In this document: one piece after another, positions 1 to 63,057 of the stretch
How positions within the stretch are numbered: position 1 is the first letter of the stretch
Layout: each line of letters begins with the position of its first letter
DNA from: Verrucomicrobiota bacterium
GTDB taxonomy: Bacteria; Verrucomicrobiota; Verrucomicrobiia; Opitutales; Seribacteraceae
Direction of reading: 5' to 3'
NCBI GenBank assembly: GCA_028343845.1
Contig: JAOLZO010000012.1
Coordinates: 1-63,057, forward strand
DNA length: 63,057 nucleotides
Translations under genes and position numbers: made by a program
Notes under the pieces: model-generated
The model's input: the letters and a program-made list of their open reading frames with translations, nothing else
The model's database searches: none
What the model was told of the DNA's origin: nothing

Positions 1-2
1 AT

Positions 3-89
3 ATAGGTGTTTTTCCAGTGAACGAAAGCTCTTGGATAGACATAGGGCAGTGGGGTGAATACAAAAATTCCTTTGAGAAAATTTTCTAA
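3..89 (+). CDS. C-terminal end of a sugar-phosphate nucleotidyltransferase (cut by window edge)
   Basis: The frame starting at base 3 stays open for 28 codons and stops at TAA 87-89. It reads ...SSWIDIGQWGEYKNSFEKIF. The W-I-D-I-G-x-W-x-E-Y-K ending is typical of NTP_transferase enzymes that charge sugar phosphates (usual form WIDIGTPEDY). The next gene makes CMP-nonulosonate, so this may be a PtmE-like guanylyltransferase of a legionaminic-acid-type pathway. That name rests on context only; the catalytic N-terminus lies outside the window. Confidence 0.6.
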   Translation: MGVFPVNESSWIDIGQWGEYKNSFEKIF

Positions 90-145
90 CTGTTTTTTCC
101 GAAGCCGAAGATTCTTTAGCCTGAGTTAAATTTTTAAAAGTTATT

Positions 146-862
146 GTGATAAACGGCGCTTCAGTACTTGCAATCATTCCAGCTCGGGGAGGTTCAAAGG
201 GATTGCCGGGCAAAAATATTAGGGAAATATGCGGAAAACCTTTGATCGCGTGGAGTATTCTGCAGGCGATAGAATCTGAATTCGTAGATGTTACTGTCGT
301 AACTTCCGACTGTCCTGAAATTATTGGTGTCGCCAAACAATTTGGGGCTCAAGCTCCTTTCGTCAGACCCATGGAACTTGCCGCAGATAACTCGAGTACA
401 ATGGATGTCGTAGTTCATGCCCACGATTATTATAGCAAGTCTTTAAGTATGAAATTCGATTATTCCGTGCTGGTTGAACCAACTGCGCCCTTGAGGGAGA
501 AGGATGATATCGATTGTATGATAAAAAAACTTGACCAGCTTAAAGATCGTTACGATTCAATCGTAAGCATAGGAGAGGTAACTGAGCACCCATCGATCAT
601 GAAGCTTTGCGAAGGGGACGATTTGAGACCATTATTTCCCGGAATACAAAAGGGAAGCCGACGGCAGGATTACGATGCGGTATTCTGGCCTTATGGGGGT
701 CTGTTCGTAAATAAAACTGATATAATGATCCGCGAAAACTCTCTTTATTCTCAAAGACTTACTTTTCATAAACTCAAAAGGTATCAGTGTTGTGAAATTG
801 ACGATCTACAAGATTTTGTTCAAACGGAAGCAATTATGAAACACGAATGGAACATGACATGA
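146..862 (+). CDS. CMP-nonulosonic acid (acylneuraminate) cytidylyltransferase
   Basis: A 238-residue protein with a GTG start. The N-terminus carries the CTP-binding signature IIPARGGSKGLPGKNI (residues 10-25), the hallmark of NeuA/LegF/PseF-type enzymes. Their reaction is CTP + nonulosonic acid -> CMP-nonulosonic acid + PPi in the cytoplasm. The later segment EPTAPLRE also fits the family, and the length is normal. The following gene starts inside this one's stop codon (ATGA at 859-862), so translation is probably coupled. The substrate could be a sialic, legionaminic or related acid. No NeuB-type synthase is visible here; it presumably lies upstream. Confidence 0.9.
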   Translation: MINGASVLAIIPARGGSKGLPGKNIREICGKPLIAWSILQAIESEFVDVTVVTSDCPEIIGVAKQFGAQAPFVRPMELAADNSSTMDVVVHAHDYYSKSLSMKFDYSVLVEPTAPLREKDDIDCMIKKLDQLKDRYDSIVSIGEVTEHPSIMKLCEGDDLRPLFPGIQKGSRRQDYDAVFWPYGGLFVNKTDIMIRENSLYSQRLTFHKLKRYQCCEIDDLQDFVQTEAIMKHEWNMT

Positions 863-1854
863 AATTTTTAGTCGTTGGATTGGGTTCAATGGGAAAAAGA
901 AGAATTCGGAACCTGAAAGCTCTTGGATATACGGAGATAGCGGGATTTGATCTACGTGAAGATCGATTAGATGAAGCTGAACAAAAATATGGGATTAAAA
1001 AGTTTAATTCCTTCGATGATTCAATAGGAAGTTTCAATCCTCGTGCAGTCATTATCTCCACCTCCCCAAAATTTCATATGGATTATGCCATGCCTTGTGA
1101 AAAAAAGGGAATTCCCTGTTTTATAGAGGCTTCGGTGACCGATTGTAAAAGAATTTCAGAATTAGATCAAAGAATCAGTGAAAGTGGGGTCATCATGGCC
1201 CCATCCTGTACCATGCGCTTTTACCCCGGGCCTCTAAAGGTCAAGGAATTGATTTCTCAAGGAGTCCTGGGCGAGGTCCTGAACATAAATTATCAAACGG
1301 GGCAATATTTGCCGGACTGGCACCCTTGGGAAGATATTTCTGAATATTACGTTTCGGATACTGAGACTGGTGCTGCAAGGGAAATTGTTCCCTTTGAACT
1401 TACTTGGCTTAACGATATTTTCGGAACTCCCGAAACTTTGGCATGCGTTAAAGCGAAACTCTCAAAAATGGATGCGCCAATAGATGATATCTACCATTGC
1501 TTGCTTAGGTATCCAAAGAATATTTTGGCTAATCTGACCGTTGAAGTCATCTCTCGGCCCTATGCTACCCGTGAGTTGAGAATAATTGGTTCGCTTGGAG
1601 AACTGGTAATGAGCGCCGATGAAAATTGCGTTCGGTATGCCAATACCGATTCTCGTGAATGGATTCGCCATTCATTGGATAGCGGCACGATGGAGGCAGG
1701 TTATATTAATCCAGAAGAACCTTATATCAAAGAAATCGAAAGTTTCATAGAAGCCGTGAACTCGAATGACCAATCTAAATTCCCCAATACATTGGAGGAT
1801 GATTGTCGAATTCTTGAAATCCTCGAAGAGTTGGAAGGCAAATCCAATTTATAG
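859..1854 (+). CDS. Gfo/Idh/MocA-family oxidoreductase with altered EKP motif
   Basis: A 331-residue protein from ATG 859, which overlaps the upstream stop; an in-frame ATG at 847 is less likely because the dinucleotide motif GLGSMG (7-12) sits best near the N-terminus. The Rossmann domain is followed by the family's C-terminal beta-sheet domain. In PtmF-like context (next to a CMP-nonulosonate synthetase) it may act on a precursor sugar. Oddly, the conserved E-K-P motif is E90-A91-S92, so the lysine that usually serves in catalysis and cofactor contact is absent. It may be a non-redox or specialised member; the substrate is unknown. Confidence 0.8.
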   Translation: MKFLVVGLGSMGKRRIRNLKALGYTEIAGFDLREDRLDEAEQKYGIKKFNSFDDSIGSFNPRAVIISTSPKFHMDYAMPCEKKGIPCFIEASVTDCKRISELDQRISESGVIMAPSCTMRFYPGPLKVKELISQGVLGEVLNINYQTGQYLPDWHPWEDISEYYVSDTETGAAREIVPFELTWLNDIFGTPETLACVKAKLSKMDAPIDDIYHCLLRYPKNILANLTVEVISRPYATRELRIIGSLGELVMSADENCVRYANTDSREWIRHSLDSGTMEAGYINPEEPYIKEIESFIEAVNSNDQSKFPNTLEDDCRILEILEELEGKSNL

Positions 1855-1884
1855 TAAACTCAACTTGCTTAAAGTTTTAGTGAC

Positions 1885-3201
1885 ATGATTTTTGACAAAA
1901 GCGAGAAAGGTCCAAATCTCTACAGTAAAGCGAAGACCTTGATTTCCGGAGGTAATATGCTTTTGTCCAAGAGGCCGGAAATGTTTTTACCTGAGCAATG
2001 GCCATCTTACTTTAGCAAGACGAAAGGATGCAAGGTATGGGACCTTGATGGAAGAGAATTGACCGACATGCTTATGACCGTCGGCACCAATACTCTTGGA
2101 TATAATTTTCCTGCGGTTGATGAAAGGGTCAAGCGGGTCATAGAAGAAGGAAACATGTCTTCTTTGAACGCACCCGAGGAAGTGGAACTTGCCGAGAAGT
2201 TGATTGAACTGCACCCATGGGCCAAGATGGCAAAGTTCTCGAGGTCCGGAGGAGAAGCCAATGCAATCGCAATTCGGATAGCTAGAGCTGCGTCCGGAAA
2301 AGATAATGTAGCGATTTGCGGCTATCACGGCTGGCACGATTGGTATCTGGCAACCAATTTAGTGGGAGACGACGAACTTGATGACCACCTTCTTCCCGGA
2401 CTGGAACCAAGAGGAGTCCCGCAAAGCCTTCGGGAAACCGTTTTTCCATTTAGATACAATGACTTCGAAGCACTCGAATCACTCATTCGAGAAAAAAATA
2501 TTGGAGTAATCAAAATGGAGGTTTTTCGAAACCAAGAGCCTTCGGGTAATTTCCTGCAAGATGTCCGCAAGCTTGCAACTGCTAACAATGTGGTTTTGAT
2601 ATTCGACGAATGTACTTCCGGTTTCAGAAAAACGTTCGGCGGTTTGCATAAATTTTTCGAAGTAGAACCCGACTTGGCTATGCTGGGCAAGGCTTTGGGC
2701 AATGGCTATGCAATTAATGCAGTCATTGGACGGGAGGAGATAATGCAGGCAGCTCAATCTACTTTTATAAGCAGTACGTTCTGGACCGAAAGAATAGGCT
2801 CGGTTGCAGCGTTGGCGACGCTTGAGGCGATGGAACATGAAAAGTCATGGGAAACCATCACTGAAATCGGGGGATATTTTCAGGCGAAACTAACTGAGTT
2901 GGCAGGAGAATTTCAAGTGCCTTTGACAGTCAAAGGTCTTGAAGCTTTGACAACTTTCAGTTTCGATTCGCCAAATTCTTTGGCCTATAAAACATTTCTA
3001 ACTCAGGAGATGTTGAAAAAAGGTTATTTAGCTGGATCCTCGTTTTATGCCAGTATTTCTCATAGCAGGGTTATCTTGGATGAATATTTTGAGGCTTTAA
3101 GCCCAATTTTCAAAGTTCTCAAGGAATGTGAAACACATAGGGATATTATGACCTTGCTTGATGGTCCAATATGCCATGGCGGATTCAAGAGGTTGAATTG
3201 A
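1885..3201 (+). CDS. Class III PLP aminotransferase (glutamate-1-semialdehyde aminomutase-like)
   Basis: A 438-residue protein. It begins with a GSA-aminomutase-like N-terminus (YSKAKTLISGGN), then G-x-E-A-N in RSGGEANA, the PLP-pocket HGWHDW, FDECTSGFR with the PLP aspartate, and LGKALGNG in which K269 is the expected Schiff-base lysine. It probably interconverts a keto group and an amine on a sugar-related substrate rather than making aminolevulinate, since it sits inside a nonulosonate cluster. It starts 30 nt after the previous gene. The PLP fold is clear; the substrate is not. Confidence 0.85.
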   Translation: MIFDKSEKGPNLYSKAKTLISGGNMLLSKRPEMFLPEQWPSYFSKTKGCKVWDLDGRELTDMLMTVGTNTLGYNFPAVDERVKRVIEEGNMSSLNAPEEVELAEKLIELHPWAKMAKFSRSGGEANAIAIRIARAASGKDNVAICGYHGWHDWYLATNLVGDDELDDHLLPGLEPRGVPQSLRETVFPFRYNDFEALESLIREKNIGVIKMEVFRNQEPSGNFLQDVRKLATANNVVLIFDECTSGFRKTFGGLHKFFEVEPDLAMLGKALGNGYAINAVIGREEIMQAAQSTFISSTFWTERIGSVAALATLEAMEHEKSWETITEIGGYFQAKLTELAGEFQVPLTVKGLEALTTFSFDSPNSLAYKTFLTQEMLKKGYLAGSSFYASISHSRVILDEYFEALSPIFKVLKECETHRDIMTLLDGPICHGGFKRLN

Positions 3202-3257
3202 TTTATGGGTGAAGCAACTCAATTTACTTTGGTTAAACGTAAGATATCATCAAGGAC

Positions 3258-4040
3258 ATGAACGCTCATGATTTAAAAGGTAGAGTCGTTGTAGTTACGG
3301 GAGGGGCAGGCTTATTGGGGCAATGTTTTGCAAAGGCGATTGCAATTGCAGGAGGTTTACCCGTACTCGCTGACGTAAGGCTTGATGCTGCCGAAGATTG
3401 TTCGCGGCAGATCAATGAAACCATTGGCGAAGAGCAATCCTGTGCCATTGGTATTGATATAACCGACAAACAATCAATCACCAAAGCCATAGACGAAATC
3501 AAATCCAGATTCGGACGAATCGATGCTTTGGTTAGTAATGCATATCCTAGAAATGAAAAGTACGGACGCCGATTCGAAGATGTTGCGTTTTCTGATTTCT
3601 GTGAAAACGTAAGTCTTCATTTGGGGGGGTATTTTCTTGCTGCGCAACAATTTGCATCTTTCTTTAAAGAGCAGGGAGACGGGCATATTATTACGATGGC
3701 ATCTGTCTATGGTATCGTTGCTCCAAGGTTTGAGATCTACGAAAATACGGAGATGACGATGCCCGTTGAGTATGCTGCGATCAAATCCGCGCTCATCCAT
3801 CTTAACAAATACATGCTCCATTATTTTCGAGGCAGTGGAATCCGTTTCAATTGTCTTAGTCCTGGCGGTATTCTGGACCATCAACCCAAACCCTTCATGG
3901 AAAAATATAATTCTTTTGCTCAATCAAAAGGAATGCTTTCACCTGAGGATTTGACTTCAACTTTGCTTTTTCTTCTCAGTGAAAAATCCAAGTATCTAAA
4001 CGGTCAGAACATCGTCGTCGATGATGGCTGGAGTGTCTGA
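3258..4040 (+). CDS. Short-chain dehydrogenase/reductase (PtmA-like)
   Basis: A 260-residue classical SDR. The nucleotide-binding motif TGGAGLLG is at residues 14-21, the serine lies in ITMASVYG, and the catalytic pair is Y172/K176 in EYAAIK. It ends in the usual NGQNIVVDDGWSV. It probably acts on a sugar intermediate with NAD(P). A PtmA-type role in nonulosonate precursor synthesis is suggested only by the neighbouring cytidylyltransferase and PtmF-like gene. A 56-nt gap separates it from the aminotransferase. Confidence 0.85.
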   Translation: MNAHDLKGRVVVVTGGAGLLGQCFAKAIAIAGGLPVLADVRLDAAEDCSRQINETIGEEQSCAIGIDITDKQSITKAIDEIKSRFGRIDALVSNAYPRNEKYGRRFEDVAFSDFCENVSLHLGGYFLAAQQFASFFKEQGDGHIITMASVYGIVAPRFEIYENTEMTMPVEYAAIKSALIHLNKYMLHYFRGSGIRFNCLSPGGILDHQPKPFMEKYNSFAQSKGMLSPEDLTSTLLFLLSEKSKYLNGQNIVVDDGWSV

Positions 4041-4053
4041 CCTCGTTGGTAAT

Positions 4054-5010
4054 ATGAATAATATCGTGGTCGTCGGTGCTGGTCAATTAGGCAGCAGGCA
4101 TTTACAAGGTTTGGCCCAATTATCTAATGCGAGCATCATTCACATGGTCGACCCTTCTGAAAATTCTAAAATCGAGGCGCTCAAGAGGATTAAGGAAGTA
4201 AGTACGACCAAGGTTCACGAAATTTTATCTCATGATTCCGTGGAGACTTTACCGGATTCAATTCAATTGGCTATTATTGCAACTACTGCTGACATTCGTT
4301 TGCCTGCCCTTAAAGCGCTTTGTTCTCATGCCTCAGTTCAATACCTGATACTTGAAAAAGTGCTTTTTCAAAAAGCTTCGGATTTCCAGGAAGCTCAAAA
4401 GCTTATAGAAAATAACGCAATCAAGTGTTGGGTAAACTGCCCTCGCCGTACCTACCCATCCTATTGTGAATTACTGGAATACTTTTCGACTGACCCCGTC
4501 ACCAACATGGACGTAGTCGGAGGGGAGTGGGGATTAGGGTGTAATGCCATTCATTTTCTTGACTTGCTAGCTTTCTTTACCAAAAAAGTTGACTTCGAAT
4601 TGGATGTTTCACATTTGGATACCGGTATGCGTACTGGCAAAAGGGAAAAATTCTTTGAGTTTACTGGTTGTATCTTGGGAGAATGTGGTGGAGCGTCATT
4701 TAGCTTGAGATCGACTTTTAAAAGCCAAGCCAATCATATCATAAGTCTTTATGGAGAAACAAGGTTCGCGGTGATTGACGAGGTAGGTGGCCGAATTTGG
4801 AAGGTAGACGAAAACTCAAGCCAAAGCTTACCCTTTGATTTGCCTTTCCAGAGCAATCTTACCACTACCATCGCTGATTCCATCTTAAGCGATGGGACGT
4901 GCAACCTCCCGGAATATGAAGAATCACGCATGGTACATACGCCTTTCCTACAAGCTCTATCCACGCATTTGGGATCTGAGCTTTTCACCGATTCAATTCC
5001 CATCACCTAA
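4054..5010 (+). CDS. Gfo/Idh/MocA-family oxidoreductase
   Basis: A 318-residue protein. ATG 4054 is preferred over the in-frame ATG 4021 because it places GAGQLGSRH at residues 8-16, as usual for the family, and avoids overlap with the SDR, which ends at 4040. The EK of the EKP motif is kept (LILEKVLF), with V in place of P. A conserved CPRRTYPS segment follows. The role is probably NAD(P)-dependent oxidation or reduction of a nucleotide sugar or free sugar acid. The next oxidoreductase starts 4 nt after its stop, so the two are likely partners. Confidence 0.8.
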   Translation: MNNIVVVGAGQLGSRHLQGLAQLSNASIIHMVDPSENSKIEALKRIKEVSTTKVHEILSHDSVETLPDSIQLAIIATTADIRLPALKALCSHASVQYLILEKVLFQKASDFQEAQKLIENNAIKCWVNCPRRTYPSYCELLEYFSTDPVTNMDVVGGEWGLGCNAIHFLDLLAFFTKKVDFELDVSHLDTGMRTGKREKFFEFTGCILGECGGASFSLRSTFKSQANHIISLYGETRFAVIDEVGGRIWKVDENSSQSLPFDLPFQSNLTTTIADSILSDGTCNLPEYEESRMVHTPFLQALSTHLGSELFTDSIPIT

Positions 5011-5013
5011 GCT

Positions 5014-5964
5014 ATGAACGGAAATACTTGGTTGATTGGCTGTGGTAATATGGCTCAGGATTATGCGAAGGTATTAAGACAGTTGGAAGTTCAATTCACG
5101 ATTATTGGCCGCGGAGAGGTATCAGCTTCCCTCTTCGAAGATTCCCTGGGCTTGAAAGTAGAACGCGGTGGGTTGGAGTCATTCCTCCATGGTAAGCCCC
5201 ATTTGCCATCCCATGCTATTGTAAGCGTTGGGATAGAAAACCTTGCTTCCTGCACTTCCTCTTTGGCGGAACTCGGGATAAAAAAGATTCTCGTCGAAAA
5301 GCCTGCCGGTCTTGATGCCTCTGAAATCAATGACTTGGCCGCAGTTTCCAATGAAAATGAGGTGAATGTTTATGTCGCTTACAACAGGCGTTTTTACAGT
5401 TCTGTTATTGAAGCCCGAAAATTGATTGAGGAAGATGGAGGCGTTCGGTCCTTTAATTTCGAATTTACCGAGTGGAGTCACGAGATCGAGACATTGCAAA
5501 AGGCCGCCGGAGTCAAGGAGCGTTGGGTGTTCGGAAATTCCAGTCATGTCATCGACCTTGCTTTTTTTCTGGGGGGTAAACCTGTGGAAGTTAGTGCCTT
5601 CCACGGAGGTAGTTTGGATTGGCATCCCGCTTCTTCAGTTTTCACGGGAGCTGGGCGTACCATCGATGGAAAACTCTTCAGTTATTGTGCCAATTGGGAT
5701 GCTCCCGGTCGATGGGGTTTAGAGTTTTGCACTAAAAACTACCGATTAATATTTCGCCCTATGGAAACTTTGCAGGTTATGAGGAAAGGCTCGGTTTCAA
5801 TCGAAGCCATGAGCTTCGAGGGACAAGATTTGGACAATGATTTCAAACCTGGCCTTTTTCTTCAAACAAAAGCGTTTCTGGAGGATAATGAACATGATGA
5901 CTTATGCATGCTTTCAGACCATGTTGAAATGTTGCCGTTTTATTCGCAAATTGCTGGATATTAA
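5014..5964 (+). CDS. Gfo/Idh/MocA-family oxidoreductase
   Basis: A 316-residue protein, third of its family in the first 6 kb. It has GCGNMA (9-14) at the nucleotide-binding turn and an intact E95-K96-P97, followed by AYNRRFY, a common Gfo/Idh segment. The stop TAA (5962-5964) shares its last base with the ATG of the next gene. It likely modifies a sugar together with the preceding gene. The substrate cannot be read from sequence. Confidence 0.85.
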   Translation: MNGNTWLIGCGNMAQDYAKVLRQLEVQFTIIGRGEVSASLFEDSLGLKVERGGLESFLHGKPHLPSHAIVSVGIENLASCTSSLAELGIKKILVEKPAGLDASEINDLAAVSNENEVNVYVAYNRRFYSSVIEARKLIEEDGGVRSFNFEFTEWSHEIETLQKAAGVKERWVFGNSSHVIDLAFFLGGKPVEVSAFHGGSLDWHPASSVFTGAGRTIDGKLFSYCANWDAPGRWGLEFCTKNYRLIFRPMETLQVMRKGSVSIEAMSFEGQDLDNDFKPGLFLQTKAFLEDNEHDDLCMLSDHVEMLPFYSQIAGY

Positions 5965-6803
5965 TGAAACTCCAATTTCTAAGACGCGTAAAAATGAAGA
6001 GTTTACTTAAAAAGTCATTTGCCTGCTTGTTACTGCTGCTTTTAGGAGCCTTCCTCGGAATTTATCTGCAAAGAAATGATTCTATAAAAATTTACATTAA
6101 CTCATTATTGGAGGAGGGAATCTTATCTTATGCTAGAAGTACTGACTTCAATGATGTAGAAAATTCAAAAGTTAACCTTTTGGAAGTTCGTTCGATAGAA
6201 TTATCACGAGATTCGGATACTTACGATACCGAGATTGATTCTAAATATATTCTGAGAAAAAGAGAATTTAATCAGGCAAGAGCTGCTATCATTTTGATCG
6301 ATATTTGGGATACTTCCAAGGAACCTAATGATGGATTTAAAGAAAGACATGAAAGTTTTGTCTTAAATAAAATTGTACCTTTAATCAACTTGGCGAGAAA
6401 ACATAAGATCCAAGTCATACATTCTCCTCACTCTTCCCCCATTTCCAAGCATGTCTTAATCGAACCTCAAGATATTGTTCTTGAAGTCGATAATCTTCCT
6501 TTTCAGATGCAATCCCTTTACCTCCATAATCTGTTGAAGGAGAGAGGCATTAGTACTCTCTTGTATGCTGGCAACTCTACTCATAAATGCCTTTTTGATA
6601 GACCAGACGGCATATATGGTATGAGGAAACTAATGGATGATTTTATTCTAGTTCGTGATGCTACCATGGCATTCGAGTATCATACTACCTTGGAAGGTGA
6701 ATTAGTTAAAAACGTTTTCACTAATTATATCGAAGAGTCGTTTGGTACTTCCACAACTATTAATGATCTAAACATGAGTTTATCATCCCCAGAATCTCCT
6801 TAG
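5964..6803 (+). CDS. Membrane-anchored isochorismatase-like cysteine hydrolase
   Basis: A 279-residue protein (or 269 if started at ATG 5994). A basic N-terminus and a hydrophobic run (LLKKSFACLLLLLLGAFLG) predict one membrane anchor, with the domain probably outside the cytoplasm. The rest resembles the isochorismatase/nicotinamidase fold: LIDIWD with D113, and YAGNSTHKCLFDRP with the candidate nucleophile C209. The lysine of the usual Asp-Lys-Cys triad is not evident in the expected strand (around DIVLEVDNLPF), so activity is uncertain. It lies between sugar oxidoreductases and the phosphoramidate genes; a role in cleaving a C-N or P-N bond is only speculation. Confidence 0.6.
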   Translation: MKLQFLRRVKMKSLLKKSFACLLLLLLGAFLGIYLQRNDSIKIYINSLLEEGILSYARSTDFNDVENSKVNLLEVRSIELSRDSDTYDTEIDSKYILRKREFNQARAAIILIDIWDTSKEPNDGFKERHESFVLNKIVPLINLARKHKIQVIHSPHSSPISKHVLIEPQDIVLEVDNLPFQMQSLYLHNLLKERGISTLLYAGNSTHKCLFDRPDGIYGMRKLMDDFILVRDATMAFEYHTTLEGELVKNVFTNYIEESFGTSTTINDLNMSLSSPESP

Positions 6804-6806
6804 ACC

Positions 6807-7325
6807 ATGGTAGTCTGGTTAGTGGGCATGTCGGGGTCGGGGAAAACAACTTTGGGCCGGATTGTTTATGATGATCTTAAGGGCCGTCAGCCAAATACGG
6901 TTTTTGTGGATGGCGATGAAATTCGTGCCTTGTTCAAGCATGATGATTTGAAAAAAGATTATTCGGTTGAGCAAAGAAGGAGGAACGCCGAACGCATTTA
7001 TGAAATTTGCCTTTGGTTGGACCGGCAGGGAATTAACGTGGTTTGCTGTATATTATGCATTTTTCCGGATATTCTGGAGCAAAACAAAACAGTCTTTTCC
7101 CACTACAGGGAAATCTACCTTAAGGCCAATTTGCCGGAACTCATTTCGAGAGATACGAAGGGCGTATACGTTGACTCCGATGATGATCGACCCTCAAATG
7201 TCGTTGGCATGGACATTCCTTTTCCTGAACCGGTTAAGCCAGATCTAATACTGAATACGACCGATAACTCAGGTTCTCCTGAAGAGCTCGCCGCCCAAGC
7301 AATTGCAATTCTTGAAACGCCCTGA
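6807..7325 (+). CDS. APS-kinase-like kinase, candidate cytidine-diphosphoramidate kinase
   Basis: A 172-residue P-loop kinase with Walker A GMSGSGKTT at 7-15, VDGDEIRALF and the RRRNAERI helix, all characteristic of adenylylsulfate kinase (CysC). The CysC segment around its FISP motif is replaced by CCILCIFPD, and no sulfate-assimilation genes are nearby. In C. jejuni the CysC-like Cj1415 phosphorylates the 3' hydroxyl of CDP-phosphoramidate. The other three enzymes of that pathway lie at 9452-13136, so this role is inferred here. The fold is sure; the substrate is inferred from context. Confidence 0.7.
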   Translation: MVVWLVGMSGSGKTTLGRIVYDDLKGRQPNTVFVDGDEIRALFKHDDLKKDYSVEQRRRNAERIYEICLWLDRQGINVVCCILCIFPDILEQNKTVFSHYREIYLKANLPELISRDTKGVYVDSDDDRPSNVVGMDIPFPEPVKPDLILNTTDNSGSPEELAAQAIAILETP

Positions 7326-7890
7326 CAGTCCTTTGAGTAGTTCAAGCCAATACCCTTACTCCGAAGGGGACAAACTGGAGAGTAAGAATACTTATTTTTA
7401 TACCGCTTACTCAGGGAAACCCTTTCTTGATGCTTGGAAGTCTGATCGTAGCAAGGCAATTGCCGGCATGGAGTCAGCTCTTGTTATTCCTGCATCCGAA
7501 CCTGTCCCGGAAAATGATTTTTCCGGTTATGGAGTGCTGGAGCGAATTCTGAAACAAATCGAAAGTTCCGAAGAGTCGCGGACGCTTCTGCTTTTGATCA
7601 AGAGGTTTGAGGTTACAAAGCGAATATACCTTCGCTACAAGCCAGATTTGCGGCCTGTTGATTCCAGTGAATTCCGAGATCTTTCCCTTTATCTTCGATG
7701 GGCAGAAATACTTGGTTTGGCTTACGAAAAGTTCGGTCACCTGTTTTACCTGAATGCATTCATCAAGGTACTTGACACGTTGATATCGGTAAAGGAAGAC
7801 ATTTTGACGGAAGGTCATGGTCGGTTTGCCCGTTGCATAATGCTGGAAGTGGAAGTTGTTGAAAATTTGATGAACAAAGTCACTCGATGA
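7303..7890 (+). CDS. Hypothetical protein of unknown family
   Basis: No family recognised. The longest frame (195 codons) starts at TTG 7303 inside the kinase gene. TTG 7333, 8 nt after the kinase stop, would give 185 residues and is equally plausible. The first 70 residues are polar and rich in Ser, Pro and Tyr. The remainder looks helical, with hydrophobic heptad-like stretches (LLLLIKRFEVTKRIYL, LRWAEILGLAYEKFG). No signal peptide or clear membrane segment. It overlaps the following formyltransferase by 4 nt and sits inside the putative phosphoramidate module, so it may be a partner or scaffold; this is a guess. Confidence 0.6.
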   Translation: MQFLKRPDSPLSSSSQYPYSEGDKLESKNTYFYTAYSGKPFLDAWKSDRSKAIAGMESALVIPASEPVPENDFSGYGVLERILKQIESSEESRTLLLLIKRFEVTKRIYLRYKPDLRPVDSSEFRDLSLYLRWAEILGLAYEKFGHLFYLNAFIKVLDTLISVKEDILTEGHGRFARCIMLEVEVVENLMNKVTR

Positions 7891-8612
7891 ACAAACCGGT
7901 CGACGTGCTTTTTCTGGCTGCCGACTCTTCAAGGTCGAAGACGTACGCTCAGGTAATGCAGCACTCGGGATTATCTGTTTCCCGGACACTGCTTTTAAGG
8001 AAACAAAAGGCCCAGGGGACCAATTCGGCACCATTCGGAAAACCGACCTCCCCTGACGTCGAAATCGTATTGCCTGATTTGAAAATCCCTTTGGTCGAAA
8101 CCGTTGAGAAAATTTCTGACAAGTTTGACATAGTCGAAAATTACGGTGGCATAAAGAGGAGCGGAATAATCGAGTACCTTGCGACCCATAGACCAAAATT
8201 GGTTATATATTCGGGTTATGGAGGGGAATTGGTTCCCGAAGAAATGCTTGGGTTGGGGATTCCATTTCTTCATATCCATTCAGGTTGGTTGCCTGAGTAT
8301 CGCGGTAGTACTACCGTTTACTACAGTTTGCTCAATGATGGTAACTGTGGTGTCACTGCTATTTTGCTTAAACCGGAGATAGATAACGGTGATATAGTGG
8401 CAAGGAAAAAGTACCCTGCGCCCCCATCTGGCGTCGACATTGATCATCTATACGACAACGCAATCCGAGCGGATTTACTTTCCGAGGTTCTTGCCGGATG
8501 GATGAAAAACCACGAGTTCGAGGGGTTTGTTGAGCAAGATGAATCCGAAAGCCAAACTTACTATGTGATTCATCCGGTTCTCAAGCACTTGGCAATCTTA
8601 TCAACAAGTTGA
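7887..8612 (+). CDS. Formyltransferase-fold protein with altered catalytic site
   Basis: A 241-residue member of the formyl_trans_N family (methionyl-tRNA or sugar formyltransferases using N10-formyl-THF). The family core N-x-H-x-S-L-L-P-x-x-x-G appears as HIHSGWLPEYRG: the usual asparagine is H129, while H131 is kept, and the Asp motif is present as EIDNGD169I. The N-terminal part (LFLAADSSRS) is not a standard Rossmann glycine loop. It may formylate a sugar amine or have another acyl- or carbamoyl-type chemistry. It overlaps the hypothetical gene upstream by 4 nt. Confidence 0.65.
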   Translation: MNKPVDVLFLAADSSRSKTYAQVMQHSGLSVSRTLLLRKQKAQGTNSAPFGKPTSPDVEIVLPDLKIPLVETVEKISDKFDIVENYGGIKRSGIIEYLATHRPKLVIYSGYGGELVPEEMLGLGIPFLHIHSGWLPEYRGSTTVYYSLLNDGNCGVTAILLKPEIDNGDIVARKKYPAPPSGVDIDHLYDNAIRADLLSEVLAGWMKNHEFEGFVEQDESESQTYYVIHPVLKHLAILSTS

Positions 8613-8649
8613 AGAGATTCGCATTTCCCGCAACTCAGGAATCCACCTA

Positions 8650-9441
8650 ATGAGAATTACTTACAGAAGCAAAAACAACAAAGAATATTGGCAAAAAAGG
8701 TGGGATGACGTCGAGGTTGATGAAAAAATGGAAAACGCCGATGTTTATCCGTTGAAATATGCCCAGATTGCAATCGATGACAAAGAGGGACGAATACTGG
8801 AAGCTGGTTGTGGGGCAGGGCGAATTCTCAGATACTACCATGATCTGGGTTACGACATTACCGGTATTGATTTCATTGAGTCGGTCATTTCCAAGCTCAA
8901 AACTACCGATTCCTCTCTCAAAGTTGCTCCCGGTGACATCACGAACTTGGATTTTTCAGATGAGTATTTTCATCATGTTTTGGCTTTTGGTCTCTATCAC
9001 AACTTGGAAAAAGGGCTTGATAAGGCACTCGCCGAAACTTCAAGAGTTCTCGTTTCAGGTGGTGTGTTATGCGCTTCCTTCAGGGCCGACAATCTTCAAA
9101 CTTTATTGGTTGATTACCTTGCCGAAAAGAACGTCAATCACAAGGCATCTGCAGCCAAGATTTTCCATAAGGCGAATTTTACACGAAACGAAATCAATCA
9201 ATATCTTTCTGGCGCCGGTTTAACGCCTGTTTCAATCTATCCGGTCGTCAATATGCCGATACTTTACAAGTTCGGGATCTTTAGGCAAAGAGCTCACAAG
9301 GATTTTAACGAAAACTTGGGCCGGAAGGAGGGATACAAATTAAATGCTATTGGGAATTTGATACAAAAATTTCTCTTCAAGTTTTTCAGATATCAATTTT
9401 GTAACCTTTTTGTTGTTATCGCCAAAAAAGATCAAAGCTAA
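8650..9441 (+). CDS. Class I SAM-dependent methyltransferase
   Basis: A 263-residue protein with the SAM-binding motif EAGCGAG at 51-57 (I-L-E-A-G-C-G-A-G-R), then GIDF, the acidic loop GDITNLDF, and LAFGLYHNL in motif II/III. In Campylobacter, methyltransferases (Cj1419/Cj1420) are encoded beside the phosphoramidate genes and are thought to supply the O-methyl group. This gene sits directly upstream of the glutamine-kinase-like gene, so the same role is a reasonable inference; a sugar O- or N-methyltransferase is the alternative. Confidence 0.75.
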   Translation: MRITYRSKNNKEYWQKRWDDVEVDEKMENADVYPLKYAQIAIDDKEGRILEAGCGAGRILRYYHDLGYDITGIDFIESVISKLKTTDSSLKVAPGDITNLDFSDEYFHHVLAFGLYHNLEKGLDKALAETSRVLVSGGVLCASFRADNLQTLLVDYLAEKNVNHKASAAKIFHKANFTRNEINQYLSGAGLTPVSIYPVVNMPILYKFGIFRQRAHKDFNENLGRKEGYKLNAIGNLIQKFLFKFFRYQFCNLFVVIAKKDQS

Positions 9442-9451
9442 AAACATTCAA

Positions 9452-11788
9452 GTGAAATTCGAATCCAAGGCAGATACTTTAAAATCACTCGAGGACAAGC
9501 TTGGCACCGCAAAGGTGCTTCCTCAGTTTTCTTTCTCTTACAATGTTTGGCAAGGTGCCTCGTCAGGTATTGAAGCGATCGGAACAGTCCCTGACTGGAT
9601 GGATTTCAGTGTGCCGTTGATTGTCCGAAGCAGCGGTCAAAGCGAAGATTCTCTGGAGCATTCCCTCGCTGGTCATTTCGAGAGTGTTCTTGGGGTTAGC
9701 AAAAAGAGCGAGCTAATCGATGCAGTCAATACGGTTTTCAAGTCATTTGGCTCTCCAAAGGCGGACGATCAGGTATTCATCCAACCTATGCTCAAGGATG
9801 TCCTGAGGAGTGGTGTTGCCTTTACCCGAGATCCTAGCAATGGGGGTCATTATCATGTCATTAATTATGACGACCAGAGTGGGTCCACCTCTTCGGTTAC
9901 GGATGGTTCTTCAGGGCAATTGAAAACAATTTATCATTTCAAAAGTAGAAAAATCGATGATGGTTCATGGATGAATCGAGTGATCAACTTGTCTCAAGAA
10001 CTCCAGGCCTTGTTCGACCATGACTCGCTTGACCTTGAGTTCGGTTTTGATTCCAAGGATGAACTCTTTTTGCTTCAGGTTCGACCTCTCATTCTTAACG
10101 ATCTCAGCTCTTCGGTTTCCATTTCGAGGCAAGAACAGGTTCTTGCTCAAATTGAGGAGAAAGTAAATTCACTTTCTAAACCTCATCCATATCTTTTGGG
10201 CAAGCGATCTGTTTTTGGGGTAATGCCTGATTGGAACCCGGCTGAGATCATAGGAATCAGACCGAAGCCCCTTGCACTGTCATTATACAAGGAATTGATA
10301 ACGGATAGCATCTGGGCGTACCAAAGAGACAACTACGGCTACCGAAACCTAAGAAGCTTTCCTTTGCTGGTTAGCTTTTCAGGAATTCCTTTCATCGACG
10401 TCCGGGTAAGCTTTAATTCCTTCATTCCCAGTTCTCTGAATGATGAAGTGGCCGAGAAACTCGTAGACTCCTACATAGAAAACTTGGTGGAAAACCCAAA
10501 TAAGCATGACAAAGTCGAATTCGAAATAGTTCATTCCTGTTATACGCTTGATTTGCCGGCAAGGCTTGAGGAACAAAAGGCACAAGGCTTTACGGATGCC
10601 GAATGCTCGGACATAGCGGAAAGTCTTCGAGTTCTGACCAATAACATAATCAACGATCAAAACGGCCTCTGGAAAAAAGATTATGAGAGAATCGAGGAAT
10701 TAAGAGCAAGGCACACTCTGATTCAGGAAAGCAATTTAACAAAAATAGAAAAAATTTATTGGCTCATTGAAGATTGCAAGAGATACGGTACATTGCCTTT
10801 TGCCGGTTTGGCTCGAGCAGGTTTCATTGCCGTTCAAATGATTGGTTCTTTAGTTCGGACGGGAATTTTGTCAGAAGTTCAGTATCACGGATTCATGTCT
10901 TCATTGAATACCGTAAGTTCAAGAATGGCTTCCGATCTTTCCCAAAACGACTTTGAAAGCTTTTTGCAAACTTATGGTCATTTGCGACCAGGGACTTATG
11001 ATATTTTGTCTCCCAGGTACGATGAGACTCCCGAACTCTATTTCAGTGTCGATTCGGATTCAGGGACGGCAGATCCCCCTAAGGACTCAGCCTTCTCTTT
11101 GGGCTTGGACGACATGAATCGGTTAAGCGAAATCCTCATGGAGCATAAGCTGGATCACAATGTCATAAGCCTGCTGAATTTCTTTAGATCGGCGATAGAG
11201 GGCAGGGAGTATGCAAAGTATATTTTCACCCGTAGCTTGAGTGACGTCTTGAAGCTGATTTCTGAATTAGGCTCAGAAATGAGTCTTTCAAAGGAAGAAC
11301 TTTCATATTTAAACATTAATGACCTTCGTAAGCTTTACGCGTCTTCGGAAAACCTGGAGAATTCCCTTAAGAGGAGCATCGAGCACGGCAAGCAAGATCA
11401 TGAAGACACCTGTTCATTGAACTTGCCGTCCCTGATTACCTCCTCCTCTTCGGTTTGGTCTTACGAGCCTGCGATTAACGAACCTAATTTCATTACCCTT
11501 AAATCCATTCGTGGGAGCGTTGTCTTAAAGGACGAGGATGTTTCCCGGTTTTCGGGTAACATCCTTATGGTTGAGAGTGCGGATCCCGGTTATGATTGGA
11601 TTTTCTCTCACGGTATAGGTGGTTTCATCACCAAGTACGGAGGAGCGAACTCGCATATGGCCATAAGGGCAGGGGAGCTTGGCATTCCTGCAGTCATCGG
11701 CGCAGGTGAAGCCCTCTATGGACAATGGGAAAAAGGACAGGTTCTCGAGCTCGACTGCATGAACAAGAAGGTCCTCGTGATAAAATGA
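9452..11788 (+). CDS. PEP-synthase-like enzyme, candidate L-glutamine kinase
   Basis: A 778-residue protein from GTG 9452, 10 nt after the methyltransferase stop; TTG 9410 would overlap it. An N-terminal ATP-grasp (PPDK_N) domain has VRSSGQSEDS with R59 and an SGVAFTRDP segment. The C-terminal swivelling His domain has GGANSHMAIRAGELGIPAV with phospho-His candidate H735. The large C-terminal PEP/pyruvate barrel of true PEP synthases is absent. This layout matches Cj1418 of C. jejuni, which converts L-Gln + ATP to Gln-phosphate, AMP and Pi. The next two genes match the two following steps of the same pathway. Rifampin-phosphotransferase-like activity is the alternative. Confidence 0.75.
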   Translation: MKFESKADTLKSLEDKLGTAKVLPQFSFSYNVWQGASSGIEAIGTVPDWMDFSVPLIVRSSGQSEDSLEHSLAGHFESVLGVSKKSELIDAVNTVFKSFGSPKADDQVFIQPMLKDVLRSGVAFTRDPSNGGHYHVINYDDQSGSTSSVTDGSSGQLKTIYHFKSRKIDDGSWMNRVINLSQELQALFDHDSLDLEFGFDSKDELFLLQVRPLILNDLSSSVSISRQEQVLAQIEEKVNSLSKPHPYLLGKRSVFGVMPDWNPAEIIGIRPKPLALSLYKELITDSIWAYQRDNYGYRNLRSFPLLVSFSGIPFIDVRVSFNSFIPSSLNDEVAEKLVDSYIENLVENPNKHDKVEFEIVHSCYTLDLPARLEEQKAQGFTDAECSDIAESLRVLTNNIINDQNGLWKKDYERIEELRARHTLIQESNLTKIEKIYWLIEDCKRYGTLPFAGLARAGFIAVQMIGSLVRTGILSEVQYHGFMSSLNTVSSRMASDLSQNDFESFLQTYGHLRPGTYDILSPRYDETPELYFSVDSDSGTADPPKDSAFSLGLDDMNRLSEILMEHKLDHNVISLLNFFRSAIEGREYAKYIFTRSLSDVLKLISELGSEMSLSKEELSYLNINDLRKLYASSENLENSLKRSIEHGKQDHEDTCSLNLPSLITSSSSVWSYEPAINEPNFITLKSIRGSVVLKDEDVSRFSGNILMVESADPGYDWIFSHGIGGFITKYGGANSHMAIRAGELGIPAVIGAGEALYGQWEKGQVLELDCMNKKVLVIK

Positions 11789-12408
11789 AGAAAATTGCGG
11801 TTACTCAGAGAGTCTCTGAAGAAAGTTCTTATCAGGAAAGAAGGGATGCCCTCGATCAAAGATGGATTGATTTTCTTTTGTCAGTTGGCCTTTTCCCCGT
11901 ATTGATACCGAACCATTTGGCTTTCGTTGAAGCCATGATTGAGGGAAGTGGCGTTCAAGGGATTCTTCTTACGGGAGGGAATTCTCTTTGTAAATATGGT
12001 GGCGAAGCAAAAGAAAGAGATCAGGTCGAAAAATACTTGCTCGAATGGTCGATGAAGAAGGATCTTCCGGTTCTCGGGGTTTGCAGAGGAATGCAGTTGG
12101 TTCAGGATTTCTTTGGGAATGAACTTAACCCAGTCGACGGCCATGTCGGTGCTCGTCACGAACTTTCAATTGTCGAAGGTAGACGTTTGTCCGATGTCTT
12201 GACCAAGCTTGCTTCGGTTAACTCCTATCACGAATATGGAACAAAAGTGGTTTCTGGCGAGCTTGCCGCCTGCGCTCACTCGCTTGATGGCGTAGCGATG
12301 GCAGTCGAGCACGTTTCCCGGAGAGTCTATGGAGTAATGTGGCACAGCGAAAGGGAGTCTCCTTTCGTTAAAGAGGAGCAAGAAGTTTTTAACTATATTT
12401 TCAAATGA
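11785..12408 (+). CDS. Class I glutamine amidotransferase-like hydrolase, candidate gamma-glutamyl-CDP-amidate hydrolase
   Basis: A 207-residue protein from ATG 11785, overlapping the upstream stop (ATGA). It is a peptidase C26/GATase1 fold: oxyanion strand LLTGGNSL, nucleophile elbow GVCRGMQ with C100, and WHSE with H187 and E189. The N-terminus KKIAVTQRVSEESSYQERRD resembles Cj1417 (from memory). That enzyme cleaves CDP-glutamine to CDP-phosphoramidate and glutamate. Its position between kinase-like and cytidylyltransferase-like genes, all overlapping by 4 nt, supports the role. Confidence 0.75.
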   Translation: MKKIAVTQRVSEESSYQERRDALDQRWIDFLLSVGLFPVLIPNHLAFVEAMIEGSGVQGILLTGGNSLCKYGGEAKERDQVEKYLLEWSMKKDLPVLGVCRGMQLVQDFFGNELNPVDGHVGARHELSIVEGRRLSDVLTKLASVNSYHEYGTKVVSGELAACAHSLDGVAMAVEHVSRRVYGVMWHSERESPFVKEEQEVFNYIFK

Positions 12409-13136
12409 AAAAAGCGATAATTTTAGCAGCTGGCAGAGGAAGCAGGATGAATTCATTAACAGAGACCCTGCCCAAGTGCCGGACGGTTTTGCATGGAAAA
12501 GAATTAATCCAGTGGCAGATGCAGGCGTTGAAGGCAGGAGGAATTGACGAAGTCGGCGTAGTCAGGGGATACTTGGCTGAAACTTTTGAGCAGGATGCAA
12601 CTTTTTTTGAGAATCCCCGATGGGCGGAGAGCAATATGGTCCGATCCTTGTTGGCCGCCAGGGATTGGTTGTCGAATTACGAATGCATTGTCAGTTATTC
12701 GGATATCGTTTACTCGGGTGATGCTGTGATCAAATTGAATGCATCTTCCTCAAACACAGCCCTTACTTTTGATCCGAATTGGAGGAAGTTGTGGTCAAGA
12801 AGGTTTGCCGATCCTCTGTCCGATGCAGAAACTTTCAAGTTGAGCAGTGAGTCCAGATTGACTGAGATTGGCAAACGAACCACTACTTTCGAAGAAATCG
12901 AAGGTCAGTACATGGGGTTGATCAAATTCAAACCCGATGGTTGGGCAGTGGTGGATGGTTTTCTCCATGAGCTGCCTAACGATTCCATCGACTCAATGGA
13001 TATGACGACTTTGTTGCAAAACATGATAGAACTTGGCTTGGAAATTGAAGGGGTTCCAATTTCGGACAGGTGGTACGAAGTTGATTCGGAATCCGATTTG
13101 CGATTGTACGAATCAGAAGAAGCACCTCTTTTTTAA
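12405..13136 (+). CDS. CTP-type nucleotidyltransferase, candidate L-glutamine-phosphate cytidylyltransferase
   Basis: A 243-residue NTP_transferase. The N-terminus has the signature LAAGRGSRM at 7-15 and P23-K24; then SNMVRSLLAARDWL, SYSDIVY (metal Asp) and a late E-V-D-S-E-S-D segment. This architecture is shared by phosphocholine cytidylyltransferases (LicC type) and by Cj1416, which joins CTP and L-glutamine phosphate. The genomic order kinase - hydrolase - cytidylyltransferase makes the Cj1416-like role more likely than phosphocholine activation; no choline kinase or choline transferase gene was noticed. ATGA overlap with the previous stop. Confidence 0.75.
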   Translation: MKKAIILAAGRGSRMNSLTETLPKCRTVLHGKELIQWQMQALKAGGIDEVGVVRGYLAETFEQDATFFENPRWAESNMVRSLLAARDWLSNYECIVSYSDIVYSGDAVIKLNASSSNTALTFDPNWRKLWSRRFADPLSDAETFKLSSESRLTEIGKRTTTFEEIEGQYMGLIKFKPDGWAVVDGFLHELPNDSIDSMDMTTLLQNMIELGLEIEGVPISDRWYEVDSESDLRLYESEEAPLF

Positions 13137-13138
13137 GG

Positions 13139-14833
13139 TTGCGAAAGAAAAACATTATTATCGTCGATGTAGACGCCTTGATGCCTAGCAGGACCGGGGT
13201 AGGTGGCAACTTGCCTTGTGTTAGCCCATTTTTTGATAGTTTGGCGTCGGAGGGGTTGAATTTTTCGAATGCCTTTACAATGGGAAACCCTACGGAGTTT
13301 GCCTTGCCTGGGCTTTTTGCATCATCGTACTTGCTGGATAATGGTGGATATCGAAATGGGATTGCGGACAGGGAGGTTGCCTTTGCGGAGGTTCTCAAAC
13401 GAATCGGTTATTCAACTAGTGCGTTTTTCACGATATTCAGACCCAAAAACGACGAATATCATCGAGGATTTGACGACTTTTATCATTTGTACGATCTGCA
13501 GGTTACCGAAAAAAACTTTATGAATACCGCGAATTGGTACGTGGATGCTCTTGGTCGGGGCAGCATAGAGACTGCCGAGTGCAAAAGTGAACTTTCAATC
13601 TATTATAAAGAGTACCTGGAGGATGTTCAGCGTTATTGCGAGTCTTGGATCGATTATGGCGAAAACGGGGTTCTGCCTGAATCCAAGATTTTTAATAATA
13701 TCAATTACCGAATTGTGGGGGAGAGGGTTAAGATGAATTTGGAAAGTCTTGCCGCAAACCCTGACAAAGTTGTCGACCCAATTCTGACGGGAGATAGAAT
13801 TGGGTTGTCCGAGATAGTAGGCAAAGAAGTTCGCAGGAGGAAGAAAGTGCTTAAACCGACTTTTCTGGACTTGAAGTTCAGAGCTCAGGTTCTCAGGTAT
13901 TGCGGCGCGATGTTCAATCGTTCCACTTCAAGGGATTCGGGGAAGGATACTTTTGCCCTTGCGCTGGACAGGGTATTGCATGGCCAAAGTAATCTGCTGA
14001 TGCGTTACCCTTCCGGGGGTTACGTTTTGGAAGCTTTCAAGAGATGGCATGGCAAACATAAGGAAGGCAAGCCATTCTATTCCTATATGAAGTTATTGGA
14101 TGCTCATGAGTTAAATTTGTATTCCCATGATTTGAATCAGCAGAAAGATGAGCAAAAGCAAGAATACGAAATATTTAAAAAATGTCTCCGGGGTCTCTGC
14201 TCGGAAAAAAACTACAAGGGCAATTTGCTTTACGATTGTTCCGTCAGGTATGTCGATCAGGTACTTCATCGATTGGTCGACTATTTGAAAAAAGCCAATA
14301 TTCTTAAAGATACAATTCTGGTAATAACCGCTGATCACGGAGGGACCTATCCCAATATCCCAGTTAGAGGAAACAAATCTCACCGAGTTAACGCTTTCTA
14401 TGACGAACTCTATAGAATTCCACTTGTCTTTTCAGGCGAAGGGTTGGAAGCCAAAAGTTCTCAGTCCCTTGTCTCGTCAGTCGACATCGGTTCAACCCTT
14501 CTGTATTTGATAGGGGAATCGAATCCTCCTTCCTTTAGGGGCAGATCATTGTTGAGTGACGTTGAAAGACGTTACGTGATGTCTGAAAATCAGGGCAGGG
14601 GGCCTTGTGACTTGGTTCGAAAACCGGTTCGGGTTTGCATTAGATCCAAGAGATTCAAGCTTGTCTACGAGAAGCCTCCGGGCAAAAGCGAGGAAGGTTT
14701 CGTCGATCAATTGTATGATTTGCGGAACGATCCCGATGAAATGGTTAACCTCAAGTCAGATGCAGATGCATTGAGTGATTCGGAAGATCTCTTAAAGGTG
14801 GCCCGGAACAGAACGGAGGAAATCGTAAGTTGA
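13139..14833 (+). CDS. Alkaline-phosphatase-superfamily (sulfatase-fold) protein, candidate phospho-group transferase
   Basis: A 564-residue protein with a TTG start 2 nt after the previous stop. It has the superfamily layout: N-terminal metal Asp in IIIVDVDALMPSRTG, a nucleophile-region GNPTEFALPGLF with T52, and the distal metal site ITADHGGTYPN with D399/H400. The sulfatase signature C/S-x-P-x-R is absent; a threonine is used as in phosphoethanolamine and phosphoglycerol transferases. There is no signal peptide or membrane domain, so it is cytoplasmic. Directly following the phosphoramidate genes, it is a candidate for the enzyme that transfers that group (or a phospho-alcohol) to the glycan; this is inference. 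Confidence 0.65.
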   Translation: MRKKNIIIVDVDALMPSRTGVGGNLPCVSPFFDSLASEGLNFSNAFTMGNPTEFALPGLFASSYLLDNGGYRNGIADREVAFAEVLKRIGYSTSAFFTIFRPKNDEYHRGFDDFYHLYDLQVTEKNFMNTANWYVDALGRGSIETAECKSELSIYYKEYLEDVQRYCESWIDYGENGVLPESKIFNNINYRIVGERVKMNLESLAANPDKVVDPILTGDRIGLSEIVGKEVRRRKKVLKPTFLDLKFRAQVLRYCGAMFNRSTSRDSGKDTFALALDRVLHGQSNLLMRYPSGGYVLEAFKRWHGKHKEGKPFYSYMKLLDAHELNLYSHDLNQQKDEQKQEYEIFKKCLRGLCSEKNYKGNLLYDCSVRYVDQVLHRLVDYLKKANILKDTILVITADHGGTYPNIPVRGNKSHRVNAFYDELYRIPLVFSGEGLEAKSSQSLVSSVDIGSTLLYLIGESNPPSFRGRSLLSDVERRYVMSENQGRGPCDLVRKPVRVCIRSKRFKLVYEKPPGKSEEGFVDQLYDLRNDPDEMVNLKSDADALSDSEDLLKVARNRTEEIVS

Positions 14834-15849
14834 ATTTAATCATCATCGGTTCCTATCTAAACATGCAATGTGTCATTGATATCGTAGAACGTGAAAAACA
14901 TGATTTCAAAATCTTATCAACGGAAGACAGTCTGCTTGATCTTTTTGCGGAGCTATATGGAAGAGGAAAGGTTTACAAGATACCGAATGTCTTTGAAAAC
15001 TTCGGCAACTTCAAAACCCTTCTCAGTGATTTTTTCCATTTGTTTCAACATAAGAAAAGACTGATCAAAGAAATTGGCGCTTTTCAACCGAAGAACCTTT
15101 ACTTCTTTTTTCTAGGATGGAATGGCCTCGCATCTTGGCTAATAAAGGAATTTTCTCAGATTTGTAATATCTACTACAGACCCAAGGTAAATGTCGATTT
15201 GCTGCAAACTGACAAGTCATGCCGGATGCAAATCAAAACGGCGATTGCAAGTGCAGTATGCGGAGCAAGACTGAGGTCTGGAATGTATTATGGTTACTCC
15301 TTGATCGCCATCGACAAGAGGTTTCTTGAGAAGGTCAGGGCAAGGGATTACCTGCATGAAATTGATCATTGCAATATCAAGAGATTCCTATCCAGGAAAT
15401 TTGACTATCTTCAAAAGGTCAGGGTGATGATTTTGAATGGCGGCATGTACAATGTCGAAGAAGATGAATACGCTCGGATCATGAAGTCGGTTTCGATTGC
15501 TCTTTTCACGAAATACGAAGCATTTGAAATTTGCCTTAAGGATCACCCGAATTTTCCTGTTGTAGAGTTGGAAGCTTTTGACAAATGCTTAAAGGTGCCG
15601 ATTCATTTGCCCGCAAGCCTGCTTTGCTATCATTGTGATATCGTAATTGGTTACAGTAGCGCGACTTTGTACGAAGCCGCCAATATGGATAAGAAATCCA
15701 TTAGCTTGGTTAAATTGGTTCCAACAACCAAACCCAGTCAGGTGAAGGAGATAATGGATTACTTGGAAGAGCATGTTGAAAACGGAGTGATTGAATATCC
15801 TGCCGATGCCTCCGGCTTCGACCGGGTTTTAGAAGGGGAAAGAACATAA
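14830..15849 (+). CDS. Putative glycosyltransferase, sialyltransferase-like (HP/SS motifs)
   Basis: A 339-residue protein with a TTG start overlapping the upstream stop (TTGA). No strong family match is recalled. Motifs resemble bacterial sialyl/polysialyltransferases of the GT-B type: an H-P pair in CLKDHPNFPVVE, followed by PIHLPASLLCYHCD and VIGYSSATLYEAA, the place of the conserved Ser pair that binds the CMP phosphate. With a CMP-nonulosonate synthetase in the locus, a nonulosonate transferase is plausible. An unrelated GT-B enzyme or a Kdo-like transferase remains possible. Confidence 0.5.
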   Translation: MNLIIIGSYLNMQCVIDIVEREKHDFKILSTEDSLLDLFAELYGRGKVYKIPNVFENFGNFKTLLSDFFHLFQHKKRLIKEIGAFQPKNLYFFFLGWNGLASWLIKEFSQICNIYYRPKVNVDLLQTDKSCRMQIKTAIASAVCGARLRSGMYYGYSLIAIDKRFLEKVRARDYLHEIDHCNIKRFLSRKFDYLQKVRVMILNGGMYNVEEDEYARIMKSVSIALFTKYEAFEICLKDHPNFPVVELEAFDKCLKVPIHLPASLLCYHCDIVIGYSSATLYEAANMDKKSISLVKLVPTTKPSQVKEIMDYLEEHVENGVIEYPADASGFDRVLEGERT

Positions 15850-15914
15850 AACAGATTCTGAAATCAATCTTTCCCGCGAAAATTCTGAATTTTGTATTTT
15901 CGTCATACTACAAA

Positions 15915-16535
15915 ATGAAATGCGGTTTGACGATTGAAGGCACTTGCTTGCTGCGCAAAAACGTCTTTGGGAAGAATTGCTACGTAGGCAAAGGTAGCGA
16001 AGTTGTATGCTCCGAGGTTGGTCGCTCATCCTATGTCTCAAACAACTCATCAATCACTTTTGCAAAAATTGGGAGATATTGCGCCATTGGGGACAATGTA
16101 AAGATATGCATAGGCAATCATCCGACAAAAGATTTCGTTAGCATACACCCTTGCTTTTATTCAACTTACGGGCAAGGAACTCCCTCCTATGTAAAGAAAG
16201 ATGTTTTTCCCGGTCACAAGTTTACGGATGAGAAAAAGAAATTTGTGGTTGAGATCGGCAATGACGTATGGATTGGAAATAACGTTTCAATTCTTGATGG
16301 AATAAAGATAGGTGATGGTGCAATCATCGGTATCGGTTCAATAGTTACCAAGGACATTGAGCCTTACTCAATTGTTGGGGGAGTTCCTGCACGAATAATC
16401 AAGAAGAGGTTTGACGATGACGAAATTCAGTATCTCAAAAAATTGGAATGGTGGAATAAACCCGATGAATGGATTAGAGATAATGCACATAACTTTACTT
16501 CAATCAAATTATTGATGAAAAATGAAGGAATCTAA
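15915..16535 (+). CDS. Left-handed beta-helix (hexapeptide) O-acetyltransferase
   Basis: A 206-residue CatB/WcaF-type acyltransferase. Repeated I/V-G-x-x-x hexapeptides run from about residue 14 (NVFGKNCYVGKGSEV) to 155, with the catalytic-His segment GNHPTKDF and the C-terminal signature DVWIGNNVSILDGIKIGDG...GGVPARIIKK. It likely acetylates a sugar hydroxyl or amine using acetyl-CoA. The frame stays open upstream of ATG 15915 as far back as 15846, and the peptide there (KQILKSIFPAKILNFVF) looks like the amphipathic start of related enzymes, so the true start may be an unusual codon such as ATA 15846. It overlaps the polymerase gene by 14 nt. Confidence 0.85.
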   Translation: MKCGLTIEGTCLLRKNVFGKNCYVGKGSEVVCSEVGRSSYVSNNSSITFAKIGRYCAIGDNVKICIGNHPTKDFVSIHPCFYSTYGQGTPSYVKKDVFPGHKFTDEKKKFVVEIGNDVWIGNNVSILDGIKIGDGAIIGIGSIVTKDIEPYSIVGGVPARIIKKRFDDDEIQYLKKLEWWNKPDEWIRDNAHNFTSIKLLMKNEGI

Positions 16536-17745
16536 GGAAATAAGGGTTTTAAATATATATATTATAATCCTGTTTGCCTTTGCTTTTATTCCAATTGCAG
16601 GAATATTTAACAGTCTTATATTTAATGAATACAATGTATATCTATTGTCTGTATTTTTCCTTTTCTATTGTATTTATAATGTGAGTGAAGTCAGTAAATC
16701 ATTATTTACGAGAAGCACCATCTATATTTTCCTTGTATTTATTGTTTATGCTATATCAATGGCAGTACATGTACCTGATATTTTATATAATTTGGAGTTA
16801 GTATCGTTATTTTGTTATTTCCTTTTCTTTGTGTTGGGCGCGGTTTTATTTTATAATAAGGAGTATATTACGGACTTGGTCTGGTTCCTGACCTTGACCT
16901 ATTTATTTGCTTATCTCGCTCGTATATCCATGGACCTTGAAGGTGCCATAGAAGGGACAAATCTTTCATCCGGGATAGTTGTTATATCTCTCGTTCCTTT
17001 CGTCCTTATAAACCTTAGGAAATACACGAGAAATTATATAATGTATAGTTATGTTCTGGTTTTCTTTCTTATGTTGTGGTGTGCCGTTATCGGTGCTAGG
17101 GCAGTGACATTGGGATTCTTGTTTTTTGGGGTCACGTTTTACTTTTGGCCATTAATTACGAGAAACCGATTCGTTTACATTACTTATTTTCTCTCCTGTT
17201 TGTTCTTTATGTCATTGGGAGTATTGTACTACATTTTCTTTATTACAGACCCTGACTTTGCGTTACTTAGCAATTCCGGCATAGGTATATTGTCAAAGAG
17301 GGTTGGAACCAGGTTAGACATTTGGGTGCATTTGGTACAGGTTATCGCCCAAGGGGATTGGTTATGGGGGAACGGTTCCAATTTGAAGACCGGAGACTTG
17401 ACTCCATTAGCCTATCTCGACTTTAGTATGAACAGGGCTAACTTGTCTTCTCACTCGACCATTTTTGAAGTGATTTACCGAGTCGGGGTATTCGGATTGT
17501 CAATTTTCTTTATCCTTATTTTTTCCATATGGTCCTTTTTGTGGAAATCCAGTGGAACTAATCTTACGCGCATAATTTGCAGTTCAATCATAATGTTAAT
17601 ACCGATATGTTTTAGTTCCACTTTCCTAGTTTTTTCAGCTTTCCACCTGAGGTGCGCTTTTGTATGGATTTTATTGGGATTCGGATATGGTTACACTTTA
17701 AGCTTAGCAAAGATGCCAAAGAGCAAAACCAATTGTCCGTCATGA
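16522..17745 (+). CDS. wzy: Polytopic membrane protein, O-antigen polymerase (Wzy)-like
   Basis: A 407-residue protein dominated by hydrophobic segments, about ten to eleven by eye, with short basic loops and one longer exported loop around DPDFALLSNSGIGILSKR to NLSSHSTIFEVIYRVG. H-S-x-x-x-E-x-x-x-R-x-G near residue 320 is typical of O-antigen ligase/polymerase proteins. It would join repeat units at the periplasmic face. Its DNA is among the most AT-rich in the window (47 of 180 bases at 16561-16740 are G or C by hand count), as often seen for wzy. A ligase (WaaL-type) role cannot be excluded. Confidence 0.75.
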   Translation: MKESKEIRVLNIYIIILFAFAFIPIAGIFNSLIFNEYNVYLLSVFFLFYCIYNVSEVSKSLFTRSTIYIFLVFIVYAISMAVHVPDILYNLELVSLFCYFLFFVLGAVLFYNKEYITDLVWFLTLTYLFAYLARISMDLEGAIEGTNLSSGIVVISLVPFVLINLRKYTRNYIMYSYVLVFFLMLWCAVIGARAVTLGFLFFGVTFYFWPLITRNRFVYITYFLSCLFFMSLGVLYYIFFITDPDFALLSNSGIGILSKRVGTRLDIWVHLVQVIAQGDWLWGNGSNLKTGDLTPLAYLDFSMNRANLSSHSTIFEVIYRVGVFGLSIFFILIFSIWSFLWKSSGTNLTRIICSSIIMLIPICFSSTFLVFSAFHLRCAFVWILLGFGYGYTLSLAKMPKSKTNCPS

Positions 17746-18824
17746 AAAGTTTGTTAGTTGTTGAGGCTTACAGCCATCCCAAGGTACTGGAAAATCAGTT
17801 TTTTCTTTTTCGGGATAAGTTCGACATGACTTTCATGACAATACCGGACAAATACGAGAGCTATCAAGCGATGATGCCCAATATCTTGAAAAGCGGGAGA
17901 CTTCTTTTGAGCTTTCACAGTACCTCGCTGTTCGCGCAACTTCTGCTCATCGGATACAAGTATGATTATATTCATATATCAACGGGTCCGGAGCATGCCC
18001 ATTTTTCAAATCTTTGGACTCGTCCGTTTTATTTTCTGTGCATGATCTTTTACCGCCGTAAAATGTTGCTGACTATCAAAAACTCTCGCTCATATCTCAA
18101 GAGTGCGAGTTGCTTTCCAAGTTTGCTCAACATCAGTCTGAGGTTCGCAAAACTAGTGCTGTTCGAAACGGATACCTTGAGGAATTACTTCGTGAAGGCT
18201 TATGGCAAACCCCTGAGGACTGCAGTCATTTACGATCGTTACACTGATCTTTTGGACCCGAGTTTGATCAAGCCGAGAAAGTCGACTAAGCCTTTCCGCA
18301 TTGGGATGCTGGGGTCATTGGACAAAGCTCGTCGAGATTACCAAACTGTTTTGGATGCCTTTAGGGAATTGCCTCAAGAACGTCTTGGTTCGTTTGAGAT
18401 CGTTGTTTTGGGAGAATGCATCGATGGTGAGGATAATGAGATTCTCAAATCATTTAAGCAGCTTGTTGCGGTGGATTATCCTGTCCGCTATTTGACTTCG
18501 GACGAATTCGATGAAAAGGGCAGTTCTTGTGATTTGCTTTTGTCGCCATTGCTTCCAAGCATGGAATACGGGACGTTCAAAGGTAGTGGAGCCATAGGGG
18601 ACGCAATTTATCTTCAGAAGAATATTCTGTTGCCCTCTTTCGTCGACCCAGATAGGGAATTCAGTAAAATATCCTATTACTATTCCAACAAAACTGAATT
18701 AGCTGGAACCCTAAACTCCATATCCCAAAACCCTGCTCGTGCAATAGGAACTGATTTCATTGAGAAATATAATACCGATAGTATATCCCAAAATATCATC
18801 AATGAGATTAATCAGATCAATTGA
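17742..18824 (+). CDS. Glycosyltransferase, GT-B type
   Basis: A 361-residue protein starting at ATG 17742, which overlaps the polymerase stop (ATGA); an in-frame ATG at 17652 lies inside the polymerase and is rejected. The N-terminal half is acceptor-binding-like. The second half has FRIGMLGSLDKARRDY and IVVLGEC typical of the nucleotide-sugar domain of GT4-like enzymes, and SPLLPSMEYGTFKGSGAIGD replaces the usual E-x7-E motif. It adds one sugar of the repeat unit at the cytoplasmic membrane face; donor and linkage are unknown. Confidence 0.65.
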   Translation: MKSLLVVEAYSHPKVLENQFFLFRDKFDMTFMTIPDKYESYQAMMPNILKSGRLLLSFHSTSLFAQLLLIGYKYDYIHISTGPEHAHFSNLWTRPFYFLCMIFYRRKMLLTIKNSRSYLKSASCFPSLLNISLRFAKLVLFETDTLRNYFVKAYGKPLRTAVIYDRYTDLLDPSLIKPRKSTKPFRIGMLGSLDKARRDYQTVLDAFRELPQERLGSFEIVVLGECIDGEDNEILKSFKQLVAVDYPVRYLTSDEFDEKGSSCDLLLSPLLPSMEYGTFKGSGAIGDAIYLQKNILLPSFVDPDREFSKISYYYSNKTELAGTLNSISQNPARAIGTDFIEKYNTDSISQNIINEINQIN

Positions 18825-18842
18825 GATCATAAACTTTTAGTT

Positions 18843-19466
18843 TTGATTACTGTTTTGGATTATGGGGCGGGTAACACTGCATCAATATTGAATATGATGA
18901 GCAAGGTTGGTTTGGAGGCGGAAAGTTCTTTGTCCCCGGAGGTATTGGGCAAATCAAAAGCCATCATATTTCCAGGTGTAGGTGCTTTTGACAATGGAAT
19001 GAAGAAGATAAGGGATTCAGGCGTTTGGGAATTGCTCAATGAGCTGGTCCTTGACCGCAAAATCCCCTTTTTGGGGATTTGTCTAGGTATGCAGATGCTT
19101 TTTGAATCTAGCGAGGAAGGAAAGGAGAAGGGTTTTGGCTGGCTTCCTGGTACCGTAAGGAGGTTTGATTTCTCGGATAGCGCTAAAGTTAACAAAATTC
19201 CTCATATGGGTTGGAATTTTGTTAATGCGTCCAAGGATAACCCGCTGTTTGAGAGCTTGCATGATGAAAACAGATTTTATTTCGTTCATTCCTTTCATGT
19301 GGAATGTGACGATGCGAAGCATTCGGTAGCTTCGACTCATTACGGTTACGATTTCACTTGTTGCGTGCAAAAGGAAAATATTTTCGGCGTACAGTTTCAT
19401 CCGGAGAAGAGCCATCGATTCGGTATGGCCTTCTTCAGAAATTTCTCGAATTTTTTGCAATGCTGA
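18843..19466 (+). CDS. hisH: HisH-like glutaminase subunit (paralogue for sugar amidation)
   Basis: A 207-residue class I glutamine amidotransferase with a TTG start. The HisH N-terminus VLDYGAGNTASI, nucleophile ICLGMQMLF with C80, and FHPEKS with H186/E188 give a complete Cys-His-Glu triad. It releases ammonia from glutamine for its HisF-like partner, which overlaps its 3' end by 7 nt. The pair is followed by a WbpG-like amidotransferase and not by histidine genes, so it most likely feeds ammonia to sugar amidation as in the P. aeruginosa WbpG/HisH2/HisF2 system. Confidence 0.85.
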   Translation: MITVLDYGAGNTASILNMMSKVGLEAESSLSPEVLGKSKAIIFPGVGAFDNGMKKIRDSGVWELLNELVLDRKIPFLGICLGMQMLFESSEEGKEKGFGWLPGTVRRFDFSDSAKVNKIPHMGWNFVNASKDNPLFESLHDENRFYFVHSFHVECDDAKHSVASTHYGYDFTCCVQKENIFGVQFHPEKSHRFGMAFFRNFSNFLQC

Positions 19467-20239
19467 AAACCCGTGTCATCCCGACATTGCTCCTTAGAGA
19501 TAAGGGACTGGTCAAAGGTGAAAACTTTAAGAAGCACTCCTACATAGGTGACCCGATCAATGCGGTAAAGATCTTTAATGAAAAGGAGGTGGACGAGATC
19601 GTATTTTTGGACATCAGTGCAACCCCTAATCGCAGGGGGCCCAATTTCGATTTGATAAGCGACATAGCTTCAGAGGCATTTATGCCTTTCGGGTATGGAG
19701 GTGGCGTGACGAGCGTGGATCAGATAGAGAAGCTTTTCAATCTGGGCGTTGAGAAAGTGATTATGAACACCTCTGCTCATTCTAATCCCGAACTGATCAG
19801 GGAGGCTAGCCGAATTGCCGGAGCGCAAAGTATCGTTGTCTCGATAGACGTAAGGAAAACTCTATTGGGGAATTACGAAGTTTATACTGAAAACGGAACG
19901 TTGAGAACAAAGTCGTCGCCAGTCGATTACGCCAAGCGCATGGAGGAACTTGGCGCGGGCGAGTTAATCTTATGTTCGATTGCAAATGAAGGAACTGGCA
20001 AGGGCTACGACCTGAAGTTGCTAGAATCGGTTTGTTCTGCAGTGGATGTTCCTGTCGTCGCCCTTGGCGGGTGTGGCGATCTTCAAGATATGAAAAATGC
20101 AGTGGAATTGGGCTCCGCTTCCGCAGTGGCCGCCGGAAACCTTTTTGTTTTTCATGGGAAGCTTAAAGCCGTCCTCATAACCTATCCGAAATATTCCGAG
20201 CTGGTGGAGATTTTTGGTACCAAGTCTGGAAATGCCTGA
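19460..20239 (+). CDS. hisF: HisF-like cyclase-subunit paralogue (ammonia partner of sugar amidotransferase)
   Basis: A 259-residue TIM-barrel protein from ATG 19460; an in-frame ATG at 19358 lies deep inside hisH and is rejected. The N-terminus MLKTRVIPTLLLRDKGLVKG aligns with HisF (IPCLDVKDGRVVKG), but the catalytic Asp of the first strand is a leucine; the second Asp is kept as D130 in VVSIDVRKT. Loss of the first Asp argues against imidazole-glycerol-phosphate synthesis and for a channel role delivering HisH-derived ammonia to the next gene's product, which overlaps by 8 nt. Confidence 0.85.
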   Translation: MLKTRVIPTLLLRDKGLVKGENFKKHSYIGDPINAVKIFNEKEVDEIVFLDISATPNRRGPNFDLISDIASEAFMPFGYGGGVTSVDQIEKLFNLGVEKVIMNTSAHSNPELIREASRIAGAQSIVVSIDVRKTLLGNYEVYTENGTLRTKSSPVDYAKRMEELGAGELILCSIANEGTGKGYDLKLLESVCSAVDVPVVALGGCGDLQDMKNAVELGSASAVAAGNLFVFHGKLKAVLITYPKYSELVEIFGTKSGNA

Positions 20240-21371
20240 AATTTACCAAGTTTGCTCTCGATGCGTCATGGATACCAGTGATCCAGATATCGTATTCGAT
20301 GCCGATGGAGTTTGTAGTCATTGCCACAATTTTGACAAAGAATGGTCTTTGCGGTGGTTTCCCGACGAACGGGGGAAAGCGATGCTGGATCAAATCATGT
20401 CCGGCGTTCGCGAGAAGGGAAAAGGCAAGGATCATGATTGCATTATTGGCCTGAGCGGAGGTGTTGATAGCTCCTACTTGGCTCTTGTTCTCAAGGAGTA
20501 TGACCTACGTCCCCTGGTTGTTCACGTGGATGCGGGATGGAATAGTGAACTGGCAGTTTATAACATAGAGCAGGTGGTAAAGCATTGCGGATATGAATTG
20601 CATACACATGTCATGGATTGGGAGGAAATCAGGGATTTGCAGGTTGCTTATCTAAAGGCCGGTGTTTCCAACCAGGATGTTGTTCAAGATCATGCCTTTT
20701 TTGCTTCTCTTTACCATTTTGCGGTAAAGCATAAAATAAAAGATGTCATCAGCGGTGGAAATATTGCGACCGAGTCCGTTTTTCCTGATTCGTGGCATCA
20801 CGATGCAATGGATGCCTCCAGCCTTAAGTCGATTCACAAGACATTCGGAGTTAAAAAGCTGCGCCAATACAAAACGATAGGATTTTATGAATACTATTTT
20901 CATTATCCATTCATCAAGGGCATGACTGTGACCAGGCCCCTCAATTTTATGCCATACGACAAGGTGGCGGCTCTCGATGTGCTTAAGGAAAAGATCGGTT
21001 ACAAGGAATATGGTAGAAAACATGGTGAATCTCGCTTTACAAAGTTTTTTCAAAATTACTTTTTACCCCAGAAATTCGGTTACGATAAGCGCTTGCCTCA
21101 TTTTTCCAGTCTCATCCTGTCAGGGCAAATGTCCAGAGAGGATGCCCTGAACGAACTCAAGAGTTCATTGTATGACGAAAATGAGCTCAGGGAAGACAAG
21201 GCCTACATAGCGAAGAAGCTTGGGATAAGCGTTTCTGACTTGGAGGGATTCGCCGGATCCGAAGGCATCCACTACACCGAGTACCGTAACTGGGACAAGA
21301 AATACAGGATGTTGTCCCTTATGAAGAAAGTCGTTCGGAAACTTGGTTGGTTCAAGTTGAAAACTTACTGA
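20232..21371 (+). CDS. N-acetyl sugar amidotransferase, WbpG/PseA-like (PP-loop)
   Basis: A 379-residue protein from ATG 20232, overlapping hisF. The Cys-rich start CSRCVMDTSDPDI followed by CSHC (a likely metal knuckle) and the PP-loop SGGVDSS at 75-81 are diagnostic of the WbpG/PseA/LfnD family. These enzymes activate an N-acetyl group with ATP and use ammonia from HisH/HisF to make an acetamidino sugar. Length and domain order are normal. It is the first of three related PP-loop proteins in 5.3 kb and the one most tightly tied to the HisH/HisF pair. Confidence 0.85.
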   Translation: MPEIYQVCSRCVMDTSDPDIVFDADGVCSHCHNFDKEWSLRWFPDERGKAMLDQIMSGVREKGKGKDHDCIIGLSGGVDSSYLALVLKEYDLRPLVVHVDAGWNSELAVYNIEQVVKHCGYELHTHVMDWEEIRDLQVAYLKAGVSNQDVVQDHAFFASLYHFAVKHKIKDVISGGNIATESVFPDSWHHDAMDASSLKSIHKTFGVKKLRQYKTIGFYEYYFHYPFIKGMTVTRPLNFMPYDKVAALDVLKEKIGYKEYGRKHGESRFTKFFQNYFLPQKFGYDKRLPHFSSLILSGQMSREDALNELKSSLYDENELREDKAYIAKKLGISVSDLEGFAGSEGIHYTEYRNWDKKYRMLSLMKKVVRKLGWFKLKTY

Positions 21372-21386
21372 TGCGTAAAGCGTAAT

Positions 21387-22541
21387 ATGAAAGTTGAAAT
21401 GAATGAATTGACGAAATTAAATATTCATATATATCCGTCAAATTTAACATGCGAAACTAGGATAGAAAAGTTGGCTCAATCATTAATTAAAAAATCATTA
21501 TTTGATGAAGTAATAGTTATCGGAACAAATGACGGAGAAGTTAAAAAAGTTAGGATGTTCTCAGATAGAATAAAATTTCTCCTCATGGGGTTACCTAATA
21601 AATATCAAAACTTTATTTTAAAAGTATTTGTGTTCCTAACTTTTTACTTAAGTGTTATTGTCTTCTGCTTTCGAAAAAAAAGTATAAAATGCATTAATGC
21701 TCATAGCCTTTCTGTACTCCCTTTATGTTATATAGTTTCTAAGATAAAAAAGACGAAATTAATATATGACACCCATGAGCTAGAAACCGAGACGAATTCT
21801 ATATCTGGAATTAGGAAAAGAGCCTCAAAAATATTGGAGCGAATATTAATTAGTAAAGCCGACTATACTTTTGTCGTCAGTAAATCAATAGAAGAGTGGT
21901 ACGAAAGTACTTATTCTATGGAAAATATTGAAACAGTCTTTAATGCTCCGAGTATTGATTACATGAAAATTGATCACGATGATTACTTCAGGAGTAAATT
22001 CAACATAAGCAGCGATTCCATCATTTACATATATGTTGGTGGTTTGGGGCCGGGCCGAGGGGTAGAAGTTCTTCTGGATGTGTTTTCCAAAGTGGACGGC
22101 CAAAAAGGGAGCCTTATATTTATGGGGGAGGGTCTTCTTGTTGACAAAGTATTGGCTAGCCAGGCAGAGATGCCCGTTTACTACCACGAGCCGGTTCCTA
22201 CTTCCGAAGTCGTGAGCTATTCCTCCAGTGCCGATATTGGTATCTCCTACATCGAGAATACCAGTCTTTCGCACTATTTCTCAATGCCGAACAAGGTTTT
22301 TGAATATCTTTATTCCTCCTTGCCCGTAATAACTTCAAATATGTTGGACTCATCCCAATTCGTGATCAACAATGATATTGGCTTTGTTGTCGAAGATGGT
22401 GCCGAACTGTTGGCTTTGGTGCAAAAAATGAACTGGAAACTCATTCAATCGAAGAAATCCAATATAGGCAGTCTTATCGAAGGGATCTCCTGGGAAAAAC
22501 AGGAAGACAAAATTGAAAAAGTTTATCATGGCATTCTTTGA
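21387..22541 (+). CDS. Glycosyltransferase family 4-like
   Basis: A 384-residue GT-B protein: N-terminal acceptor domain with a hydrophobic stretch around FVFLTFYLSVIVFCF, YDTHELE, then the donor domain YVGGLGPGRGVEVLLD, LIFMGEG, and ADIGISYIEN...PNKVFEYLYSSLPV with the C-terminal Glu motif. It adds a repeat-unit sugar. Composition is mosaic inside the gene: 21421-21540 has 33 G/C in 120 bases, while 22021-22080 has 30 in 60. That may mean a recombination joint near 22.0 kb. Confidence 0.75.
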   Translation: MKVEMNELTKLNIHIYPSNLTCETRIEKLAQSLIKKSLFDEVIVIGTNDGEVKKVRMFSDRIKFLLMGLPNKYQNFILKVFVFLTFYLSVIVFCFRKKSIKCINAHSLSVLPLCYIVSKIKKTKLIYDTHELETETNSISGIRKRASKILERILISKADYTFVVSKSIEEWYESTYSMENIETVFNAPSIDYMKIDHDDYFRSKFNISSDSIIYIYVGGLGPGRGVEVLLDVFSKVDGQKGSLIFMGEGLLVDKVLASQAEMPVYYHEPVPTSEVVSYSSSADIGISYIENTSLSHYFSMPNKVFEYLYSSLPVITSNMLDSSQFVINNDIGFVVEDGAELLALVQKMNWKLIQSKKSNIGSLIEGISWEKQEDKIEKVYHGIL

Positions 22542-22578
22542 GAGCTACCGACTGTTGCCTGATTATGAATAATTAGAT

Positions 22579-23694
22579 ATGGAATGCCGTAGATGCATTA
22601 TGTCGGATGAGCATGATCCTGACATTGATTTTGATGGTGACGGTCTTTGCAATCATTGCCGCAGGTACGACGAACTTTGTTCATCACGGGTATTTGAAGG
22701 TCAAGATGGTCAAGACAGGCTTGACGAATTGATTGCCAAAATCAAACGAACCGGAAAGAACAAGGAATATGATTGCATTATTGGCGTCAGCGGAGGTGTG
22801 GATAGCACTTATCTTGCTTATTTGGCCAAAAAACTCGGCTTGCGGCCTCTGGCTATCCATTTCGACAATGGATGGAACAGTAACTTGGCGGTAAAGAATA
22901 TAGAAAAGGTTCTGACGAAACTTGAAATAGATTTACATACTTACGTCATAGATTGGCCCGAGTTCAAATCCCTCCAATTGTCTTTTCTGCACGCCTCTGT
23001 TCCCGATGGAGAAATACCGACGGATCACGCGATCGATTCTTTGTTGTGGCAGGAGGCGTCCAAAAGAAAAATAAAATATATTTTATCCGGTATGAACTTT
23101 GCGACCGAGTCCCTGAGCGTCCCTAGCTGGGCTTATGGTCATTCGGATTGGAAATATATAAAGGCAATTCACAAAAAGTTTTGTGGAGAAAAACTAAAGA
23201 ACTTTCCTTACTATACCTTCTTTTCGTTGTTTTATTATAACTTCATAAAGAATGTTAGGATTGTGTCTATTCTTAATTATATTAACTATGATAAGGACGA
23301 GGCAATGAAAGTTCTAAATAAAGAGCTTAATTGGGAGTATTATGGAGGGAAGCACTATGAATCAATATATACGAGATTTTTTCAAGGTTATATACTTCCC
23401 GAAAAATTTAATATAGATAAAAGAGTCGGTCATTTATCCGACCTGATTAATTCAGGTCAAATCAGTAAGGAAGAGGCAAAAAATAGACTGAAAGAACCTG
23501 TTTATCCCGATAAATACTTTTTGGAAGACTATCAGTATGTGCTAAAGAAATTTGATTTAAGCAAAGATGAATTTGATAATATACTTAAGGCTGAAATAAA
23601 ATCTTTTAGAGATTATCCTAATTCATATAATTTAGTTCAGTTTATGAGGAAGTGCATAAATGTTTTGAGGAAATATAACTTGTACCCTAAATAA
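22579..23694 (+). CDS. Second N-acetyl sugar amidotransferase, WbpG-like (PP-loop)
   Basis: A 371-residue protein clearly related to the product of 20232-21371: CRRCIMSDEHDPDI, CNHC, PP-loop SGGVDST at 71-77, and matching blocks such as FDNGWNSNLAVKNIE. No dedicated glutaminase gene adjoins it, so it may share HisH/HisF or use another ammonia source. The 5' half has normal composition, but from about 23160 to the end it is very AT-rich (13 G/C in the 60 bases at 23221-23280). It probably amidates a second position or a second sugar. Confidence 0.8.
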   Translation: MECRRCIMSDEHDPDIDFDGDGLCNHCRRYDELCSSRVFEGQDGQDRLDELIAKIKRTGKNKEYDCIIGVSGGVDSTYLAYLAKKLGLRPLAIHFDNGWNSNLAVKNIEKVLTKLEIDLHTYVIDWPEFKSLQLSFLHASVPDGEIPTDHAIDSLLWQEASKRKIKYILSGMNFATESLSVPSWAYGHSDWKYIKAIHKKFCGEKLKNFPYYTFFSLFYYNFIKNVRIVSILNYINYDKDEAMKVLNKELNWEYYGGKHYESIYTRFFQGYILPEKFNIDKRVGHLSDLINSGQISKEEAKNRLKEPVYPDKYFLEDYQYVLKKFDLSKDEFDNILKAEIKSFRDYPNSYNLVQFMRKCINVLRKYNLYPK

Positions 23695-23731
23695 AACGAC
23701 TCTCTTGTTTCTCATTATATAATATATTGTC

Positions 23732-25552
23732 ATGTGTGGAATTTTTGGGGTTTTCATAAAAGATAAAACAATTTTGCGTGAGGAAATTGCTTCCCTGGCT
23801 AAACATGCCCAGGAAAGAGGGAGTGATTCATCTGGCTTGTTGCTCTGCAAGGATGGTGCCTACGAAGCCATAAAAGCGGATATTCCCATATCAAGGTTGT
23901 TGGGCAAGACCGACCACGAAGACTGTAGTTTCATCGCGGGACATAGTCGTTTGGCAACCAATGGCACAAGCGACAATCAACCTGTTTTCAAGGCAGGAAT
24001 GCTGACAATCCATAATGGAATCATTTGCAATGCCGATGAATTATGGAAAGGTAGGGAGGCCAGTCGCGAATTGACAATTGATACGGAAATTATCCCTGTA
24101 TTGGTTAAAGAAGAAAAGTCCAAAGCAAAAAGTTTAAAGGAAATAGAGAGTACTTTGTTCGTACAGTGTGAGGGAGTCATTTCCGCTGCTGTTCTTGAAC
24201 CAGAGACCGGTGAACTTATGCTTTTTTCGAACAATGGCAGTCTCTACACTTCCGTTAAGAACGACGGGTTCTATTTTGCCTCGGAATCATGGCCCTTGAA
24301 GCAAATTGGTTGTGAAAACATCGAACAAGTTAAAGGATCCCTTAGATGGTCTTTGCCAAAGTCCGGTAAACAGATAAAGCAAACCATCATTGAGAATGGA
24401 GAACGGCCGAACTTGTTACCAAAGTTCAACTTTGTGTCTGAAGAGGAGAAACTTCTCCGGTATGATCGACCTGATCTTAAAAGATGTTCGCGTTGCGTCT
24501 TGCCTGAAACAATGCCTTTCATTCGTTTTGATTCGGAAAGTGTTTGCAATTATTGCCACAATTACACATCACGAAATCAACCGAAGCCCTTTAAATTACT
24601 AGAGGAATTGGTTGCTCCGTATCGCCGAAACGGCTCTCCGGACTGCATTGTGCCATTTTCTGGAGGTAGGGACAGTTCCTACGGGTTGCATTTGATTGTA
24701 AAGGAATTGGGCATGAATCCAATAACTTACACTTACGATTGGGGAATGGTGACTGACTTGGGTCGCAGAAATATCAGTAGAATGTGTTCTTCTCTCGGTG
24801 TTGAAAATATAATCATCTCGGCAGACATAGAACTGAAACGGAAAAACATCCGCAAGAACCTATCAGCATGGCTTAAAAAGCCGCATCTTGGAATGATGGC
24901 TTTACTGACGGCTGGAGATAAGCACTTCTTTCGGCATGTAGAAACCGTTAAAGAGCAAACTGGCATAAGTCTCAATTTATGGGGAGTCAATCCGTTGGAG
25001 GTGACTCACTTCAAAACCGGATTTTTAGGTATGCCACCGTCCTTTGAGCAAAAACGAGTCTACACGAACGGTTTTATTGGGCAGTTCAATTATCATCGCC
25101 GAAGGTTTTGGCAAATGTTAGCGAACCCAAGCTACCTAAATGCATCCTTGTTTGATACCTTATCTGGTGAGTATTGGAGAAGCATTCATAAGAAAACCGA
25201 TTACTTCCACATTTTTGATTATTGGGAATGGGACGAGAAGCGAACCGATGAGGTTTTGGCTTCCTATAATTGGGAATTTGCAAATGATACTCCCACAAGT
25301 TGGCGAATTGGGGATGCGACGGCTGCATTTTACAATTACGTTTACTACACCGTTGCTGGTTTTACCGAACATGACACTTTTCGAAGTAATCAAATTCGAG
25401 AGGGTGCTCTTACTCGTGATAGAGCGTTGGAGCTAATTGAAGTAGAGAACCAACCCCGTTATGAGAGTATTAAGTGGTATCTGGATGCAATAGATATGGA
25501 TTTTGGAGAAGTGATTTCTGTAGTAAACAAAACATCCAAGCTGTATAATTAG
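23732..25552 (+). CDS. Fusion of class II glutaminase (Ntn GATase) and WbpG-like PP-loop amidotransferase
   Basis: A 606-residue fusion. Residues 1 to about 235 form a GlmS/PurF-type glutaminase: C2 in MCGIFGVF, HSRLATNGTSDNQPV, IHNGIICN and DTE. Residues about 245-600 form a WbpG-like part: CSRCVLPETMPFI, CNYCHNY, and PP-loop SGGRDSS at 310-316. The protein can therefore make its own ammonia and deliver it to the ATP-activating domain, like an asparagine synthetase but with the sugar-amidotransferase domain. It lies 37 nt after the second stand-alone paralogue and 3 nt before a glycosyltransferase. The domain reading is firm; the substrate is unknown. Confidence 0.8.
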   Translation: MCGIFGVFIKDKTILREEIASLAKHAQERGSDSSGLLLCKDGAYEAIKADIPISRLLGKTDHEDCSFIAGHSRLATNGTSDNQPVFKAGMLTIHNGIICNADELWKGREASRELTIDTEIIPVLVKEEKSKAKSLKEIESTLFVQCEGVISAAVLEPETGELMLFSNNGSLYTSVKNDGFYFASESWPLKQIGCENIEQVKGSLRWSLPKSGKQIKQTIIENGERPNLLPKFNFVSEEEKLLRYDRPDLKRCSRCVLPETMPFIRFDSESVCNYCHNYTSRNQPKPFKLLEELVAPYRRNGSPDCIVPFSGGRDSSYGLHLIVKELGMNPITYTYDWGMVTDLGRRNISRMCSSLGVENIIISADIELKRKNIRKNLSAWLKKPHLGMMALLTAGDKHFFRHVETVKEQTGISLNLWGVNPLEVTHFKTGFLGMPPSFEQKRVYTNGFIGQFNYHRRRFWQMLANPSYLNASLFDTLSGEYWRSIHKKTDYFHIFDYWEWDEKRTDEVLASYNWEFANDTPTSWRIGDATAAFYNYVYYTVAGFTEHDTFRSNQIREGALTRDRALELIEVENQPRYESIKWYLDAIDMDFGEVISVVNKTSKLYN

Positions 25553-25555
25553 AAA

Positions 25556-26785
25556 TTGGAAAAATTCTTAAATATTTGGGTTATTTCAAAATACGCTTCA
25601 TTGCCTAATTATGGATCTTGTGCCCGTTTGTTTCGATTAGCCAGTCATTTTAACAAATTGGGACACAAAACGATTTTAATAACTTCAGATGCGAATCACT
25701 TGTGTAATTATCCAGCTACCAGAAGAGTTTTCAATCATGAGATTATTGAAGGGTTGCAAGTTTGTTGGATAAAAACCAAAAAATATGTACAAACAGCTTC
25801 CGTGTCGAGGGTGTTGAGTTGGATAGATTTTGAAATCAAATTGCTCCTGATGCCTATTAATCGGGAAAGCAAACCCGATGTCTTGTTAGTGTCTTCTCTT
25901 TCGTTGTTTTCGATAATCTACGGTTACTACCTCAAGTTGAGGTTTGGCTGTAAGTTGATTTTTGAAATTCGTGACATTTGGCCTTTGACCATGACCGAAG
26001 AGGGAGGTTTCTCGAAGTGGCATCCTTTGGCTTTGATCCTTGGGATTGTTGAAAAGTTCGGTTATAGAAAATCTGATCTGGTCGTTGGCACGATGCCTCG
26101 ACTCGATGAGCATGTTCTTGAGAGGATAGGAAAACAAAGACCTTTCTTTTGCTCACCCCTTGGTTTTGAGAACATAAAACCGGAGCCAATCGAAAAAGAA
26201 CGAAAAATCGCTTTGGAGTCTTGTTTCCCCAAAGGAAAAACAATTGTCGGGTACTGCGGGAGCATGGGGATTTCGAATGCATTGGAAACCTTTATGGAAT
26301 GTATTGACATACTTGGAGAAGATTCTGGTGTTCACTTCGTGCTAGTTGGAGGCGGTGATCTCAGACGCAAGTTCATGGAACGATTGGATCACAGAACCAA
26401 TGTCACCTTCGTTAATAAAATTCCATCCACAGCAGTGCCTCATTTTCTTTCGTTGTGCGATGTTCTTTATCTCTCGACACATGATTCGAAAGTTTGGAAA
26501 TTTGGGCAGTCGATGAATAAATTCGTAGAGTATATGCTATCCGGAAAACCCATTCTAGCTACTTACTCGGGGTTCCCATCCATGCTGAATGAATCCAAGG
26601 CCGGGGAATTTGTATCCCCCAATGATGTGAACGCGTTAAAAGTTGCCATATTGAAATACTGCTCCATGTCGTCTTCTCAGAGGGAAGATATTGGAGCAAA
26701 GGGTCGTCGATGGGTTTTGCATAACAGATCTTATGACCGACTCGCTAAAGAATATCTTCTGGAAATGGAAAAACTAGTTGCTTGA
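25556..26785 (+). CDS. Glycosyltransferase family 4 (WbuB/WcaI-like)
   Basis: A 409-residue GT-B enzyme with a TTG start 3 nt after the fusion amidotransferase. Features: N-terminal glycine-poor loop ISKYASLPNYGSCARLF, FEIRDIWPLTM (common in WbuB-type aminosugar transferases), GYCGSMGISNALE, LVGGGDLRRK, and the C-terminal VEYMLSGKPILATYSG. It transfers an N-acetylated, perhaps amidinated, sugar. The next gene begins 8 nt before its stop. Confidence 0.8.
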   Translation: MEKFLNIWVISKYASLPNYGSCARLFRLASHFNKLGHKTILITSDANHLCNYPATRRVFNHEIIEGLQVCWIKTKKYVQTASVSRVLSWIDFEIKLLLMPINRESKPDVLLVSSLSLFSIIYGYYLKLRFGCKLIFEIRDIWPLTMTEEGGFSKWHPLALILGIVEKFGYRKSDLVVGTMPRLDEHVLERIGKQRPFFCSPLGFENIKPEPIEKERKIALESCFPKGKTIVGYCGSMGISNALETFMECIDILGEDSGVHFVLVGGGDLRRKFMERLDHRTNVTFVNKIPSTAVPHFLSLCDVLYLSTHDSKVWKFGQSMNKFVEYMLSGKPILATYSGFPSMLNESKAGEFVSPNDVNALKVAILKYCSMSSSQREDIGAKGRRWVLHNRSYDRLAKEYLLEMEKLVA

Positions 26786-27956
26786 CTTGAAAGACCGAAA
26801 TACAGCTGAGTCGATTTGCGAGCCTGCAGTTAATTTCATTCGAAGTATCTATGGTTCCGGGGTAATCCCTTTGCATCGACCTATTTTTGGTGGGAACGAG
26901 AAATCCTACCTTACTGATTGCATCGATTCGAATTTTGTTTCGAGTGCCGGATCCAAGGTCGATGACTTCGAGCGCCAGGTGGCTTCCTTTACAGGTGCAA
27001 AAAATGCCGTTGCAGTAGTGAATGGGACGAATGCCATTCAAATCGCGCTACTTCTAGCTGGTGTGGGGCAACAAGATGAGGTGCTTACCCAGGCTCTTAC
27101 TTTCGTTGCAACTTGCAATGCGATTTCCTATGTCGGAGCCGATCCGGTTTTCATAGACGTGGACAAGGATACGTTGGGTATGAGCCCGGTTTTTTTAAGT
27201 AAGTTTCTGGAAAGTCATGCGGTAAGGAAAGGGGATGGAGTTTTCAATAAATCCAGCGGGAAGCGGATCAAGGCTTGCTTGCCCATGCATACCTTTGGAT
27301 CACCCTGCCGAATTCAGGATATTTTAGATGTTTGTCGTGAGTGGGATATCCCCTTAGTCGAAGATGCGGCTGAGTCCTTGGGAAGTTTTTCCGATAAGCG
27401 ACATACCGGAACATTCGGTCTTCTCGGAGCAATCAGTTTCAATGGAAACAAAATCATAACGACGGGTGGAGGAGGAATGCTGCTTACTGATGATGATCAA
27501 TTGGCAAAGCGAGCCAAGCACTTGACTACCACCGCAAAAGTCCCGCATCGTTATGAATTCACCCATGACGAAATTGGGTTCAATTACCGCCTTCCCAGTC
27601 TCAATGCCGCTCTTGGTTGCGCTCAAATGGAACAACTGCCGCGGATAATTGAAATCAAAAGTCAAATCGCTGCGCAATACCGCTCCTTTTTTAAGACAAT
27701 CGGCGTAGAAATGGTTGAGCCCTTGACTCATTGCAGGACTAACAACTGGCTCAATGCTATTGTTCTGAAAGATAATAAAGAGAGAAATGATTTTTTGGAA
27801 TATACGAACGAAAACAATGTAATTACCCGTCCTATCTGGCGATTGATGTCAGATTTGAAAATGTTCCGGAATTGTCAAAAAGATAACCTGGAAAACTCTC
27901 GATGGTTAGAGGAACGCGTAGTAAATATTCCTTCGAGTGTAGTTTCCTTTGCTTGA
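26778..27956 (+). CDS. LegC-like DegT/DnrJ/EryC1 PLP aminotransferase
   Basis: A 392-residue sugar aminotransferase with a TTG start. IPLHRPIFGGNEKSYLTDCIDS and NFVSSAGSKVDDFE match the LegC family (UDP-4-keto-6-deoxy-GlcNAc aminotransferase) better than other DegT types. VNGTNAIQIALLLAG is the PLP phosphate site, and K225 in NGNKIITTGGGG is the Schiff-base lysine. With the LegB-like dehydratase at 28798 it can make UDP-4-amino-4,6-dideoxy-GlcNAc. The formyltransferase between them suggests the new amine becomes a formamido group. Confidence 0.85.
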   Translation: MLDLKDRNTAESICEPAVNFIRSIYGSGVIPLHRPIFGGNEKSYLTDCIDSNFVSSAGSKVDDFERQVASFTGAKNAVAVVNGTNAIQIALLLAGVGQQDEVLTQALTFVATCNAISYVGADPVFIDVDKDTLGMSPVFLSKFLESHAVRKGDGVFNKSSGKRIKACLPMHTFGSPCRIQDILDVCREWDIPLVEDAAESLGSFSDKRHTGTFGLLGAISFNGNKIITTGGGGMLLTDDDQLAKRAKHLTTTAKVPHRYEFTHDEIGFNYRLPSLNAALGCAQMEQLPRIIEIKSQIAAQYRSFFKTIGVEMVEPLTHCRTNNWLNAIVLKDNKERNDFLEYTNENNVITRPIWRLMSDLKMFRNCQKDNLENSRWLEERVVNIPSSVVSFA

Positions 27957-27965
27957 AATATTGAT

Positions 27966-28775
27966 ATGAAGGGTAGGGCAACTGTTTTGGTGACCAATGG
28001 AAATTTGATTTCATTGATTGCATTGCGTCTATGGCTTGATGCAAATCTTTCGGTTTTAAAGCTGGTTGTTATTACAACAAAGCTCCCTTCGGCCAAAAGT
28101 AATGTGCGTGAAACCTTTAAGATTTTGAGAAATTCCGGAATTAGATATTGTGGATTTAAACTTTTCTCTAACCTCTTTTTCCCTTTGTTTTTAAAAATTA
28201 TTGGTCGTCCGTACAATGTTCAAAGCTATATTCGCAATACGGGGATACGGGTTATTCGTACCGAAAACGTGAACGACCCTGCCGTCATTGCGAAAATAAA
28301 AAGCTCCTCTCCTGACATTCTTCTTTCATTCAGTGCCACAACTAAGTTCTGTACCGAATTAATATCGGCATCCAAGAGAGTATCCATCAACCTTCATTAT
28401 GCTTTGCTCCCTAAGTATGCTGGGTTGTCACCATATTTTTGGTACCTTTTCAATCACGAGAAAACTTCAGGTTGTACATTGCATGTAATATCGGATGTTC
28501 TTGATGCGGGAAATGTAATTGAGATGCGATCTTTTGCAATGAACGGATGTAATAGCGTGGCAAGCGTACTTCTGCAGCAAACGAAACTAGTGTCTCCAAT
28601 GTTAAATGATTTTTACAAGGGAAAAACTTCCGAGAATTCGTTAACCAAGCAAAACTTGTCGGAGAGGAGTTATTTTCGTCATCCAACGAAAGACCAAGCA
28701 GTCGTTTTTAACAAAAGCAGTCATGAATACATAACCTTCGAGGATGCTCGAGAAATTTTCAATTTAGTTTCTTGA
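27966..28775 (+). CDS. Sugar N-formyltransferase-like protein
   Basis: A 269-residue formyl_trans_N protein. The catalytic segment SINLHYALLPKYAGLSPYFW keeps the N-x-H pair and the LLPxxxG loop; the Asp motif is SDVLDAGNVIE, with GN in place of the usual GD. It is sandwiched between the LegC-like aminotransferase and LegB-like dehydratase, so the likely substrate is UDP-4-amino-4,6-dideoxy-GlcNAc with N10-formyl-tetrahydrofolate as donor. It is the second of three formyltransferase-fold proteins in the window. Confidence 0.7.
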   Translation: MKGRATVLVTNGNLISLIALRLWLDANLSVLKLVVITTKLPSAKSNVRETFKILRNSGIRYCGFKLFSNLFFPLFLKIIGRPYNVQSYIRNTGIRVIRTENVNDPAVIAKIKSSSPDILLSFSATTKFCTELISASKRVSINLHYALLPKYAGLSPYFWYLFNHEKTSGCTLHVISDVLDAGNVIEMRSFAMNGCNSVASVLLQQTKLVSPMLNDFYKGKTSENSLTKQNLSERSYFRHPTKDQAVVFNKSSHEYITFEDAREIFNLVS

Positions 28776-28797
28776 TGTTTGACTTTAGCCTATTTCA

Positions 28798-29985
28798 ATG
28801 AATTTACTAAACTTAATTTGTCGGGATGACTTACTATTCGAGGACGACTTGACTCGGTTAAAATCCGAACTAATCAATTCGGTTCAGAGTAGCAGTTTTT
28901 TGGTCATAGGAGGTGCCGGTTCGATCGGACAAGCGGTGGTTCGGGAAATCTTCAAACGCGACCCGAAGACCTTGCATGTTGTTGATATTAGTGAAAACAA
29001 TATGGTAGAATTGGTACGAGACATTCGGAGCACTTTGGGGTACATCAAAGGCGAATTCAAAACCTTTGCCATTGACTGTGGGAGCCCCGAGTTCGAGGCC
29101 CTCTTTGCCGCCGAAGGACCTTATGATTACATATTGAATCTTTCTGCCCTCAAGCATGTGAGAAGTGAAAAAGATCCCTACACATTGATGAGAATGATAA
29201 AGGTTAACATATTCAATACCATTAAGACTTTGAGCATGGGATCAGGCAAGGGTCTCAAGAATTATTTTTGTGTTTCCACCGACAAAGCGGCGAATCCGGT
29301 AAACATGATGGGAGGGAGCAAACGAATCATGGAAATGTTCTTGATGAGAGAAAGCCTCTCACAAAATTTGTCTATGGCAAGATTTGCAAATGTGGCCTTT
29401 TCGGATGGATCTCTGCTTCACGGTTTCAATCAACGATTTTCCAAGATGCAACCAATTGCGGCACCCAATGATGTCAAGAGGTATTTTGTTACTCCGCAGG
29501 AGTCGGGTGAGCTTTGTTTGATGTCATGTATATTTGGTGAGAATCGCGATGTCTTCTTCCCCAAACTAAGTGACAAACTGCATCTTGTTACCTTCTCGGA
29601 AATTGCCCGAAAGTATTTGCAGCAAATTGGTTATGATGCATATGAATGTGAAACTGAAGGAGAAGCCAGAGACAGGTGTTCGGAGTTGATATCTGAAAAG
29701 AAATGGCCTTGCTATTTCTTCAATAGTGATACTACTGGCGAAAAAGATTTTGAAGAGTTTTTTACAGAGAAGGAAGAACTTGATATGAATAGGTTTTCTT
29801 CAATTGGGGTTATCAAGAACGATCCTGTATTTGATCAAGAAAAACTTGCTTCGTTTGAAACTCTAATAGATGAAATCAATTCATCCCAAACTTTGAAGCG
29901 AGAAGATTTTGTCAATTTGTTTCATGAGATAATTCCTGATTTTGGTCATAAAGAAACCGGAAAGTTTCTGGATCAAAGAATGTAG
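28798..29985 (+). CDS. UDP-GlcNAc 4,6-dehydratase-like (LegB/CapD short form)
   Basis: A 395-residue extended SDR of the polysaccharide_biosyn_CapD type: GGAGSIGQ at 38-45, VDISENNMVELVRDIR, NLSALKHVRSEKDPYTLMRM and the active-site CVSTDKAANPVNMMGGSKR. The Met-for-Tyr substitution in that last motif is normal for this dehydratase group. It lacks the N-terminal membrane domain of PglF/WbpM, as LegB does. It would convert UDP-GlcNAc to the 4-keto-6-deoxy sugar used by the LegC-like aminotransferase. It ends sharing one base with the sugar-transferase start. Confidence 0.85.
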   Translation: MNLLNLICRDDLLFEDDLTRLKSELINSVQSSSFLVIGGAGSIGQAVVREIFKRDPKTLHVVDISENNMVELVRDIRSTLGYIKGEFKTFAIDCGSPEFEALFAAEGPYDYILNLSALKHVRSEKDPYTLMRMIKVNIFNTIKTLSMGSGKGLKNYFCVSTDKAANPVNMMGGSKRIMEMFLMRESLSQNLSMARFANVAFSDGSLLHGFNQRFSKMQPIAAPNDVKRYFVTPQESGELCLMSCIFGENRDVFFPKLSDKLHLVTFSEIARKYLQQIGYDAYECETEGEARDRCSELISEKKWPCYFFNSDTTGEKDFEEFFTEKEELDMNRFSSIGVIKNDPVFDQEKLASFETLIDEINSSQTLKREDFVNLFHEIIPDFGHKETGKFLDQRM

Positions 29986-30665
29986 TGCAAAGATTTTTTG
30001 ACATAATCTTTTCCCTATTGGCATTATTAGTTCTGTGTCCCTTGCTTCTACCCATAGTAATCGTTCTCAAACTAACGGGAGAAGGGGAGGTGTTTTTTCT
30101 TCAAAAAAGGGTGGGTAAAGGGGCTGTTCCTTTCAATCTCTTCAAGTTTGCAACCATGCTTAAGGATAGCCCTAATCTGGGATCGGGCACGGTGACGTTG
30201 AAAAGTGATCCAAGAGTACTTCCTGTGGGCAAATTTTTGCGCAAAACCAAAATCAACGAACTACCTCAGCTTTTGAACGTTTTGTTTGGAGACATGAGCA
30301 TAGTTGGACCCAGACCTCAGACTGTGCGTTGCTTTGATGTTTTCCCGGAAAATCTCAAAGAAACCATAACCAAAATCCGCCCAGGTTTATCCGGTCTTGG
30401 TCCGATTATTTTTCGGGATGAGGAAAACATATTGGCAGAAAACGAGGAGTCGGTCGAATATTACGATCAGGTCATTGCGCCATACAAAGGCAGCGTTGAG
30501 GCTTGGTATGTAAAAAATCAAAGTCTTTGGTCATACTTTGTGATTATTTTCATAACCGTTTGGGTCATTTTGTTTCCAAGCTCTTCCCTCGTCTGGCAAT
30601 TTTTCAAGGGGATACCCAAACCGCCTAAGGAATTGTCTGACAATCTTAACTTCACAAGCCAGTAA
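29985..30665 (+). CDS. PglC-like polyprenol-phosphate sugar-1-phosphate transferase
   Basis: A 226-residue small phosphoglycosyltransferase (Bac_transf) with a GTG start. The N-terminal re-entrant hydrophobic helix FFDIIFSLLALLVLCPLLLP is followed by QKRVGKG, FKFATM, KSDPRVLPVGKFLRKTKINE, LPQLLN and MSIVGPRP. It starts assembly by moving a sugar-1-phosphate to undecaprenyl phosphate. Its position right after the LegB/LegC/formyl genes suggests the first sugar is a bacillosamine-like 4-formamido derivative. An extra C-terminal hydrophobic segment (SYFVIIFITVWVILF) is present, which is unusual for minimal PglC. Confidence 0.85.
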   Translation: MQRFFDIIFSLLALLVLCPLLLPIVIVLKLTGEGEVFFLQKRVGKGAVPFNLFKFATMLKDSPNLGSGTVTLKSDPRVLPVGKFLRKTKINELPQLLNVLFGDMSIVGPRPQTVRCFDVFPENLKETITKIRPGLSGLGPIIFRDEENILAENEESVEYYDQVIAPYKGSVEAWYVKNQSLWSYFVIIFITVWVILFPSSSLVWQFFKGIPKPPKELSDNLNFTSQ

Positions 30666-30791
30666 GTTGCGTATCTCGCATTTCCGCTCGAATCCTATTT
30701 CGGGTTTTTAGCAGTTTACAGCCATTGTTTGAGCAGTCTTTTTGATAGAATTTATGCTTCGGTCACCTCGGTTGGCTGCCTTTGTCTTAGG

Positions 30792-30820
30792 TTGACGGAT
30801 AATGCAATCTATTGTATGAA
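30792..30820 (+). promoter_or_regulatory. Weak sigma70-like promoter candidate
   Basis: TTGACG at 30792-30797 and TATGAA at 30815-30820 are separated by 17 bases, close to the -35/-10 consensus. The site lies in one of the longer gaps of the cluster (30666-30832), before the WecA-like gene. Predicted transcription would start about 6-8 nt before GTG 30833, so the message would be almost leaderless. Chance occurrence is quite possible. Confidence 0.25.
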
Positions 30821-30988
30821 ATATCTCTTTTCGTGACACCTTCCATCTATAGCCTTTTCGTGTTGGGAGCATTCCTGACATGTGTGTTTACACCAGTGAT
30901 TCGTTTCTTGGCTTTAAGGGGTGGATTTGTAGACTGTCCCCAGCGAGCACGCAAGGTTCACCAGCATGCGATTCCGCGTTTGGGGGGG
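30812..30988 (+). pseudogene. N-terminal fragment of the WecA-like transferase, out of frame with the rest
   Basis: This frame (TTG 30812 or more likely GTG 30833) encodes the family N-terminus: a first membrane helix, then CPQRARKVHQHAIPRLGG, the K-V-H-x-x-x-x-P-R-L-G-G motif found in WecA/TagO/MraY relatives. After the G7 tract at 30982-30988 the frame turns into unrelated sequence, while the expected continuation GAAVLGSYLIV is found one base along in the next frame. Removing one G joins both parts perfectly. Confidence 0.7.
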
Positions 30989-32363
30989 TGCTGCGGTATT
31001 GGGTTCCTATCTCATCGTCCTCCTCCTCGGCGGTTTTACCGTCCCTTCTCTTTCCGAGGCTTTGTGGGGAGAGCATCCGGTGGCAGGAATCATTATCTTA
31101 GGCTCATTGGCGATTTTCGGGATCGGAGTTCTGGATGACTTGAGTCGATTGTCTCCTCGAATAAAGCTGCTGGGTGAATTTGTTATCGTTGGTGCAGTAG
31201 TTTGGTTTGCGGATTTGTCTTTTTCGACAGTGGAGGTAATTAGTATTGGCTCCTTGGTCTTTCCCGAGTGGGTCGGTTTCGCCCTTGCTTGCTTGTGGAT
31301 TACAGGGATGGCCAATGCGGTGAATCTGATTGACGGATTGGACGGTCTGGCTTCCGGAATTACCTTGTTTGGGTTGATTGCTGTTTCAGTTGTCGGATTT
31401 TTGCTTAAGATACCACATGTTACTTGGCTCTCGACTTTGCTCATCGGGTGTTTGCTTGGTTTCCTGGTCTATAACAGTAGACCGGCTTCTATTTTTCTCG
31501 GAGATTGCGGGAGCCTGACCTTAGGTTATTTGGCAGGTTGCTTGTGCCTCATGGGCAGCGTAAGTGCCGAGGGCACGATCAATGGCATCTTTCCTTTTCT
31601 AGCCTTTGCCTTGCCCGTAACGGATTGTGTTTTTTCAATTTTCAGGAGGATGTTACGCGGGCGTTCACCGTTTTCTCCGGATATGGAACACTTTCATCAT
31701 CGGCTGATGGCAAAGGGGCTTTCCCACGGGAAAGCTGTGCTTGCCATGTGGGCTGCTGCCTTTACCTGTAGTTTCGTTGCCGTCGCAGCGGCCTTGGGCA
31801 AAGGCGATCAGCTTACTGCCTTATTCGTGTTTTTCGGTTTTGGAGGATTTATCCTGCTTCGCTATCTCGGATACTTCAGGTTTGAGTTTTTCGGGCAGGG
31901 TTTTTCTTCACTTCTCCAAGATAGAAAAAGTACGCGAACCGCCGAGCAAGCTGTTAAGGATGCAGAGGATATGCTTGGACAGATGGATACTATCGGAGGA
32001 ATTTCTGAGGCCTTTGGCAAAGCGGCCGAAGGGATGCAGTTTCATGAAGTCTCATTGGCCTTTTATGAGGAAGGGCATGGAAGGCTTGGAGTAAAAGGAG
32101 AGGCGAACACTTCGACCACTCGTAAGAGCATCAACTGGAAGGATCCCGAGCAAAGTGGTTTCTATTCTCGGGATAAGGAGTTTGTTACGGAGTTTGGAAT
32201 TAACGGAAGAAATTTTGCATACGGGTTGATCCGATACACCTATATGGATGGAAGGAGCAGTTTGGATGTTCAGGAAGAGATTCTGCTTGAGCGGATTCAC
32301 GACGCCTTGGCATCCTTGGCAGCTCGCGTGCGCAAGAAGACTGAGGAAATAACCAGCGATTAG
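30966..32363 (+). CDS. WecA/TagO-like polyprenol-phosphate GlcNAc-1-phosphate transferase, main body (frameshifted start)
   Basis: As read, the frame starts at ATG 30966 and would miss the first helix and the KVHxxxxPRLGG motif, which lie in the adjacent frame. The body has all other family motifs: GVLDDLSRLSP, NAVNLIDGLDGLASG, FLGDCGSLTLGY and HFHHRLMAKG, within about ten membrane helices. From about residue 315 there is a soluble C-terminal extension of about 150 residues rich in charged residues, of unknown role. It would initiate glycan synthesis with a HexNAc-1-phosphate. Joined to the upstream fragment the product is about 510 residues. It is a broken or phase-variable gene, or the G-tract is a sequencing error. 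Confidence 0.75.
   Translation: MRFRVWGGAAVLGSYLIVLLLGGFTVPSLSEALWGEHPVAGIIILGSLAIFGIGVLDDLSRLSPRIKLLGEFVIVGAVVWFADLSFSTVEVISIGSLVFPEWVGFALACLWITGMANAVNLIDGLDGLASGITLFGLIAVSVVGFLLKIPHVTWLSTLLIGCLLGFLVYNSRPASIFLGDCGSLTLGYLAGCLCLMGSVSAEGTINGIFPFLAFALPVTDCVFSIFRRMLRGRSPFSPDMEHFHHRLMAKGLSHGKAVLAMWAAAFTCSFVAVAAALGKGDQLTALFVFFGFGGFILLRYLGYFRFEFFGQGFSSLLQDRKSTRTAEQAVKDAEDMLGQMDTIGGISEAFGKAAEGMQFHEVSLAFYEEGHGRLGVKGEANTSTTRKSINWKDPEQSGFYSRDKEFVTEFGINGRNFAYGLIRYTYMDGRSSLDVQEEILLERIHDALASLAARVRKKTEEITSD
30982..30988 (+). repeat. G7 homopolymer at a frameshift
   Basis: Seven consecutive G inside the WecA-like gene. Six G would give one continuous reading frame (R-L-G-G-A-A-V-L-G). Such tracts change length by slippage, so this could be a phase-variation site or a base-calling error. 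Confidence 0.7.
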
Positions 32364-32420
32364 TTCGGTGGGATTTGCACCTCAATCGTTTTCTTTCAAA
32401 ATGAGATCGTTTATAAGCTA

Positions 32421-33389
32421 GTGAATGTAGCCGAAAGCACATGTCTTGTAATCGGAGGGGCTGGGTTTATCGGTAGTCATGTTGTTTCCGCACTGCTGGA
32501 AGAAGGAGTGGGGAAGGTAAGGGTTTATGACAATCTCGCTCGTGGTGATCTTGCATACCTTACGTCTTCATTGAAGGATGAAAGGTGTAGTTTTTACGAA
32601 AATGGCGGAGACGTTCGTGATGTTGATTTGCTTAACGATGCCATGCAGGGCGTTGATTGCGTCATCCACTTGGCAGCCATGTGGCTCCTTCATTGCAAGG
32701 ACTTTCCTCGAACTGCATTCCATGTTAATATCGAAGGAACCTTCAATGTCCTGGAAGCTTGTGTGAAGAACAAGGTCAGCAGATTGGTTTATTCCTCATC
32801 AGCTTCCGTTTATGGAGATGCTTCCGAGGTTCCCATGACGGAAAGTCACCCTTTTGACAACCGCAACTTTTATGGGTCAACCAAGATTGCAGGGGAAGCA
32901 ATGTGTCGAGCGTTTTATGATCGTTATGGTTTGGATTACGTAGGCTTGCGATACATGAACGTTTACGGACCACATCAAGATCAAACTGCTGCATACACCG
33001 GAGTAATCCCGATTATGCTTAACAAGATCGATGAAAACGAAGCTCCGGTAATCAATGGCGATGGATCGCAGGCTTATGATTTCATCGACGTGAGGGATGT
33101 TGCTCGATGCAATGTCTTGGCTCTGAAATCACAGGCAACGGATGAATTTTACAACGTGGGTACGGGTATGCAGACGAGTATTCGCGAATTGTGTGATACA
33201 ATTTTGGACCTGAAGGAATCGAACTTAGAAGTAACTTACAAGCCTTACTCGGAAGACGATGCTCGCAGGATGGTTCAGAACCGAATAGGATGTCCTGAGA
33301 AGGCTAAGAGGGATTTGGGTTTCGCATACGAGATCGAACTTCGAAAGGGTCTTCAGGACTTGATTGCTTGGCGAGAAGCCAATACGTGA
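32421..33389 (+). CDS. NAD-dependent nucleotide-sugar epimerase/dehydratase
   Basis: A 322-residue extended SDR with a GTG start. It has IGGAGFIGSH at the N-terminus, VIHLAA, and SSASVYG, with Y151/K155 in FYGSTK. YMNVYGPHQ and NVGTGMQTSIREL follow the GalE/WbiB type. Probably a UDP-hexose(amine) 4-epimerase or a dTDP/UDP sugar dehydratase. The next gene begins at GTG within its stop codon (GTGA, 33386-33389), so the product may feed the DegT aminotransferase. Confidence 0.85.
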   Translation: MNVAESTCLVIGGAGFIGSHVVSALLEEGVGKVRVYDNLARGDLAYLTSSLKDERCSFYENGGDVRDVDLLNDAMQGVDCVIHLAAMWLLHCKDFPRTAFHVNIEGTFNVLEACVKNKVSRLVYSSSASVYGDASEVPMTESHPFDNRNFYGSTKIAGEAMCRAFYDRYGLDYVGLRYMNVYGPHQDQTAAYTGVIPIMLNKIDENEAPVINGDGSQAYDFIDVRDVARCNVLALKSQATDEFYNVGTGMQTSIRELCDTILDLKESNLEVTYKPYSEDDARRMVQNRIGCPEKAKRDLGFAYEIELRKGLQDLIAWREANT

Positions 33390-34564
33390 AAATACCTATA
33401 GCTCGAACAAGTCTCACTTTGCAGGAAAGGCAAAGTGTGCTTGGACCTTTGGAATCCGGGTGGTTGGTTCAAGGTCCGAAGGTTCGAGAATTTGAGCAGA
33501 AGTGGTCTAGCTTTACCGGAGCGACGCATTCGATTGCGGTTACTTCCTGTACCAGCGCCCTGCACCTCTCCCTTGCCGCCTTAGGCTTTGGACCGGGGGA
33601 CGAAGCTATTGTTCCTGCTTTCACTTGGATCTCCACTGCTAACGTGGTCGAGCATCTCGGAGGAAAGGTTGTGTTTTGTGATGTCGACCTAGAGACCTTC
33701 AACCTCGACGTGCGTCAAGTCGAATCAAAGATTACAGGGCGAACCAAAGCGATCCTTCCAGTTCATTTATTCGGACTTGCGGCGGACATGGATCCAATCG
33801 TTGAGTTGGCAAGAAAGCATAACCTGTGGATTGTGGAAGATGCTGCGTGTGGGTTCGGTTCCAAATACCAAGGCTCGCATGTAGGGACTATCGGAGATGC
33901 CGGTTGCTTTAGTTTTCATCCCCGCAAGGCAATTACAACTGGTGAGGGTGGAATGGTTACCACAAATGACGACTCACTCGCTGAAAAGATAAGAAGACTT
34001 CGAGATCACGGAGCTGCAATGACTGATCTTCACCGCCATCTTGGGGCTCGTCCCTACCTGTTGGCAGATCATCCTGATGCAGGTTATAACCAAAGGATGA
34101 CCGACTTGCAGGCAGCATTGGGGGCGGCGCAGATGGATCGTGCAAGCGATATCGTTTGCGAAAGACAGACTTTGGCTAAGAGGTATGATGAGGCTTTTGC
34201 AAAACTAGAATGGATGCGAATTCCTTTTGAGCACGATGATTATGAACATGGGTATCAAAGTTACCCTTGCTTGTTCATGCCCGAAGAAGTCAATCCGACA
34301 ACTGTTGAAGGAATCAATTCCCGGCGAAACGAGTGGATGGACGTTTTGCAAAAAAAAGGCATTTCAACCCGTCCCGCAACTCATGCCGTTCACATGTTGA
34401 GCTTTTACAGGGAAAAGTACCAATTAAGCCCAGATGACTTTCCCAATGCCAGGGCGGCCGATCAATGCAGTATCTCTTTGCCTCTTTTTCACGGAATGAA
34501 GAAAAGCGAACAAGATTTCGTTATCGAAAAGGTTTTGGAAACTGAATTCTTATGTGCGGAATAG
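33386..34564 (+). CDS. DegT/DnrJ/EryC1/StrS sugar aminotransferase
   Basis: A 392-residue PLP enzyme; GTG 33386 overlaps the epimerase stop and gives MKIPIARTSLT, a normal start (TTG 33368 is the longer alternative). TSCTSALHLSLAALG, VPAFTWISTANVVEHLGG, VEDAACGFGS and K181 in FHPRKAITTGEGG are the PLP-site motifs. It may transfer an amine to C3 or C4 of a keto sugar. A glutamine-dependent asparagine synthetase-like gene follows with a 13-nt overlap. Confidence 0.9.
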   Translation: MKIPIARTSLTLQERQSVLGPLESGWLVQGPKVREFEQKWSSFTGATHSIAVTSCTSALHLSLAALGFGPGDEAIVPAFTWISTANVVEHLGGKVVFCDVDLETFNLDVRQVESKITGRTKAILPVHLFGLAADMDPIVELARKHNLWIVEDAACGFGSKYQGSHVGTIGDAGCFSFHPRKAITTGEGGMVTTNDDSLAEKIRRLRDHGAAMTDLHRHLGARPYLLADHPDAGYNQRMTDLQAALGAAQMDRASDIVCERQTLAKRYDEAFAKLEWMRIPFEHDDYEHGYQSYPCLFMPEEVNPTTVEGINSRRNEWMDVLQKKGISTRPATHAVHMLSFYREKYQLSPDDFPNARAADQCSISLPLFHGMKKSEQDFVIEKVLETEFLCAE

Positions 34565-36426
34565 TAGGACAACTTAATTTCGATAACAGCCCTGTCTCCT
34601 CAGTTACTTTGCAGAAAATGACTGATATCATTGCTCACCGTGGCCCTGATGGAGAGGGACATTGGATTGAGGGAAATATTGGATTTGGGCATCGTCGTTT
34701 GTCTATCATTGATCTTTCCCCTGCCGGGCAACAACCTATGGTTTCCTCCGATCATAGGTACGTACTCACCTACAATGGAGAAATTTATAATTTCAGAGAA
34801 TTACGGATGGAACTGGAGGCAAAGGGATACCAGTTCCGGTCCCAAACGGACTCGGAGGTCGTACTATATTCCTTGGTAGAGTGGGGCAGTGATGCATTTC
34901 TGAAGTTCAATGGCATGTTTGCTTTGGCTTTTTGGGATAGGAAGCAAAAGCGCTTATTTCTTGCTCGCGACCGTTATGGGATCAAGCCGTTGTATTATTT
35001 TATTGATGGCAAAAGCTTGATTTTTGGTTCCGAGCAGAAATCGATTCTCGAACAACCTTCATTCGACAAGAAGATTAACAAGCAAGCTTTGCTCGAGTAT
35101 TTTACTTTCCAAAATATTTTCACTGACCAAACCTTGCTGCAAGGCATCAGACTTCTGCCTGCAGGGCATTTTGCCACTCTGGAATTTGGTGATGACCAAA
35201 AAAAGCTTAAGCAAACTAGATTTTGGGATTATCACTTTAGAGAACCTGAAGGATCAGTAAAAAAAGATGAATATCTCGAAGAGCTTGATCGTTTGTTCAA
35301 GCAGGCTGTGAATCGCCAGCTGGTAAGTGACGTTGAGCTTGGTAGCTATTTGAGTGGGGGCATGGATTCAGGTTCGATCACTGCTTTGGCTGCGAGTAAC
35401 TTCCCTTATTTGAAGACGTTCACCTGTGGTTTCGACCTAAGTTCGGCCTCAGGAATCGAGTTGGCTTTTGATGAAAGGAACAAGTCGGAGGCAATGTCTG
35501 CAAAATTCAAGACAGAGCACTATGAGATGGTCTTGAAGGCTGGAGATATGGAAAGGTGTCTTCCTAATCTTGCATGGCATTTGGAGGAGCCTAGAGTGGG
35601 GCAGAGTTATCCAAACTTTTATGCTTCAAAATTGGCAAGCAAGTTTGTCAAGGTCGTCCTTTCCGGTGCTGGCGGAGATGAGTTGTTTGGAGGTTATCCG
35701 TGGAGATATTATCGTGGAGCCACTGCTAAAAACTTCGAGCAATACGTCGACGAGTATTATTTGTATTGGCAGAGATTGATCCCAAATAGTGTGATTTCAA
35801 AAGTATTTGCTCCGATCTGGGATGAGGTGAAAGACGTTTGGACCAGAGACATCTTTGAGAACGTATTCTCCAATCAATCAAATTCTTTAGAGAAACCCGA
35901 GGATTTCATTAATTATTCATTGTATTTCGAGGCCAAGACATTTTTGCACGGACTCTTTGTAGTCGAGGACAAGCTTAGCATGGCCCACTCCCTTGAAACC
36001 AGGGTGCCCTTTATGGACAATGACTTGGTCGACTTTGCCATGCAATGCCCCGTCGAACTCAAACTTAACAATTTGGGGGAGGTGATCAGGCTAAATGAAA
36101 ATGAAGTCGGAAGAAAAGGGACTCAGTATTTCCAAAAAACAAACGACGGAAAGCAAATCCTCAGAGATATGATGTCGAGGTACATCCCGACGGATATTGT
36201 CGAGGCGCAGAAACAGGGATTTTCTTCGCCGGATGCCAGTTGGTTCAAGGGGGAAAGCATAGACTTCGTCCGCAGCAAATTGTTGGAAGAGAAAGCTCCG
36301 ATCTATGATTATTTGGACATTGGAGAAACAAAGGCGCTTGTGAACGAGCATTTGACGGGTCAACAAAACAGGAGATTGCTTATTTGGTCGCTGATTAGTT
36401 TCAATGAGTTCCTGGAAGCATTCTGA
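34552..36426 (+). CDS. asnB: Asparagine synthetase-like amidotransferase (AsnB family)
   Basis: A 624-residue protein. N-terminal class II glutaminase with C2 in MCGIVGQ, RGPDGEGHW, HRRLSIIDLS, YNGEIYNF and DSEVVL; the C-terminal synthetase domain has PP-loop SGGMDSG at 268-274 and GAGGDELFGGYPWRY. In glycan loci such enzymes often amidate the carboxyl of a uronic acid (uronamide) instead of making free asparagine. The neighbours (aminotransferase, FemAB-like protein) support a glycan role. Confidence 0.85.
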   Translation: MCGIVGQLNFDNSPVSSVTLQKMTDIIAHRGPDGEGHWIEGNIGFGHRRLSIIDLSPAGQQPMVSSDHRYVLTYNGEIYNFRELRMELEAKGYQFRSQTDSEVVLYSLVEWGSDAFLKFNGMFALAFWDRKQKRLFLARDRYGIKPLYYFIDGKSLIFGSEQKSILEQPSFDKKINKQALLEYFTFQNIFTDQTLLQGIRLLPAGHFATLEFGDDQKKLKQTRFWDYHFREPEGSVKKDEYLEELDRLFKQAVNRQLVSDVELGSYLSGGMDSGSITALAASNFPYLKTFTCGFDLSSASGIELAFDERNKSEAMSAKFKTEHYEMVLKAGDMERCLPNLAWHLEEPRVGQSYPNFYASKLASKFVKVVLSGAGGDELFGGYPWRYYRGATAKNFEQYVDEYYLYWQRLIPNSVISKVFAPIWDEVKDVWTRDIFENVFSNQSNSLEKPEDFINYSLYFEAKTFLHGLFVVEDKLSMAHSLETRVPFMDNDLVDFAMQCPVELKLNNLGEVIRLNENEVGRKGTQYFQKTNDGKQILRDMMSRYIPTDIVEAQKQGFSSPDASWFKGESIDFVRSKLLEEKAPIYDYLDIGETKALVNEHLTGQQNRRLLIWSLISFNEFLEAF

Positions 36427-36450
36427 GCCAAACTTGCAAGGACAAGCAAA

Positions 36451-37500
36451 ATGCAACTGGAAGTAATTAGTGGAAGCGGCGACGATGAAATAAACGATTA
36501 TGTTTCTGCTTGCCCGAATTCATTGATCTATTCATGTCCAAGCTTCATAGAATTGATTTCAGATCACCTTGAGGCTTGTCCCGGGTGGATACTTGCCAAG
36601 AATGAAACGGGAATTTCAGGTGCCCTGCCTTTTGTTCAGAGCAAGCCTGGCGATCTTGGACCGGTGTTCAATTCGTTGCCGTATTACGGAAGCAATGGCG
36701 GAGTTCTTCAGGGTGTTCAAGATGACCAAGTGAAGCGGTTCATGATTGAGGGATTTTTCGAATATGCGCTAAGCTGGAAAGCTTGCTCCGCAACGATCAT
36801 TACCAATCCTCTCCTCATGGATCATGAGGTATATGAAAACACCATCGAGGGCTATATTCGAGATGAGCGTATTGGGCAGATAACCCATTTGCCTGAAAAC
36901 CCGGATGATGAATTGATCAAGAGTTTTGATGATCCGAGACCGAGAAACATTCGAAGAGCATTAAAAGAAGGCATTCAAGTGAGTTCTGGAAATGAAAGGG
37001 CTTCGGTCGAGTTTCTTTATGAAATTCACATTGCCAACATGGAAGCAATCGGCGGTTTGTCCAAATCTTGGGATTTTTTCGAGAAATTGCTTTCGGACAT
37101 GCCTCGAGATTTGTGGTCGGTGTATATCGGAAGTAGGGATGATCAACCCATTGCGGCTTTGCTCGTATTTTATTTTAACGGTACCGCCGAGTATTTCACC
37201 CCGGTCATCATGTCTGAGCATAGAAACACTCAGGCCTTGGCCCTGGTCATTTATGTGGCGATGAAAGACGCCGTATCCAGTAAGGGATGCAAGAATTGGA
37301 ATTGGGGAGGCACTTGGCTAAGCCAGGAAGGGGTCTATGACTTTAAGAAAAGATGGGGAACCAGCGACTACCCATATTACTACTACACCAAATTGTTCCA
37401 TGAAGGGCTCAGGTCTTCAAGCAAAGAGACTTTGCTTGAGAATTATCCGGGCTTTTACGTGCTACCATTTAGCGAACTAGAGGATGCTGGAAATGAGTGA
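36451..37500 (+). CDS. FemAB/GNAT-like acyl- or aminoacyltransferase
   Basis: A 349-residue protein resembling tandem-GNAT FemAB/Acetyltransf_6 proteins: an N-terminal YSCPSFIELI segment, the central RPRNIRRALKEG and C-terminal WNWGGTWLSQEGVYDFKKRWG, the last being a hallmark of lipid II glycyltransferase-like folds. Members add amino acids or acyl groups to sugars or peptidoglycan precursors. Beside AsnB and a PglD-like acetyltransferase it could attach an amino acid to an amino sugar. The substrate is unproven. Confidence 0.65.
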   Translation: MQLEVISGSGDDEINDYVSACPNSLIYSCPSFIELISDHLEACPGWILAKNETGISGALPFVQSKPGDLGPVFNSLPYYGSNGGVLQGVQDDQVKRFMIEGFFEYALSWKACSATIITNPLLMDHEVYENTIEGYIRDERIGQITHLPENPDDELIKSFDDPRPRNIRRALKEGIQVSSGNERASVEFLYEIHIANMEAIGGLSKSWDFFEKLLSDMPRDLWSVYIGSRDDQPIAALLVFYFNGTAEYFTPVIMSEHRNTQALALVIYVAMKDAVSSKGCKNWNWGGTWLSQEGVYDFKKRWGTSDYPYYYYTKLFHEGLRSSSKETLLENYPGFYVLPFSELEDAGNE

Positions 37501-38164
37501 AGGTCAAAAAAAACTAGTAATAGTCGGAACTGGTCCGCAGGCACAAATTGCGAGAGATTATTTTGCGGAACTTTCGAGTTACGACGTATTGGGGTTCGCT
37601 TGCCACAATGAGTTCAAGGAGAGCGATGATATTTATGGCTTGCCGCTCATTGCCATCGAGGATTTGCCCGAAAATTATTCTCCTGATGAAACGGAAGCTT
37701 TCATAGCCATAGGCTATAAGAACATGAATAAGATGAGACAGTCTGTTTATGATGAAATCAAAGGACTTGGCTATCCTTTGGCTAGCTTTATTCACCCAAG
37801 GGCGACCATAAGCGCGACTGCTGAATTTGGTGATAATGTCTTTGTTTTTGAGGAAAATACGATTCAGCCTTATGTAAAGATAGGCAACAATACGGTATTA
37901 TGGAGCGGTAATCATATTGGTCACCATTCGGTCATCGGAGATCATTGCTTTATCTCTTCCCATGTCGTTGTCTCCGGATCCTGCAAAATCGGTAATAACG
38001 TATTTGTCGGAGTTAACGCTACCTTTCACGATAGCCTTGATATTGCAGACGAATGTCTCATTGGGGCAGGGACTCTCATTACCAAAAGTACGAAGGCGAA
38101 GGAAGTTTTTCTGGCCTCCAGAACAAAAGCTTTCCCCAAGGACAGCGAAGCTTTGGGATTCTAG
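37493..38164 (+). CDS. NeuD/PglD-like sugar O/N-acyltransferase
   Basis: A 223-residue acyltransferase with an N-terminal Rossmann-like domain (VIVGTGPQAQIARDYF) and a left-handed beta-helix starting at FIHPRATISATAEFGDNV and ending in VNATFHDSLDIADECLIGAG. ATG 37493 is preferred to 37484 because GAGG just upstream then has a usable spacing of 9 nt. It probably acetylates the 4-amino group of a deoxy-amino sugar or O-acetylates a nonulosonate. It overlaps the FemAB-like stop and leaves 3 nt before the methyltransferase. Confidence 0.8.
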   Translation: MSEGQKKLVIVGTGPQAQIARDYFAELSSYDVLGFACHNEFKESDDIYGLPLIAIEDLPENYSPDETEAFIAIGYKNMNKMRQSVYDEIKGLGYPLASFIHPRATISATAEFGDNVFVFEENTIQPYVKIGNNTVLWSGNHIGHHSVIGDHCFISSHVVVSGSCKIGNNVFVGVNATFHDSLDIADECLIGAGTLITKSTKAKEVFLASRTKAFPKDSEALGF

Positions 38165-38167
38165 ACG

Positions 38168-38788
38168 ATGGACGACACCTTGGACAAAATTTCCAATCTC
38201 TATTCACATAACTTGACTGAGCATGGAGATCAGTCGAAAGCGGTGGGTTGGCCGACGGCCGATTCACAGGAATTACGTTTCGAAAAGTTGACGCAGGTAA
38301 TTCCTGAAATGGATGATTCCTTCTCTGTAAATGACTATGGTTGCGGATACGGAGCTCATTTGGAGTATCTTTTGCAAAAACAATACTCTGTTGCTGGCTA
38401 TAATGGATACGACCTGAGTGAAGAAATGCTGAGTAAGTCCAAAGAGCGCCTGAAAGACTTTGACGGTGATCTTACGCTCATTAATTCGAGTAAGATTTCC
38501 ACGGTGGCTGACTTCACTTTTGTTTCCGGAACTTTCAACGTACGATTTGATTCTAGTTACAAGAAGTGGAAACAATTCATTGAGGAGACCCTAACTATGA
38601 TCAACGAGTCTTCTAATCTTGGGTTCAGTTTTAATCTTTTGAGCAAATACGTAGATTGGGAGGAACCCCACCTGTTTTATGGAGACCCTTGCTACTGGTT
38701 TGACTATTGCAAGGTGAATTTCTCGAAACAAGTTTCATTGCTTCATGACTATCCGCTCTACGAGTGGACTGTTTTGGTTAGGAAATAA
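38168..38788 (+). CDS. Class I SAM-dependent methyltransferase
   Basis: A 206-residue protein with SAM motif NDYGCGYGAHLEYL, acidic turn GYDLSEEML, and FVSGTFNVRFD in the motif IV region. The short size suits a small-molecule or terminal-sugar methyltransferase. It heads a tight run (38168-41353) with a propeller protein, a deacetylase and a formyltransferase, a gene set reminiscent of O-chain terminal-residue modification modules. Confidence 0.75.
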   Translation: MDDTLDKISNLYSHNLTEHGDQSKAVGWPTADSQELRFEKLTQVIPEMDDSFSVNDYGCGYGAHLEYLLQKQYSVAGYNGYDLSEEMLSKSKERLKDFDGDLTLINSSKISTVADFTFVSGTFNVRFDSSYKKWKQFIEETLTMINESSNLGFSFNLLSKYVDWEEPHLFYGDPCYWFDYCKVNFSKQVSLLHDYPLYEWTVLVRK

Positions 38789-38793
38789 ACTAT

Positions 38794-39705
38794 ATGTCAT
38801 GGAAGAAAATGGGTTTGGTCTACGTTCCTGACGGAACGGATCGTTTGGGTCGTACTCATGCCTCCCTTCCAGTTCCTATCCAAATAGATGAGTGCGTATA
38901 CAGAGTTTTTTTTGCAAGTAGGGACGATCGAAATTATTCACATATATGGTCGATAGACGTAGAGCTTTCTTGCGAAAAAGCAAAAGTGTTGAGTCGCTCG
39001 ACTTCTCCCCTGCTCAAACCCGGGCCAATAGGACATTTTGATGACTGCGGAGTCTACCCTGCTTCGATTGCCAAAGTTGACGATACTCTTTTCCTTTATT
39101 ACATAGGATGGGTGACTGGAGCTACTTCTCCGGTATTCTATACAAATGTAGGGCTTGCCGTTAGCGAAGATAACGGAGAGACCTTCGATCGATACTCTTC
39201 TGCCCCGATTATCGGACGAGACGAAATCGATCCTTGGATGGTTACTAGTTCTTTCGTTCTTGCTGAAGAGACCTCCTATAAAATGTGGTATGTCGGAGGT
39301 AGTCATTGGGACAATGAGGTTTCGCCATGGCAATCTTACTATCAAATAAAGTATGCGGAATCCACTGATGGTATCCGCTGGAACAAAACAGGTCATGTTT
39401 GTATCCCGCTAACCAAAGGCGAACACCATGTCTCAAGAACTTGCGTGATTCCTAGGAAGGGTGGATACGAGGCGTGGTACGGCGTGAACGCTGGTGAAGG
39501 CTATAGAGTCGGATACGCAAAATCAGATGATGGATTGGATTGGTTTAGGCGTGATGAAGAAGCAGGCATTTTTCTTTCGGATTCAGGATGGGATTCCGAG
39601 ACCCAGTCGTATCCCTATGTGATAGATAGTGATTTGGGACGCTTCATGTTTTACAATGGGAATGGTTTTGGGCGTTCAGGGTTAGGCCTAGCTATCTGGG
39701 AATGA
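38794..39705 (+). CDS. GH43/GH117-like five-bladed beta-propeller protein
   Basis: A 303-residue protein made of repeated blades such as MWYVGGSHW, KYAESTDGIRWNKTG, YAKSDDGLDWFRRDEE and MFYNGNGFGRSGLG. The x-S-x-D-G-x-x-W repeats are typical of GH43/GH32/GH117-type propellers. HFDDCGVYPAS and RDEIDPWMV contain acidic residues that could be catalytic. There is no signal peptide, so it works in the cytoplasm, which is unusual for a glycosidase and suggests sugar-precursor processing or a non-catalytic role. It is coupled (4-nt overlap) to the deacetylase. Confidence 0.65.
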   Translation: MSWKKMGLVYVPDGTDRLGRTHASLPVPIQIDECVYRVFFASRDDRNYSHIWSIDVELSCEKAKVLSRSTSPLLKPGPIGHFDDCGVYPASIAKVDDTLFLYYIGWVTGATSPVFYTNVGLAVSEDNGETFDRYSSAPIIGRDEIDPWMVTSSFVLAEETSYKMWYVGGSHWDNEVSPWQSYYQIKYAESTDGIRWNKTGHVCIPLTKGEHHVSRTCVIPRKGGYEAWYGVNAGEGYRVGYAKSDDGLDWFRRDEEAGIFLSDSGWDSETQSYPYVIDSDLGRFMFYNGNGFGRSGLGLAIWE

Positions 39706-40436
39706 GAAAATTTTTTGAATTTGGAAAAATATCAGAAATTGATGTTTCTGCACAACGAACATGGTCTGGAGACAGGCTGTTTTTGACATTCGACATTGAC
39801 TGGGCGAACGACGAAGTGATTGCAGATACCCATCGTTTGCTTAGCGAATCTCATGTCTCAGCCACTTTTTTTGCAACTCATGAAAGCCCAGGAATAAAAG
39901 CTCTTTGTGAGGATGAAAATTTAGAAGTCGGGTTGCATCCAAACTTCAATAACATCCTTGATGGTTCAACGCTGAATGGAAATTCCGATAAAATTATTTC
40001 GGACTTGAAGTTAATCATTCCAGATGCAAAAAGCGTTCGTTCACACTCAACAACATTCAGTTCTGTCCTTTGTTCATCTTTTGCAAAACAAGGTCTAACA
40101 CACGATGTGAATTATTTTATACCTGACTTTTCAGAAGTGGACTTGAAGCCTTGGTTGAACTGGTTGGGTATCACTATGGTTCCTTATTTTTGGGAAGACG
40201 ACGTTGCTTGTATTGACCCCAATGTGAGCGAGGTCTCCTCATTGGTCAGGCGTCAGGGAATAAGGGTTTTCGACTTTCATCCCATACACGTTTTCCTTAA
40301 CACCGAATCATTGGATCGTTATGAACGCACTAGACCTTTGCATCAAAATCCGGAGGAACTAATCAAGCACCGATTCGAGGGGTATGGGACTCGTTCTAAG
40401 TTGATGGAGTTGTTGGAAATGGTTAGCCCCTTATGA
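39702..40436 (+). CDS. Polysaccharide deacetylase-like protein (WbmS-like)
   Basis: A 244-residue protein. LFLTFDIDWANDEV supplies the metal-site Asp region of NodB-type deacetylases; VGLHPNF and KSVRSHSTTFS fit the later motifs, and FDFHPIHVF the C-terminal His. The short divergent form recalls the WbmS family of Bordetella O-antigen loci (from memory). It probably removes an N-acetyl group so that the coupled formyltransferase downstream (ATGA overlap at 40433) can formylate the amine. Confidence 0.7.
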   Translation: MRKFFEFGKISEIDVSAQRTWSGDRLFLTFDIDWANDEVIADTHRLLSESHVSATFFATHESPGIKALCEDENLEVGLHPNFNNILDGSTLNGNSDKIISDLKLIIPDAKSVRSHSTTFSSVLCSSFAKQGLTHDVNYFIPDFSEVDLKPWLNWLGITMVPYFWEDDVACIDPNVSEVSSLVRRQGIRVFDFHPIHVFLNTESLDRYERTRPLHQNPEELIKHRFEGYGTRSKLMELLEMVSPL

Positions 40437-41353
40437 AGATAGCTATTATCGGAAGAGCGGAGGTCTTATATGATACAGCTGTTAGGTTGCGTGATTCCGG
40501 GCATCAAATTGTATGTGTTTTGACCGCGAAGGAAGCTCCTGAATACAAAAGAACCTCCGAAGACTTCCGTGCTTTGGCTGAATCATTGGAAATACCTTTT
40601 GCTCAAGGGCCAAAAATTGCTAACTTTCGGGACTTTCTTATAGATGCCAAAGCCGACATCGGCATAAGCATCAATTACACTGGGGTAGTTCCTCAGGATG
40701 TAATTGAAATTTTTCCTATGGGAATACTAAATGCCCATGGTGGTGACTTGCCGAGATATCGGGGGAATGCCTGCCAAGCATGGGCGATTGTCAATGGGGA
40801 AAAACGCATTGGTTTGTGTATCCATAAGATGATCGGAGGAGAGCTTGATAGTGGCGACATTATCGCACGCGATTACATTGAAATAGATAGTAAAACCAAA
40901 ATAACCCGAGTTTGGGATTGGATGGTCCAAAATACCCCGGTTCTTATGGATCAAGCTGTAAGTCGTCTGGAAGAGGACTCCAGTTATGTTTTGGAAGTCC
41001 AGTCGAAAGATCCAAAGGCTGCCTTGAGGTGTTATCCTCGAAGTCCTGAAGATGGTCGCATCTGCTGGAGTAAGTCAGCGACTGACCTATTACGACTAAT
41101 TAATGCATCCAACAGACCCTATGCAGGTGCATTTTGCCAATATGAAGAAGAAAAAATTGTCATCTGGGATGCTGAAGTGGTAGAGGATCAGGAGCGTTTC
41201 TGTGCTGTCCCCGGTCAAGTGACGAAAGTTGGTGACGGGTTTTTCGAGATTGCCTGCGGATCTGGTAAACTTCGGGTTTTGTCTGTCGAATATGAAAAAC
41301 AAATCATTAAACCGAATAGTTTGATCCGGTCGATTCGTAGTCGATTGAGTTAG
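40433..41353 (+). CDS. Sugar N-formyltransferase (Fmt-like, two domains)
   Basis: A 306-residue protein with both a formyl_trans_N domain (ISINYTGVVP, LNAHGGDLPRYRGNACQAW with the intact N-x-H pair, and GGELDSGDI with the Asp) and a C-terminal Fmt_C-like domain starting near RCYPRSPEDGRICW. The two-domain layout equals methionyl-tRNA formyltransferase in length, but the context indicates a sugar amine as acceptor. It follows a deacetylase that could expose the amine. Third formyltransferase-fold protein of the window. Confidence 0.8.
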   Translation: MKIAIIGRAEVLYDTAVRLRDSGHQIVCVLTAKEAPEYKRTSEDFRALAESLEIPFAQGPKIANFRDFLIDAKADIGISINYTGVVPQDVIEIFPMGILNAHGGDLPRYRGNACQAWAIVNGEKRIGLCIHKMIGGELDSGDIIARDYIEIDSKTKITRVWDWMVQNTPVLMDQAVSRLEEDSSYVLEVQSKDPKAALRCYPRSPEDGRICWSKSATDLLRLINASNRPYAGAFCQYEEEKIVIWDAEVVEDQERFCAVPGQVTKVGDGFFEIACGSGKLRVLSVEYEKQIIKPNSLIRSIRSRLS

Positions 41354-41499
41354 CCATGACATTGCGCCTAAGTGCTCAAGGTTTCATAGCTAGAGTGCCG
41401 AGCTTTGAAAAATTGTAACATTCCTTATTCATCAAATATTTTAGATTAAAGTATTTCAAATGGGGGCTCATTCTCCTGACTGAGGCTATCTTAACTCCC

Positions 41500-42735
41500 T
41501 TGTTGTTTCTAGCGCTGATGCTAACCGCCGTTGTAACCAGATTTACTGGTCGCAAAGACAAAAGGTTGGTTTGGGGTGAAGCTCCAATCATAAATAACGT
41601 ATATTGGGCTAGGGCAATGGAGGAAGCAGGCTTCTTTTCCGAGACGTTTACAGATCAATACTGCTGGTCTATAAACAAAAGAGAGCAGTATGATTTGGTT
41701 ATTCAGGAAATGTTCTGGAAAATCCCCTTGAGGCTTAAGTACTACATTGGGTTCTTATATTCGCTCTTTCGCTACGACATATTTTTTCTGTCTTTCAACG
41801 GATTCTTTTTATGGAAAACGTTGCTACACCGCTTGGAGCCTATTTTGCTTAAGATTGCCAATAAGAAAATAGTCTTGTTGCCTTTTGGTGGCGATGCATA
41901 CGTTTACAGACGTTTGAGAGCTCCCAATCTGATACATGTACTTAATCAATCCTTGCCTGGTGCGGCAAGAAGGCAGGTAGAGATTGCCAAGAGAGTTGAT
42001 CGGTGGTGCAGGCATGCGGACTTTGTGATTCCTGCCGGCATGGGACCAGATGGTCTAGGCCGATGGGATGTTCTGATACCTAATTCGCTATGCGTTGACG
42101 TTGATAGTTGGAAAACAACAAAAGAGAACAATATGGCAGATGGGCGAGATGATCTGATCAAAGTAACCCACTCACCTAATTTTCGAGGCTTTAAGGGTAC
42201 CGAATTTGTAATCGAAGCAGTTGAGGCATTGAAGGAAGAGGGATTGAACGTTGAGTTGATTCTTCTTGAGAAAATGCAAAATGAGGAGGTTAAGAAAGTT
42301 CTCCGTGAAAGTTCAGACATCCATGTTGAGCAACTTGTTTTTACTGGTTTCGGACTAAATGCGATCGAGGCAATGGCAACTGGACTGCCCGTTGTCTCGA
42401 ACCTTGAGGAGGAAAGCATCACAAGGCCGTTTAGAAGGTGGTCCTACCTGAACGAATGTCCATTGGTTTCTTCTACTCCTGAAAGGCTGGTCGAGGATTT
42501 GAGGAAACTGGTCACAAGGCCCGAACTCAGGAAAGAACTGGGTAGATGTGGTCGTTTATACACGAAGAAGTATCATAGTTATCAAGCATCCCAATTTCTC
42601 TTTACGCAAGTGCTTGAATACCTAGATGGTAAAAGGGAGTCCCTTATGAACATGTATAATCCTTTGGAGAGTGAGTATTTGAGTGACGAACCCAAGCTTT
42701 CGACCCCTCTTTTTGAAAATAAAATCATCGACTAG
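41500..42735 (+). CDS. GT-B glycosyltransferase with probable N-terminal membrane helix
   Basis: A 411-residue protein from TTG 41500. LVWGEAPIINNVYWARAMEEAGF opens the catalytic part; LLPFGGDAYVY, THSPNFRGFKGTEFVIEAVE, and GFGLNAIEAMATGLPVVSN carry the donor-site Gly and Glu motifs. The frame is open upstream to 41419, and the peptide there (FKWGLILLTEAILTPLLF) continues the N-terminal hydrophobic helix, yet contains no ATG, GTG or TTG. The true start may be a rare codon (for example CTG 41476), or an upstream base is wrong. It likely adds a repeat-unit sugar at the membrane. Confidence 0.7.
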   Translation: MLFLALMLTAVVTRFTGRKDKRLVWGEAPIINNVYWARAMEEAGFFSETFTDQYCWSINKREQYDLVIQEMFWKIPLRLKYYIGFLYSLFRYDIFFLSFNGFFLWKTLLHRLEPILLKIANKKIVLLPFGGDAYVYRRLRAPNLIHVLNQSLPGAARRQVEIAKRVDRWCRHADFVIPAGMGPDGLGRWDVLIPNSLCVDVDSWKTTKENNMADGRDDLIKVTHSPNFRGFKGTEFVIEAVEALKEEGLNVELILLEKMQNEEVKKVLRESSDIHVEQLVFTGFGLNAIEAMATGLPVVSNLEEESITRPFRRWSYLNECPLVSSTPERLVEDLRKLVTRPELRKELGRCGRLYTKKYHSYQASQFLFTQVLEYLDGKRESLMNMYNPLESEYLSDEPKLSTPLFENKIID

Positions 42736-42968
42736 TCACTCAAGCGTTTGGCAAAGGATTCAGACGTTTGCGGGGGCTGATTCATTCGGTAAATGAGTCG
42801 CCCTCCTTACCTTTCGGTTGCTACCCTTTGCCTTTTCACTGCAGATATGTTGATTTAAGTTTATGGGAGAAAAAAATCGTTGATGAACTTATACCACCCG
42901 TTGATAGGGGAATATCCCAATCGAAGTCCCAAGATTCAACACTCGTTGGTTGATAATCAAATTGTTGA

Positions 42969-44411
42969 TTGAAGATTTTTAAACAAATAGGGAAAGATTC
43001 GGCTATCTATGGTGGGGTTGATTTTTTAACGAAGCTTGTATATTTCTTTGTTTTTCCGATTATTGCCTCCGTTTTATCACCGGAGGAATTTGGTGCTTTG
43101 GAGTTAATTTATACTACGATAGGACTGCTTGGGATAATAATGGCTTGCGGACTAAATGGCGCTATCCAAAGGTTCTATTGGGATGATCAATCTACAGAGG
43201 AAATACAGGCCAAAATCGTAACTTCAGGCTTTTTTTCACAACTTACCTTTGGCTGTGCCATCATGGCGTTTGCTAGCTTTTTTTTGCCTTTCTCCATTGA
43301 TCTTGCACAAGAATCAAAGCTCCCTATTACCGAGATCACCTTAATCGCTGCTGTCCTGTTATTGGCTCTTAGGCAATGGTCGCAGTATATAATTGACGTG
43401 ATTCGTCTTCATTTTGCTCCTTGGCGATTTTTTGCTTACACCCTTCTTACAAGAATTTTCAGCATTTCATTCTCAGTAATAACAGTGGTTTTCTTGGGTT
43501 ACGGTATAGAGGGAATGATAGTCGGCGAAACATTGGTTTTGATTCTGTTGCTTCCGCTAGGCATTTGGATGATCAGGCGAGATTTATCAATCTTTTCCTT
43601 TAGTTTTCCTTGGGCTAAGGATTTGGTCAAATTAGGATACCCATTGATATTTGCTGGAATAGCATATTGGCTTTTCGGCTCTATGGATCGCTGGATGTTG
43701 GCGACCATGAGCTCTGTCGAGGAAGTGGGTATATATTCGGTAGCTTTCCGCTTTGCCTCGGTAGTGTTGTTTGTATCCGTTGCTTTTGGACAAGCTTGGA
43801 GTCCCATCGCAATCAAGATTCGGACTGAGCATCCCGAAAGTTATCGCAAAATTTATGGTCAAGTGTTTTTGCTATTGTTTTTCGTTATGTTAGTTGCCGG
43901 GGGTGGAGCGGCTCTTTTTGCGGGAGAAGCGATGAGCCTCATTATGCCAAAGGAGTACCTTGCTAGTGCATTACCCCTTTCAATTCTATGTTTCGGGATA
44001 GTTTTGCAGTCTACGCAACAGGTGACGGCGATAGGAATCTCGATAGAAAAAAAGACTTTTTTGCTTGCTAGACTTGCGTGGGTAACCGCATTCGTGAATT
44101 TTTGCGGAAACTATTTGCTAATCCCCAGATTCGGGGCAGATGGTGCGGCTTGCACAACTTTGATTTCATATGCAGTGCTTACCTCGAGCTATCTTTTTTT
44201 CACTCAACGCCTGCACCCATTGGATCTTGAATGGAAAAGATTTGTCGGATTGTTTTTGATGGGTTGTCTTGTCGCCGCGGTTTCTTTTATGTTTATCTCA
44301 TTTCAAATAAATGGTGTTCTCATAGCGCTCAAGATTGCTTTGGCTCTTTTGTGCCTCTATTGCGGATGGAGAATTCTTCCGCTAAAATCGATTAGGTCAG
44401 CAAGGCTTTGA
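42969..44411 (+). CDS. wzx: Wzx-type polysaccharide flippase (MATE/MVF fold)
   Basis: A 480-residue polytopic protein with a TTG start and about 12 to 14 hydrophobic segments. The N-terminus KQIGKDSAIYGGVDFLTKLVYFFVFPII and PEEFGALELIYT are typical of polysaccharide_synt proteins; YWLFGSMDRWML and EVGIYSVAFRFASV mark the middle. It moves undecaprenyl-PP-linked repeat units to the periplasm. The 233 bases upstream (42736-42968) hold no convincing gene or promoter. It is coupled to the next gene by a 4-nt overlap. Confidence 0.85.
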   Translation: MKIFKQIGKDSAIYGGVDFLTKLVYFFVFPIIASVLSPEEFGALELIYTTIGLLGIIMACGLNGAIQRFYWDDQSTEEIQAKIVTSGFFSQLTFGCAIMAFASFFLPFSIDLAQESKLPITEITLIAAVLLLALRQWSQYIIDVIRLHFAPWRFFAYTLLTRIFSISFSVITVVFLGYGIEGMIVGETLVLILLLPLGIWMIRRDLSIFSFSFPWAKDLVKLGYPLIFAGIAYWLFGSMDRWMLATMSSVEEVGIYSVAFRFASVVLFVSVAFGQAWSPIAIKIRTEHPESYRKIYGQVFLLLFFVMLVAGGGAALFAGEAMSLIMPKEYLASALPLSILCFGIVLQSTQQVTAIGISIEKKTFLLARLAWVTAFVNFCGNYLLIPRFGADGAACTTLISYAVLTSSYLFFTQRLHPLDLEWKRFVGLFLMGCLVAAVSFMFISFQINGVLIALKIALALLCLYCGWRILPLKSIRSARL

Positions 44412-45277
44412 ATAATATTCTTATTACAGGATCAAACGGGTTGCTTGGCAAAAGCTTGGCCCGAATGCTTATTGCTAGAGGAGTAAATGTTTTCGGAGTT
44501 TGCAGGCCCAATACTTCGAATAACATAGATGGCGTTCGATCTATCGAAATTGATTTAAGTGAAAATTGGGACATTGATGTATTGCCGGAAAGAATTGATT
44601 GCATCTTTCATTTGGCTCAATCGAGCAAATTTCGGGACTTCCCTGAAAGTTCGATGGATGTTTTTAACGTAAACATAAATTCCACGGCACGCTTACTTGA
44701 TTACGCAAAGGGGGTTGGTGCCCAAAAATTCATTTACGCGTCAACAGGTGGTTTATATGAGAATGGGCCAAAAGAATTGAACGAGAATGCCCCGCTTGTT
44801 CCGCTTGGGAAATTGGGGCATTATTACGGGAGCAAAGCCTGCGGTGAAATCTTGGTGCAAAGTTATGCATCCGAGTTTCAGGTCGTAATCATTAGGCCCT
44901 TTTTTATCTATGGACCGAACCAGAAAAGAGGCATGCTCATTCCCAGGCTATTTGATTTTGTTTCTTCGGGCCAACCCATCCAGTTGCAAGGGGATGAGGG
45001 GATAAGGATTAATCCGGTTCATGCTGAAGACGCTTCCTGTGCAGTTGCCGAAATTTTGGAATTTGAGGGTAATGCAACCTTCAATGTCGCAGGTTCTCAA
45101 GTTCTTTCAATCAAGCAAATATGTGACGAGATCGGTGAAAATCTTAACAAGATTCCATCTTACGAATATCTTCCAGGCGACCCAACAGATTTAGTCGCAG
45201 ACATTTCTGCCATGCGGTCAAGTTTGCATGAACCGCAAAAGATTTTCAGCGAAAGCATTCAAGATATAGCCCCTTAA
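44408..45277 (+). CDS. NAD-dependent epimerase/dehydratase
   Basis: A 289-residue extended SDR with TTG start inside the wzx stop (TTGA). ITGSNGLLGKSLA is the NAD motif, FHLAQSSKF replaces the usual H-x-A-A, STGGLYE supplies the Ser/Thr, and Y139/K143 in YYGSK is the catalytic pair. RPFFIYGPNQ and NVAGSQVLSIKQI are late family segments. A nucleotide-sugar epimerase, reductase or dehydratase; no finer call is possible. Confidence 0.8.
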   Translation: MNNILITGSNGLLGKSLARMLIARGVNVFGVCRPNTSNNIDGVRSIEIDLSENWDIDVLPERIDCIFHLAQSSKFRDFPESSMDVFNVNINSTARLLDYAKGVGAQKFIYASTGGLYENGPKELNENAPLVPLGKLGHYYGSKACGEILVQSYASEFQVVIIRPFFIYGPNQKRGMLIPRLFDFVSSGQPIQLQGDEGIRINPVHAEDASCAVAEILEFEGNATFNVAGSQVLSIKQICDEIGENLNKIPSYEYLPGDPTDLVADISAMRSSLHEPQKIFSESIQDIAP

Positions 45278-45306
45278 GTTTAGGATTCTACAGTGATTCT
45301 CGATTC

Positions 45307-46500
45307 ATGAAGATTGCCTTGATCGATAACATGAATAATAACATGTTCGCTTTAGCTCGATATTTCAGGGCTTTGGGAATCGATGCCGATTTGTTTTTGA
45401 TTCCAGATTCTTCGCATCAGCACTTTGCGCCGGAACAAGATAGTTGGGAAAGCTTGGAGGGGGTCCAATGGCTCAGGAAATTTCCGCTCAGCTATAGCTG
45501 GATGAACTACTTGTTGCCTGTTAAACATTTATTACGGAAGGAACTTTCAGCTTATGACAGGGTTATTGCCTGCGGTCCTTCTCTTGGTCTTCTGCATCGG
45601 GCGGGGATAAGGGTAGACCTATTCATTCCATACGGAAGCGACCTTTACAATCTCCCCTTTATCCGCAAGCAGATTTCTAATTCCAGGCCATTCAAGCTGG
45701 CTTTTGTTTTCTTCTTGATTCTTTACCGTTGTTATCTCCAAAAAAAGGGGATTCAAAATGCAAAAAGCATTATCTCCAATGCGAATTGGAAGGTTGCTGA
45801 GCAAGCAGTGGATCGGCTCGGTTGCCGTTCGGTTAATTTTCCCAGAATAATGATTCATAAGGAGGAATTACCTAGAAGGGCATTTGAAAAGTTTGGCTTT
45901 TTCAAAAAGCACGATTTCGTCGTGTTTTCTCCAACCAGGCACTTGTGGAAAACCAATGACGAACCACTTTCTGACTTTGATAGATTCGGTGGAGCAAAGA
46001 GAAACGATAAATTGGTCGTTGCATTTGCAAGAGCGGTTAATGAGAAATTGTTCGATAATCCCCTGTTGGCCTTATGCGAATATGGTGCGGATGTCGGGCA
46101 TACTAAAGAACTCGTACGAGAGTTGGGTGTGGAGAGTTTGGTTCATTGGTTCCCGATTATGCCGCGAAGGGAACTTGTAGCGGGTATTTCCATGGCAACT
46201 TTGGTGGCCGATCAATTTCGGGAAGGAATGTCCGCCACTTCTGCTGGTACAACCAACGAAGCATTGGCCTATGGAACCCCCGTTATTACGAATACCGACG
46301 GAGCAATTCTTTCCGAGGATGATCCGTATTTTGAATGTCCTATCTTAGAAGCGATTACAGCCGATGAAATATATGGGCATTTTAAAGATTACGCTCGAAA
46401 CCCCGATAAATTTTCGGAAACCGGAAGACGTTCAGAAAAATGGTTCACCAAAAACTTGGGGCAAGGGCTTGCTGAAAAATACTTGGTTCTATTGCGATAG
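45307..46500 (+). CDS. Glycosyltransferase, GT-B type
   Basis: A 397-residue protein starting at ATG 45307. The N-terminal KIALIDNMNNNMFALARYFRALG is an acceptor-domain start common in GT4-like sugar transferases; FIPYGSDLYNLPF, VFSPTRHLWKT, WFPIMPRRELVAGI and SAGTTNEALAYGTPVITN form the donor half with its Glu. No membrane segment beyond one hydrophobic patch (FVFFLILYRCYL). It adds one residue of the repeat unit. Confidence 0.7.
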   Translation: MKIALIDNMNNNMFALARYFRALGIDADLFLIPDSSHQHFAPEQDSWESLEGVQWLRKFPLSYSWMNYLLPVKHLLRKELSAYDRVIACGPSLGLLHRAGIRVDLFIPYGSDLYNLPFIRKQISNSRPFKLAFVFFLILYRCYLQKKGIQNAKSIISNANWKVAEQAVDRLGCRSVNFPRIMIHKEELPRRAFEKFGFFKKHDFVVFSPTRHLWKTNDEPLSDFDRFGGAKRNDKLVVAFARAVNEKLFDNPLLALCEYGADVGHTKELVRELGVESLVHWFPIMPRRELVAGISMATLVADQFREGMSATSAGTTNEALAYGTPVITNTDGAILSEDDPYFECPILEAITADEIYGHFKDYARNPDKFSETGRRSEKWFTKNLGQGLAEKYLVLLR

Positions 46501-46578
46501 GGAGACGTTGGACTTGCATGAAAACATGGATAGCTTCCTTATCCGTACAGCTCTATCTTATGCTCGTTTGCATATAAA

Positions 46579-48531
46579 ATGTGTGGAATAACTGGATTTT
46601 GGAGCGGACATGATCGCCTTGGGGGCGATACCGAAAACTTGGTACGCTCAATGACTGCCAAACTTTCCCACCGCGGTCCTGATGCTGCTGGCATTTGGAG
46701 TGATTCGCAAAAAGGTCTTGCCCTTGGGCATCAGAGGCTTGCCATACAAGATCTTTCCCCCGCTGGCAAACAGCCCATGCAATCAAACAGCGGTCGTTAC
46801 GTAATCGTTTACAATGGGGAGATTTACAACGCCCGGAAACTAAGGGACGAATTGGAAAAGAATTCCTTGGTTCCCCATGGTTGGAAGGGGCATTCAGACA
46901 CCGAAGTTTTATTGGCATCGGTCGAGGCTTGGGGTTTGAAAAATGCGGTTTCGCGTTTTGTGGGGATGTTTGCTTTTGCCTTGTGGGACAAAGTGGAAGG
47001 AGTTCTCCATTTGGTTCGGGATCGATTGGGAATTAAGCCCCTTTATTACGGTAAATCTGGGAACACCTTTCTTTTCGCTTCCGAACTCAAGTCATTGAAG
47101 GAACATCCGGACTTTGTCGGAGAGATTGACCGGAATGTTTTGGCCTTGTTCTTTAGACACAATTACATCCCGGCGCCTTACGCCATCTACAAAAATTTCA
47201 GGAAACTTGAACCAGGTACGATCTTGTCTTTGCCCGCGCCGGATGCCTCTGCAGAGTCGGACACCTACTGGAATACCTGGGAGAACATACACTCAGCCCA
47301 ATCTTCTCCTTTTTCCGGTTCTTATGAGGAGGCAATCGAAGAACTCGAAGTGTTGTTGTCTGATTCAATTAAATTACGAATGCTCTCCGACGTGCCTTTA
47401 GGGGCATTTTTGTCGGGTGGAATTGATTCGAGCCTAGTTGTCGCGCTTATGCAAAAGCAATCTTCCCGTCCCGTTAGAACGTTCTCAATCGGGTTTGAAG
47501 AGGCTAGATATGACGAGGCTCCTTTTGCGAGGAAGATAGCTACTCATATCGGAACCAAACATACCGAAATGTACGTCACTTCAAAGGATGCATTGGGAGT
47601 TATATCCCGTATTCCGGAAATATACGATGAGCCTTTTGCCGATTCCTCGCAAATACCGACGATTCTGCTTTCCGAGCTTACGAGGAAACACGTTACGGTG
47701 GCGCTCTCGGGAGACGGAGGAGATGAATTGTTCGGTGGTTACAACAGGTACCGGTTAGCGGATATGAGGTTAAGTCGAGTACGCAAGTTCCCTGGCTTCC
47801 TTAAGTTTCCTCTTCAGCATCTGATTGGAGCGATACCCAAGCAAGTTTGGGACACGCTGTACAAACCGTTCTCTTCTTTTCTGCCTAAAGCTCTTCGCAT
47901 GAGCAATCCTGGGAGGAGCCTTCATGCGCTAGCTCAGCTTATGAGAACCTCTGACGAAAAAGAGTTCTACCTCAACATGATAAGCTATTTCGAAGACCCA
48001 TCGCTGATTGTAAAGGGAGGGGGTGAGCCTGAAACAAAATTGACTCAGACTGCTCAGCCCGCGGGCTTGAGTTTCAGAGAGTGGATGATGGCTCAGGACT
48101 TGGTTTCCTATTTGCCTGATGATATTTTAACTAAGGTCGATAGAGCAAGTATGTCGGCCTCTCTAGAGGCAAGAGTCCCGCTACTTGACCACCGAATCGC
48201 CTCTTTTTCCTGGGGGTTGCCCTTGGAATGGAAATGCAATGAAAGCGAATCAAAAATTATTCTGAAGGATCTGCTTTTCAAGCATGTTCCGAAAAAATTG
48301 CTGGACCGGCCCAAGGTTGGTTTTGGGGTGCCAGTCGCTCAATGGCTTAGAGGACCGCTCAGAGATTGGTCGGAATCATTACTTGATGAAAGTCGATTGC
48401 GGCAGGAAGGTTTTCTGGATGCCCAGCTCGTGCGCTCAATGTGGCAGGAGCATCTTTCAGGCAAAAGAAACTGGCAGGGGCAATTGTGGAGCGTATTGAT
48501 GTTTCAAACTTGGTTGCAACAGCAAAGATGA
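46579..48531 (+). CDS. asnB: Asparagine synthetase-like amidotransferase (AsnB family, second copy)
   Basis: A 650-residue AsnB homologue: glutaminase C2 in MCGITGFW, SHRGPDAAG, HQRLAIQDLSPAG, YNGEIYNA and SDTEVLL; synthetase PP-loop SGGIDSS at 279-285, SIGFEEARYDEAPFA and SGDGGDELFGGYNRYR. Longer than free-asparagine AsnB and typical of those in exopolysaccharide clusters (XrtA/PEP-CTERM-type or O-antigen AsnB). It may amidate a uronic acid. A distinct paralogue lies at 34552-36426; they differ in length and in the PP-loop sequence. Confidence 0.85.
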   Translation: MCGITGFWSGHDRLGGDTENLVRSMTAKLSHRGPDAAGIWSDSQKGLALGHQRLAIQDLSPAGKQPMQSNSGRYVIVYNGEIYNARKLRDELEKNSLVPHGWKGHSDTEVLLASVEAWGLKNAVSRFVGMFAFALWDKVEGVLHLVRDRLGIKPLYYGKSGNTFLFASELKSLKEHPDFVGEIDRNVLALFFRHNYIPAPYAIYKNFRKLEPGTILSLPAPDASAESDTYWNTWENIHSAQSSPFSGSYEEAIEELEVLLSDSIKLRMLSDVPLGAFLSGGIDSSLVVALMQKQSSRPVRTFSIGFEEARYDEAPFARKIATHIGTKHTEMYVTSKDALGVISRIPEIYDEPFADSSQIPTILLSELTRKHVTVALSGDGGDELFGGYNRYRLADMRLSRVRKFPGFLKFPLQHLIGAIPKQVWDTLYKPFSSFLPKALRMSNPGRSLHALAQLMRTSDEKEFYLNMISYFEDPSLIVKGGGEPETKLTQTAQPAGLSFREWMMAQDLVSYLPDDILTKVDRASMSASLEARVPLLDHRIASFSWGLPLEWKCNESESKIILKDLLFKHVPKKLLDRPKVGFGVPVAQWLRGPLRDWSESLLDESRLRQEGFLDAQLVRSMWQEHLSGKRNWQGQLWSVLMFQTWLQQQR

Positions 48532-48625
48532 ATTTTATGTTTTTACTATCATTCTTGTGTCGTTCCATTCCGGATCAGGACTAATGACAAAATCACTTTC
48601 GATAGAATAGACTCGATTTAGCTAA

Positions 48626-50467
48626 ATGCCAAAAATTATTGGAATTTCAGCATTTTATCACGATAGCGCCGCTACGCTTCTAGTTGATGGTGAGATAGTG
48701 GCCGCTGCGCAGGAAGAGCGTTTTACCAGGATCAAGCATGATCAAAACTTCCCTAAAAACGCACTGGAATACTGCTTGCAGGAAGGCAAGCTTAAGATAG
48801 AGGACATAGATTATGTTGCCTTTTATGAAAAGCCATTGCTGAAATTTGACCGGCTTCTTGAAACTTACACTTCTTACGCCCCTTTGGGCATAAGATCCTT
48901 TCTCTCGGCCATTCCGCAATGGCTTAAGAAAAAGCTTCATATTCCAAGAGAAATAAAAAAGAACCTGAGGGGGTTCAAGAAGCCGATCGTGTTTCCCAGG
49001 CATCATGAATCGCACGCGGCGAGCGCATTTTTTCCCAGTCCTTTCGATAACGCTGCAATTCTCACTCTTGATGGCGTTGGAGAATGGGAATGCCTTACAA
49101 TAAGCGAAGGTTCTGGTAATCAGATAAACATAAGGAAAAGCCTCAGTTTTCCTCATTCCCTCGGGCTTCTTTACAGTGCGTTTACCTATTTTTGCGGTTT
49201 CCGGGTTAATTCTGGAGAATACAAGCTAATGGGTCTGGCTCCCTATGGAGAACCCGTATATCATGACCTAATCCTAAAGGAACTGATCGACCTCAAGGAT
49301 GATGGATCGTTCCGCATTCGGATGGAATATTTTAACTTTGCCCATGGCTTGACCATGACCAATAAACGATTTGCCCGATTGTTCGATGGTCCTCGCAGAT
49401 CGCCGGAATCTTCTCTTACGGCAAGAGAGATGAACTTAGCCGCTTCGATTCAATCCGTCACCGAGGAGATTGTACTTCGCTTAGCCAAAACGGCAAGGAA
49501 AGTCACTGGACATAAGAACTTATGTCTTGCCGGAGGGGTGGCTCTCAATTGTGTAGCGAATGGAAAATTACTTGAGGAGAAAATTTTCGAGGATGTTTGG
49601 GTACAGCCAGCCGCAGGCGATGCGGGAGGAGCGCTTGGCTCCGCTTATATGGTCAATTATCAACTGCTCAAGGAAGAAAGGATTCCATCCAAGTCCGATT
49701 CTATGCAAGCGTCACGGTTGGGCCCTTCCTATTCTGCTTCTCAAATCGAATCAGCGTTAAAAGGGTTTGGCGCTGAATTCACCCATTTTGAAAACGAGAA
49801 ATCTTTGCTTGAGGAAGTTTCCTCGCATATTGCGTCCGGAAAAGTGATCGGCTGGTTTCAGGGTAGAATGGAATTCGGCCCCCGGGCTCTTGGAGCCAGA
49901 AGCATAATCGGAGATCCCAGAAGTAGTGAAATGCAGTCGCAGATGAACTTGAGAATAAAGTATCGCGAGTCCTTTCGCCCTTTTGCTCCATCGGTGCTCA
50001 AGGAAGACGTTTCCACTTATTTTAAAATGGAAAACGAATCACCCTACATGCTTTTGGTTTGCGAGGTGAATAAAAACATACAGTTTGAGCTGAGTGATGA
50101 AGATCTCAAGAAAATGAAGGATCCCGATCTGATCAAGCGGGTCAACGTCGCGAGGTCGGAAATTCCTGCGATTACTCATGTTGACATGTCTGCTCGAGTA
50201 CAAACAGTTGATGAAGAAAGGCACGGAAGGTATTGTCGCTTGATCCGGGAGTTCAAGAAAAAGACAGGTTGCAGTGTTGTCATAAACACTAGTTTCAATG
50301 TTAGAGGTGAACCAATTGTTTGCACCCCCGAGGATGCTCTTCGATGCTTTTTGGGTACTGAAATGGACATACTTGTACTTGAGGATTTTGTGATCAAGAA
50401 AGTGGATCAGCCCGAAAATCTCAAGACGAGTAAAGAAGCTTATCTTAGCCAGTTTGCCCTTGATTAG
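48626..50467 (+). CDS. NodU/CmcH-family O-carbamoyltransferase
   Basis: A 613-residue protein. The N-terminal Kae1-like domain starts IIGISAFYHDSAATLLVDG with H12, then AAQEERFTRIKHD, HHESHAASAFFPSPF, LDGVGEW and LCLAGGVALNCVANGK. The C-terminal domain has GWFQGRMEFGPRALGARSI and a final INTSFNVRGEPIVCTPEDAL. These are the full motif set for carbamoyl-phosphate-dependent O-carbamoylation, here of a sugar hydroxyl. Two small membrane-protein genes follow at once, as in many other bacteria. Confidence 0.9.
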   Translation: MPKIIGISAFYHDSAATLLVDGEIVAAAQEERFTRIKHDQNFPKNALEYCLQEGKLKIEDIDYVAFYEKPLLKFDRLLETYTSYAPLGIRSFLSAIPQWLKKKLHIPREIKKNLRGFKKPIVFPRHHESHAASAFFPSPFDNAAILTLDGVGEWECLTISEGSGNQINIRKSLSFPHSLGLLYSAFTYFCGFRVNSGEYKLMGLAPYGEPVYHDLILKELIDLKDDGSFRIRMEYFNFAHGLTMTNKRFARLFDGPRRSPESSLTAREMNLAASIQSVTEEIVLRLAKTARKVTGHKNLCLAGGVALNCVANGKLLEEKIFEDVWVQPAAGDAGGALGSAYMVNYQLLKEERIPSKSDSMQASRLGPSYSASQIESALKGFGAEFTHFENEKSLLEEVSSHIASGKVIGWFQGRMEFGPRALGARSIIGDPRSSEMQSQMNLRIKYRESFRPFAPSVLKEDVSTYFKMENESPYMLLVCEVNKNIQFELSDEDLKKMKDPDLIKRVNVARSEIPAITHVDMSARVQTVDEERHGRYCRLIREFKKKTGCSVVINTSFNVRGEPIVCTPEDALRCFLGTEMDILVLEDFVIKKVDQPENLKTSKEAYLSQFALD

Positions 50468-50475
50468 AAAGTTTC

Positions 50476-50916
50476 ATGCTCGATAAATTCAAAGAGATAA
50501 ATTGGGACCCGGACAAAAGCGAGGTCAATGGCTTTTGCAAGACCTTGCTCGTGGGATTTCCAATTGCGGGGTTTGTTTGGTTGGGAATCGCATGGCTTTT
50601 TAGTGGTAGTTGGTTTTGGTCCGTTCCGATATGGTTTGCCGGGGTGGGGTGGGTTATTGGTTTGGCAGGTTTCAGTTCGTACTTCCTCGGTTGCCTCTTT
50701 TACAGAATCTGGTTTTTCATAATAGGGATAATTGATACCATTTTAACCAATGTTTTGTTGGTAACTTTGTTTTACTGCATACTTACGCCTTACAGTTTGC
50801 TGATCCGGGTTTTCAAGAGCGACTCAATGCGTCGTTCCATTGACTCTGAATCAGAAAGCTACTTTGAGAGTGCGGAAAAACCGAAGGGATCGGAATCTTA
50901 TTATAACCAATTTTAG
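50476..50916 (+). CDS. SxtJ-family small membrane protein
   Basis: A 146-residue protein 8 nt after the carbamoyltransferase gene. About four hydrophobic segments (LLVGFPIAGFVWLGIAWLF, WFAGVGWVIGLAGF, YRIWFFIIGIIDTIL, LLVTLFYCILTPYSLLI) are followed by a polar tail rich in Ser and Glu. SxtJ-like proteins are regularly encoded beside NodU-type carbamoyltransferases; their role is unknown, perhaps membrane tethering of the enzyme. Confidence 0.75.
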   Translation: MLDKFKEINWDPDKSEVNGFCKTLLVGFPIAGFVWLGIAWLFSGSWFWSVPIWFAGVGWVIGLAGFSSYFLGCLFYRIWFFIIGIIDTILTNVLLVTLFYCILTPYSLLIRVFKSDSMRRSIDSESESYFESAEKPKGSESYYNQF

Positions 50917-50920
50917 CAAA

Positions 50921-51103
50921 ATGAAAGAATTCAAGGATCTAAAGACCAAAAGTAACCGGGGTTTGTTATCGGAGTTATGGAGAATGTTTATGGATAATAA
51001 AAAGTATTGGATGATTCCGCTTGTATTGATTCTCCTGCTCATGGGTCTAATCGTTATCTTGGGTGGCAGTTCATCAGCCCCTTTTATCTATACCCTTTTC
51101 TGA
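50921..51103 (+). CDS. DUF5989-like single-pass small protein
   Basis: A 60-residue protein from ATG 50921, 4 nt after the SxtJ-like stop. A polar start (MKEFKDLKTKSNRGLLSELW) precedes FMDNKKYWMIPLVLILLLMGLIVIL, one membrane helix, and a short outside end SSSAPFIYTLF. This matches the DUF5989 type often found as the third member of the carbamoyltransferase-SxtJ cassette. Function unknown. The 123 bases after it hold no recognisable signal. Confidence 0.75.
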   Translation: MKEFKDLKTKSNRGLLSELWRMFMDNKKYWMIPLVLILLLMGLIVILGGSSSAPFIYTLF

Positions 51104-51226
51104 CAAGTTAAAAGTAATGCTGGAAGTGACTTTGTCTTTTTTGCCTGTGAAAGAAGACCTAAACGAAGGCACTCCGATTTTCATCACTTTGAAAAAACTC
51201 ATGCCGATGGCCTCTACCATTCTGTA

Positions 51227-52339
51227 TTGAAAATTCTTTGTGTAATTGATTCCTTTGGTTCCGGTGGGGCTCAGCACCAGATGGTCAGCCTCGCCATCGG
51301 CCTTAAGAAAAGGGGTCATGAAGTCGAGCTTATCAATTATTTTCCAAAACATGACTTCTTCCGGGGGAAAATTGAAGAAAGTGAAATCCCGATCCATGAC
51401 GTCACAAAGGGAAAAGGGTTTTCTCTTCACGTCCTCTTCAAACTGGGGAAACTATTGAAAAGAGGTAAATATGAGGTTGCCTTGTCGTTCCTGAACACCC
51501 CAAACACTTACTTGGAACTGTCCCGCTTCCTTCATCGTCCGACGAGAAGGGTCGTCAGCGAGAGAAGCAACCATGTTGGGGCCAGAGCCTTTTCGTTCCA
51601 AAGAGTCTTGCACCGCTTTGCATCAAGGGTGGTCGTTAACTCATGGAGTCATCGCGATTGGCTGGAAAGCCGGCATCCTTGGCTGAATGAAAAATTAAGT
51701 GTGATTTACAACGGAGTTGATACGGATTTGTTCAAGAGCTCTCCTGGCGTTCGAGTCGCTCAGAATGAATTGAAGCTGTTGGCCATAGGAAGAGTCGGCC
51801 CTGAGAAGAACCCACTCAATCTAATAAAGGCATTGCATCTTTTCCATGGGAAATGGGGTTGGGTTCCCTCCCTGACTTGGGTGGGCAGAGATGATCAAAC
51901 CAGGGAAGGTCGCAAGTACAGGAAGAAAGTGGAGCAGTTGCTGGACTCCATGCCTGTAATTAAGGATAAAGTTCTTTTTCCCGGAGAAAATAAAGCTATT
52001 CATACTCTCCTTGCCCAGCATGATGCCCTGATCCATCCCTCCTTTTACGAGGGTATGCCTAACGTCATTTGCGAAGCCCTTTGCTCTTCCCGTCCTGTCC
52101 TTGCATCCGACGTTTCCGACAACGGGCGGCTTGTTGCGGAAGGGGAAAGGGGCTTTTTATTTAACCCCCATGAACCCGAAACGATCGTTTCGGCAATGAA
52201 GCGACTGACTGATTTGTCTCCCGAGAAATGGGAGAGGGTATCTGCCAACTGCAGAAGATATGGTGAAGAGAACCTCTCGGTGGACAAATTGGTTTCCCAA
52301 TATGAGAGCCTATTTCAAAAACTTTGCGAAAACGGATGA
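51227..52339 (+). CDS. Glycosyltransferase family 4
   Basis: A 370-residue GT4 enzyme with a TTG start. FGSGGAQHQMVSLAIGLKKRGH is the classic N-terminal loop; VIYNGVD, AIGRVGPEKNPLNLIKAL, PGENKAIHTLLAQHDALIHPS, and FYEGMPNVICEALCSSRPVLASD give the complete donor domain with the E-x7-E motif. It resembles GalNAc- or Gal-type transferases such as PglA/PglH, but donor and linkage are not determined. Confidence 0.85.
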   Translation: MKILCVIDSFGSGGAQHQMVSLAIGLKKRGHEVELINYFPKHDFFRGKIEESEIPIHDVTKGKGFSLHVLFKLGKLLKRGKYEVALSFLNTPNTYLELSRFLHRPTRRVVSERSNHVGARAFSFQRVLHRFASRVVVNSWSHRDWLESRHPWLNEKLSVIYNGVDTDLFKSSPGVRVAQNELKLLAIGRVGPEKNPLNLIKALHLFHGKWGWVPSLTWVGRDDQTREGRKYRKKVEQLLDSMPVIKDKVLFPGENKAIHTLLAQHDALIHPSFYEGMPNVICEALCSSRPVLASDVSDNGRLVAEGERGFLFNPHEPETIVSAMKRLTDLSPEKWERVSANCRRYGEENLSVDKLVSQYESLFQKLCENG

Positions 52340-52345
52340 CGGACA

Positions 52346-53455
52346 ATGAAAGCTAAACTCGTAGTCGTAGGAGCTTTTCCAAAAGATAAAGCCAAGGTTT
52401 TCGGTGGTTTTGTAACGGTTTGCAATGCCTTGATCAAATCTTCCTTTCCCGAAAAGTTCGATCTGGTTTTGATTGATACGACACAAGTCAGTAATCCCCC
52501 GCCTTCAATTTTCATTCGCTCTTTGATTGCAATTCGGCGCTTTTCCAAATTCCTTGTGCAGGTTTGTTTCAAGAAGCCTGACGCCGTTCTTATTTTCACC
52601 TCAAGTCGTTTGGGGTTGCTGGAAAAGGGGTTGATGGGGCGCTATGCAGAATGGATGGGCGTGCCTGCATTGATGGCTCCGGGAGGGGGGCATCTATTGA
52701 AGACCTATGAGCATTCCTTTTTCATGAGAGCATTCTCCTCTCTTGCATTTTCCAAAGCGAGCAAGATTCTGTGCCAAGGTCGGCAATGGCAAAACTTTGC
52801 CGTCGAAAAAATGGGTAGAAGGATCGAAGATGCTCCGATTGTTGAAAACTGGTCAGCTACCGAGGAGTTGCTCAAGATTGGCGAAAGCCGGGCCTATGAC
52901 TCTAGTGGCGAGAAACCAAAGCTTTTGTTCGTCGGTTGGTTGGATCGTGAAAAAGGTGTGATGGATTTGTTACGCGCCTTTTTAGATTCCGGTATCGAGA
53001 ATCAATTGGATCTGGAGCTGGTGGGCGAGGGAAACGTTTCCCGACAGGCAAGAGATTTTGTAAATCGGAACAAACTGACTGAAGCCGTTACCTTCCGTGG
53101 GTGGTTGCATGGTCCTGAATTGCAAGAGGCTTACCGGCAAGCTGATCTTTTTGCCCTACCTTCCTGGATGGAGGGTCTGCCGAATGCAATGATAGAAGCT
53201 ATGGCTTCCGGGCTATGCGTACTTGTTACCTCGGTAGGCAATATTCCGAGCGTAATCGAAGAAGGAGTGAATGGCATCATGGTCGAACCAAATCAAAGCG
53301 ATGAGATTTGCTCTGCCTTGAAGCAAATGGTTTCCGATCCTGCCAAAAGAGCGAAAATGGGTAAGAATGCTCATGTCTTCGCCAAAGAAAATTTTTCGGT
53401 AGAAGTTGCAGTTGGCAAGCTAACCGAAGTTGTCAGTCAAACCCTTCGCCGATAG
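52346..53455 (+). CDS. Glycosyltransferase family 4
   Basis: A 369-residue GT4 enzyme, 6 nt after the previous glycosyltransferase. N-terminal VVVGAFPKDKAKVFGGFVTVC, then LLFVGWLDREKGVMDLLRAF, LVGEGNVSRQA, FRGWLHGPELQEAYRQADLF and LPSWMEGLPNAMIEAMASGL with the donor-site glutamates. An 88-nt gap (53456-53543) with no clear promoter follows, and base composition becomes more GC-rich in the next gene. Confidence 0.85.
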   Translation: MKAKLVVVGAFPKDKAKVFGGFVTVCNALIKSSFPEKFDLVLIDTTQVSNPPPSIFIRSLIAIRRFSKFLVQVCFKKPDAVLIFTSSRLGLLEKGLMGRYAEWMGVPALMAPGGGHLLKTYEHSFFMRAFSSLAFSKASKILCQGRQWQNFAVEKMGRRIEDAPIVENWSATEELLKIGESRAYDSSGEKPKLLFVGWLDREKGVMDLLRAFLDSGIENQLDLELVGEGNVSRQARDFVNRNKLTEAVTFRGWLHGPELQEAYRQADLFALPSWMEGLPNAMIEAMASGLCVLVTSVGNIPSVIEEGVNGIMVEPNQSDEICSALKQMVSDPAKRAKMGKNAHVFAKENFSVEVAVGKLTEVVSQTLRR

Positions 53456-53543
53456 TCGAGCTATTGCTTCCACTTGAAATTCATTGGCTAATTTCCCATT
53501 TGCTGACACACTTTGAAAGATACTGATTTAGTGCCGTTCTGAT

Positions 53544-55688
53544 TTGAAACAAATTTTACAGTCATTGAAAACCGGGCAAACCCAAATTGCCGAGATTCCC
53601 GTCCCTCAAGTTACTCGTCGGCAAGTATTGATCTCCACTTCAAGAACTTTGGTTTCAGCGGGCACGGAGCGTATGCTTTTGGAGTTCGGCAAGGCGGGAT
53701 GGATCGAGAAGGCCCGTCAGCAGCCTGATAAGGTTCGAATGGTTCTGGAAAAGATAAAAACGGATGGTTTGCAACCGACGATTGAGGCCGTTCTTGAAAA
53801 GCTCGACCAACCTTTGCCAATGGGCTATTGCAACGTCGGCAAAGTGCTTGATACGGGGCGGGACGCTGGAGCTTTTCAAGTTGGGGATCGTGTGGTGAGC
53901 AATGGCAAGCACGCAGAAGCGGTGAGCGTACCAATAAATCTTTGCGCAAAGGTGCCCGATGTCGTATCAGACGACGAAGCGGCCTTTACGGTGCTTGGCG
54001 CCATTGCATTGCAGGGTATTCGTTTAGCCAACCCGACTTTGGGAGAAACGGTTGTGGTGACTGGACTGGGATTGGTCGGGTTGATGACCGTTCAGCTCCT
54101 TCGGGCCCATGGTTGCCGGGTTTTGGGAATGGATTTTGACAAGGACAGGCTCGAGTTGGCGACCCGGTTCGGTGCCGAGGTGGTGGATTTGTCGGAGGGA
54201 GCTGACCCGGTGCTCGCAGCCCAGTCGTATTCACGTGACCGTGGTGTGGATGCGGTCATTATCACTGTGTCGAGCGAAAGTAACGAACCGGTCAACCAAG
54301 CTGCAAAGATGTGCCGGAAACGTGGCCGGATCGTACTTGTCGGGGTGACGGGACTGGAGCTTTCGAGAGCTGATTTTTTCGAGAAGGAGCTAACCTTTCA
54401 GGTGAGCTGTTCATACGGTCCCGGACGATATGATTCGAACTACGAAGAGAAAGGGAATGATTATCCCATAGGGTTCGTCCGCTGGACGGAGCAACGTAAT
54501 TTTGAGGCGGTTTTGGACATGATGGCCGAAGGCAAGCTGGACGTTAAGCCGTTGATTTCCCACAAGCTTGAAATAGATGAAGCGCAAAAGGCTTACGAAA
54601 TAGTAGGCGGTCTCGAAAAATCACTTGGCATACTGCTTGAATATCCGGGAATCGAAATCACGCAGGAGGCCCGGACGGTTACCTTGACCTCATCCGGTTC
54701 CAGTGCTCAAAAGCCCCCGACGGGACAGAGGAATGCCAAAGTCGAACTCAGTTTCATTGGGTCGGGCAATTATGCGACAAAGACTCTTATGCCTGCATTC
54801 AAGGAGGCTGGTGCAGGCTTGCGAAGCGTGGCGACGAATACCGGGGTGGGTGGCGTGCATGCCGGTCGAAAGCACGGGTTCATAGAGTCCACCACCGATG
54901 TGGGACGCCTGTTCTCCGATGACCAGACCAATGCCATTGTCATTGCCACCCGTCACGACAGTCATGCTGGCTTTGTGTTGGAGGCCTTGCGCTCTGGCAA
55001 GCATGTCTTCGTTGAAAAACCACTTTGCCTCAATCATCAAGAGCTTGAGGAGATCGGAAAGGCTTTTTCCGAAAGGCAGGAGGGAGAATCAGGTGCCGTC
55101 CTGATGGTTGGCTTTAACCGGCGCTTTTCCCCGCAGGTTCAGAGAATGAAGAAACTGCTCAAGGGGAAAAAGGATCCCAAAGCTTTTGTCATGACGGTCA
55201 ATACAGGAGAAATCCCTGCCGATCATTGGGCTCATGACCCGGAGACGGGCGGAGGGCGAATTGTCGGGGAAGCCTGTCACTTTATTGACCTGATTCGTTT
55301 TCTCTGCGGAGCCCCGATCAAAAGTTTCCAAAAAATGGAGATGGATTCCTCTACCCGTGACACCGCTACTTTACAGCTTGGTTTCGAAGACGGATCGGTC
55401 GGTACGATTCATTACTTTTCCAATGGTAGCAAAGCGTATCCAAAGGAGCGCTTGGAGGTATTTGCTTCCGGAGGGATATTGCAACTGGACAACTTTCGAA
55501 AACTTCGTGGATTTGGGTGGCCGAGTTTTCGGAAAATGAATCTTTGGCGACAGGACAAGGGTCAGAAAGCGTGTGCCCGGGCCTTTGTGGATGCCGTTAG
55601 CGGTGGTAAGCCTTCACCCATCGGGATGGATGAAATTTTGGAGGTCAGCAGAGTAGCCATTGATCTGCAAGGAGGTGCATGCTCGTAG
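53544..55688 (+). CDS. Two-domain oxidoreductase: zinc-alcohol-dehydrogenase-like plus Gfo/Idh/MocA
   Basis: A 714-residue fusion with a TTG start. Residues 1 to about 365 are an MDR/alcohol-dehydrogenase-like domain: SAGTERMLLEFGKAGWIEKA, YCNVGKVLDTG, GDRVVSNGKHAE, VVTGLGLVGLMTVQLL. Residues about 400-714 are a Gfo/Idh domain: SFIGSGNYATKTLMPAF, ATRHDSHAGFVLEALRSGKH, VFVEKPL with intact EKP, GFNRRFSPQV and GEACHFIDLIRFL. Such fusions are typical of polysaccharide loci with wecB and heparinase-like genes, as here. They probably oxidise or epimerise a nucleotide sugar. The DNA is GC-rich (109 of 180 bases at 54061-54240 are G or C). Confidence 0.85.
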   Translation: MKQILQSLKTGQTQIAEIPVPQVTRRQVLISTSRTLVSAGTERMLLEFGKAGWIEKARQQPDKVRMVLEKIKTDGLQPTIEAVLEKLDQPLPMGYCNVGKVLDTGRDAGAFQVGDRVVSNGKHAEAVSVPINLCAKVPDVVSDDEAAFTVLGAIALQGIRLANPTLGETVVVTGLGLVGLMTVQLLRAHGCRVLGMDFDKDRLELATRFGAEVVDLSEGADPVLAAQSYSRDRGVDAVIITVSSESNEPVNQAAKMCRKRGRIVLVGVTGLELSRADFFEKELTFQVSCSYGPGRYDSNYEEKGNDYPIGFVRWTEQRNFEAVLDMMAEGKLDVKPLISHKLEIDEAQKAYEIVGGLEKSLGILLEYPGIEITQEARTVTLTSSGSSAQKPPTGQRNAKVELSFIGSGNYATKTLMPAFKEAGAGLRSVATNTGVGGVHAGRKHGFIESTTDVGRLFSDDQTNAIVIATRHDSHAGFVLEALRSGKHVFVEKPLCLNHQELEEIGKAFSERQEGESGAVLMVGFNRRFSPQVQRMKKLLKGKKDPKAFVMTVNTGEIPADHWAHDPETGGGRIVGEACHFIDLIRFLCGAPIKSFQKMEMDSSTRDTATLQLGFEDGSVGTIHYFSNGSKAYPKERLEVFASGGILQLDNFRKLRGFGWPSFRKMNLWRQDKGQKACARAFVDAVSGGKPSPIGMDEILEVSRVAIDLQGGACS
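55669..55676 (+). promoter_or_regulatory. Strong Shine-Dalgarno sequence before wecB-like gene
   Basis: AAGGAGGT lies inside the end of the oxidoreductase gene with only two bases before ATG 55679. It is the clearest ribosome-binding site noticed in the window; most other genes here lack one. It supports ATG 55679 as the start and independent loading of ribosomes at this gene. Confidence 0.6.
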
Positions 55689-56773
55689 ATTTCATTGCTG
55701 GGGCGCGTCCCAATTTCATGAAGATTGCCTCCATTATCCGGGCAATCAATTCTCGGAAGATTGAGGGGGGTAAACTGAGCTATCGTTTGGTTCATACCGG
55801 TCAGCACTATGATGAAAACATGTCGGGATCGTTTTTCGCTCAATTGGGTATTCCGGAGCCCGACGTAAATTTGGAAACGGGGTCGGGTACCCAGGCCGAG
55901 CAGACGTCCGCGATCATGCTTGGATACGAAAAGTTGCTCATGGAAGCCCCCTCCTCGCTCTGTCTGGTCGTGGGCGACGTGACCTCGACCATGGCTTGTG
56001 CGATTACGGCGCAAAAGCTTTGTATCCCCGTTGCTCACGTTGAGGGGGGTATTCGTTCGGACGATTGGACCATGCCTGAGGAAATCAATCGGGTCGTGAC
56101 TGATTCGGTGACCAATTACTTCTTCACCACGAGTGAAACGGCGAATGAAAACCTTGCCCGAACCGGTGTCTCGGAGGATCGGATCTTTTTCGTGGGCAAT
56201 ACCATGATCGATACTCTGCTTGATAATGCCGATCGATTGAAAAAGCCGGATTTATGGGAAGATATCGGTTTGTCGGAAAAGGATTATTTCGTACTCACTT
56301 TGCATCGACCGGGGAATGTGGATCGACCTGATAATCTTGCCGACGCGCTTCGGTCCATCGGTGAGGGTGTGCGCGGGAAGGCAGTTGTTTTTCCCGTTCA
56401 TCCACGTTCTGCGAAGAGCTTGGAAGAGGTCGAAGGGCTTCCCGAAAACATTTTCTTCACAGATCCTCAACCTTACTTGGAATTCAATTTTTTGGTCAAG
56501 CATGCCAAGGGGGTGATAACCGATTCCGGAGGTATTACCGAAGAAGCCACTGTAATGGGCGTTCCCTGCATGACCTTGCGCGATACTACCGAACGACCCG
56601 AAACGATCACTGTGGGAACGAACGAGCTGGTCGGTACGGACCCAGATGCCCTTAGCCCCTTTTTGGACCGCTTGTTTGCGGGAGAATGGAAAAAGGGAGC
56701 CATTCCTGAAAAATGGGATGGCAAGACCGGTGAGCGCATAGTTGCTTCCTTGGAGAGAATTCTTTGCCGTTAG
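55679..56773 (+). CDS. wecB: Non-hydrolysing UDP-GlcNAc 2-epimerase (WecB-like)
   Basis: A 364-residue GT-B-fold epimerase. VDFIAGARPNFMKIASIIRAI is the family N-terminus; HTGQHYDENMSGSFF, VVGDVTSTMACAITA, HVEGGIRSDDWTMPEEINR, LTLHRPGNVD, VFPVHPRS and ITDSGGITEEATVMGVPCMTLRD-type motifs follow in order. It converts UDP-GlcNAc to UDP-ManNAc, or a related uronic derivative in WbpI fashion. It overlaps the preceding and following genes by 10 nt each. Confidence 0.9.
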   Translation: MLVDFIAGARPNFMKIASIIRAINSRKIEGGKLSYRLVHTGQHYDENMSGSFFAQLGIPEPDVNLETGSGTQAEQTSAIMLGYEKLLMEAPSSLCLVVGDVTSTMACAITAQKLCIPVAHVEGGIRSDDWTMPEEINRVVTDSVTNYFFTTSETANENLARTGVSEDRIFFVGNTMIDTLLDNADRLKKPDLWEDIGLSEKDYFVLTLHRPGNVDRPDNLADALRSIGEGVRGKAVVFPVHPRSAKSLEEVEGLPENIFFTDPQPYLEFNFLVKHAKGVITDSGGITEEATVMGVPCMTLRDTTERPETITVGTNELVGTDPDALSPFLDRLFAGEWKKGAIPEKWDGKTGERIVASLERILCR

Positions 56774-58407
56774 CTAAATTTTCATTGTACTGGAATACAA
56801 TCCGATATCTTAAACCGAGTCAGGTTTACGGAAGACTCTTTTCCAATTGGTTGAAACCGGGAAAAGTTCGAGCACCCGACGTCGGACTTCGTTCCGGCTC
56901 GGGGCATTGGGTCAAGCCTGCCGAGCGCGAGTCGAGCATGGTGGGCGCATCGAAGTTCAACTTGCTTGGGCAAGCCATGGATTTGCAGGAGATTGATTGG
57001 AATGGTTCCGAAGTTGAAAAGCTCTGGCGCTATAACCAGCATTATTTTGACGACTTGAATGCGAGGAAATCGAGTGAGCGGGTTTCCTGGCACAAGGAAT
57101 TGATCGAAGATTGGATTTCCCGAAACCCTCCTTGTGAAGGAATTGGATGGGAGCCTTATCCGACTTCCCTGAGGGTTGTAAATTGGATCAAATGGACCAA
57201 TGCCGGAAACGTTTTGAGTCAGCAAGCGATCAAAAGCTTGGCTACGCAGGCCGAGTGGATAAGCAAAAGGGTGGAGCGCCACCTTCTCGGCAATCATCTT
57301 ATTTCCAATGCCAAAGCGCTCGTTTTCGCAGGTTTGTTTTTTGAAGGAAGCTCAGCCAAAAGATGGTTTTCGGAGGGAGTGGAAATTCTCCTGCAGGAGA
57401 TTCCGGAACAAATTCTATCCGACGGCGCCCACTTTGAGCGCAGCACTATGTATCACTCATTGGTGTACGAGGACATGCTCGATCTTTTCAATTGCCTTTC
57501 GCTCTTTGATTCCACGCCTTGCGATTTGTCCGGGCTGGTTGAAGCGCTCCGGCAGAGAATGCCCGGGATGGCAAAGTGGTTGAACCACATGTGCCATCCG
57601 GATGGAGAAATAAGTTTCTTTAACGATGCCGCTCAAGGAGTAGCGCCGGCTCCCGGAGCCTTGGCCGATTATGCCAAAAGGCTTGGCTTCCGGGATCCTC
57701 CTGATCCTTCCGGAGTTTCATGTCATTTCCCGGATAGCGGGTATGTCCGCTTAAGCGAAGAGTCTGCGGTCGCCTTGCTGGACGTTGCTCCCCTCGGCCC
57801 GGACTATCTGCCTGGACATGGGCATGCCGACACCATGTCCTTCGAGTTGTCTGTTCATGGGCAAAGGGTGATTGTCAACGGCGGAACGTCGACCTATGAG
57901 CCAGGGGAGCGACGCTTGCGCGAGCGCGGTACCTGCTCTCACAGTACCGTGGAAATCGAAGGCAAGGATTCTTCGGAGGTTTGGCGCTCCTTCCGGGTTG
58001 CCCGCCGGGCTCGTCCGGTTGTCACAAACTGTGAATTAGGTTCATCCTCAAAGACTGTTTCTTGCCATCATGACGGTTATGCCCGGCTACCAGGGAAGCC
58101 TATTCATGAGCGGATCTGGAAATTGGATGACAAAGAGTTGAAGGTTTCTGATCAAATGGTTGGGGGAAGTTTTTCGGGAGTGGCCAGATACGTTCTTCAC
58201 CCAAGCGTGGATGTTTCATCTCAGACCGACGGCACTTGGCTCCTGAGCTTGAAGAATGGGCGAAAAGTACGAATCAATTCGTTGAGAGGAAAGGGTCGCG
58301 TGGAGGACGCCCATTATGCGCCAAGGTTCGGCCAAGCTTTGAGCACTCGGTGTATTTGCGTCCAATTGGATGAGGGGAATGCAATCACCAGGCTGAGCTG
58401 GGACTAG
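56764..58407 (+). CDS. Heparinase II/III-family (alginate-lyase-like) protein
   Basis: A 547-residue protein with a TTG start. An all-alpha toroid N-terminal half (WRYNQHYFDDLNA, WISRNPPCEGIGWEPYPTSLR, HLLGNHLISNAKALVFAG, FERSTMYHSLVYEDMLDLF) precedes a beta-sandwich with GHGHADTMSFELSVHGQ, the C-terminal heparinase II/III motif with the active His. No signal peptide is evident, so it may work in the cytoplasm or leave by another route. In polysaccharide loci such proteins are thought to trim or modify uronate polymers. Usually linked, as here, to a two-domain oxidoreductase and wecB. Confidence 0.85.
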   Translation: MPLAKFSLYWNTIRYLKPSQVYGRLFSNWLKPGKVRAPDVGLRSGSGHWVKPAERESSMVGASKFNLLGQAMDLQEIDWNGSEVEKLWRYNQHYFDDLNARKSSERVSWHKELIEDWISRNPPCEGIGWEPYPTSLRVVNWIKWTNAGNVLSQQAIKSLATQAEWISKRVERHLLGNHLISNAKALVFAGLFFEGSSAKRWFSEGVEILLQEIPEQILSDGAHFERSTMYHSLVYEDMLDLFNCLSLFDSTPCDLSGLVEALRQRMPGMAKWLNHMCHPDGEISFFNDAAQGVAPAPGALADYAKRLGFRDPPDPSGVSCHFPDSGYVRLSEESAVALLDVAPLGPDYLPGHGHADTMSFELSVHGQRVIVNGGTSTYEPGERRLRERGTCSHSTVEIEGKDSSEVWRSFRVARRARPVVTNCELGSSSKTVSCHHDGYARLPGKPIHERIWKLDDKELKVSDQMVGGSFSGVARYVLHPSVDVSSQTDGTWLLSLKNGRKVRINSLRGKGRVEDAHYAPRFGQALSTRCICVQLDEGNAITRLSWD

Positions 58408-58425
58408 GTTGGTTGTTACGCCATC

Positions 58426-59580
58426 GTGAAAAGAATCGCATTTGTAATTAGCTATCCGTTACGCAGAGAACTTGCCGTCGGAAATCGAATCCTGTCCTTT
58501 TTGATCGGCGCGCACCAGCGCGGTCATGAGGTCGTGTTGATTTCACCGGGTGATGAGCCGGTCAAGTTGGCTCAAATGCCTGATCGTTTTGAGCATAGGG
58601 TCATTGGTCCGCGTCCCAAGGGTAAGGGTGGTTTTGTGGGCAGGGCCATCATGGAAACCTTTCTTGCCCGGAAATTATTAAAAGAGTTGGGGGCTTGCCG
58701 ATGTGAAGAAATATTCATCAGCATCCCTTCCATGTTTTTGCTTTTCCTGAGTCCAAGGCAGAAGGACAAGCTCACTTGTCTGGATATACGTGATTTGACT
58801 TGGGAATATCTTGAGGATTCCTGGTTTCATTCTTTGGCCAAGCGCGTCTTCAGACGTCTTGCCCGAAGTCGGATTGGCAGGTTCTCTTCGGTGATCGTAA
58901 CCAACCCCTCCGAAAGACGGTACGTGAAAGAAGAACTGGGAGTTCCCGAAAGCAAAGTCACGATGGTTCCCAACGGAATTTCCACTAAGCAGTTCGAGGT
59001 GTTGGCCGGGGTGGGGAAAAAGGATCGCAAGAAGGGAGAGTCGGTGGTGGTTTCCTATGTCGGGAATATCGGCCTGCCGCAAAACTTGATCGTATTGTTG
59101 CAAGTTGCGAAGGAAATGCCGGATTTGATTTTTAACATCATCGGGGCGGGAGAAGATATCGAGCGTGTTCGCGCCTACAAAAATAAAAATCAAATTTCGA
59201 ATGCTCACCTTTTGGGAAGAGTGCAATGGGAAGAAGTTCCTGAAATTTATTCATCCACCGACATTTTGTATGCCCAGTTGAGCCCCAGTTTTTCAGGGGC
59301 CTTGCCATCGAAATTATACGAATACCTGTCAACGGGGAAATTTTTCGTATACGGAGGGGAGGGCCAGGCGCCCGAATTTCTGTCTAATTTTGAAAACCAC
59401 TCGGTTGTTTTGCCTGACAATGCGGATACCCTCAAGGATGCGATTGAAAAGTCGATTCGATCCGAAAGGCACAAGGTTCATTCTACTGAAAACATTGAAT
59501 CCATAAGAAAGAATTATCTCAGAGAAAAAAATGCAGTAAGATGGCTGGAAACACTTGAAAGCCAGAGGGATACTGCATGA
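58426..59580 (+). CDS. Glycosyltransferase family 4
   Basis: A 384-residue GT-B protein with a GTG start. VISYPLRRELAVGNRILSFLIGA opens the acceptor domain; LDIRDLTWEYLEDSW resembles the DIRDxWP segment of WbuB-like enzymes; MVPNGIS, VVSYVGNIGLPQNLIVLLQ, LLGRVQWEEVPEIYSSTDIL and ALPSKLYEYLSTGKFFVYGG complete the donor domain. It adds a sugar in the GC-rich 3' module. A 75-nt gap without recognised signals follows. Confidence 0.8.
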   Translation: MKRIAFVISYPLRRELAVGNRILSFLIGAHQRGHEVVLISPGDEPVKLAQMPDRFEHRVIGPRPKGKGGFVGRAIMETFLARKLLKELGACRCEEIFISIPSMFLLFLSPRQKDKLTCLDIRDLTWEYLEDSWFHSLAKRVFRRLARSRIGRFSSVIVTNPSERRYVKEELGVPESKVTMVPNGISTKQFEVLAGVGKKDRKKGESVVVSYVGNIGLPQNLIVLLQVAKEMPDLIFNIIGAGEDIERVRAYKNKNQISNAHLLGRVQWEEVPEIYSSTDILYAQLSPSFSGALPSKLYEYLSTGKFFVYGGEGQAPEFLSNFENHSVVLPDNADTLKDAIEKSIRSERHKVHSTENIESIRKNYLREKNAVRWLETLESQRDTA

Positions 59581-59655
59581 CCAAATGAAGCCTGATAAGG
59601 AAATTTATCGACTTGTCTGCAGCTTAAAGCCAAGAAAAGAGATTCGATAACTGAT

Positions 59656-60975
59656 ATGACCCGATCTTCAGACTGGAACCTAAGCAAAGGCGTGAGAGTT
59701 TCCGCAAACCTAGTTGTTGCGGTTTTGGTATCCTATCTGGTGCCCAGGCATTTTTCACCCGTTACGGAAACCCTGTTTCTGGTAAGTATCGAGAAGCACG
59801 CCCTATACTCCCTTTGGTTCGGGCTGTCCTTTTTGATTTTCGGGGAAATGGCTGGCATTGCCGACCGGAGATTGCTCAACCCATCGACTCGGCATTTCTT
59901 CCTTTTTCTGCTATCCGGATTTCTAGCCAGCCTTTCCTTGCTACTTGTTGTTTGGTTGGTCGAATTCAGTTTTGTCGGGAGGTTTGTGGTCTTGAAAATT
60001 GCCACTTTCACTGGGCTTGGCAGTTTTCTGTTTTCTTTGATCTTCGCTCGGTTGGCCAGTCAGAGCCGGACCAGGACTTTTCTGATGGTTCCCGAGGAGG
60101 TTTCAAAGGTCATTCAATCTGCGTTAAACGATCAGGCGGGCTTGTTCGAGTGGATGAACCGCGATGGATTGTGTTCGGATGCCAGTATTCAGGAGTTTTG
60201 CAAAAAAGAGATGATTGATCTGGTGGTCATGGACAAAAGCCCCGAAGGCGGGGAGATCGAAATCATTCCCTTGCTTGAAGGGGGTACCCAAGTGATGGGC
60301 GTAGTTGAATTTTGGGAGCAATACTTGGAGAAGATTCCTCCGCGTTACGTCGACCAATCGTGGTTGGCTAAGCTTGACCTGCGCTTGAGGGATCCTTTTT
60401 CCCATAAACTGAAACGGTTGGCTGATCTTGTTTTTGCTTTTCTTGGCATCGTTCTTTCCTTGCCGATTCTTTTGCCTTCTCTTGCCGTCATCGCCATCAA
60501 TTCAGGCTTCCCTCTCTTTTTCACCCAGCGCCGAACAGGTTTCATGGGGCGTGAGTACACCCTCTTCAAGTTGCGGACGATGGAGAAAAACGCCGAGGAA
60601 AAAGGAGCCGAATGGGCAAAGGAAAAAGACAAGCGGGTGACCGGCTGCGGGAAATTTCTGCGCAAGTGGAGGATCGATGAGATTCCGCAGTTCCTGAACG
60701 TAATCAGAGGTGAAATGTCAATTGTCGGACCTCGTCCCGAACGCCCTGAGTTTCAAGAGGAGCTAATCAAGCAGGTCCCCCACTGGAATTGCAGGCACCT
60801 GGTCAAGCCCGGGCTCACCGGATGGGCTCAGATTCGTTATCGTTATGCAGCCGATTCGGATGCATCCGAGGAGAAGTTGGCGTATGATCTCTATTACATC
60901 AAACACGCCTCGATCCTGATGGATCTTCAGGTTATTTTATCGACCCTCCGGTCAGTTGCCCGCGGAAGCCGATGA
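59656..60975 (+). CDS. WbaP/WcaJ-like undecaprenyl-phosphate hexose-1-phosphate transferase
   Basis: A 439-residue large phosphoglycosyltransferase. Four hydrophobic segments in residues about 10-135, a soluble linker (MVPEEVSKVIQSAL onward, a CoA-binding-like domain), then the catalytic Bac_transf domain: LADLVFAFLGIVLSLPILLP, FTQRRTGFMGREYTLFKLRT, FLRKWRIDEIPQFLNVIRGE, MSIVGPRPERPEF and KPGLTGWAQIRYRYA. It can start glycan synthesis on undecaprenyl phosphate with Glc-1-P or Gal-1-P. It is the third initiating-type transferase in the window. galE overlaps its stop. Confidence 0.88.
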   Translation: MTRSSDWNLSKGVRVSANLVVAVLVSYLVPRHFSPVTETLFLVSIEKHALYSLWFGLSFLIFGEMAGIADRRLLNPSTRHFFLFLLSGFLASLSLLLVVWLVEFSFVGRFVVLKIATFTGLGSFLFSLIFARLASQSRTRTFLMVPEEVSKVIQSALNDQAGLFEWMNRDGLCSDASIQEFCKKEMIDLVVMDKSPEGGEIEIIPLLEGGTQVMGVVEFWEQYLEKIPPRYVDQSWLAKLDLRLRDPFSHKLKRLADLVFAFLGIVLSLPILLPSLAVIAINSGFPLFFTQRRTGFMGREYTLFKLRTMEKNAEEKGAEWAKEKDKRVTGCGKFLRKWRIDEIPQFLNVIRGEMSIVGPRPERPEFQEELIKQVPHWNCRHLVKPGLTGWAQIRYRYAADSDASEEKLAYDLYYIKHASILMDLQVILSTLRSVARGSR

Positions 60976-61994
60976 GAATACTTGTAACGGGAGGGGCGGG
61001 GTATATAGGTAGCCATACCGTATTGAGCTTGCTGGAGCATGATTTCGAGGTCGTGGTTCTTGATAATTTCTCCAATTCCTCACCTGTCTCACTGGAGCGG
61101 GTTGAGAAGCTTTCGGGTAAATCGATTCGTGTTTTCGAAGGAGACTTGCTTGATCGGGGAATCCTGGGGCAAGTATTTTCCGAGTGTCCCGATATCGTCT
61201 CGGTAGTCCATTTTGCGGCTTTGAAGGCTGTTGGTGAATCAACTGAACAACCTCTTAGGTACTATCGTAATAACGTTGTTGGATCTCTTGTGCTGTTGGA
61301 GGAAATGGAGCGGGCAGGAGTGCGAAATCTTGTCTTCAGTTCCTCGTGCACGGTGTACGGCGAACCTGAAAAAGTTCCGATTGTCGAGGATCACCCGATC
61401 GGCGGGGTTTCCAGTCCTTACGGTCGAACGAAATCTGCAATGGAGGGAATTATTCAGGATTACGCTTCTGCAAACATCCAATTCAAGTCTGCGATCCTAA
61501 GGTATTTCAATCCGGTTGGCGCTCATCCGAGCGGAGAAATTGGGGAGGATCCAAATGGAATTCCCGACAACCTCGTCCCTTTCGTATGCCAAGTGGCTTT
61601 GGGGAAGCTAGAAAAGTTAAGAGTGTTTGGGAGCGATTATCCGACCCATGACGGTACGGCCGTTCGGGATTATCTGCATGTAGTCGATTTGGCAGAAGCT
61701 CACGTTCGATCCCTGGAAGCTCTAAAATCGAAAGAGCAAGGATTCGTTTGCAACTTGGGTACCGGTCGTGGCTCTTCGGTTTTGGAAGTGCTTGACGCAT
61801 TTGAGCGGGCGACAGGAATCAAGATTCCCCAGCAACTTTCGGGTCGCAGACCAGGCGATGTCGTCGAGGCTTGGGCAGATCCTTCCCTTGCTAGGGAATT
61901 GTTGGGTTGGGAGGCAAGGCATACCTTGGAGGAAATGCTCAGGGATGCCTGGCATTGGCAGGAAAAAAACCCAAATGGATTCGATTCGGCTTAG
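60972..61994 (+). CDS. galE: UDP-glucose 4-epimerase
   Basis: A 340-residue extended SDR with VTGGAGYIGSHT at 5-16, VVHFAALKAVGES, SSSCTVYGEPEKVPI, and Y150/K154 in SPYGRTK. Late motifs LRYFNPVGAHPSGEIGEDP, DGTAVRDYLHVVDLA and RRPGDVVEAWADP are diagnostic for GalE. It interconverts UDP-Glc and UDP-Gal (or the N-acetyl forms) and can supply the WbaP-like enzyme next to it. It ends tail to tail with the minus-strand gene, overlapping by 4 nt. Confidence 0.93.
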   Translation: MRILVTGGAGYIGSHTVLSLLEHDFEVVVLDNFSNSSPVSLERVEKLSGKSIRVFEGDLLDRGILGQVFSECPDIVSVVHFAALKAVGESTEQPLRYYRNNVVGSLVLLEEMERAGVRNLVFSSSCTVYGEPEKVPIVEDHPIGGVSSPYGRTKSAMEGIIQDYASANIQFKSAILRYFNPVGAHPSGEIGEDPNGIPDNLVPFVCQVALGKLEKLRVFGSDYPTHDGTAVRDYLHVVDLAEAHVRSLEALKSKEQGFVCNLGTGRGSSVLEVLDAFERATGIKIPQQLSGRRPGDVVEAWADPSLARELLGWEARHTLEEMLRDAWHWQEKNPNGFDSA

Positions 61995-62521
61995 AGAGAA
62001 AGCCCGAAATCCTTCGGTTCGAATCCTCGATCCGTCAGGGCTTTTGAGAGGTCGCTTAGCTTTATCTTGTTTCCGATGGCTATTCCCATCTCTCGAAATC
62101 CGTTCAGCTTTAACTCCAGCACGAACTGAATGTTTTTCGAACGGGAAGGCACCCCGTTCAGGTCGTAGGGCTTGGCTGCATGAATTTCGAGCAACCGTCC
62201 TTCCGGGGAAAAATAACCAATATCGAGAGGAATTCTTGTATTCTTCATCCAAAACTTCTGCGGTCCGGGTTCTTCGAAGACAAAGAGCATCCCTTTTCCC
62301 AGAGGCATTGAATCCCTATGCATGAGACCCTTTTCACGCTCACTCGGTTTGACCGCGAGTTCGGCATCGATCGTTTTCTCACCAATGGTGAAAGGGAAAG
62401 ACGCATTAGGCTCGGTTTCTGGGCGATGGGTTGTTTCGTAGGTGCCTTCCTTGCAGGATCCGGCGAGGAAGAACAAGCACGTCAGCAAATGATAATTGAG
62501 AATTCGGCTCAGTTGGGTCAT
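61991..62521 (-). CDS. DUF192-family lipoprotein-like protein
   Basis: A 176-residue protein, the only convincing minus-strand gene. The N-terminus is a signal sequence (LLTCLFFLAGSC) with a possible lipidation Cys after A-G-S. The DUF192 core is complete: KGLMHRDSMPLGKGMLFVF, FWMKNTRIPLDIGYFS and VLELKLNG. Function of the family is unknown; it is a housekeeping-type gene unlikely to belong to the polysaccharide pathway. Its start codon is only 11 bases from the start of the divergent heptose-kinase gene. Confidence 0.85.
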   Translation of the reverse strand: MTQLSRILNYHLLTCLFFLAGSCKEGTYETTHRPETEPNASFPFTIGEKTIDAELAVKPSEREKGLMHRDSMPLGKGMLFVFEEPGPQKFWMKNTRIPLDIGYFSPEGRLLEIHAAKPYDLNGVPSRSKNIQFVLELKLNGFREMGIAIGNKIKLSDLSKALTDRGFEPKDFGLSL

Positions 62522-62532
62522 ATACTGTTTTG

Positions 62533-63057
62533 ATGAAAGATATTCTCGAGCGAATCAAGCGCCTTCGTCTTCTTGTAGTCGGTGACGTCATGCTGGACCG
62601 CTATGTCACGGGAGACGTTAACAGGATTTCTCCTGAGGCTCCCGTTCCCGTTCTTACGGTGGGTGCAGAGAGGTCGGTTGCCGGCGGAGCGGCCAACGTT
62701 GCGTTGAATGCATGCGATCTGGGGGCTCAAGTCGAGGCCTTCGGCTGGTTCGGAAGCGATGAGCAAGGCAAGCGATTGAAAAGCCTGCTTGGCGATAGGG
62801 GGATCGAAGTGGATTCCCCCCTTGCCTTTGAGGGCGCTCCCACGATTAGCAAAACCAGAGTAATGTCCTCCAATCAGCAAATTTGCCGGGTTGATCGGGA
62901 ACTTGACCCTCAATCCTACCAACCCGATCTGTCCGTCCTGGGCGACTTGCTTCGTGAAAAGGTCCGTTCTGCAGACGCCGTGATTGTTTCTGATTACGGG
63001 AAAGGTTTCGTGACCAACGAATTGCTTTCGCTTGTTCGCGAAACTTCACCCTTTCTG
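62533..63057 (+). CDS. hldE: D-glycero-beta-D-manno-heptose-7-phosphate kinase, N-terminal part (cut by window end)
   Basis: An open frame from ATG 62533 to the window end (175 codons, no stop). MKDILERIKRLRLLVVGDVM, LDRYVTGDVNRISPEAPVPV, SVAGGAANVALNACDLG and VIVSDYGKGFV are the conserved PfkB/RfaE1 segments. It makes heptose-1,7-bisphosphate for the LPS inner core, which implies a Gram-negative envelope. Whether a C-terminal adenylyltransferase domain (HldE) is fused cannot be seen; HldA is the alternative. It probably marks the end of the variable locus. Confidence 0.88.
   Translation, partial: MKDILERIKRLRLLVVGDVMLDRYVTGDVNRISPEAPVPVLTVGAERSVAGGAANVALNACDLGAQVEAFGWFGSDEQGKRLKSLLGDRGIEVDSPLAFEGAPTISKTRVMSSNQQICRVDRELDPQSYQPDLSVLGDLLREKVRSADAVIVSDYGKGFVTNELLSLVRETSPFL

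What the first reader, a model, noticed from the sequence alone, without database searches (positions are those of the whole stretch)
6807..14833. Complete candidate phosphoramidate (MeOPN-type) pathway in a non-Campylobacter-like polysaccharide locus
Seen: a CysC-like kinase with a changed FISP region (6807-7325), a PEP-synthase-like protein with ATP-grasp and His domains but no barrel (9452-11788), a C26-type hydrolase with C100/H187/E189 (11785-12408) and a LicC-like nucleotidyltransferase (12405-13136); the last three overlap by 4 nt each. Known: in C. jejuni, Cj1418 phosphorylates glutamine, Cj1416 makes CDP-glutamine, Cj1417 releases CDP-phosphoramidate and Cj1415 phosphorylates its 3' hydroxyl. 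Inference: all four steps are encoded here, so this glycan may carry P-N groups. The gene order differs from Campylobacter and unknown genes are inserted.
Basis: partly seen in the sequence, partly recalled or inferred. Interest (0 to 1): 0.92.

Follow-up and report, generated by a model that had tools for sequence, protein, structure and literature searches.

The report
Phosphorus-nitrogen sugar-tag pathway outside Campylobacter
An uncultured bacterium carries, inside a surface-polysaccharide gene cluster, what looks like the enzyme set for making a rare phosphorus-nitrogen tag known from Campylobacter capsules, but with different finishing genes, so the final tag may differ from the known methylated one.

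Summary
The four genes are intact and at the stated coordinates. The glutamine-kinase-like protein is far above its family cut-off (967 vs 501 bits). The hydrolase's best model is gamma-glutamyl-CDP-amidate hydrolase, but under its cut-off (119.6 vs 250), as for other cassette hydrolases (23-139 bits). The CysC-like kinase falls with other cassette kinases, apart from APS kinases of related genomes (100/99). No Campylobacter sequence could be fetched, so the link to Cj1415-Cj1418 rests on models and papers. New here: the cassette has at least two forms. In 8 of 13 loci with the kinase, one methyltransferase family lies beside it, 5 of those 8 with sulfotransferase-fold genes or a kinase-sulfotransferase fusion. 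The window and two other genomes instead share three extra genes (7303-7890; a formyltransferase fold with H-x-H for N-x-H; a sulfatase fold without the C/S-x-P-x-R signature), and that methyltransferase family was not found in those three incomplete assemblies. A P-N group is well supported; its being O-methyl is not. Best reading: a new variant of a known pathway.

The parts
6807..7325 (+). CysC-like kinase; proposed CDP-phosphoramidate 3'-kinase (Cj1415 role)
   Evidence: PRK05541 subfamily 130.3 bits (cut-off 127), apsK 78.2 (cut-off 138.7); tree split from 6 APS kinases 100/99, with the L039 kinase as nearest (98/98)
7303..7890 (+). unknown, predicted all-helical protein kept in this cassette type; true start codon unsure (TTG 7303 overlaps the kinase by 23 nt; 7345-7890 was used for searches)
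   Evidence: relatives beside the cassette in L039 (8e-31) and, through L039, L026 (A1 36% and 23%); family in 2 of 384 genomes of the class, both with the kinase-like gene; no Pfam hit; no PDB fold match at E 0.001
7887..8612 (+). formyltransferase-fold protein with H129-x-H131 and D166; proposed tailoring enzyme
   Evidence: Formyl_trans_N; relatives in L026 and L039; H-x-H in 3 of 3, N-x-H in 9 of 9 other fold members compared
8650..9441 (+). SAM methyltransferase (Methyltransf_11); role open; no relative seen in the other two cassettes of this type
9452..11788 (+). glutamine-kinase-like protein (Cj1418 role); proposed catalytic His at residue 735
   Evidence: NF004508 967.4 bits, cut-off 501; H735 and ATP-binding residues invariant in 11 sequences
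11785..12408 (+). gamma-glutamyl-CDP-amidate hydrolase-like, C100/H187/E189 (Cj1417 role)
   Evidence: NF045546 119.6 bits (cut-off 250), next best 52.6
12405..13136 (+). LicC-like CTP transferase (Cj1416 role)
   Evidence: NTP_transf_3; 1jyk LicC best in PDB; relatives beside the kinase-like gene
13139..14833 (+). sulfatase-fold (alkaline phosphatase superfamily) protein; Thr52 is my candidate nucleophile; proposed P-N group transferase
   Evidence: PF00884; D12, T52, D399, H400 the same in 3 aligned sequences; T52 as nucleophile not shown

Best explanation
The window encodes a nucleotide-activated phosphoramidate pathway inside a polysaccharide locus. Inferred by homology: 9452-11788 phosphorylates the amide N of L-glutamine with ATP; 12405-13136 joins it to CMP from CTP; 11785-12408 removes glutamate to leave CDP-phosphoramidate; 6807-7325 adds a 3'-phosphate. 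Then the window departs from the known route. In place of the methyltransferase family that goes with this kinase elsewhere, it has three genes kept with the same four in two other genomes. My inference: the sulfatase-fold protein (Thr52 as candidate nucleophile, no signal sequence by eye) moves the phosphoramidate from the nucleotide to a sugar hydroxyl, and the H-x-H formyltransferase-fold protein with its helical partner modifies the P-N group or its acceptor. So the glycan carries a phosphoramidate that is probably not simple MeOPN. Odds: the four core steps 0.85; cassette of a separate type 0.7; transfer by 13139-14833 0.35 (lowered from 0.4 on checking, because the only alignment to a solved sulfatase puts T52 one residue off its nucleophile); formyl-type modification of the P-N group itself 0.2.
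For: Profile scores, conserved residues, kinase tree. Core trio in 16 of 20 loci compared, window included. Fusions tie the steps: kinase-like protein with a CTP-transferase-like stretch in 4 loci, L008 (weak, 5e-4), L009, L026, L027; with the hydrolase in L072; 3'-kinase with a sulfotransferase domain in L040 and L042, two close relatives. Seven genes shared by window, L039 and L026 in different orders. One methyltransferase family beside the kinase in 8 of 13 kinase-bearing loci, on another contig in G387, not found in G000, G320, G788. Polysaccharide context: flippase, carbamoyltransferase, CMP-sugar synthetase fold. Chemistry of Cj1415-Cj1418: PMC11800397 (passages).
Against: No biochemistry. 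No direct comparison with Campylobacter proteins. The hydrolase is under its model's cut-off; cassette hydrolases range down to 63 bits (G256) and 23 bits (G177). The CTP transferase has no specific model. The window's own methyltransferase could still make MeOPN. G996, 93% complete, has the kinase but neither the methyltransferase family nor the formyl gene, so the link is not strict. The cassette type rests on three genomes 64, 86 and 88% complete. The window's unknown and sulfatase-fold proteins do not find their L026 counterparts by phmmer. T52 as nucleophile is not shown, and the model of 13139-14833 failed (pLDDT 42).
Confidence: 0.6

Rival explanations
1. Ordinary MeOPN pathway as in C. 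jejuni, with the methyl group added by the window's own methyltransferase 8650-9441; the formyltransferase-fold and sulfatase-fold proteins serve other sugars of the polysaccharide.
For: A methyltransferase lies directly upstream of the glutamine-kinase-like gene; two Azospirillum loci have a methyltransferase in the same position.
Against: 8650-9441 is not of that methyltransferase family and no relative was found in the other two cassettes of this type, while the formyl gene is kept with the core in all three.
Confidence: 0.25
2. Sulfation genes misread: the CysC-like protein makes PAPS and the sulfatase-fold protein is a sulfatase, unrelated to P-N chemistry.
For: APS_kinase and Sulfatase Pfam folds; solved relatives of 13139-14833 are mostly sulfatases.
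Against: Kinase outside the APS kinase group with its F-I/V-S-P stretch lost; no relative of three sulfotransferase-fold queries in the window by phmmer at 1e-3; no C/S-x-P-x-R signature at the expected place in the sulfatase-fold protein (read; signature recalled).
Confidence: 0.06
3. The core makes a soluble P-N small molecule (antimetabolite or signal) and not a glycan tag.
For: In Agrobacterium vitis the trio sits with LysE-type translocators and a CDP-alcohol phosphatidyltransferase; in a Lachnospiraceae MAG it lies between defence-like genes.
Against: The window context is a polysaccharide locus.
Confidence: 0.09

Closest known systems
C. jejuni MeOPN pathway, Cj1415-Cj1418 (PMC11800397, PMC3907429; passages seen)
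   Same: Same four predicted activities; in a polysaccharide locus.
   Different: Gene order; three extra genes kept with the core; cassette methyltransferase family not found in the assembly; identity to the Cj proteins not measured here.
Unmethylated phosphoramidate in Xanthomonas campestris and Shewanella LPS (as cited in PMC3907429)
   Same: P-N group on a surface glycan outside Campylobacter.
   Different: Chemical findings; I saw no gene assignment for them.
Cassettes of Azospirillum, Smac51, G177, G830, G854 and G1020 (found here)
   Same: Core genes plus the same group of CysC-like kinases.
   Different: Carry one methyltransferase family beside the kinase; 5 of these 8 loci also have sulfotransferase-fold genes.

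Membership tests
CDP-phosphoramidate (MeOPN-type) pathway | L-glutamine kinase (His-domain, ATP-binding domain, no barrel) | tested here: met
   NF004508 967 bits over 501; H735. Met by model only; that this model holds Cj1418 is recalled, not from a call
CDP-phosphoramidate (MeOPN-type) pathway | gamma-glutamyl-CDP-amidate hydrolase | tested here: inconclusive
   best model NF045546, but 119.6 bits under the 250 cut-off; five other cassette hydrolases 75-139; G256 63 and G177 23
CDP-phosphoramidate (MeOPN-type) pathway | CTP:phosphoglutamine cytidylyltransferase | tested here: inconclusive
   fold and LicC likeness, linked gene; no specific model
CDP-phosphoramidate (MeOPN-type) pathway | CDP-phosphoramidate 3'-kinase distinct from APS kinase | tested here: inconclusive
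   distinct from 6 APS kinases, 100/99, and by context; substrate and likeness to Cj1415 not tested; APS kinases were not scored against PRK05541
CDP-phosphoramidate (MeOPN-type) pathway | methyltransferase of the kind found with the kinase elsewhere | tested here: not met
   none at E 1e-15 in G000, assembly 64% complete. Whether Cj1419/Cj1420 belong to that family could not be tested
CDP-phosphoramidate (MeOPN-type) pathway | transferase like Cj1421/Cj1422 | not testable with these tools
   no Campylobacter sequence could be fetched
APS kinase (CysC) | F-I/V-S-P stretch and apsK cut-off | tested here: not met
   78.2 vs 138.7 bits; CILCIFPD in its place
Type I sulfatase | C/S-x-P-x-R signature (recalled) | tested here: not met
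   not seen at the expected place in the three relatives; the weak alignment to 2qzu puts T52 one residue before its Ser
Formyltransferase | N-x-H and Asp catalytic residues (recalled) | tested here: not met
   Asn replaced by His; His and Asp kept

The most novel reading that the evidence does not exclude
The window and two relatives use a distinct branch of P-N chemistry: the nucleotide-bound phosphoramidate is acylated (formyl or similar) by an H-x-H formyltransferase-fold enzyme in place of O-methylation, and is put on the glycan by a cytosolic threonine-nucleophile enzyme of the alkaline phosphatase superfamily. In the methyl branch, sulfotransferase-fold enzymes use the 3'-phospho-CDP donor as a mimic of PAPS, which would explain why a 3'-phosphate is added at all.
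Probability: 0.2. Interest if true: 0.85.

Novelty: new variant of a known kind. Interest (0 to 1): 0.66.

Why it matters
P-N bonds are rare in biology, and a 2019 review says O-methyl phosphoramidate sugars had been seen only in Campylobacter (PMC6429109, passage). Finding the core genes in several unrelated lineages, with two sets of finishing genes, makes open steps testable: which enzyme methylates, which transfers, and why the nucleotide carries a 3'-phosphate. PMC11800397 states that Cj1419 and Cj1420 have no assigned function (passage).

Tried and rejected
Direct comparison with Cj1415-Cj1422: the single genome-contig scan returned one Lachnospiraceae MAG and no Campylobacter; PDB searches listed no chain named as a Campylobacter P-N enzyme; the glutamine kinase paper is not held. 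Viral contigs: patterns matched, but no relative of the formyl, kinase-like or unknown protein was confirmed. Plasmids: no match for the formyl (1e-6) or unknown protein (1e-3). Structure of 7345-7890: pLDDT 68.6, no PDB match with E under 0.001. Structure of 13139-14833: pLDDT 42, not used. An 837-aa protein beside the methyltransferase in L073 looked sulfotransferase-like by eye, but Pfam gave no hit, so it is not counted. 14830-15849 has no Pfam family over its cut-off and no relative in the loci by phmmer; left unassigned. Dropped rows: L015 (near copy of L009) and L072 are not in the 20-locus count; 4 of the 14 plasmid hits (H7, H8, H11, H14) were not fetched, and G961 (gene split between contigs) was not compared; L007 was left out of the kinase tree (12 of 13 cassette kinases used); the first kinase alignment picked wrong frames for several controls and was replaced.
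Full report
WHAT IS THERE. The window is one whole contig (C12, 63,057 bases) of an unnamed assembly of 2.5 Mb in 107 contigs, 64% complete. They lie in a same-strand run from 6807 to 15849 with gaps of at most 37 nt or short overlaps: kinase 6807-7325, unknown 7303-7890, formyltransferase fold 7887-8612, methyltransferase 8650-9441, glutamine-kinase-like 9452-11788, hydrolase 11785-12408, CTP-transferase-like 12405-13136, sulfatase fold 13139-14833, unknown 14830-15849. The surroundings are those of a surface polysaccharide locus: CMP-sugar synthetase fold, flippase, carbamoyltransferase, hexapeptide transferase, and by eye glycosyltransferases and HisH/HisF-like genes.

THE FOUR CORE STEPS. 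The 778-aa protein scores 967 bits against NF004508 (cut-off 501), the next model being a PEP synthase at 73.6; Pfam sees only the ATP-binding and mobile His domains. In an alignment of 11 relatives, H735, ATP-binding residues and most of a central block around DWNPAE are invariant. The hydrolase's best model is gamma-glutamyl-CDP-amidate hydrolase (119.6 bits, cut-off 250; next 52.6). Five other cassette hydrolases also have it as best model, at 75-139 bits, under the cut-off. Against this, in whole genomes the cassette hydrolase of G256 scores 63 and that of G177 only 23 bits, below an unrelated place in G177, so the hydrolase step is the least certain by sequence. The nucleotidyltransferase is LicC-like and has no specific model. 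The kinase is over the cut-off of subfamily PRK05541 (130.3 vs 127) and under that of apsK (78.2 vs 138.7); APS kinases were not scored against PRK05541. Six of 11 genomes searched also hold a match over the apsK cut-off; against these six, 12 cassette kinases form one side of a branch with support 100/99, the window's kinase lying with that of L039 (98/98). The F-I/V-S-P stretch of the APS kinases is replaced in all 12. PMC11800397 (passages) states that Cj1415-Cj1418 make CDP-phosphoramidate 3'-phosphate from glutamine, ATP and CTP.

DISTRIBUTION. The glutamine-kinase-like family was matched over its cut-off in 4 of 387 genomes drawn from the phylum and 8 of 384 from the class, the window's own included in both, and in 1 of 398 drawn around the Lachnospiraceae MAG, that MAG itself. 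By tblastn with the window protein, 14 of 72,556 plasmid records have a relative, among them Azospirillum, Vibrio, Cupriavidus and Agrobacterium, and 1 of 50,697 phage records. These are matches, not proof of function.

CASSETTE TYPES. I compared 20 loci, the window among them, only within the stretches fetched. The trio of kinase-like, hydrolase and CTP-transferase genes is in 16 of 20. A cassette-type CysC-like kinase is in 13 of 20. Beside it, 8 of 13 have one methyltransferase family (L006, L007, L011, L014, L024, L040, L041, L042), 3 of 13 have the unknown plus formyl genes (window, L026, L039), and 2 of 13 have neither nearby: L038, whose contig ends at the kinase, and L002, whose genome G387 has the methyltransferase on another contig (E 3e-98). 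The 7 loci without the kinase have neither (L027 is cut by a contig end). Searching 11 whole assemblies with that methyltransferase family at E 1e-15 gave matches in 5 (G177, G387, G830, G854, G1020) and none in G000, G320 and G788, the three with the formyl gene, nor in G256, G877 and G996. G996 (93% complete, locus L038) has the kinase but neither partner in its assembly, so 5 of 6 kinase-bearing assemblies without the formyl gene have the methyltransferase. The unknown family was found in 2 of 384 class genomes, both with the kinase-like gene. The L026 unknown protein is linked to the window's through L039 and was not found directly.

WHAT THE EXTRA GENES SUGGEST. In the formyl-type cassettes the formyltransferase-fold protein has H-x-H where 9 of 9 other members compared, two of them elsewhere in the window, have N-x-H; the Asp is kept. 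The sulfatase-fold protein keeps D12, T52, D399 and H400 in the three aligned relatives, L026 being remote (27%). I propose T52 as nucleophile, which from general knowledge would suit phosphotransferases and phosphodiesterases of this superfamily and not formylglycine sulfatases. This is not shown: the weak alignment to solved sulfatase 2qzu puts T52 one residue before its Ser, and the structure model failed. In the methyl-type cassettes, sulfotransferase-fold genes with significant Pfam hits lie close by in L006, L024, L040 and L041, and in L040 and L042, two close relatives, the kinase itself is fused to a sulfotransferase domain: 5 of 8 loci in all. I infer that the 3'-phosphate may serve as a PAPS-like handle. 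Sulfotransferases are common in polysaccharide loci (general knowledge), so proximity alone is weak evidence; the fusion is stronger.

LIMITS. No Campylobacter sequence was compared. The formyl-type cassette rests on three incomplete genomes. 8650-9441 may be the methylating step after all. Neither structure prediction added a function.

LITERATURE. Nine text searches, limited to open-access papers and in five cases to the top of a longer list, brought up no paper that I recognised as describing this cassette outside Campylobacter. I saw listings and passages, no whole paper. PMC3907429 notes unmethylated phosphoramidate in Xanthomonas and Shewanella LPS. PMC6247508 reports homologues of cj1419-cj1422 in enterohepatic Helicobacter. 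PMC11924219 assigns seven enzymes, HS1.01-HS1.07, to making and transferring the methyl phosphoramidate in C. jejuni HS:1. PMC9561416 calls the glutamine kinase C. jejuni-specific, which the matches here argue against.

Noticed in passing
L002 3512-9404 and 14697-17070: In the Lachnospiraceae MAG the four-gene cassette lies between RdrA/RdrB-like (and weakly Csx27-like) genes and NsnA/NsnB-like defence genes, with polysaccharide-type genes upstream by eye.
   Followed up: partly
L010, L013, L043: Glutamine-kinase-like gene without the hydrolase and CTP-transferase nearby; in Cupriavidus beside a thiamine-pyrophosphate enzyme and a histidinol-phosphate transaminase, with matching ORFs in Microvirga.
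   Followed up: no
L072 619-3684: A kinase-like plus hydrolase fusion on an unverified 9.5-kb 'bacteriophage' record from human faeces; by eye the neighbours look bacterial, so perhaps mislabelled.
   Followed up: partly
L008 15927-17009, L009 9984-11216, L012 16335-16997: Cassettes without the 3'-kinase sit by CDP-glycerol glycerophosphotransferase-like (weak Pfam hits) or CDP-alcohol phosphatidyltransferase genes, candidates for direct transfer of an unmethylated group.
   Followed up: no
window 18843-25552: HisH/HisF-like genes and several amidotransferase-type ORFs, perhaps for an amidino sugar (read by eye; GATase hit).
   Followed up: no
window 27966-28775 and 40433-41353: Two further formyltransferase-fold proteins with the usual N-x-H.
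   Followed up: partly
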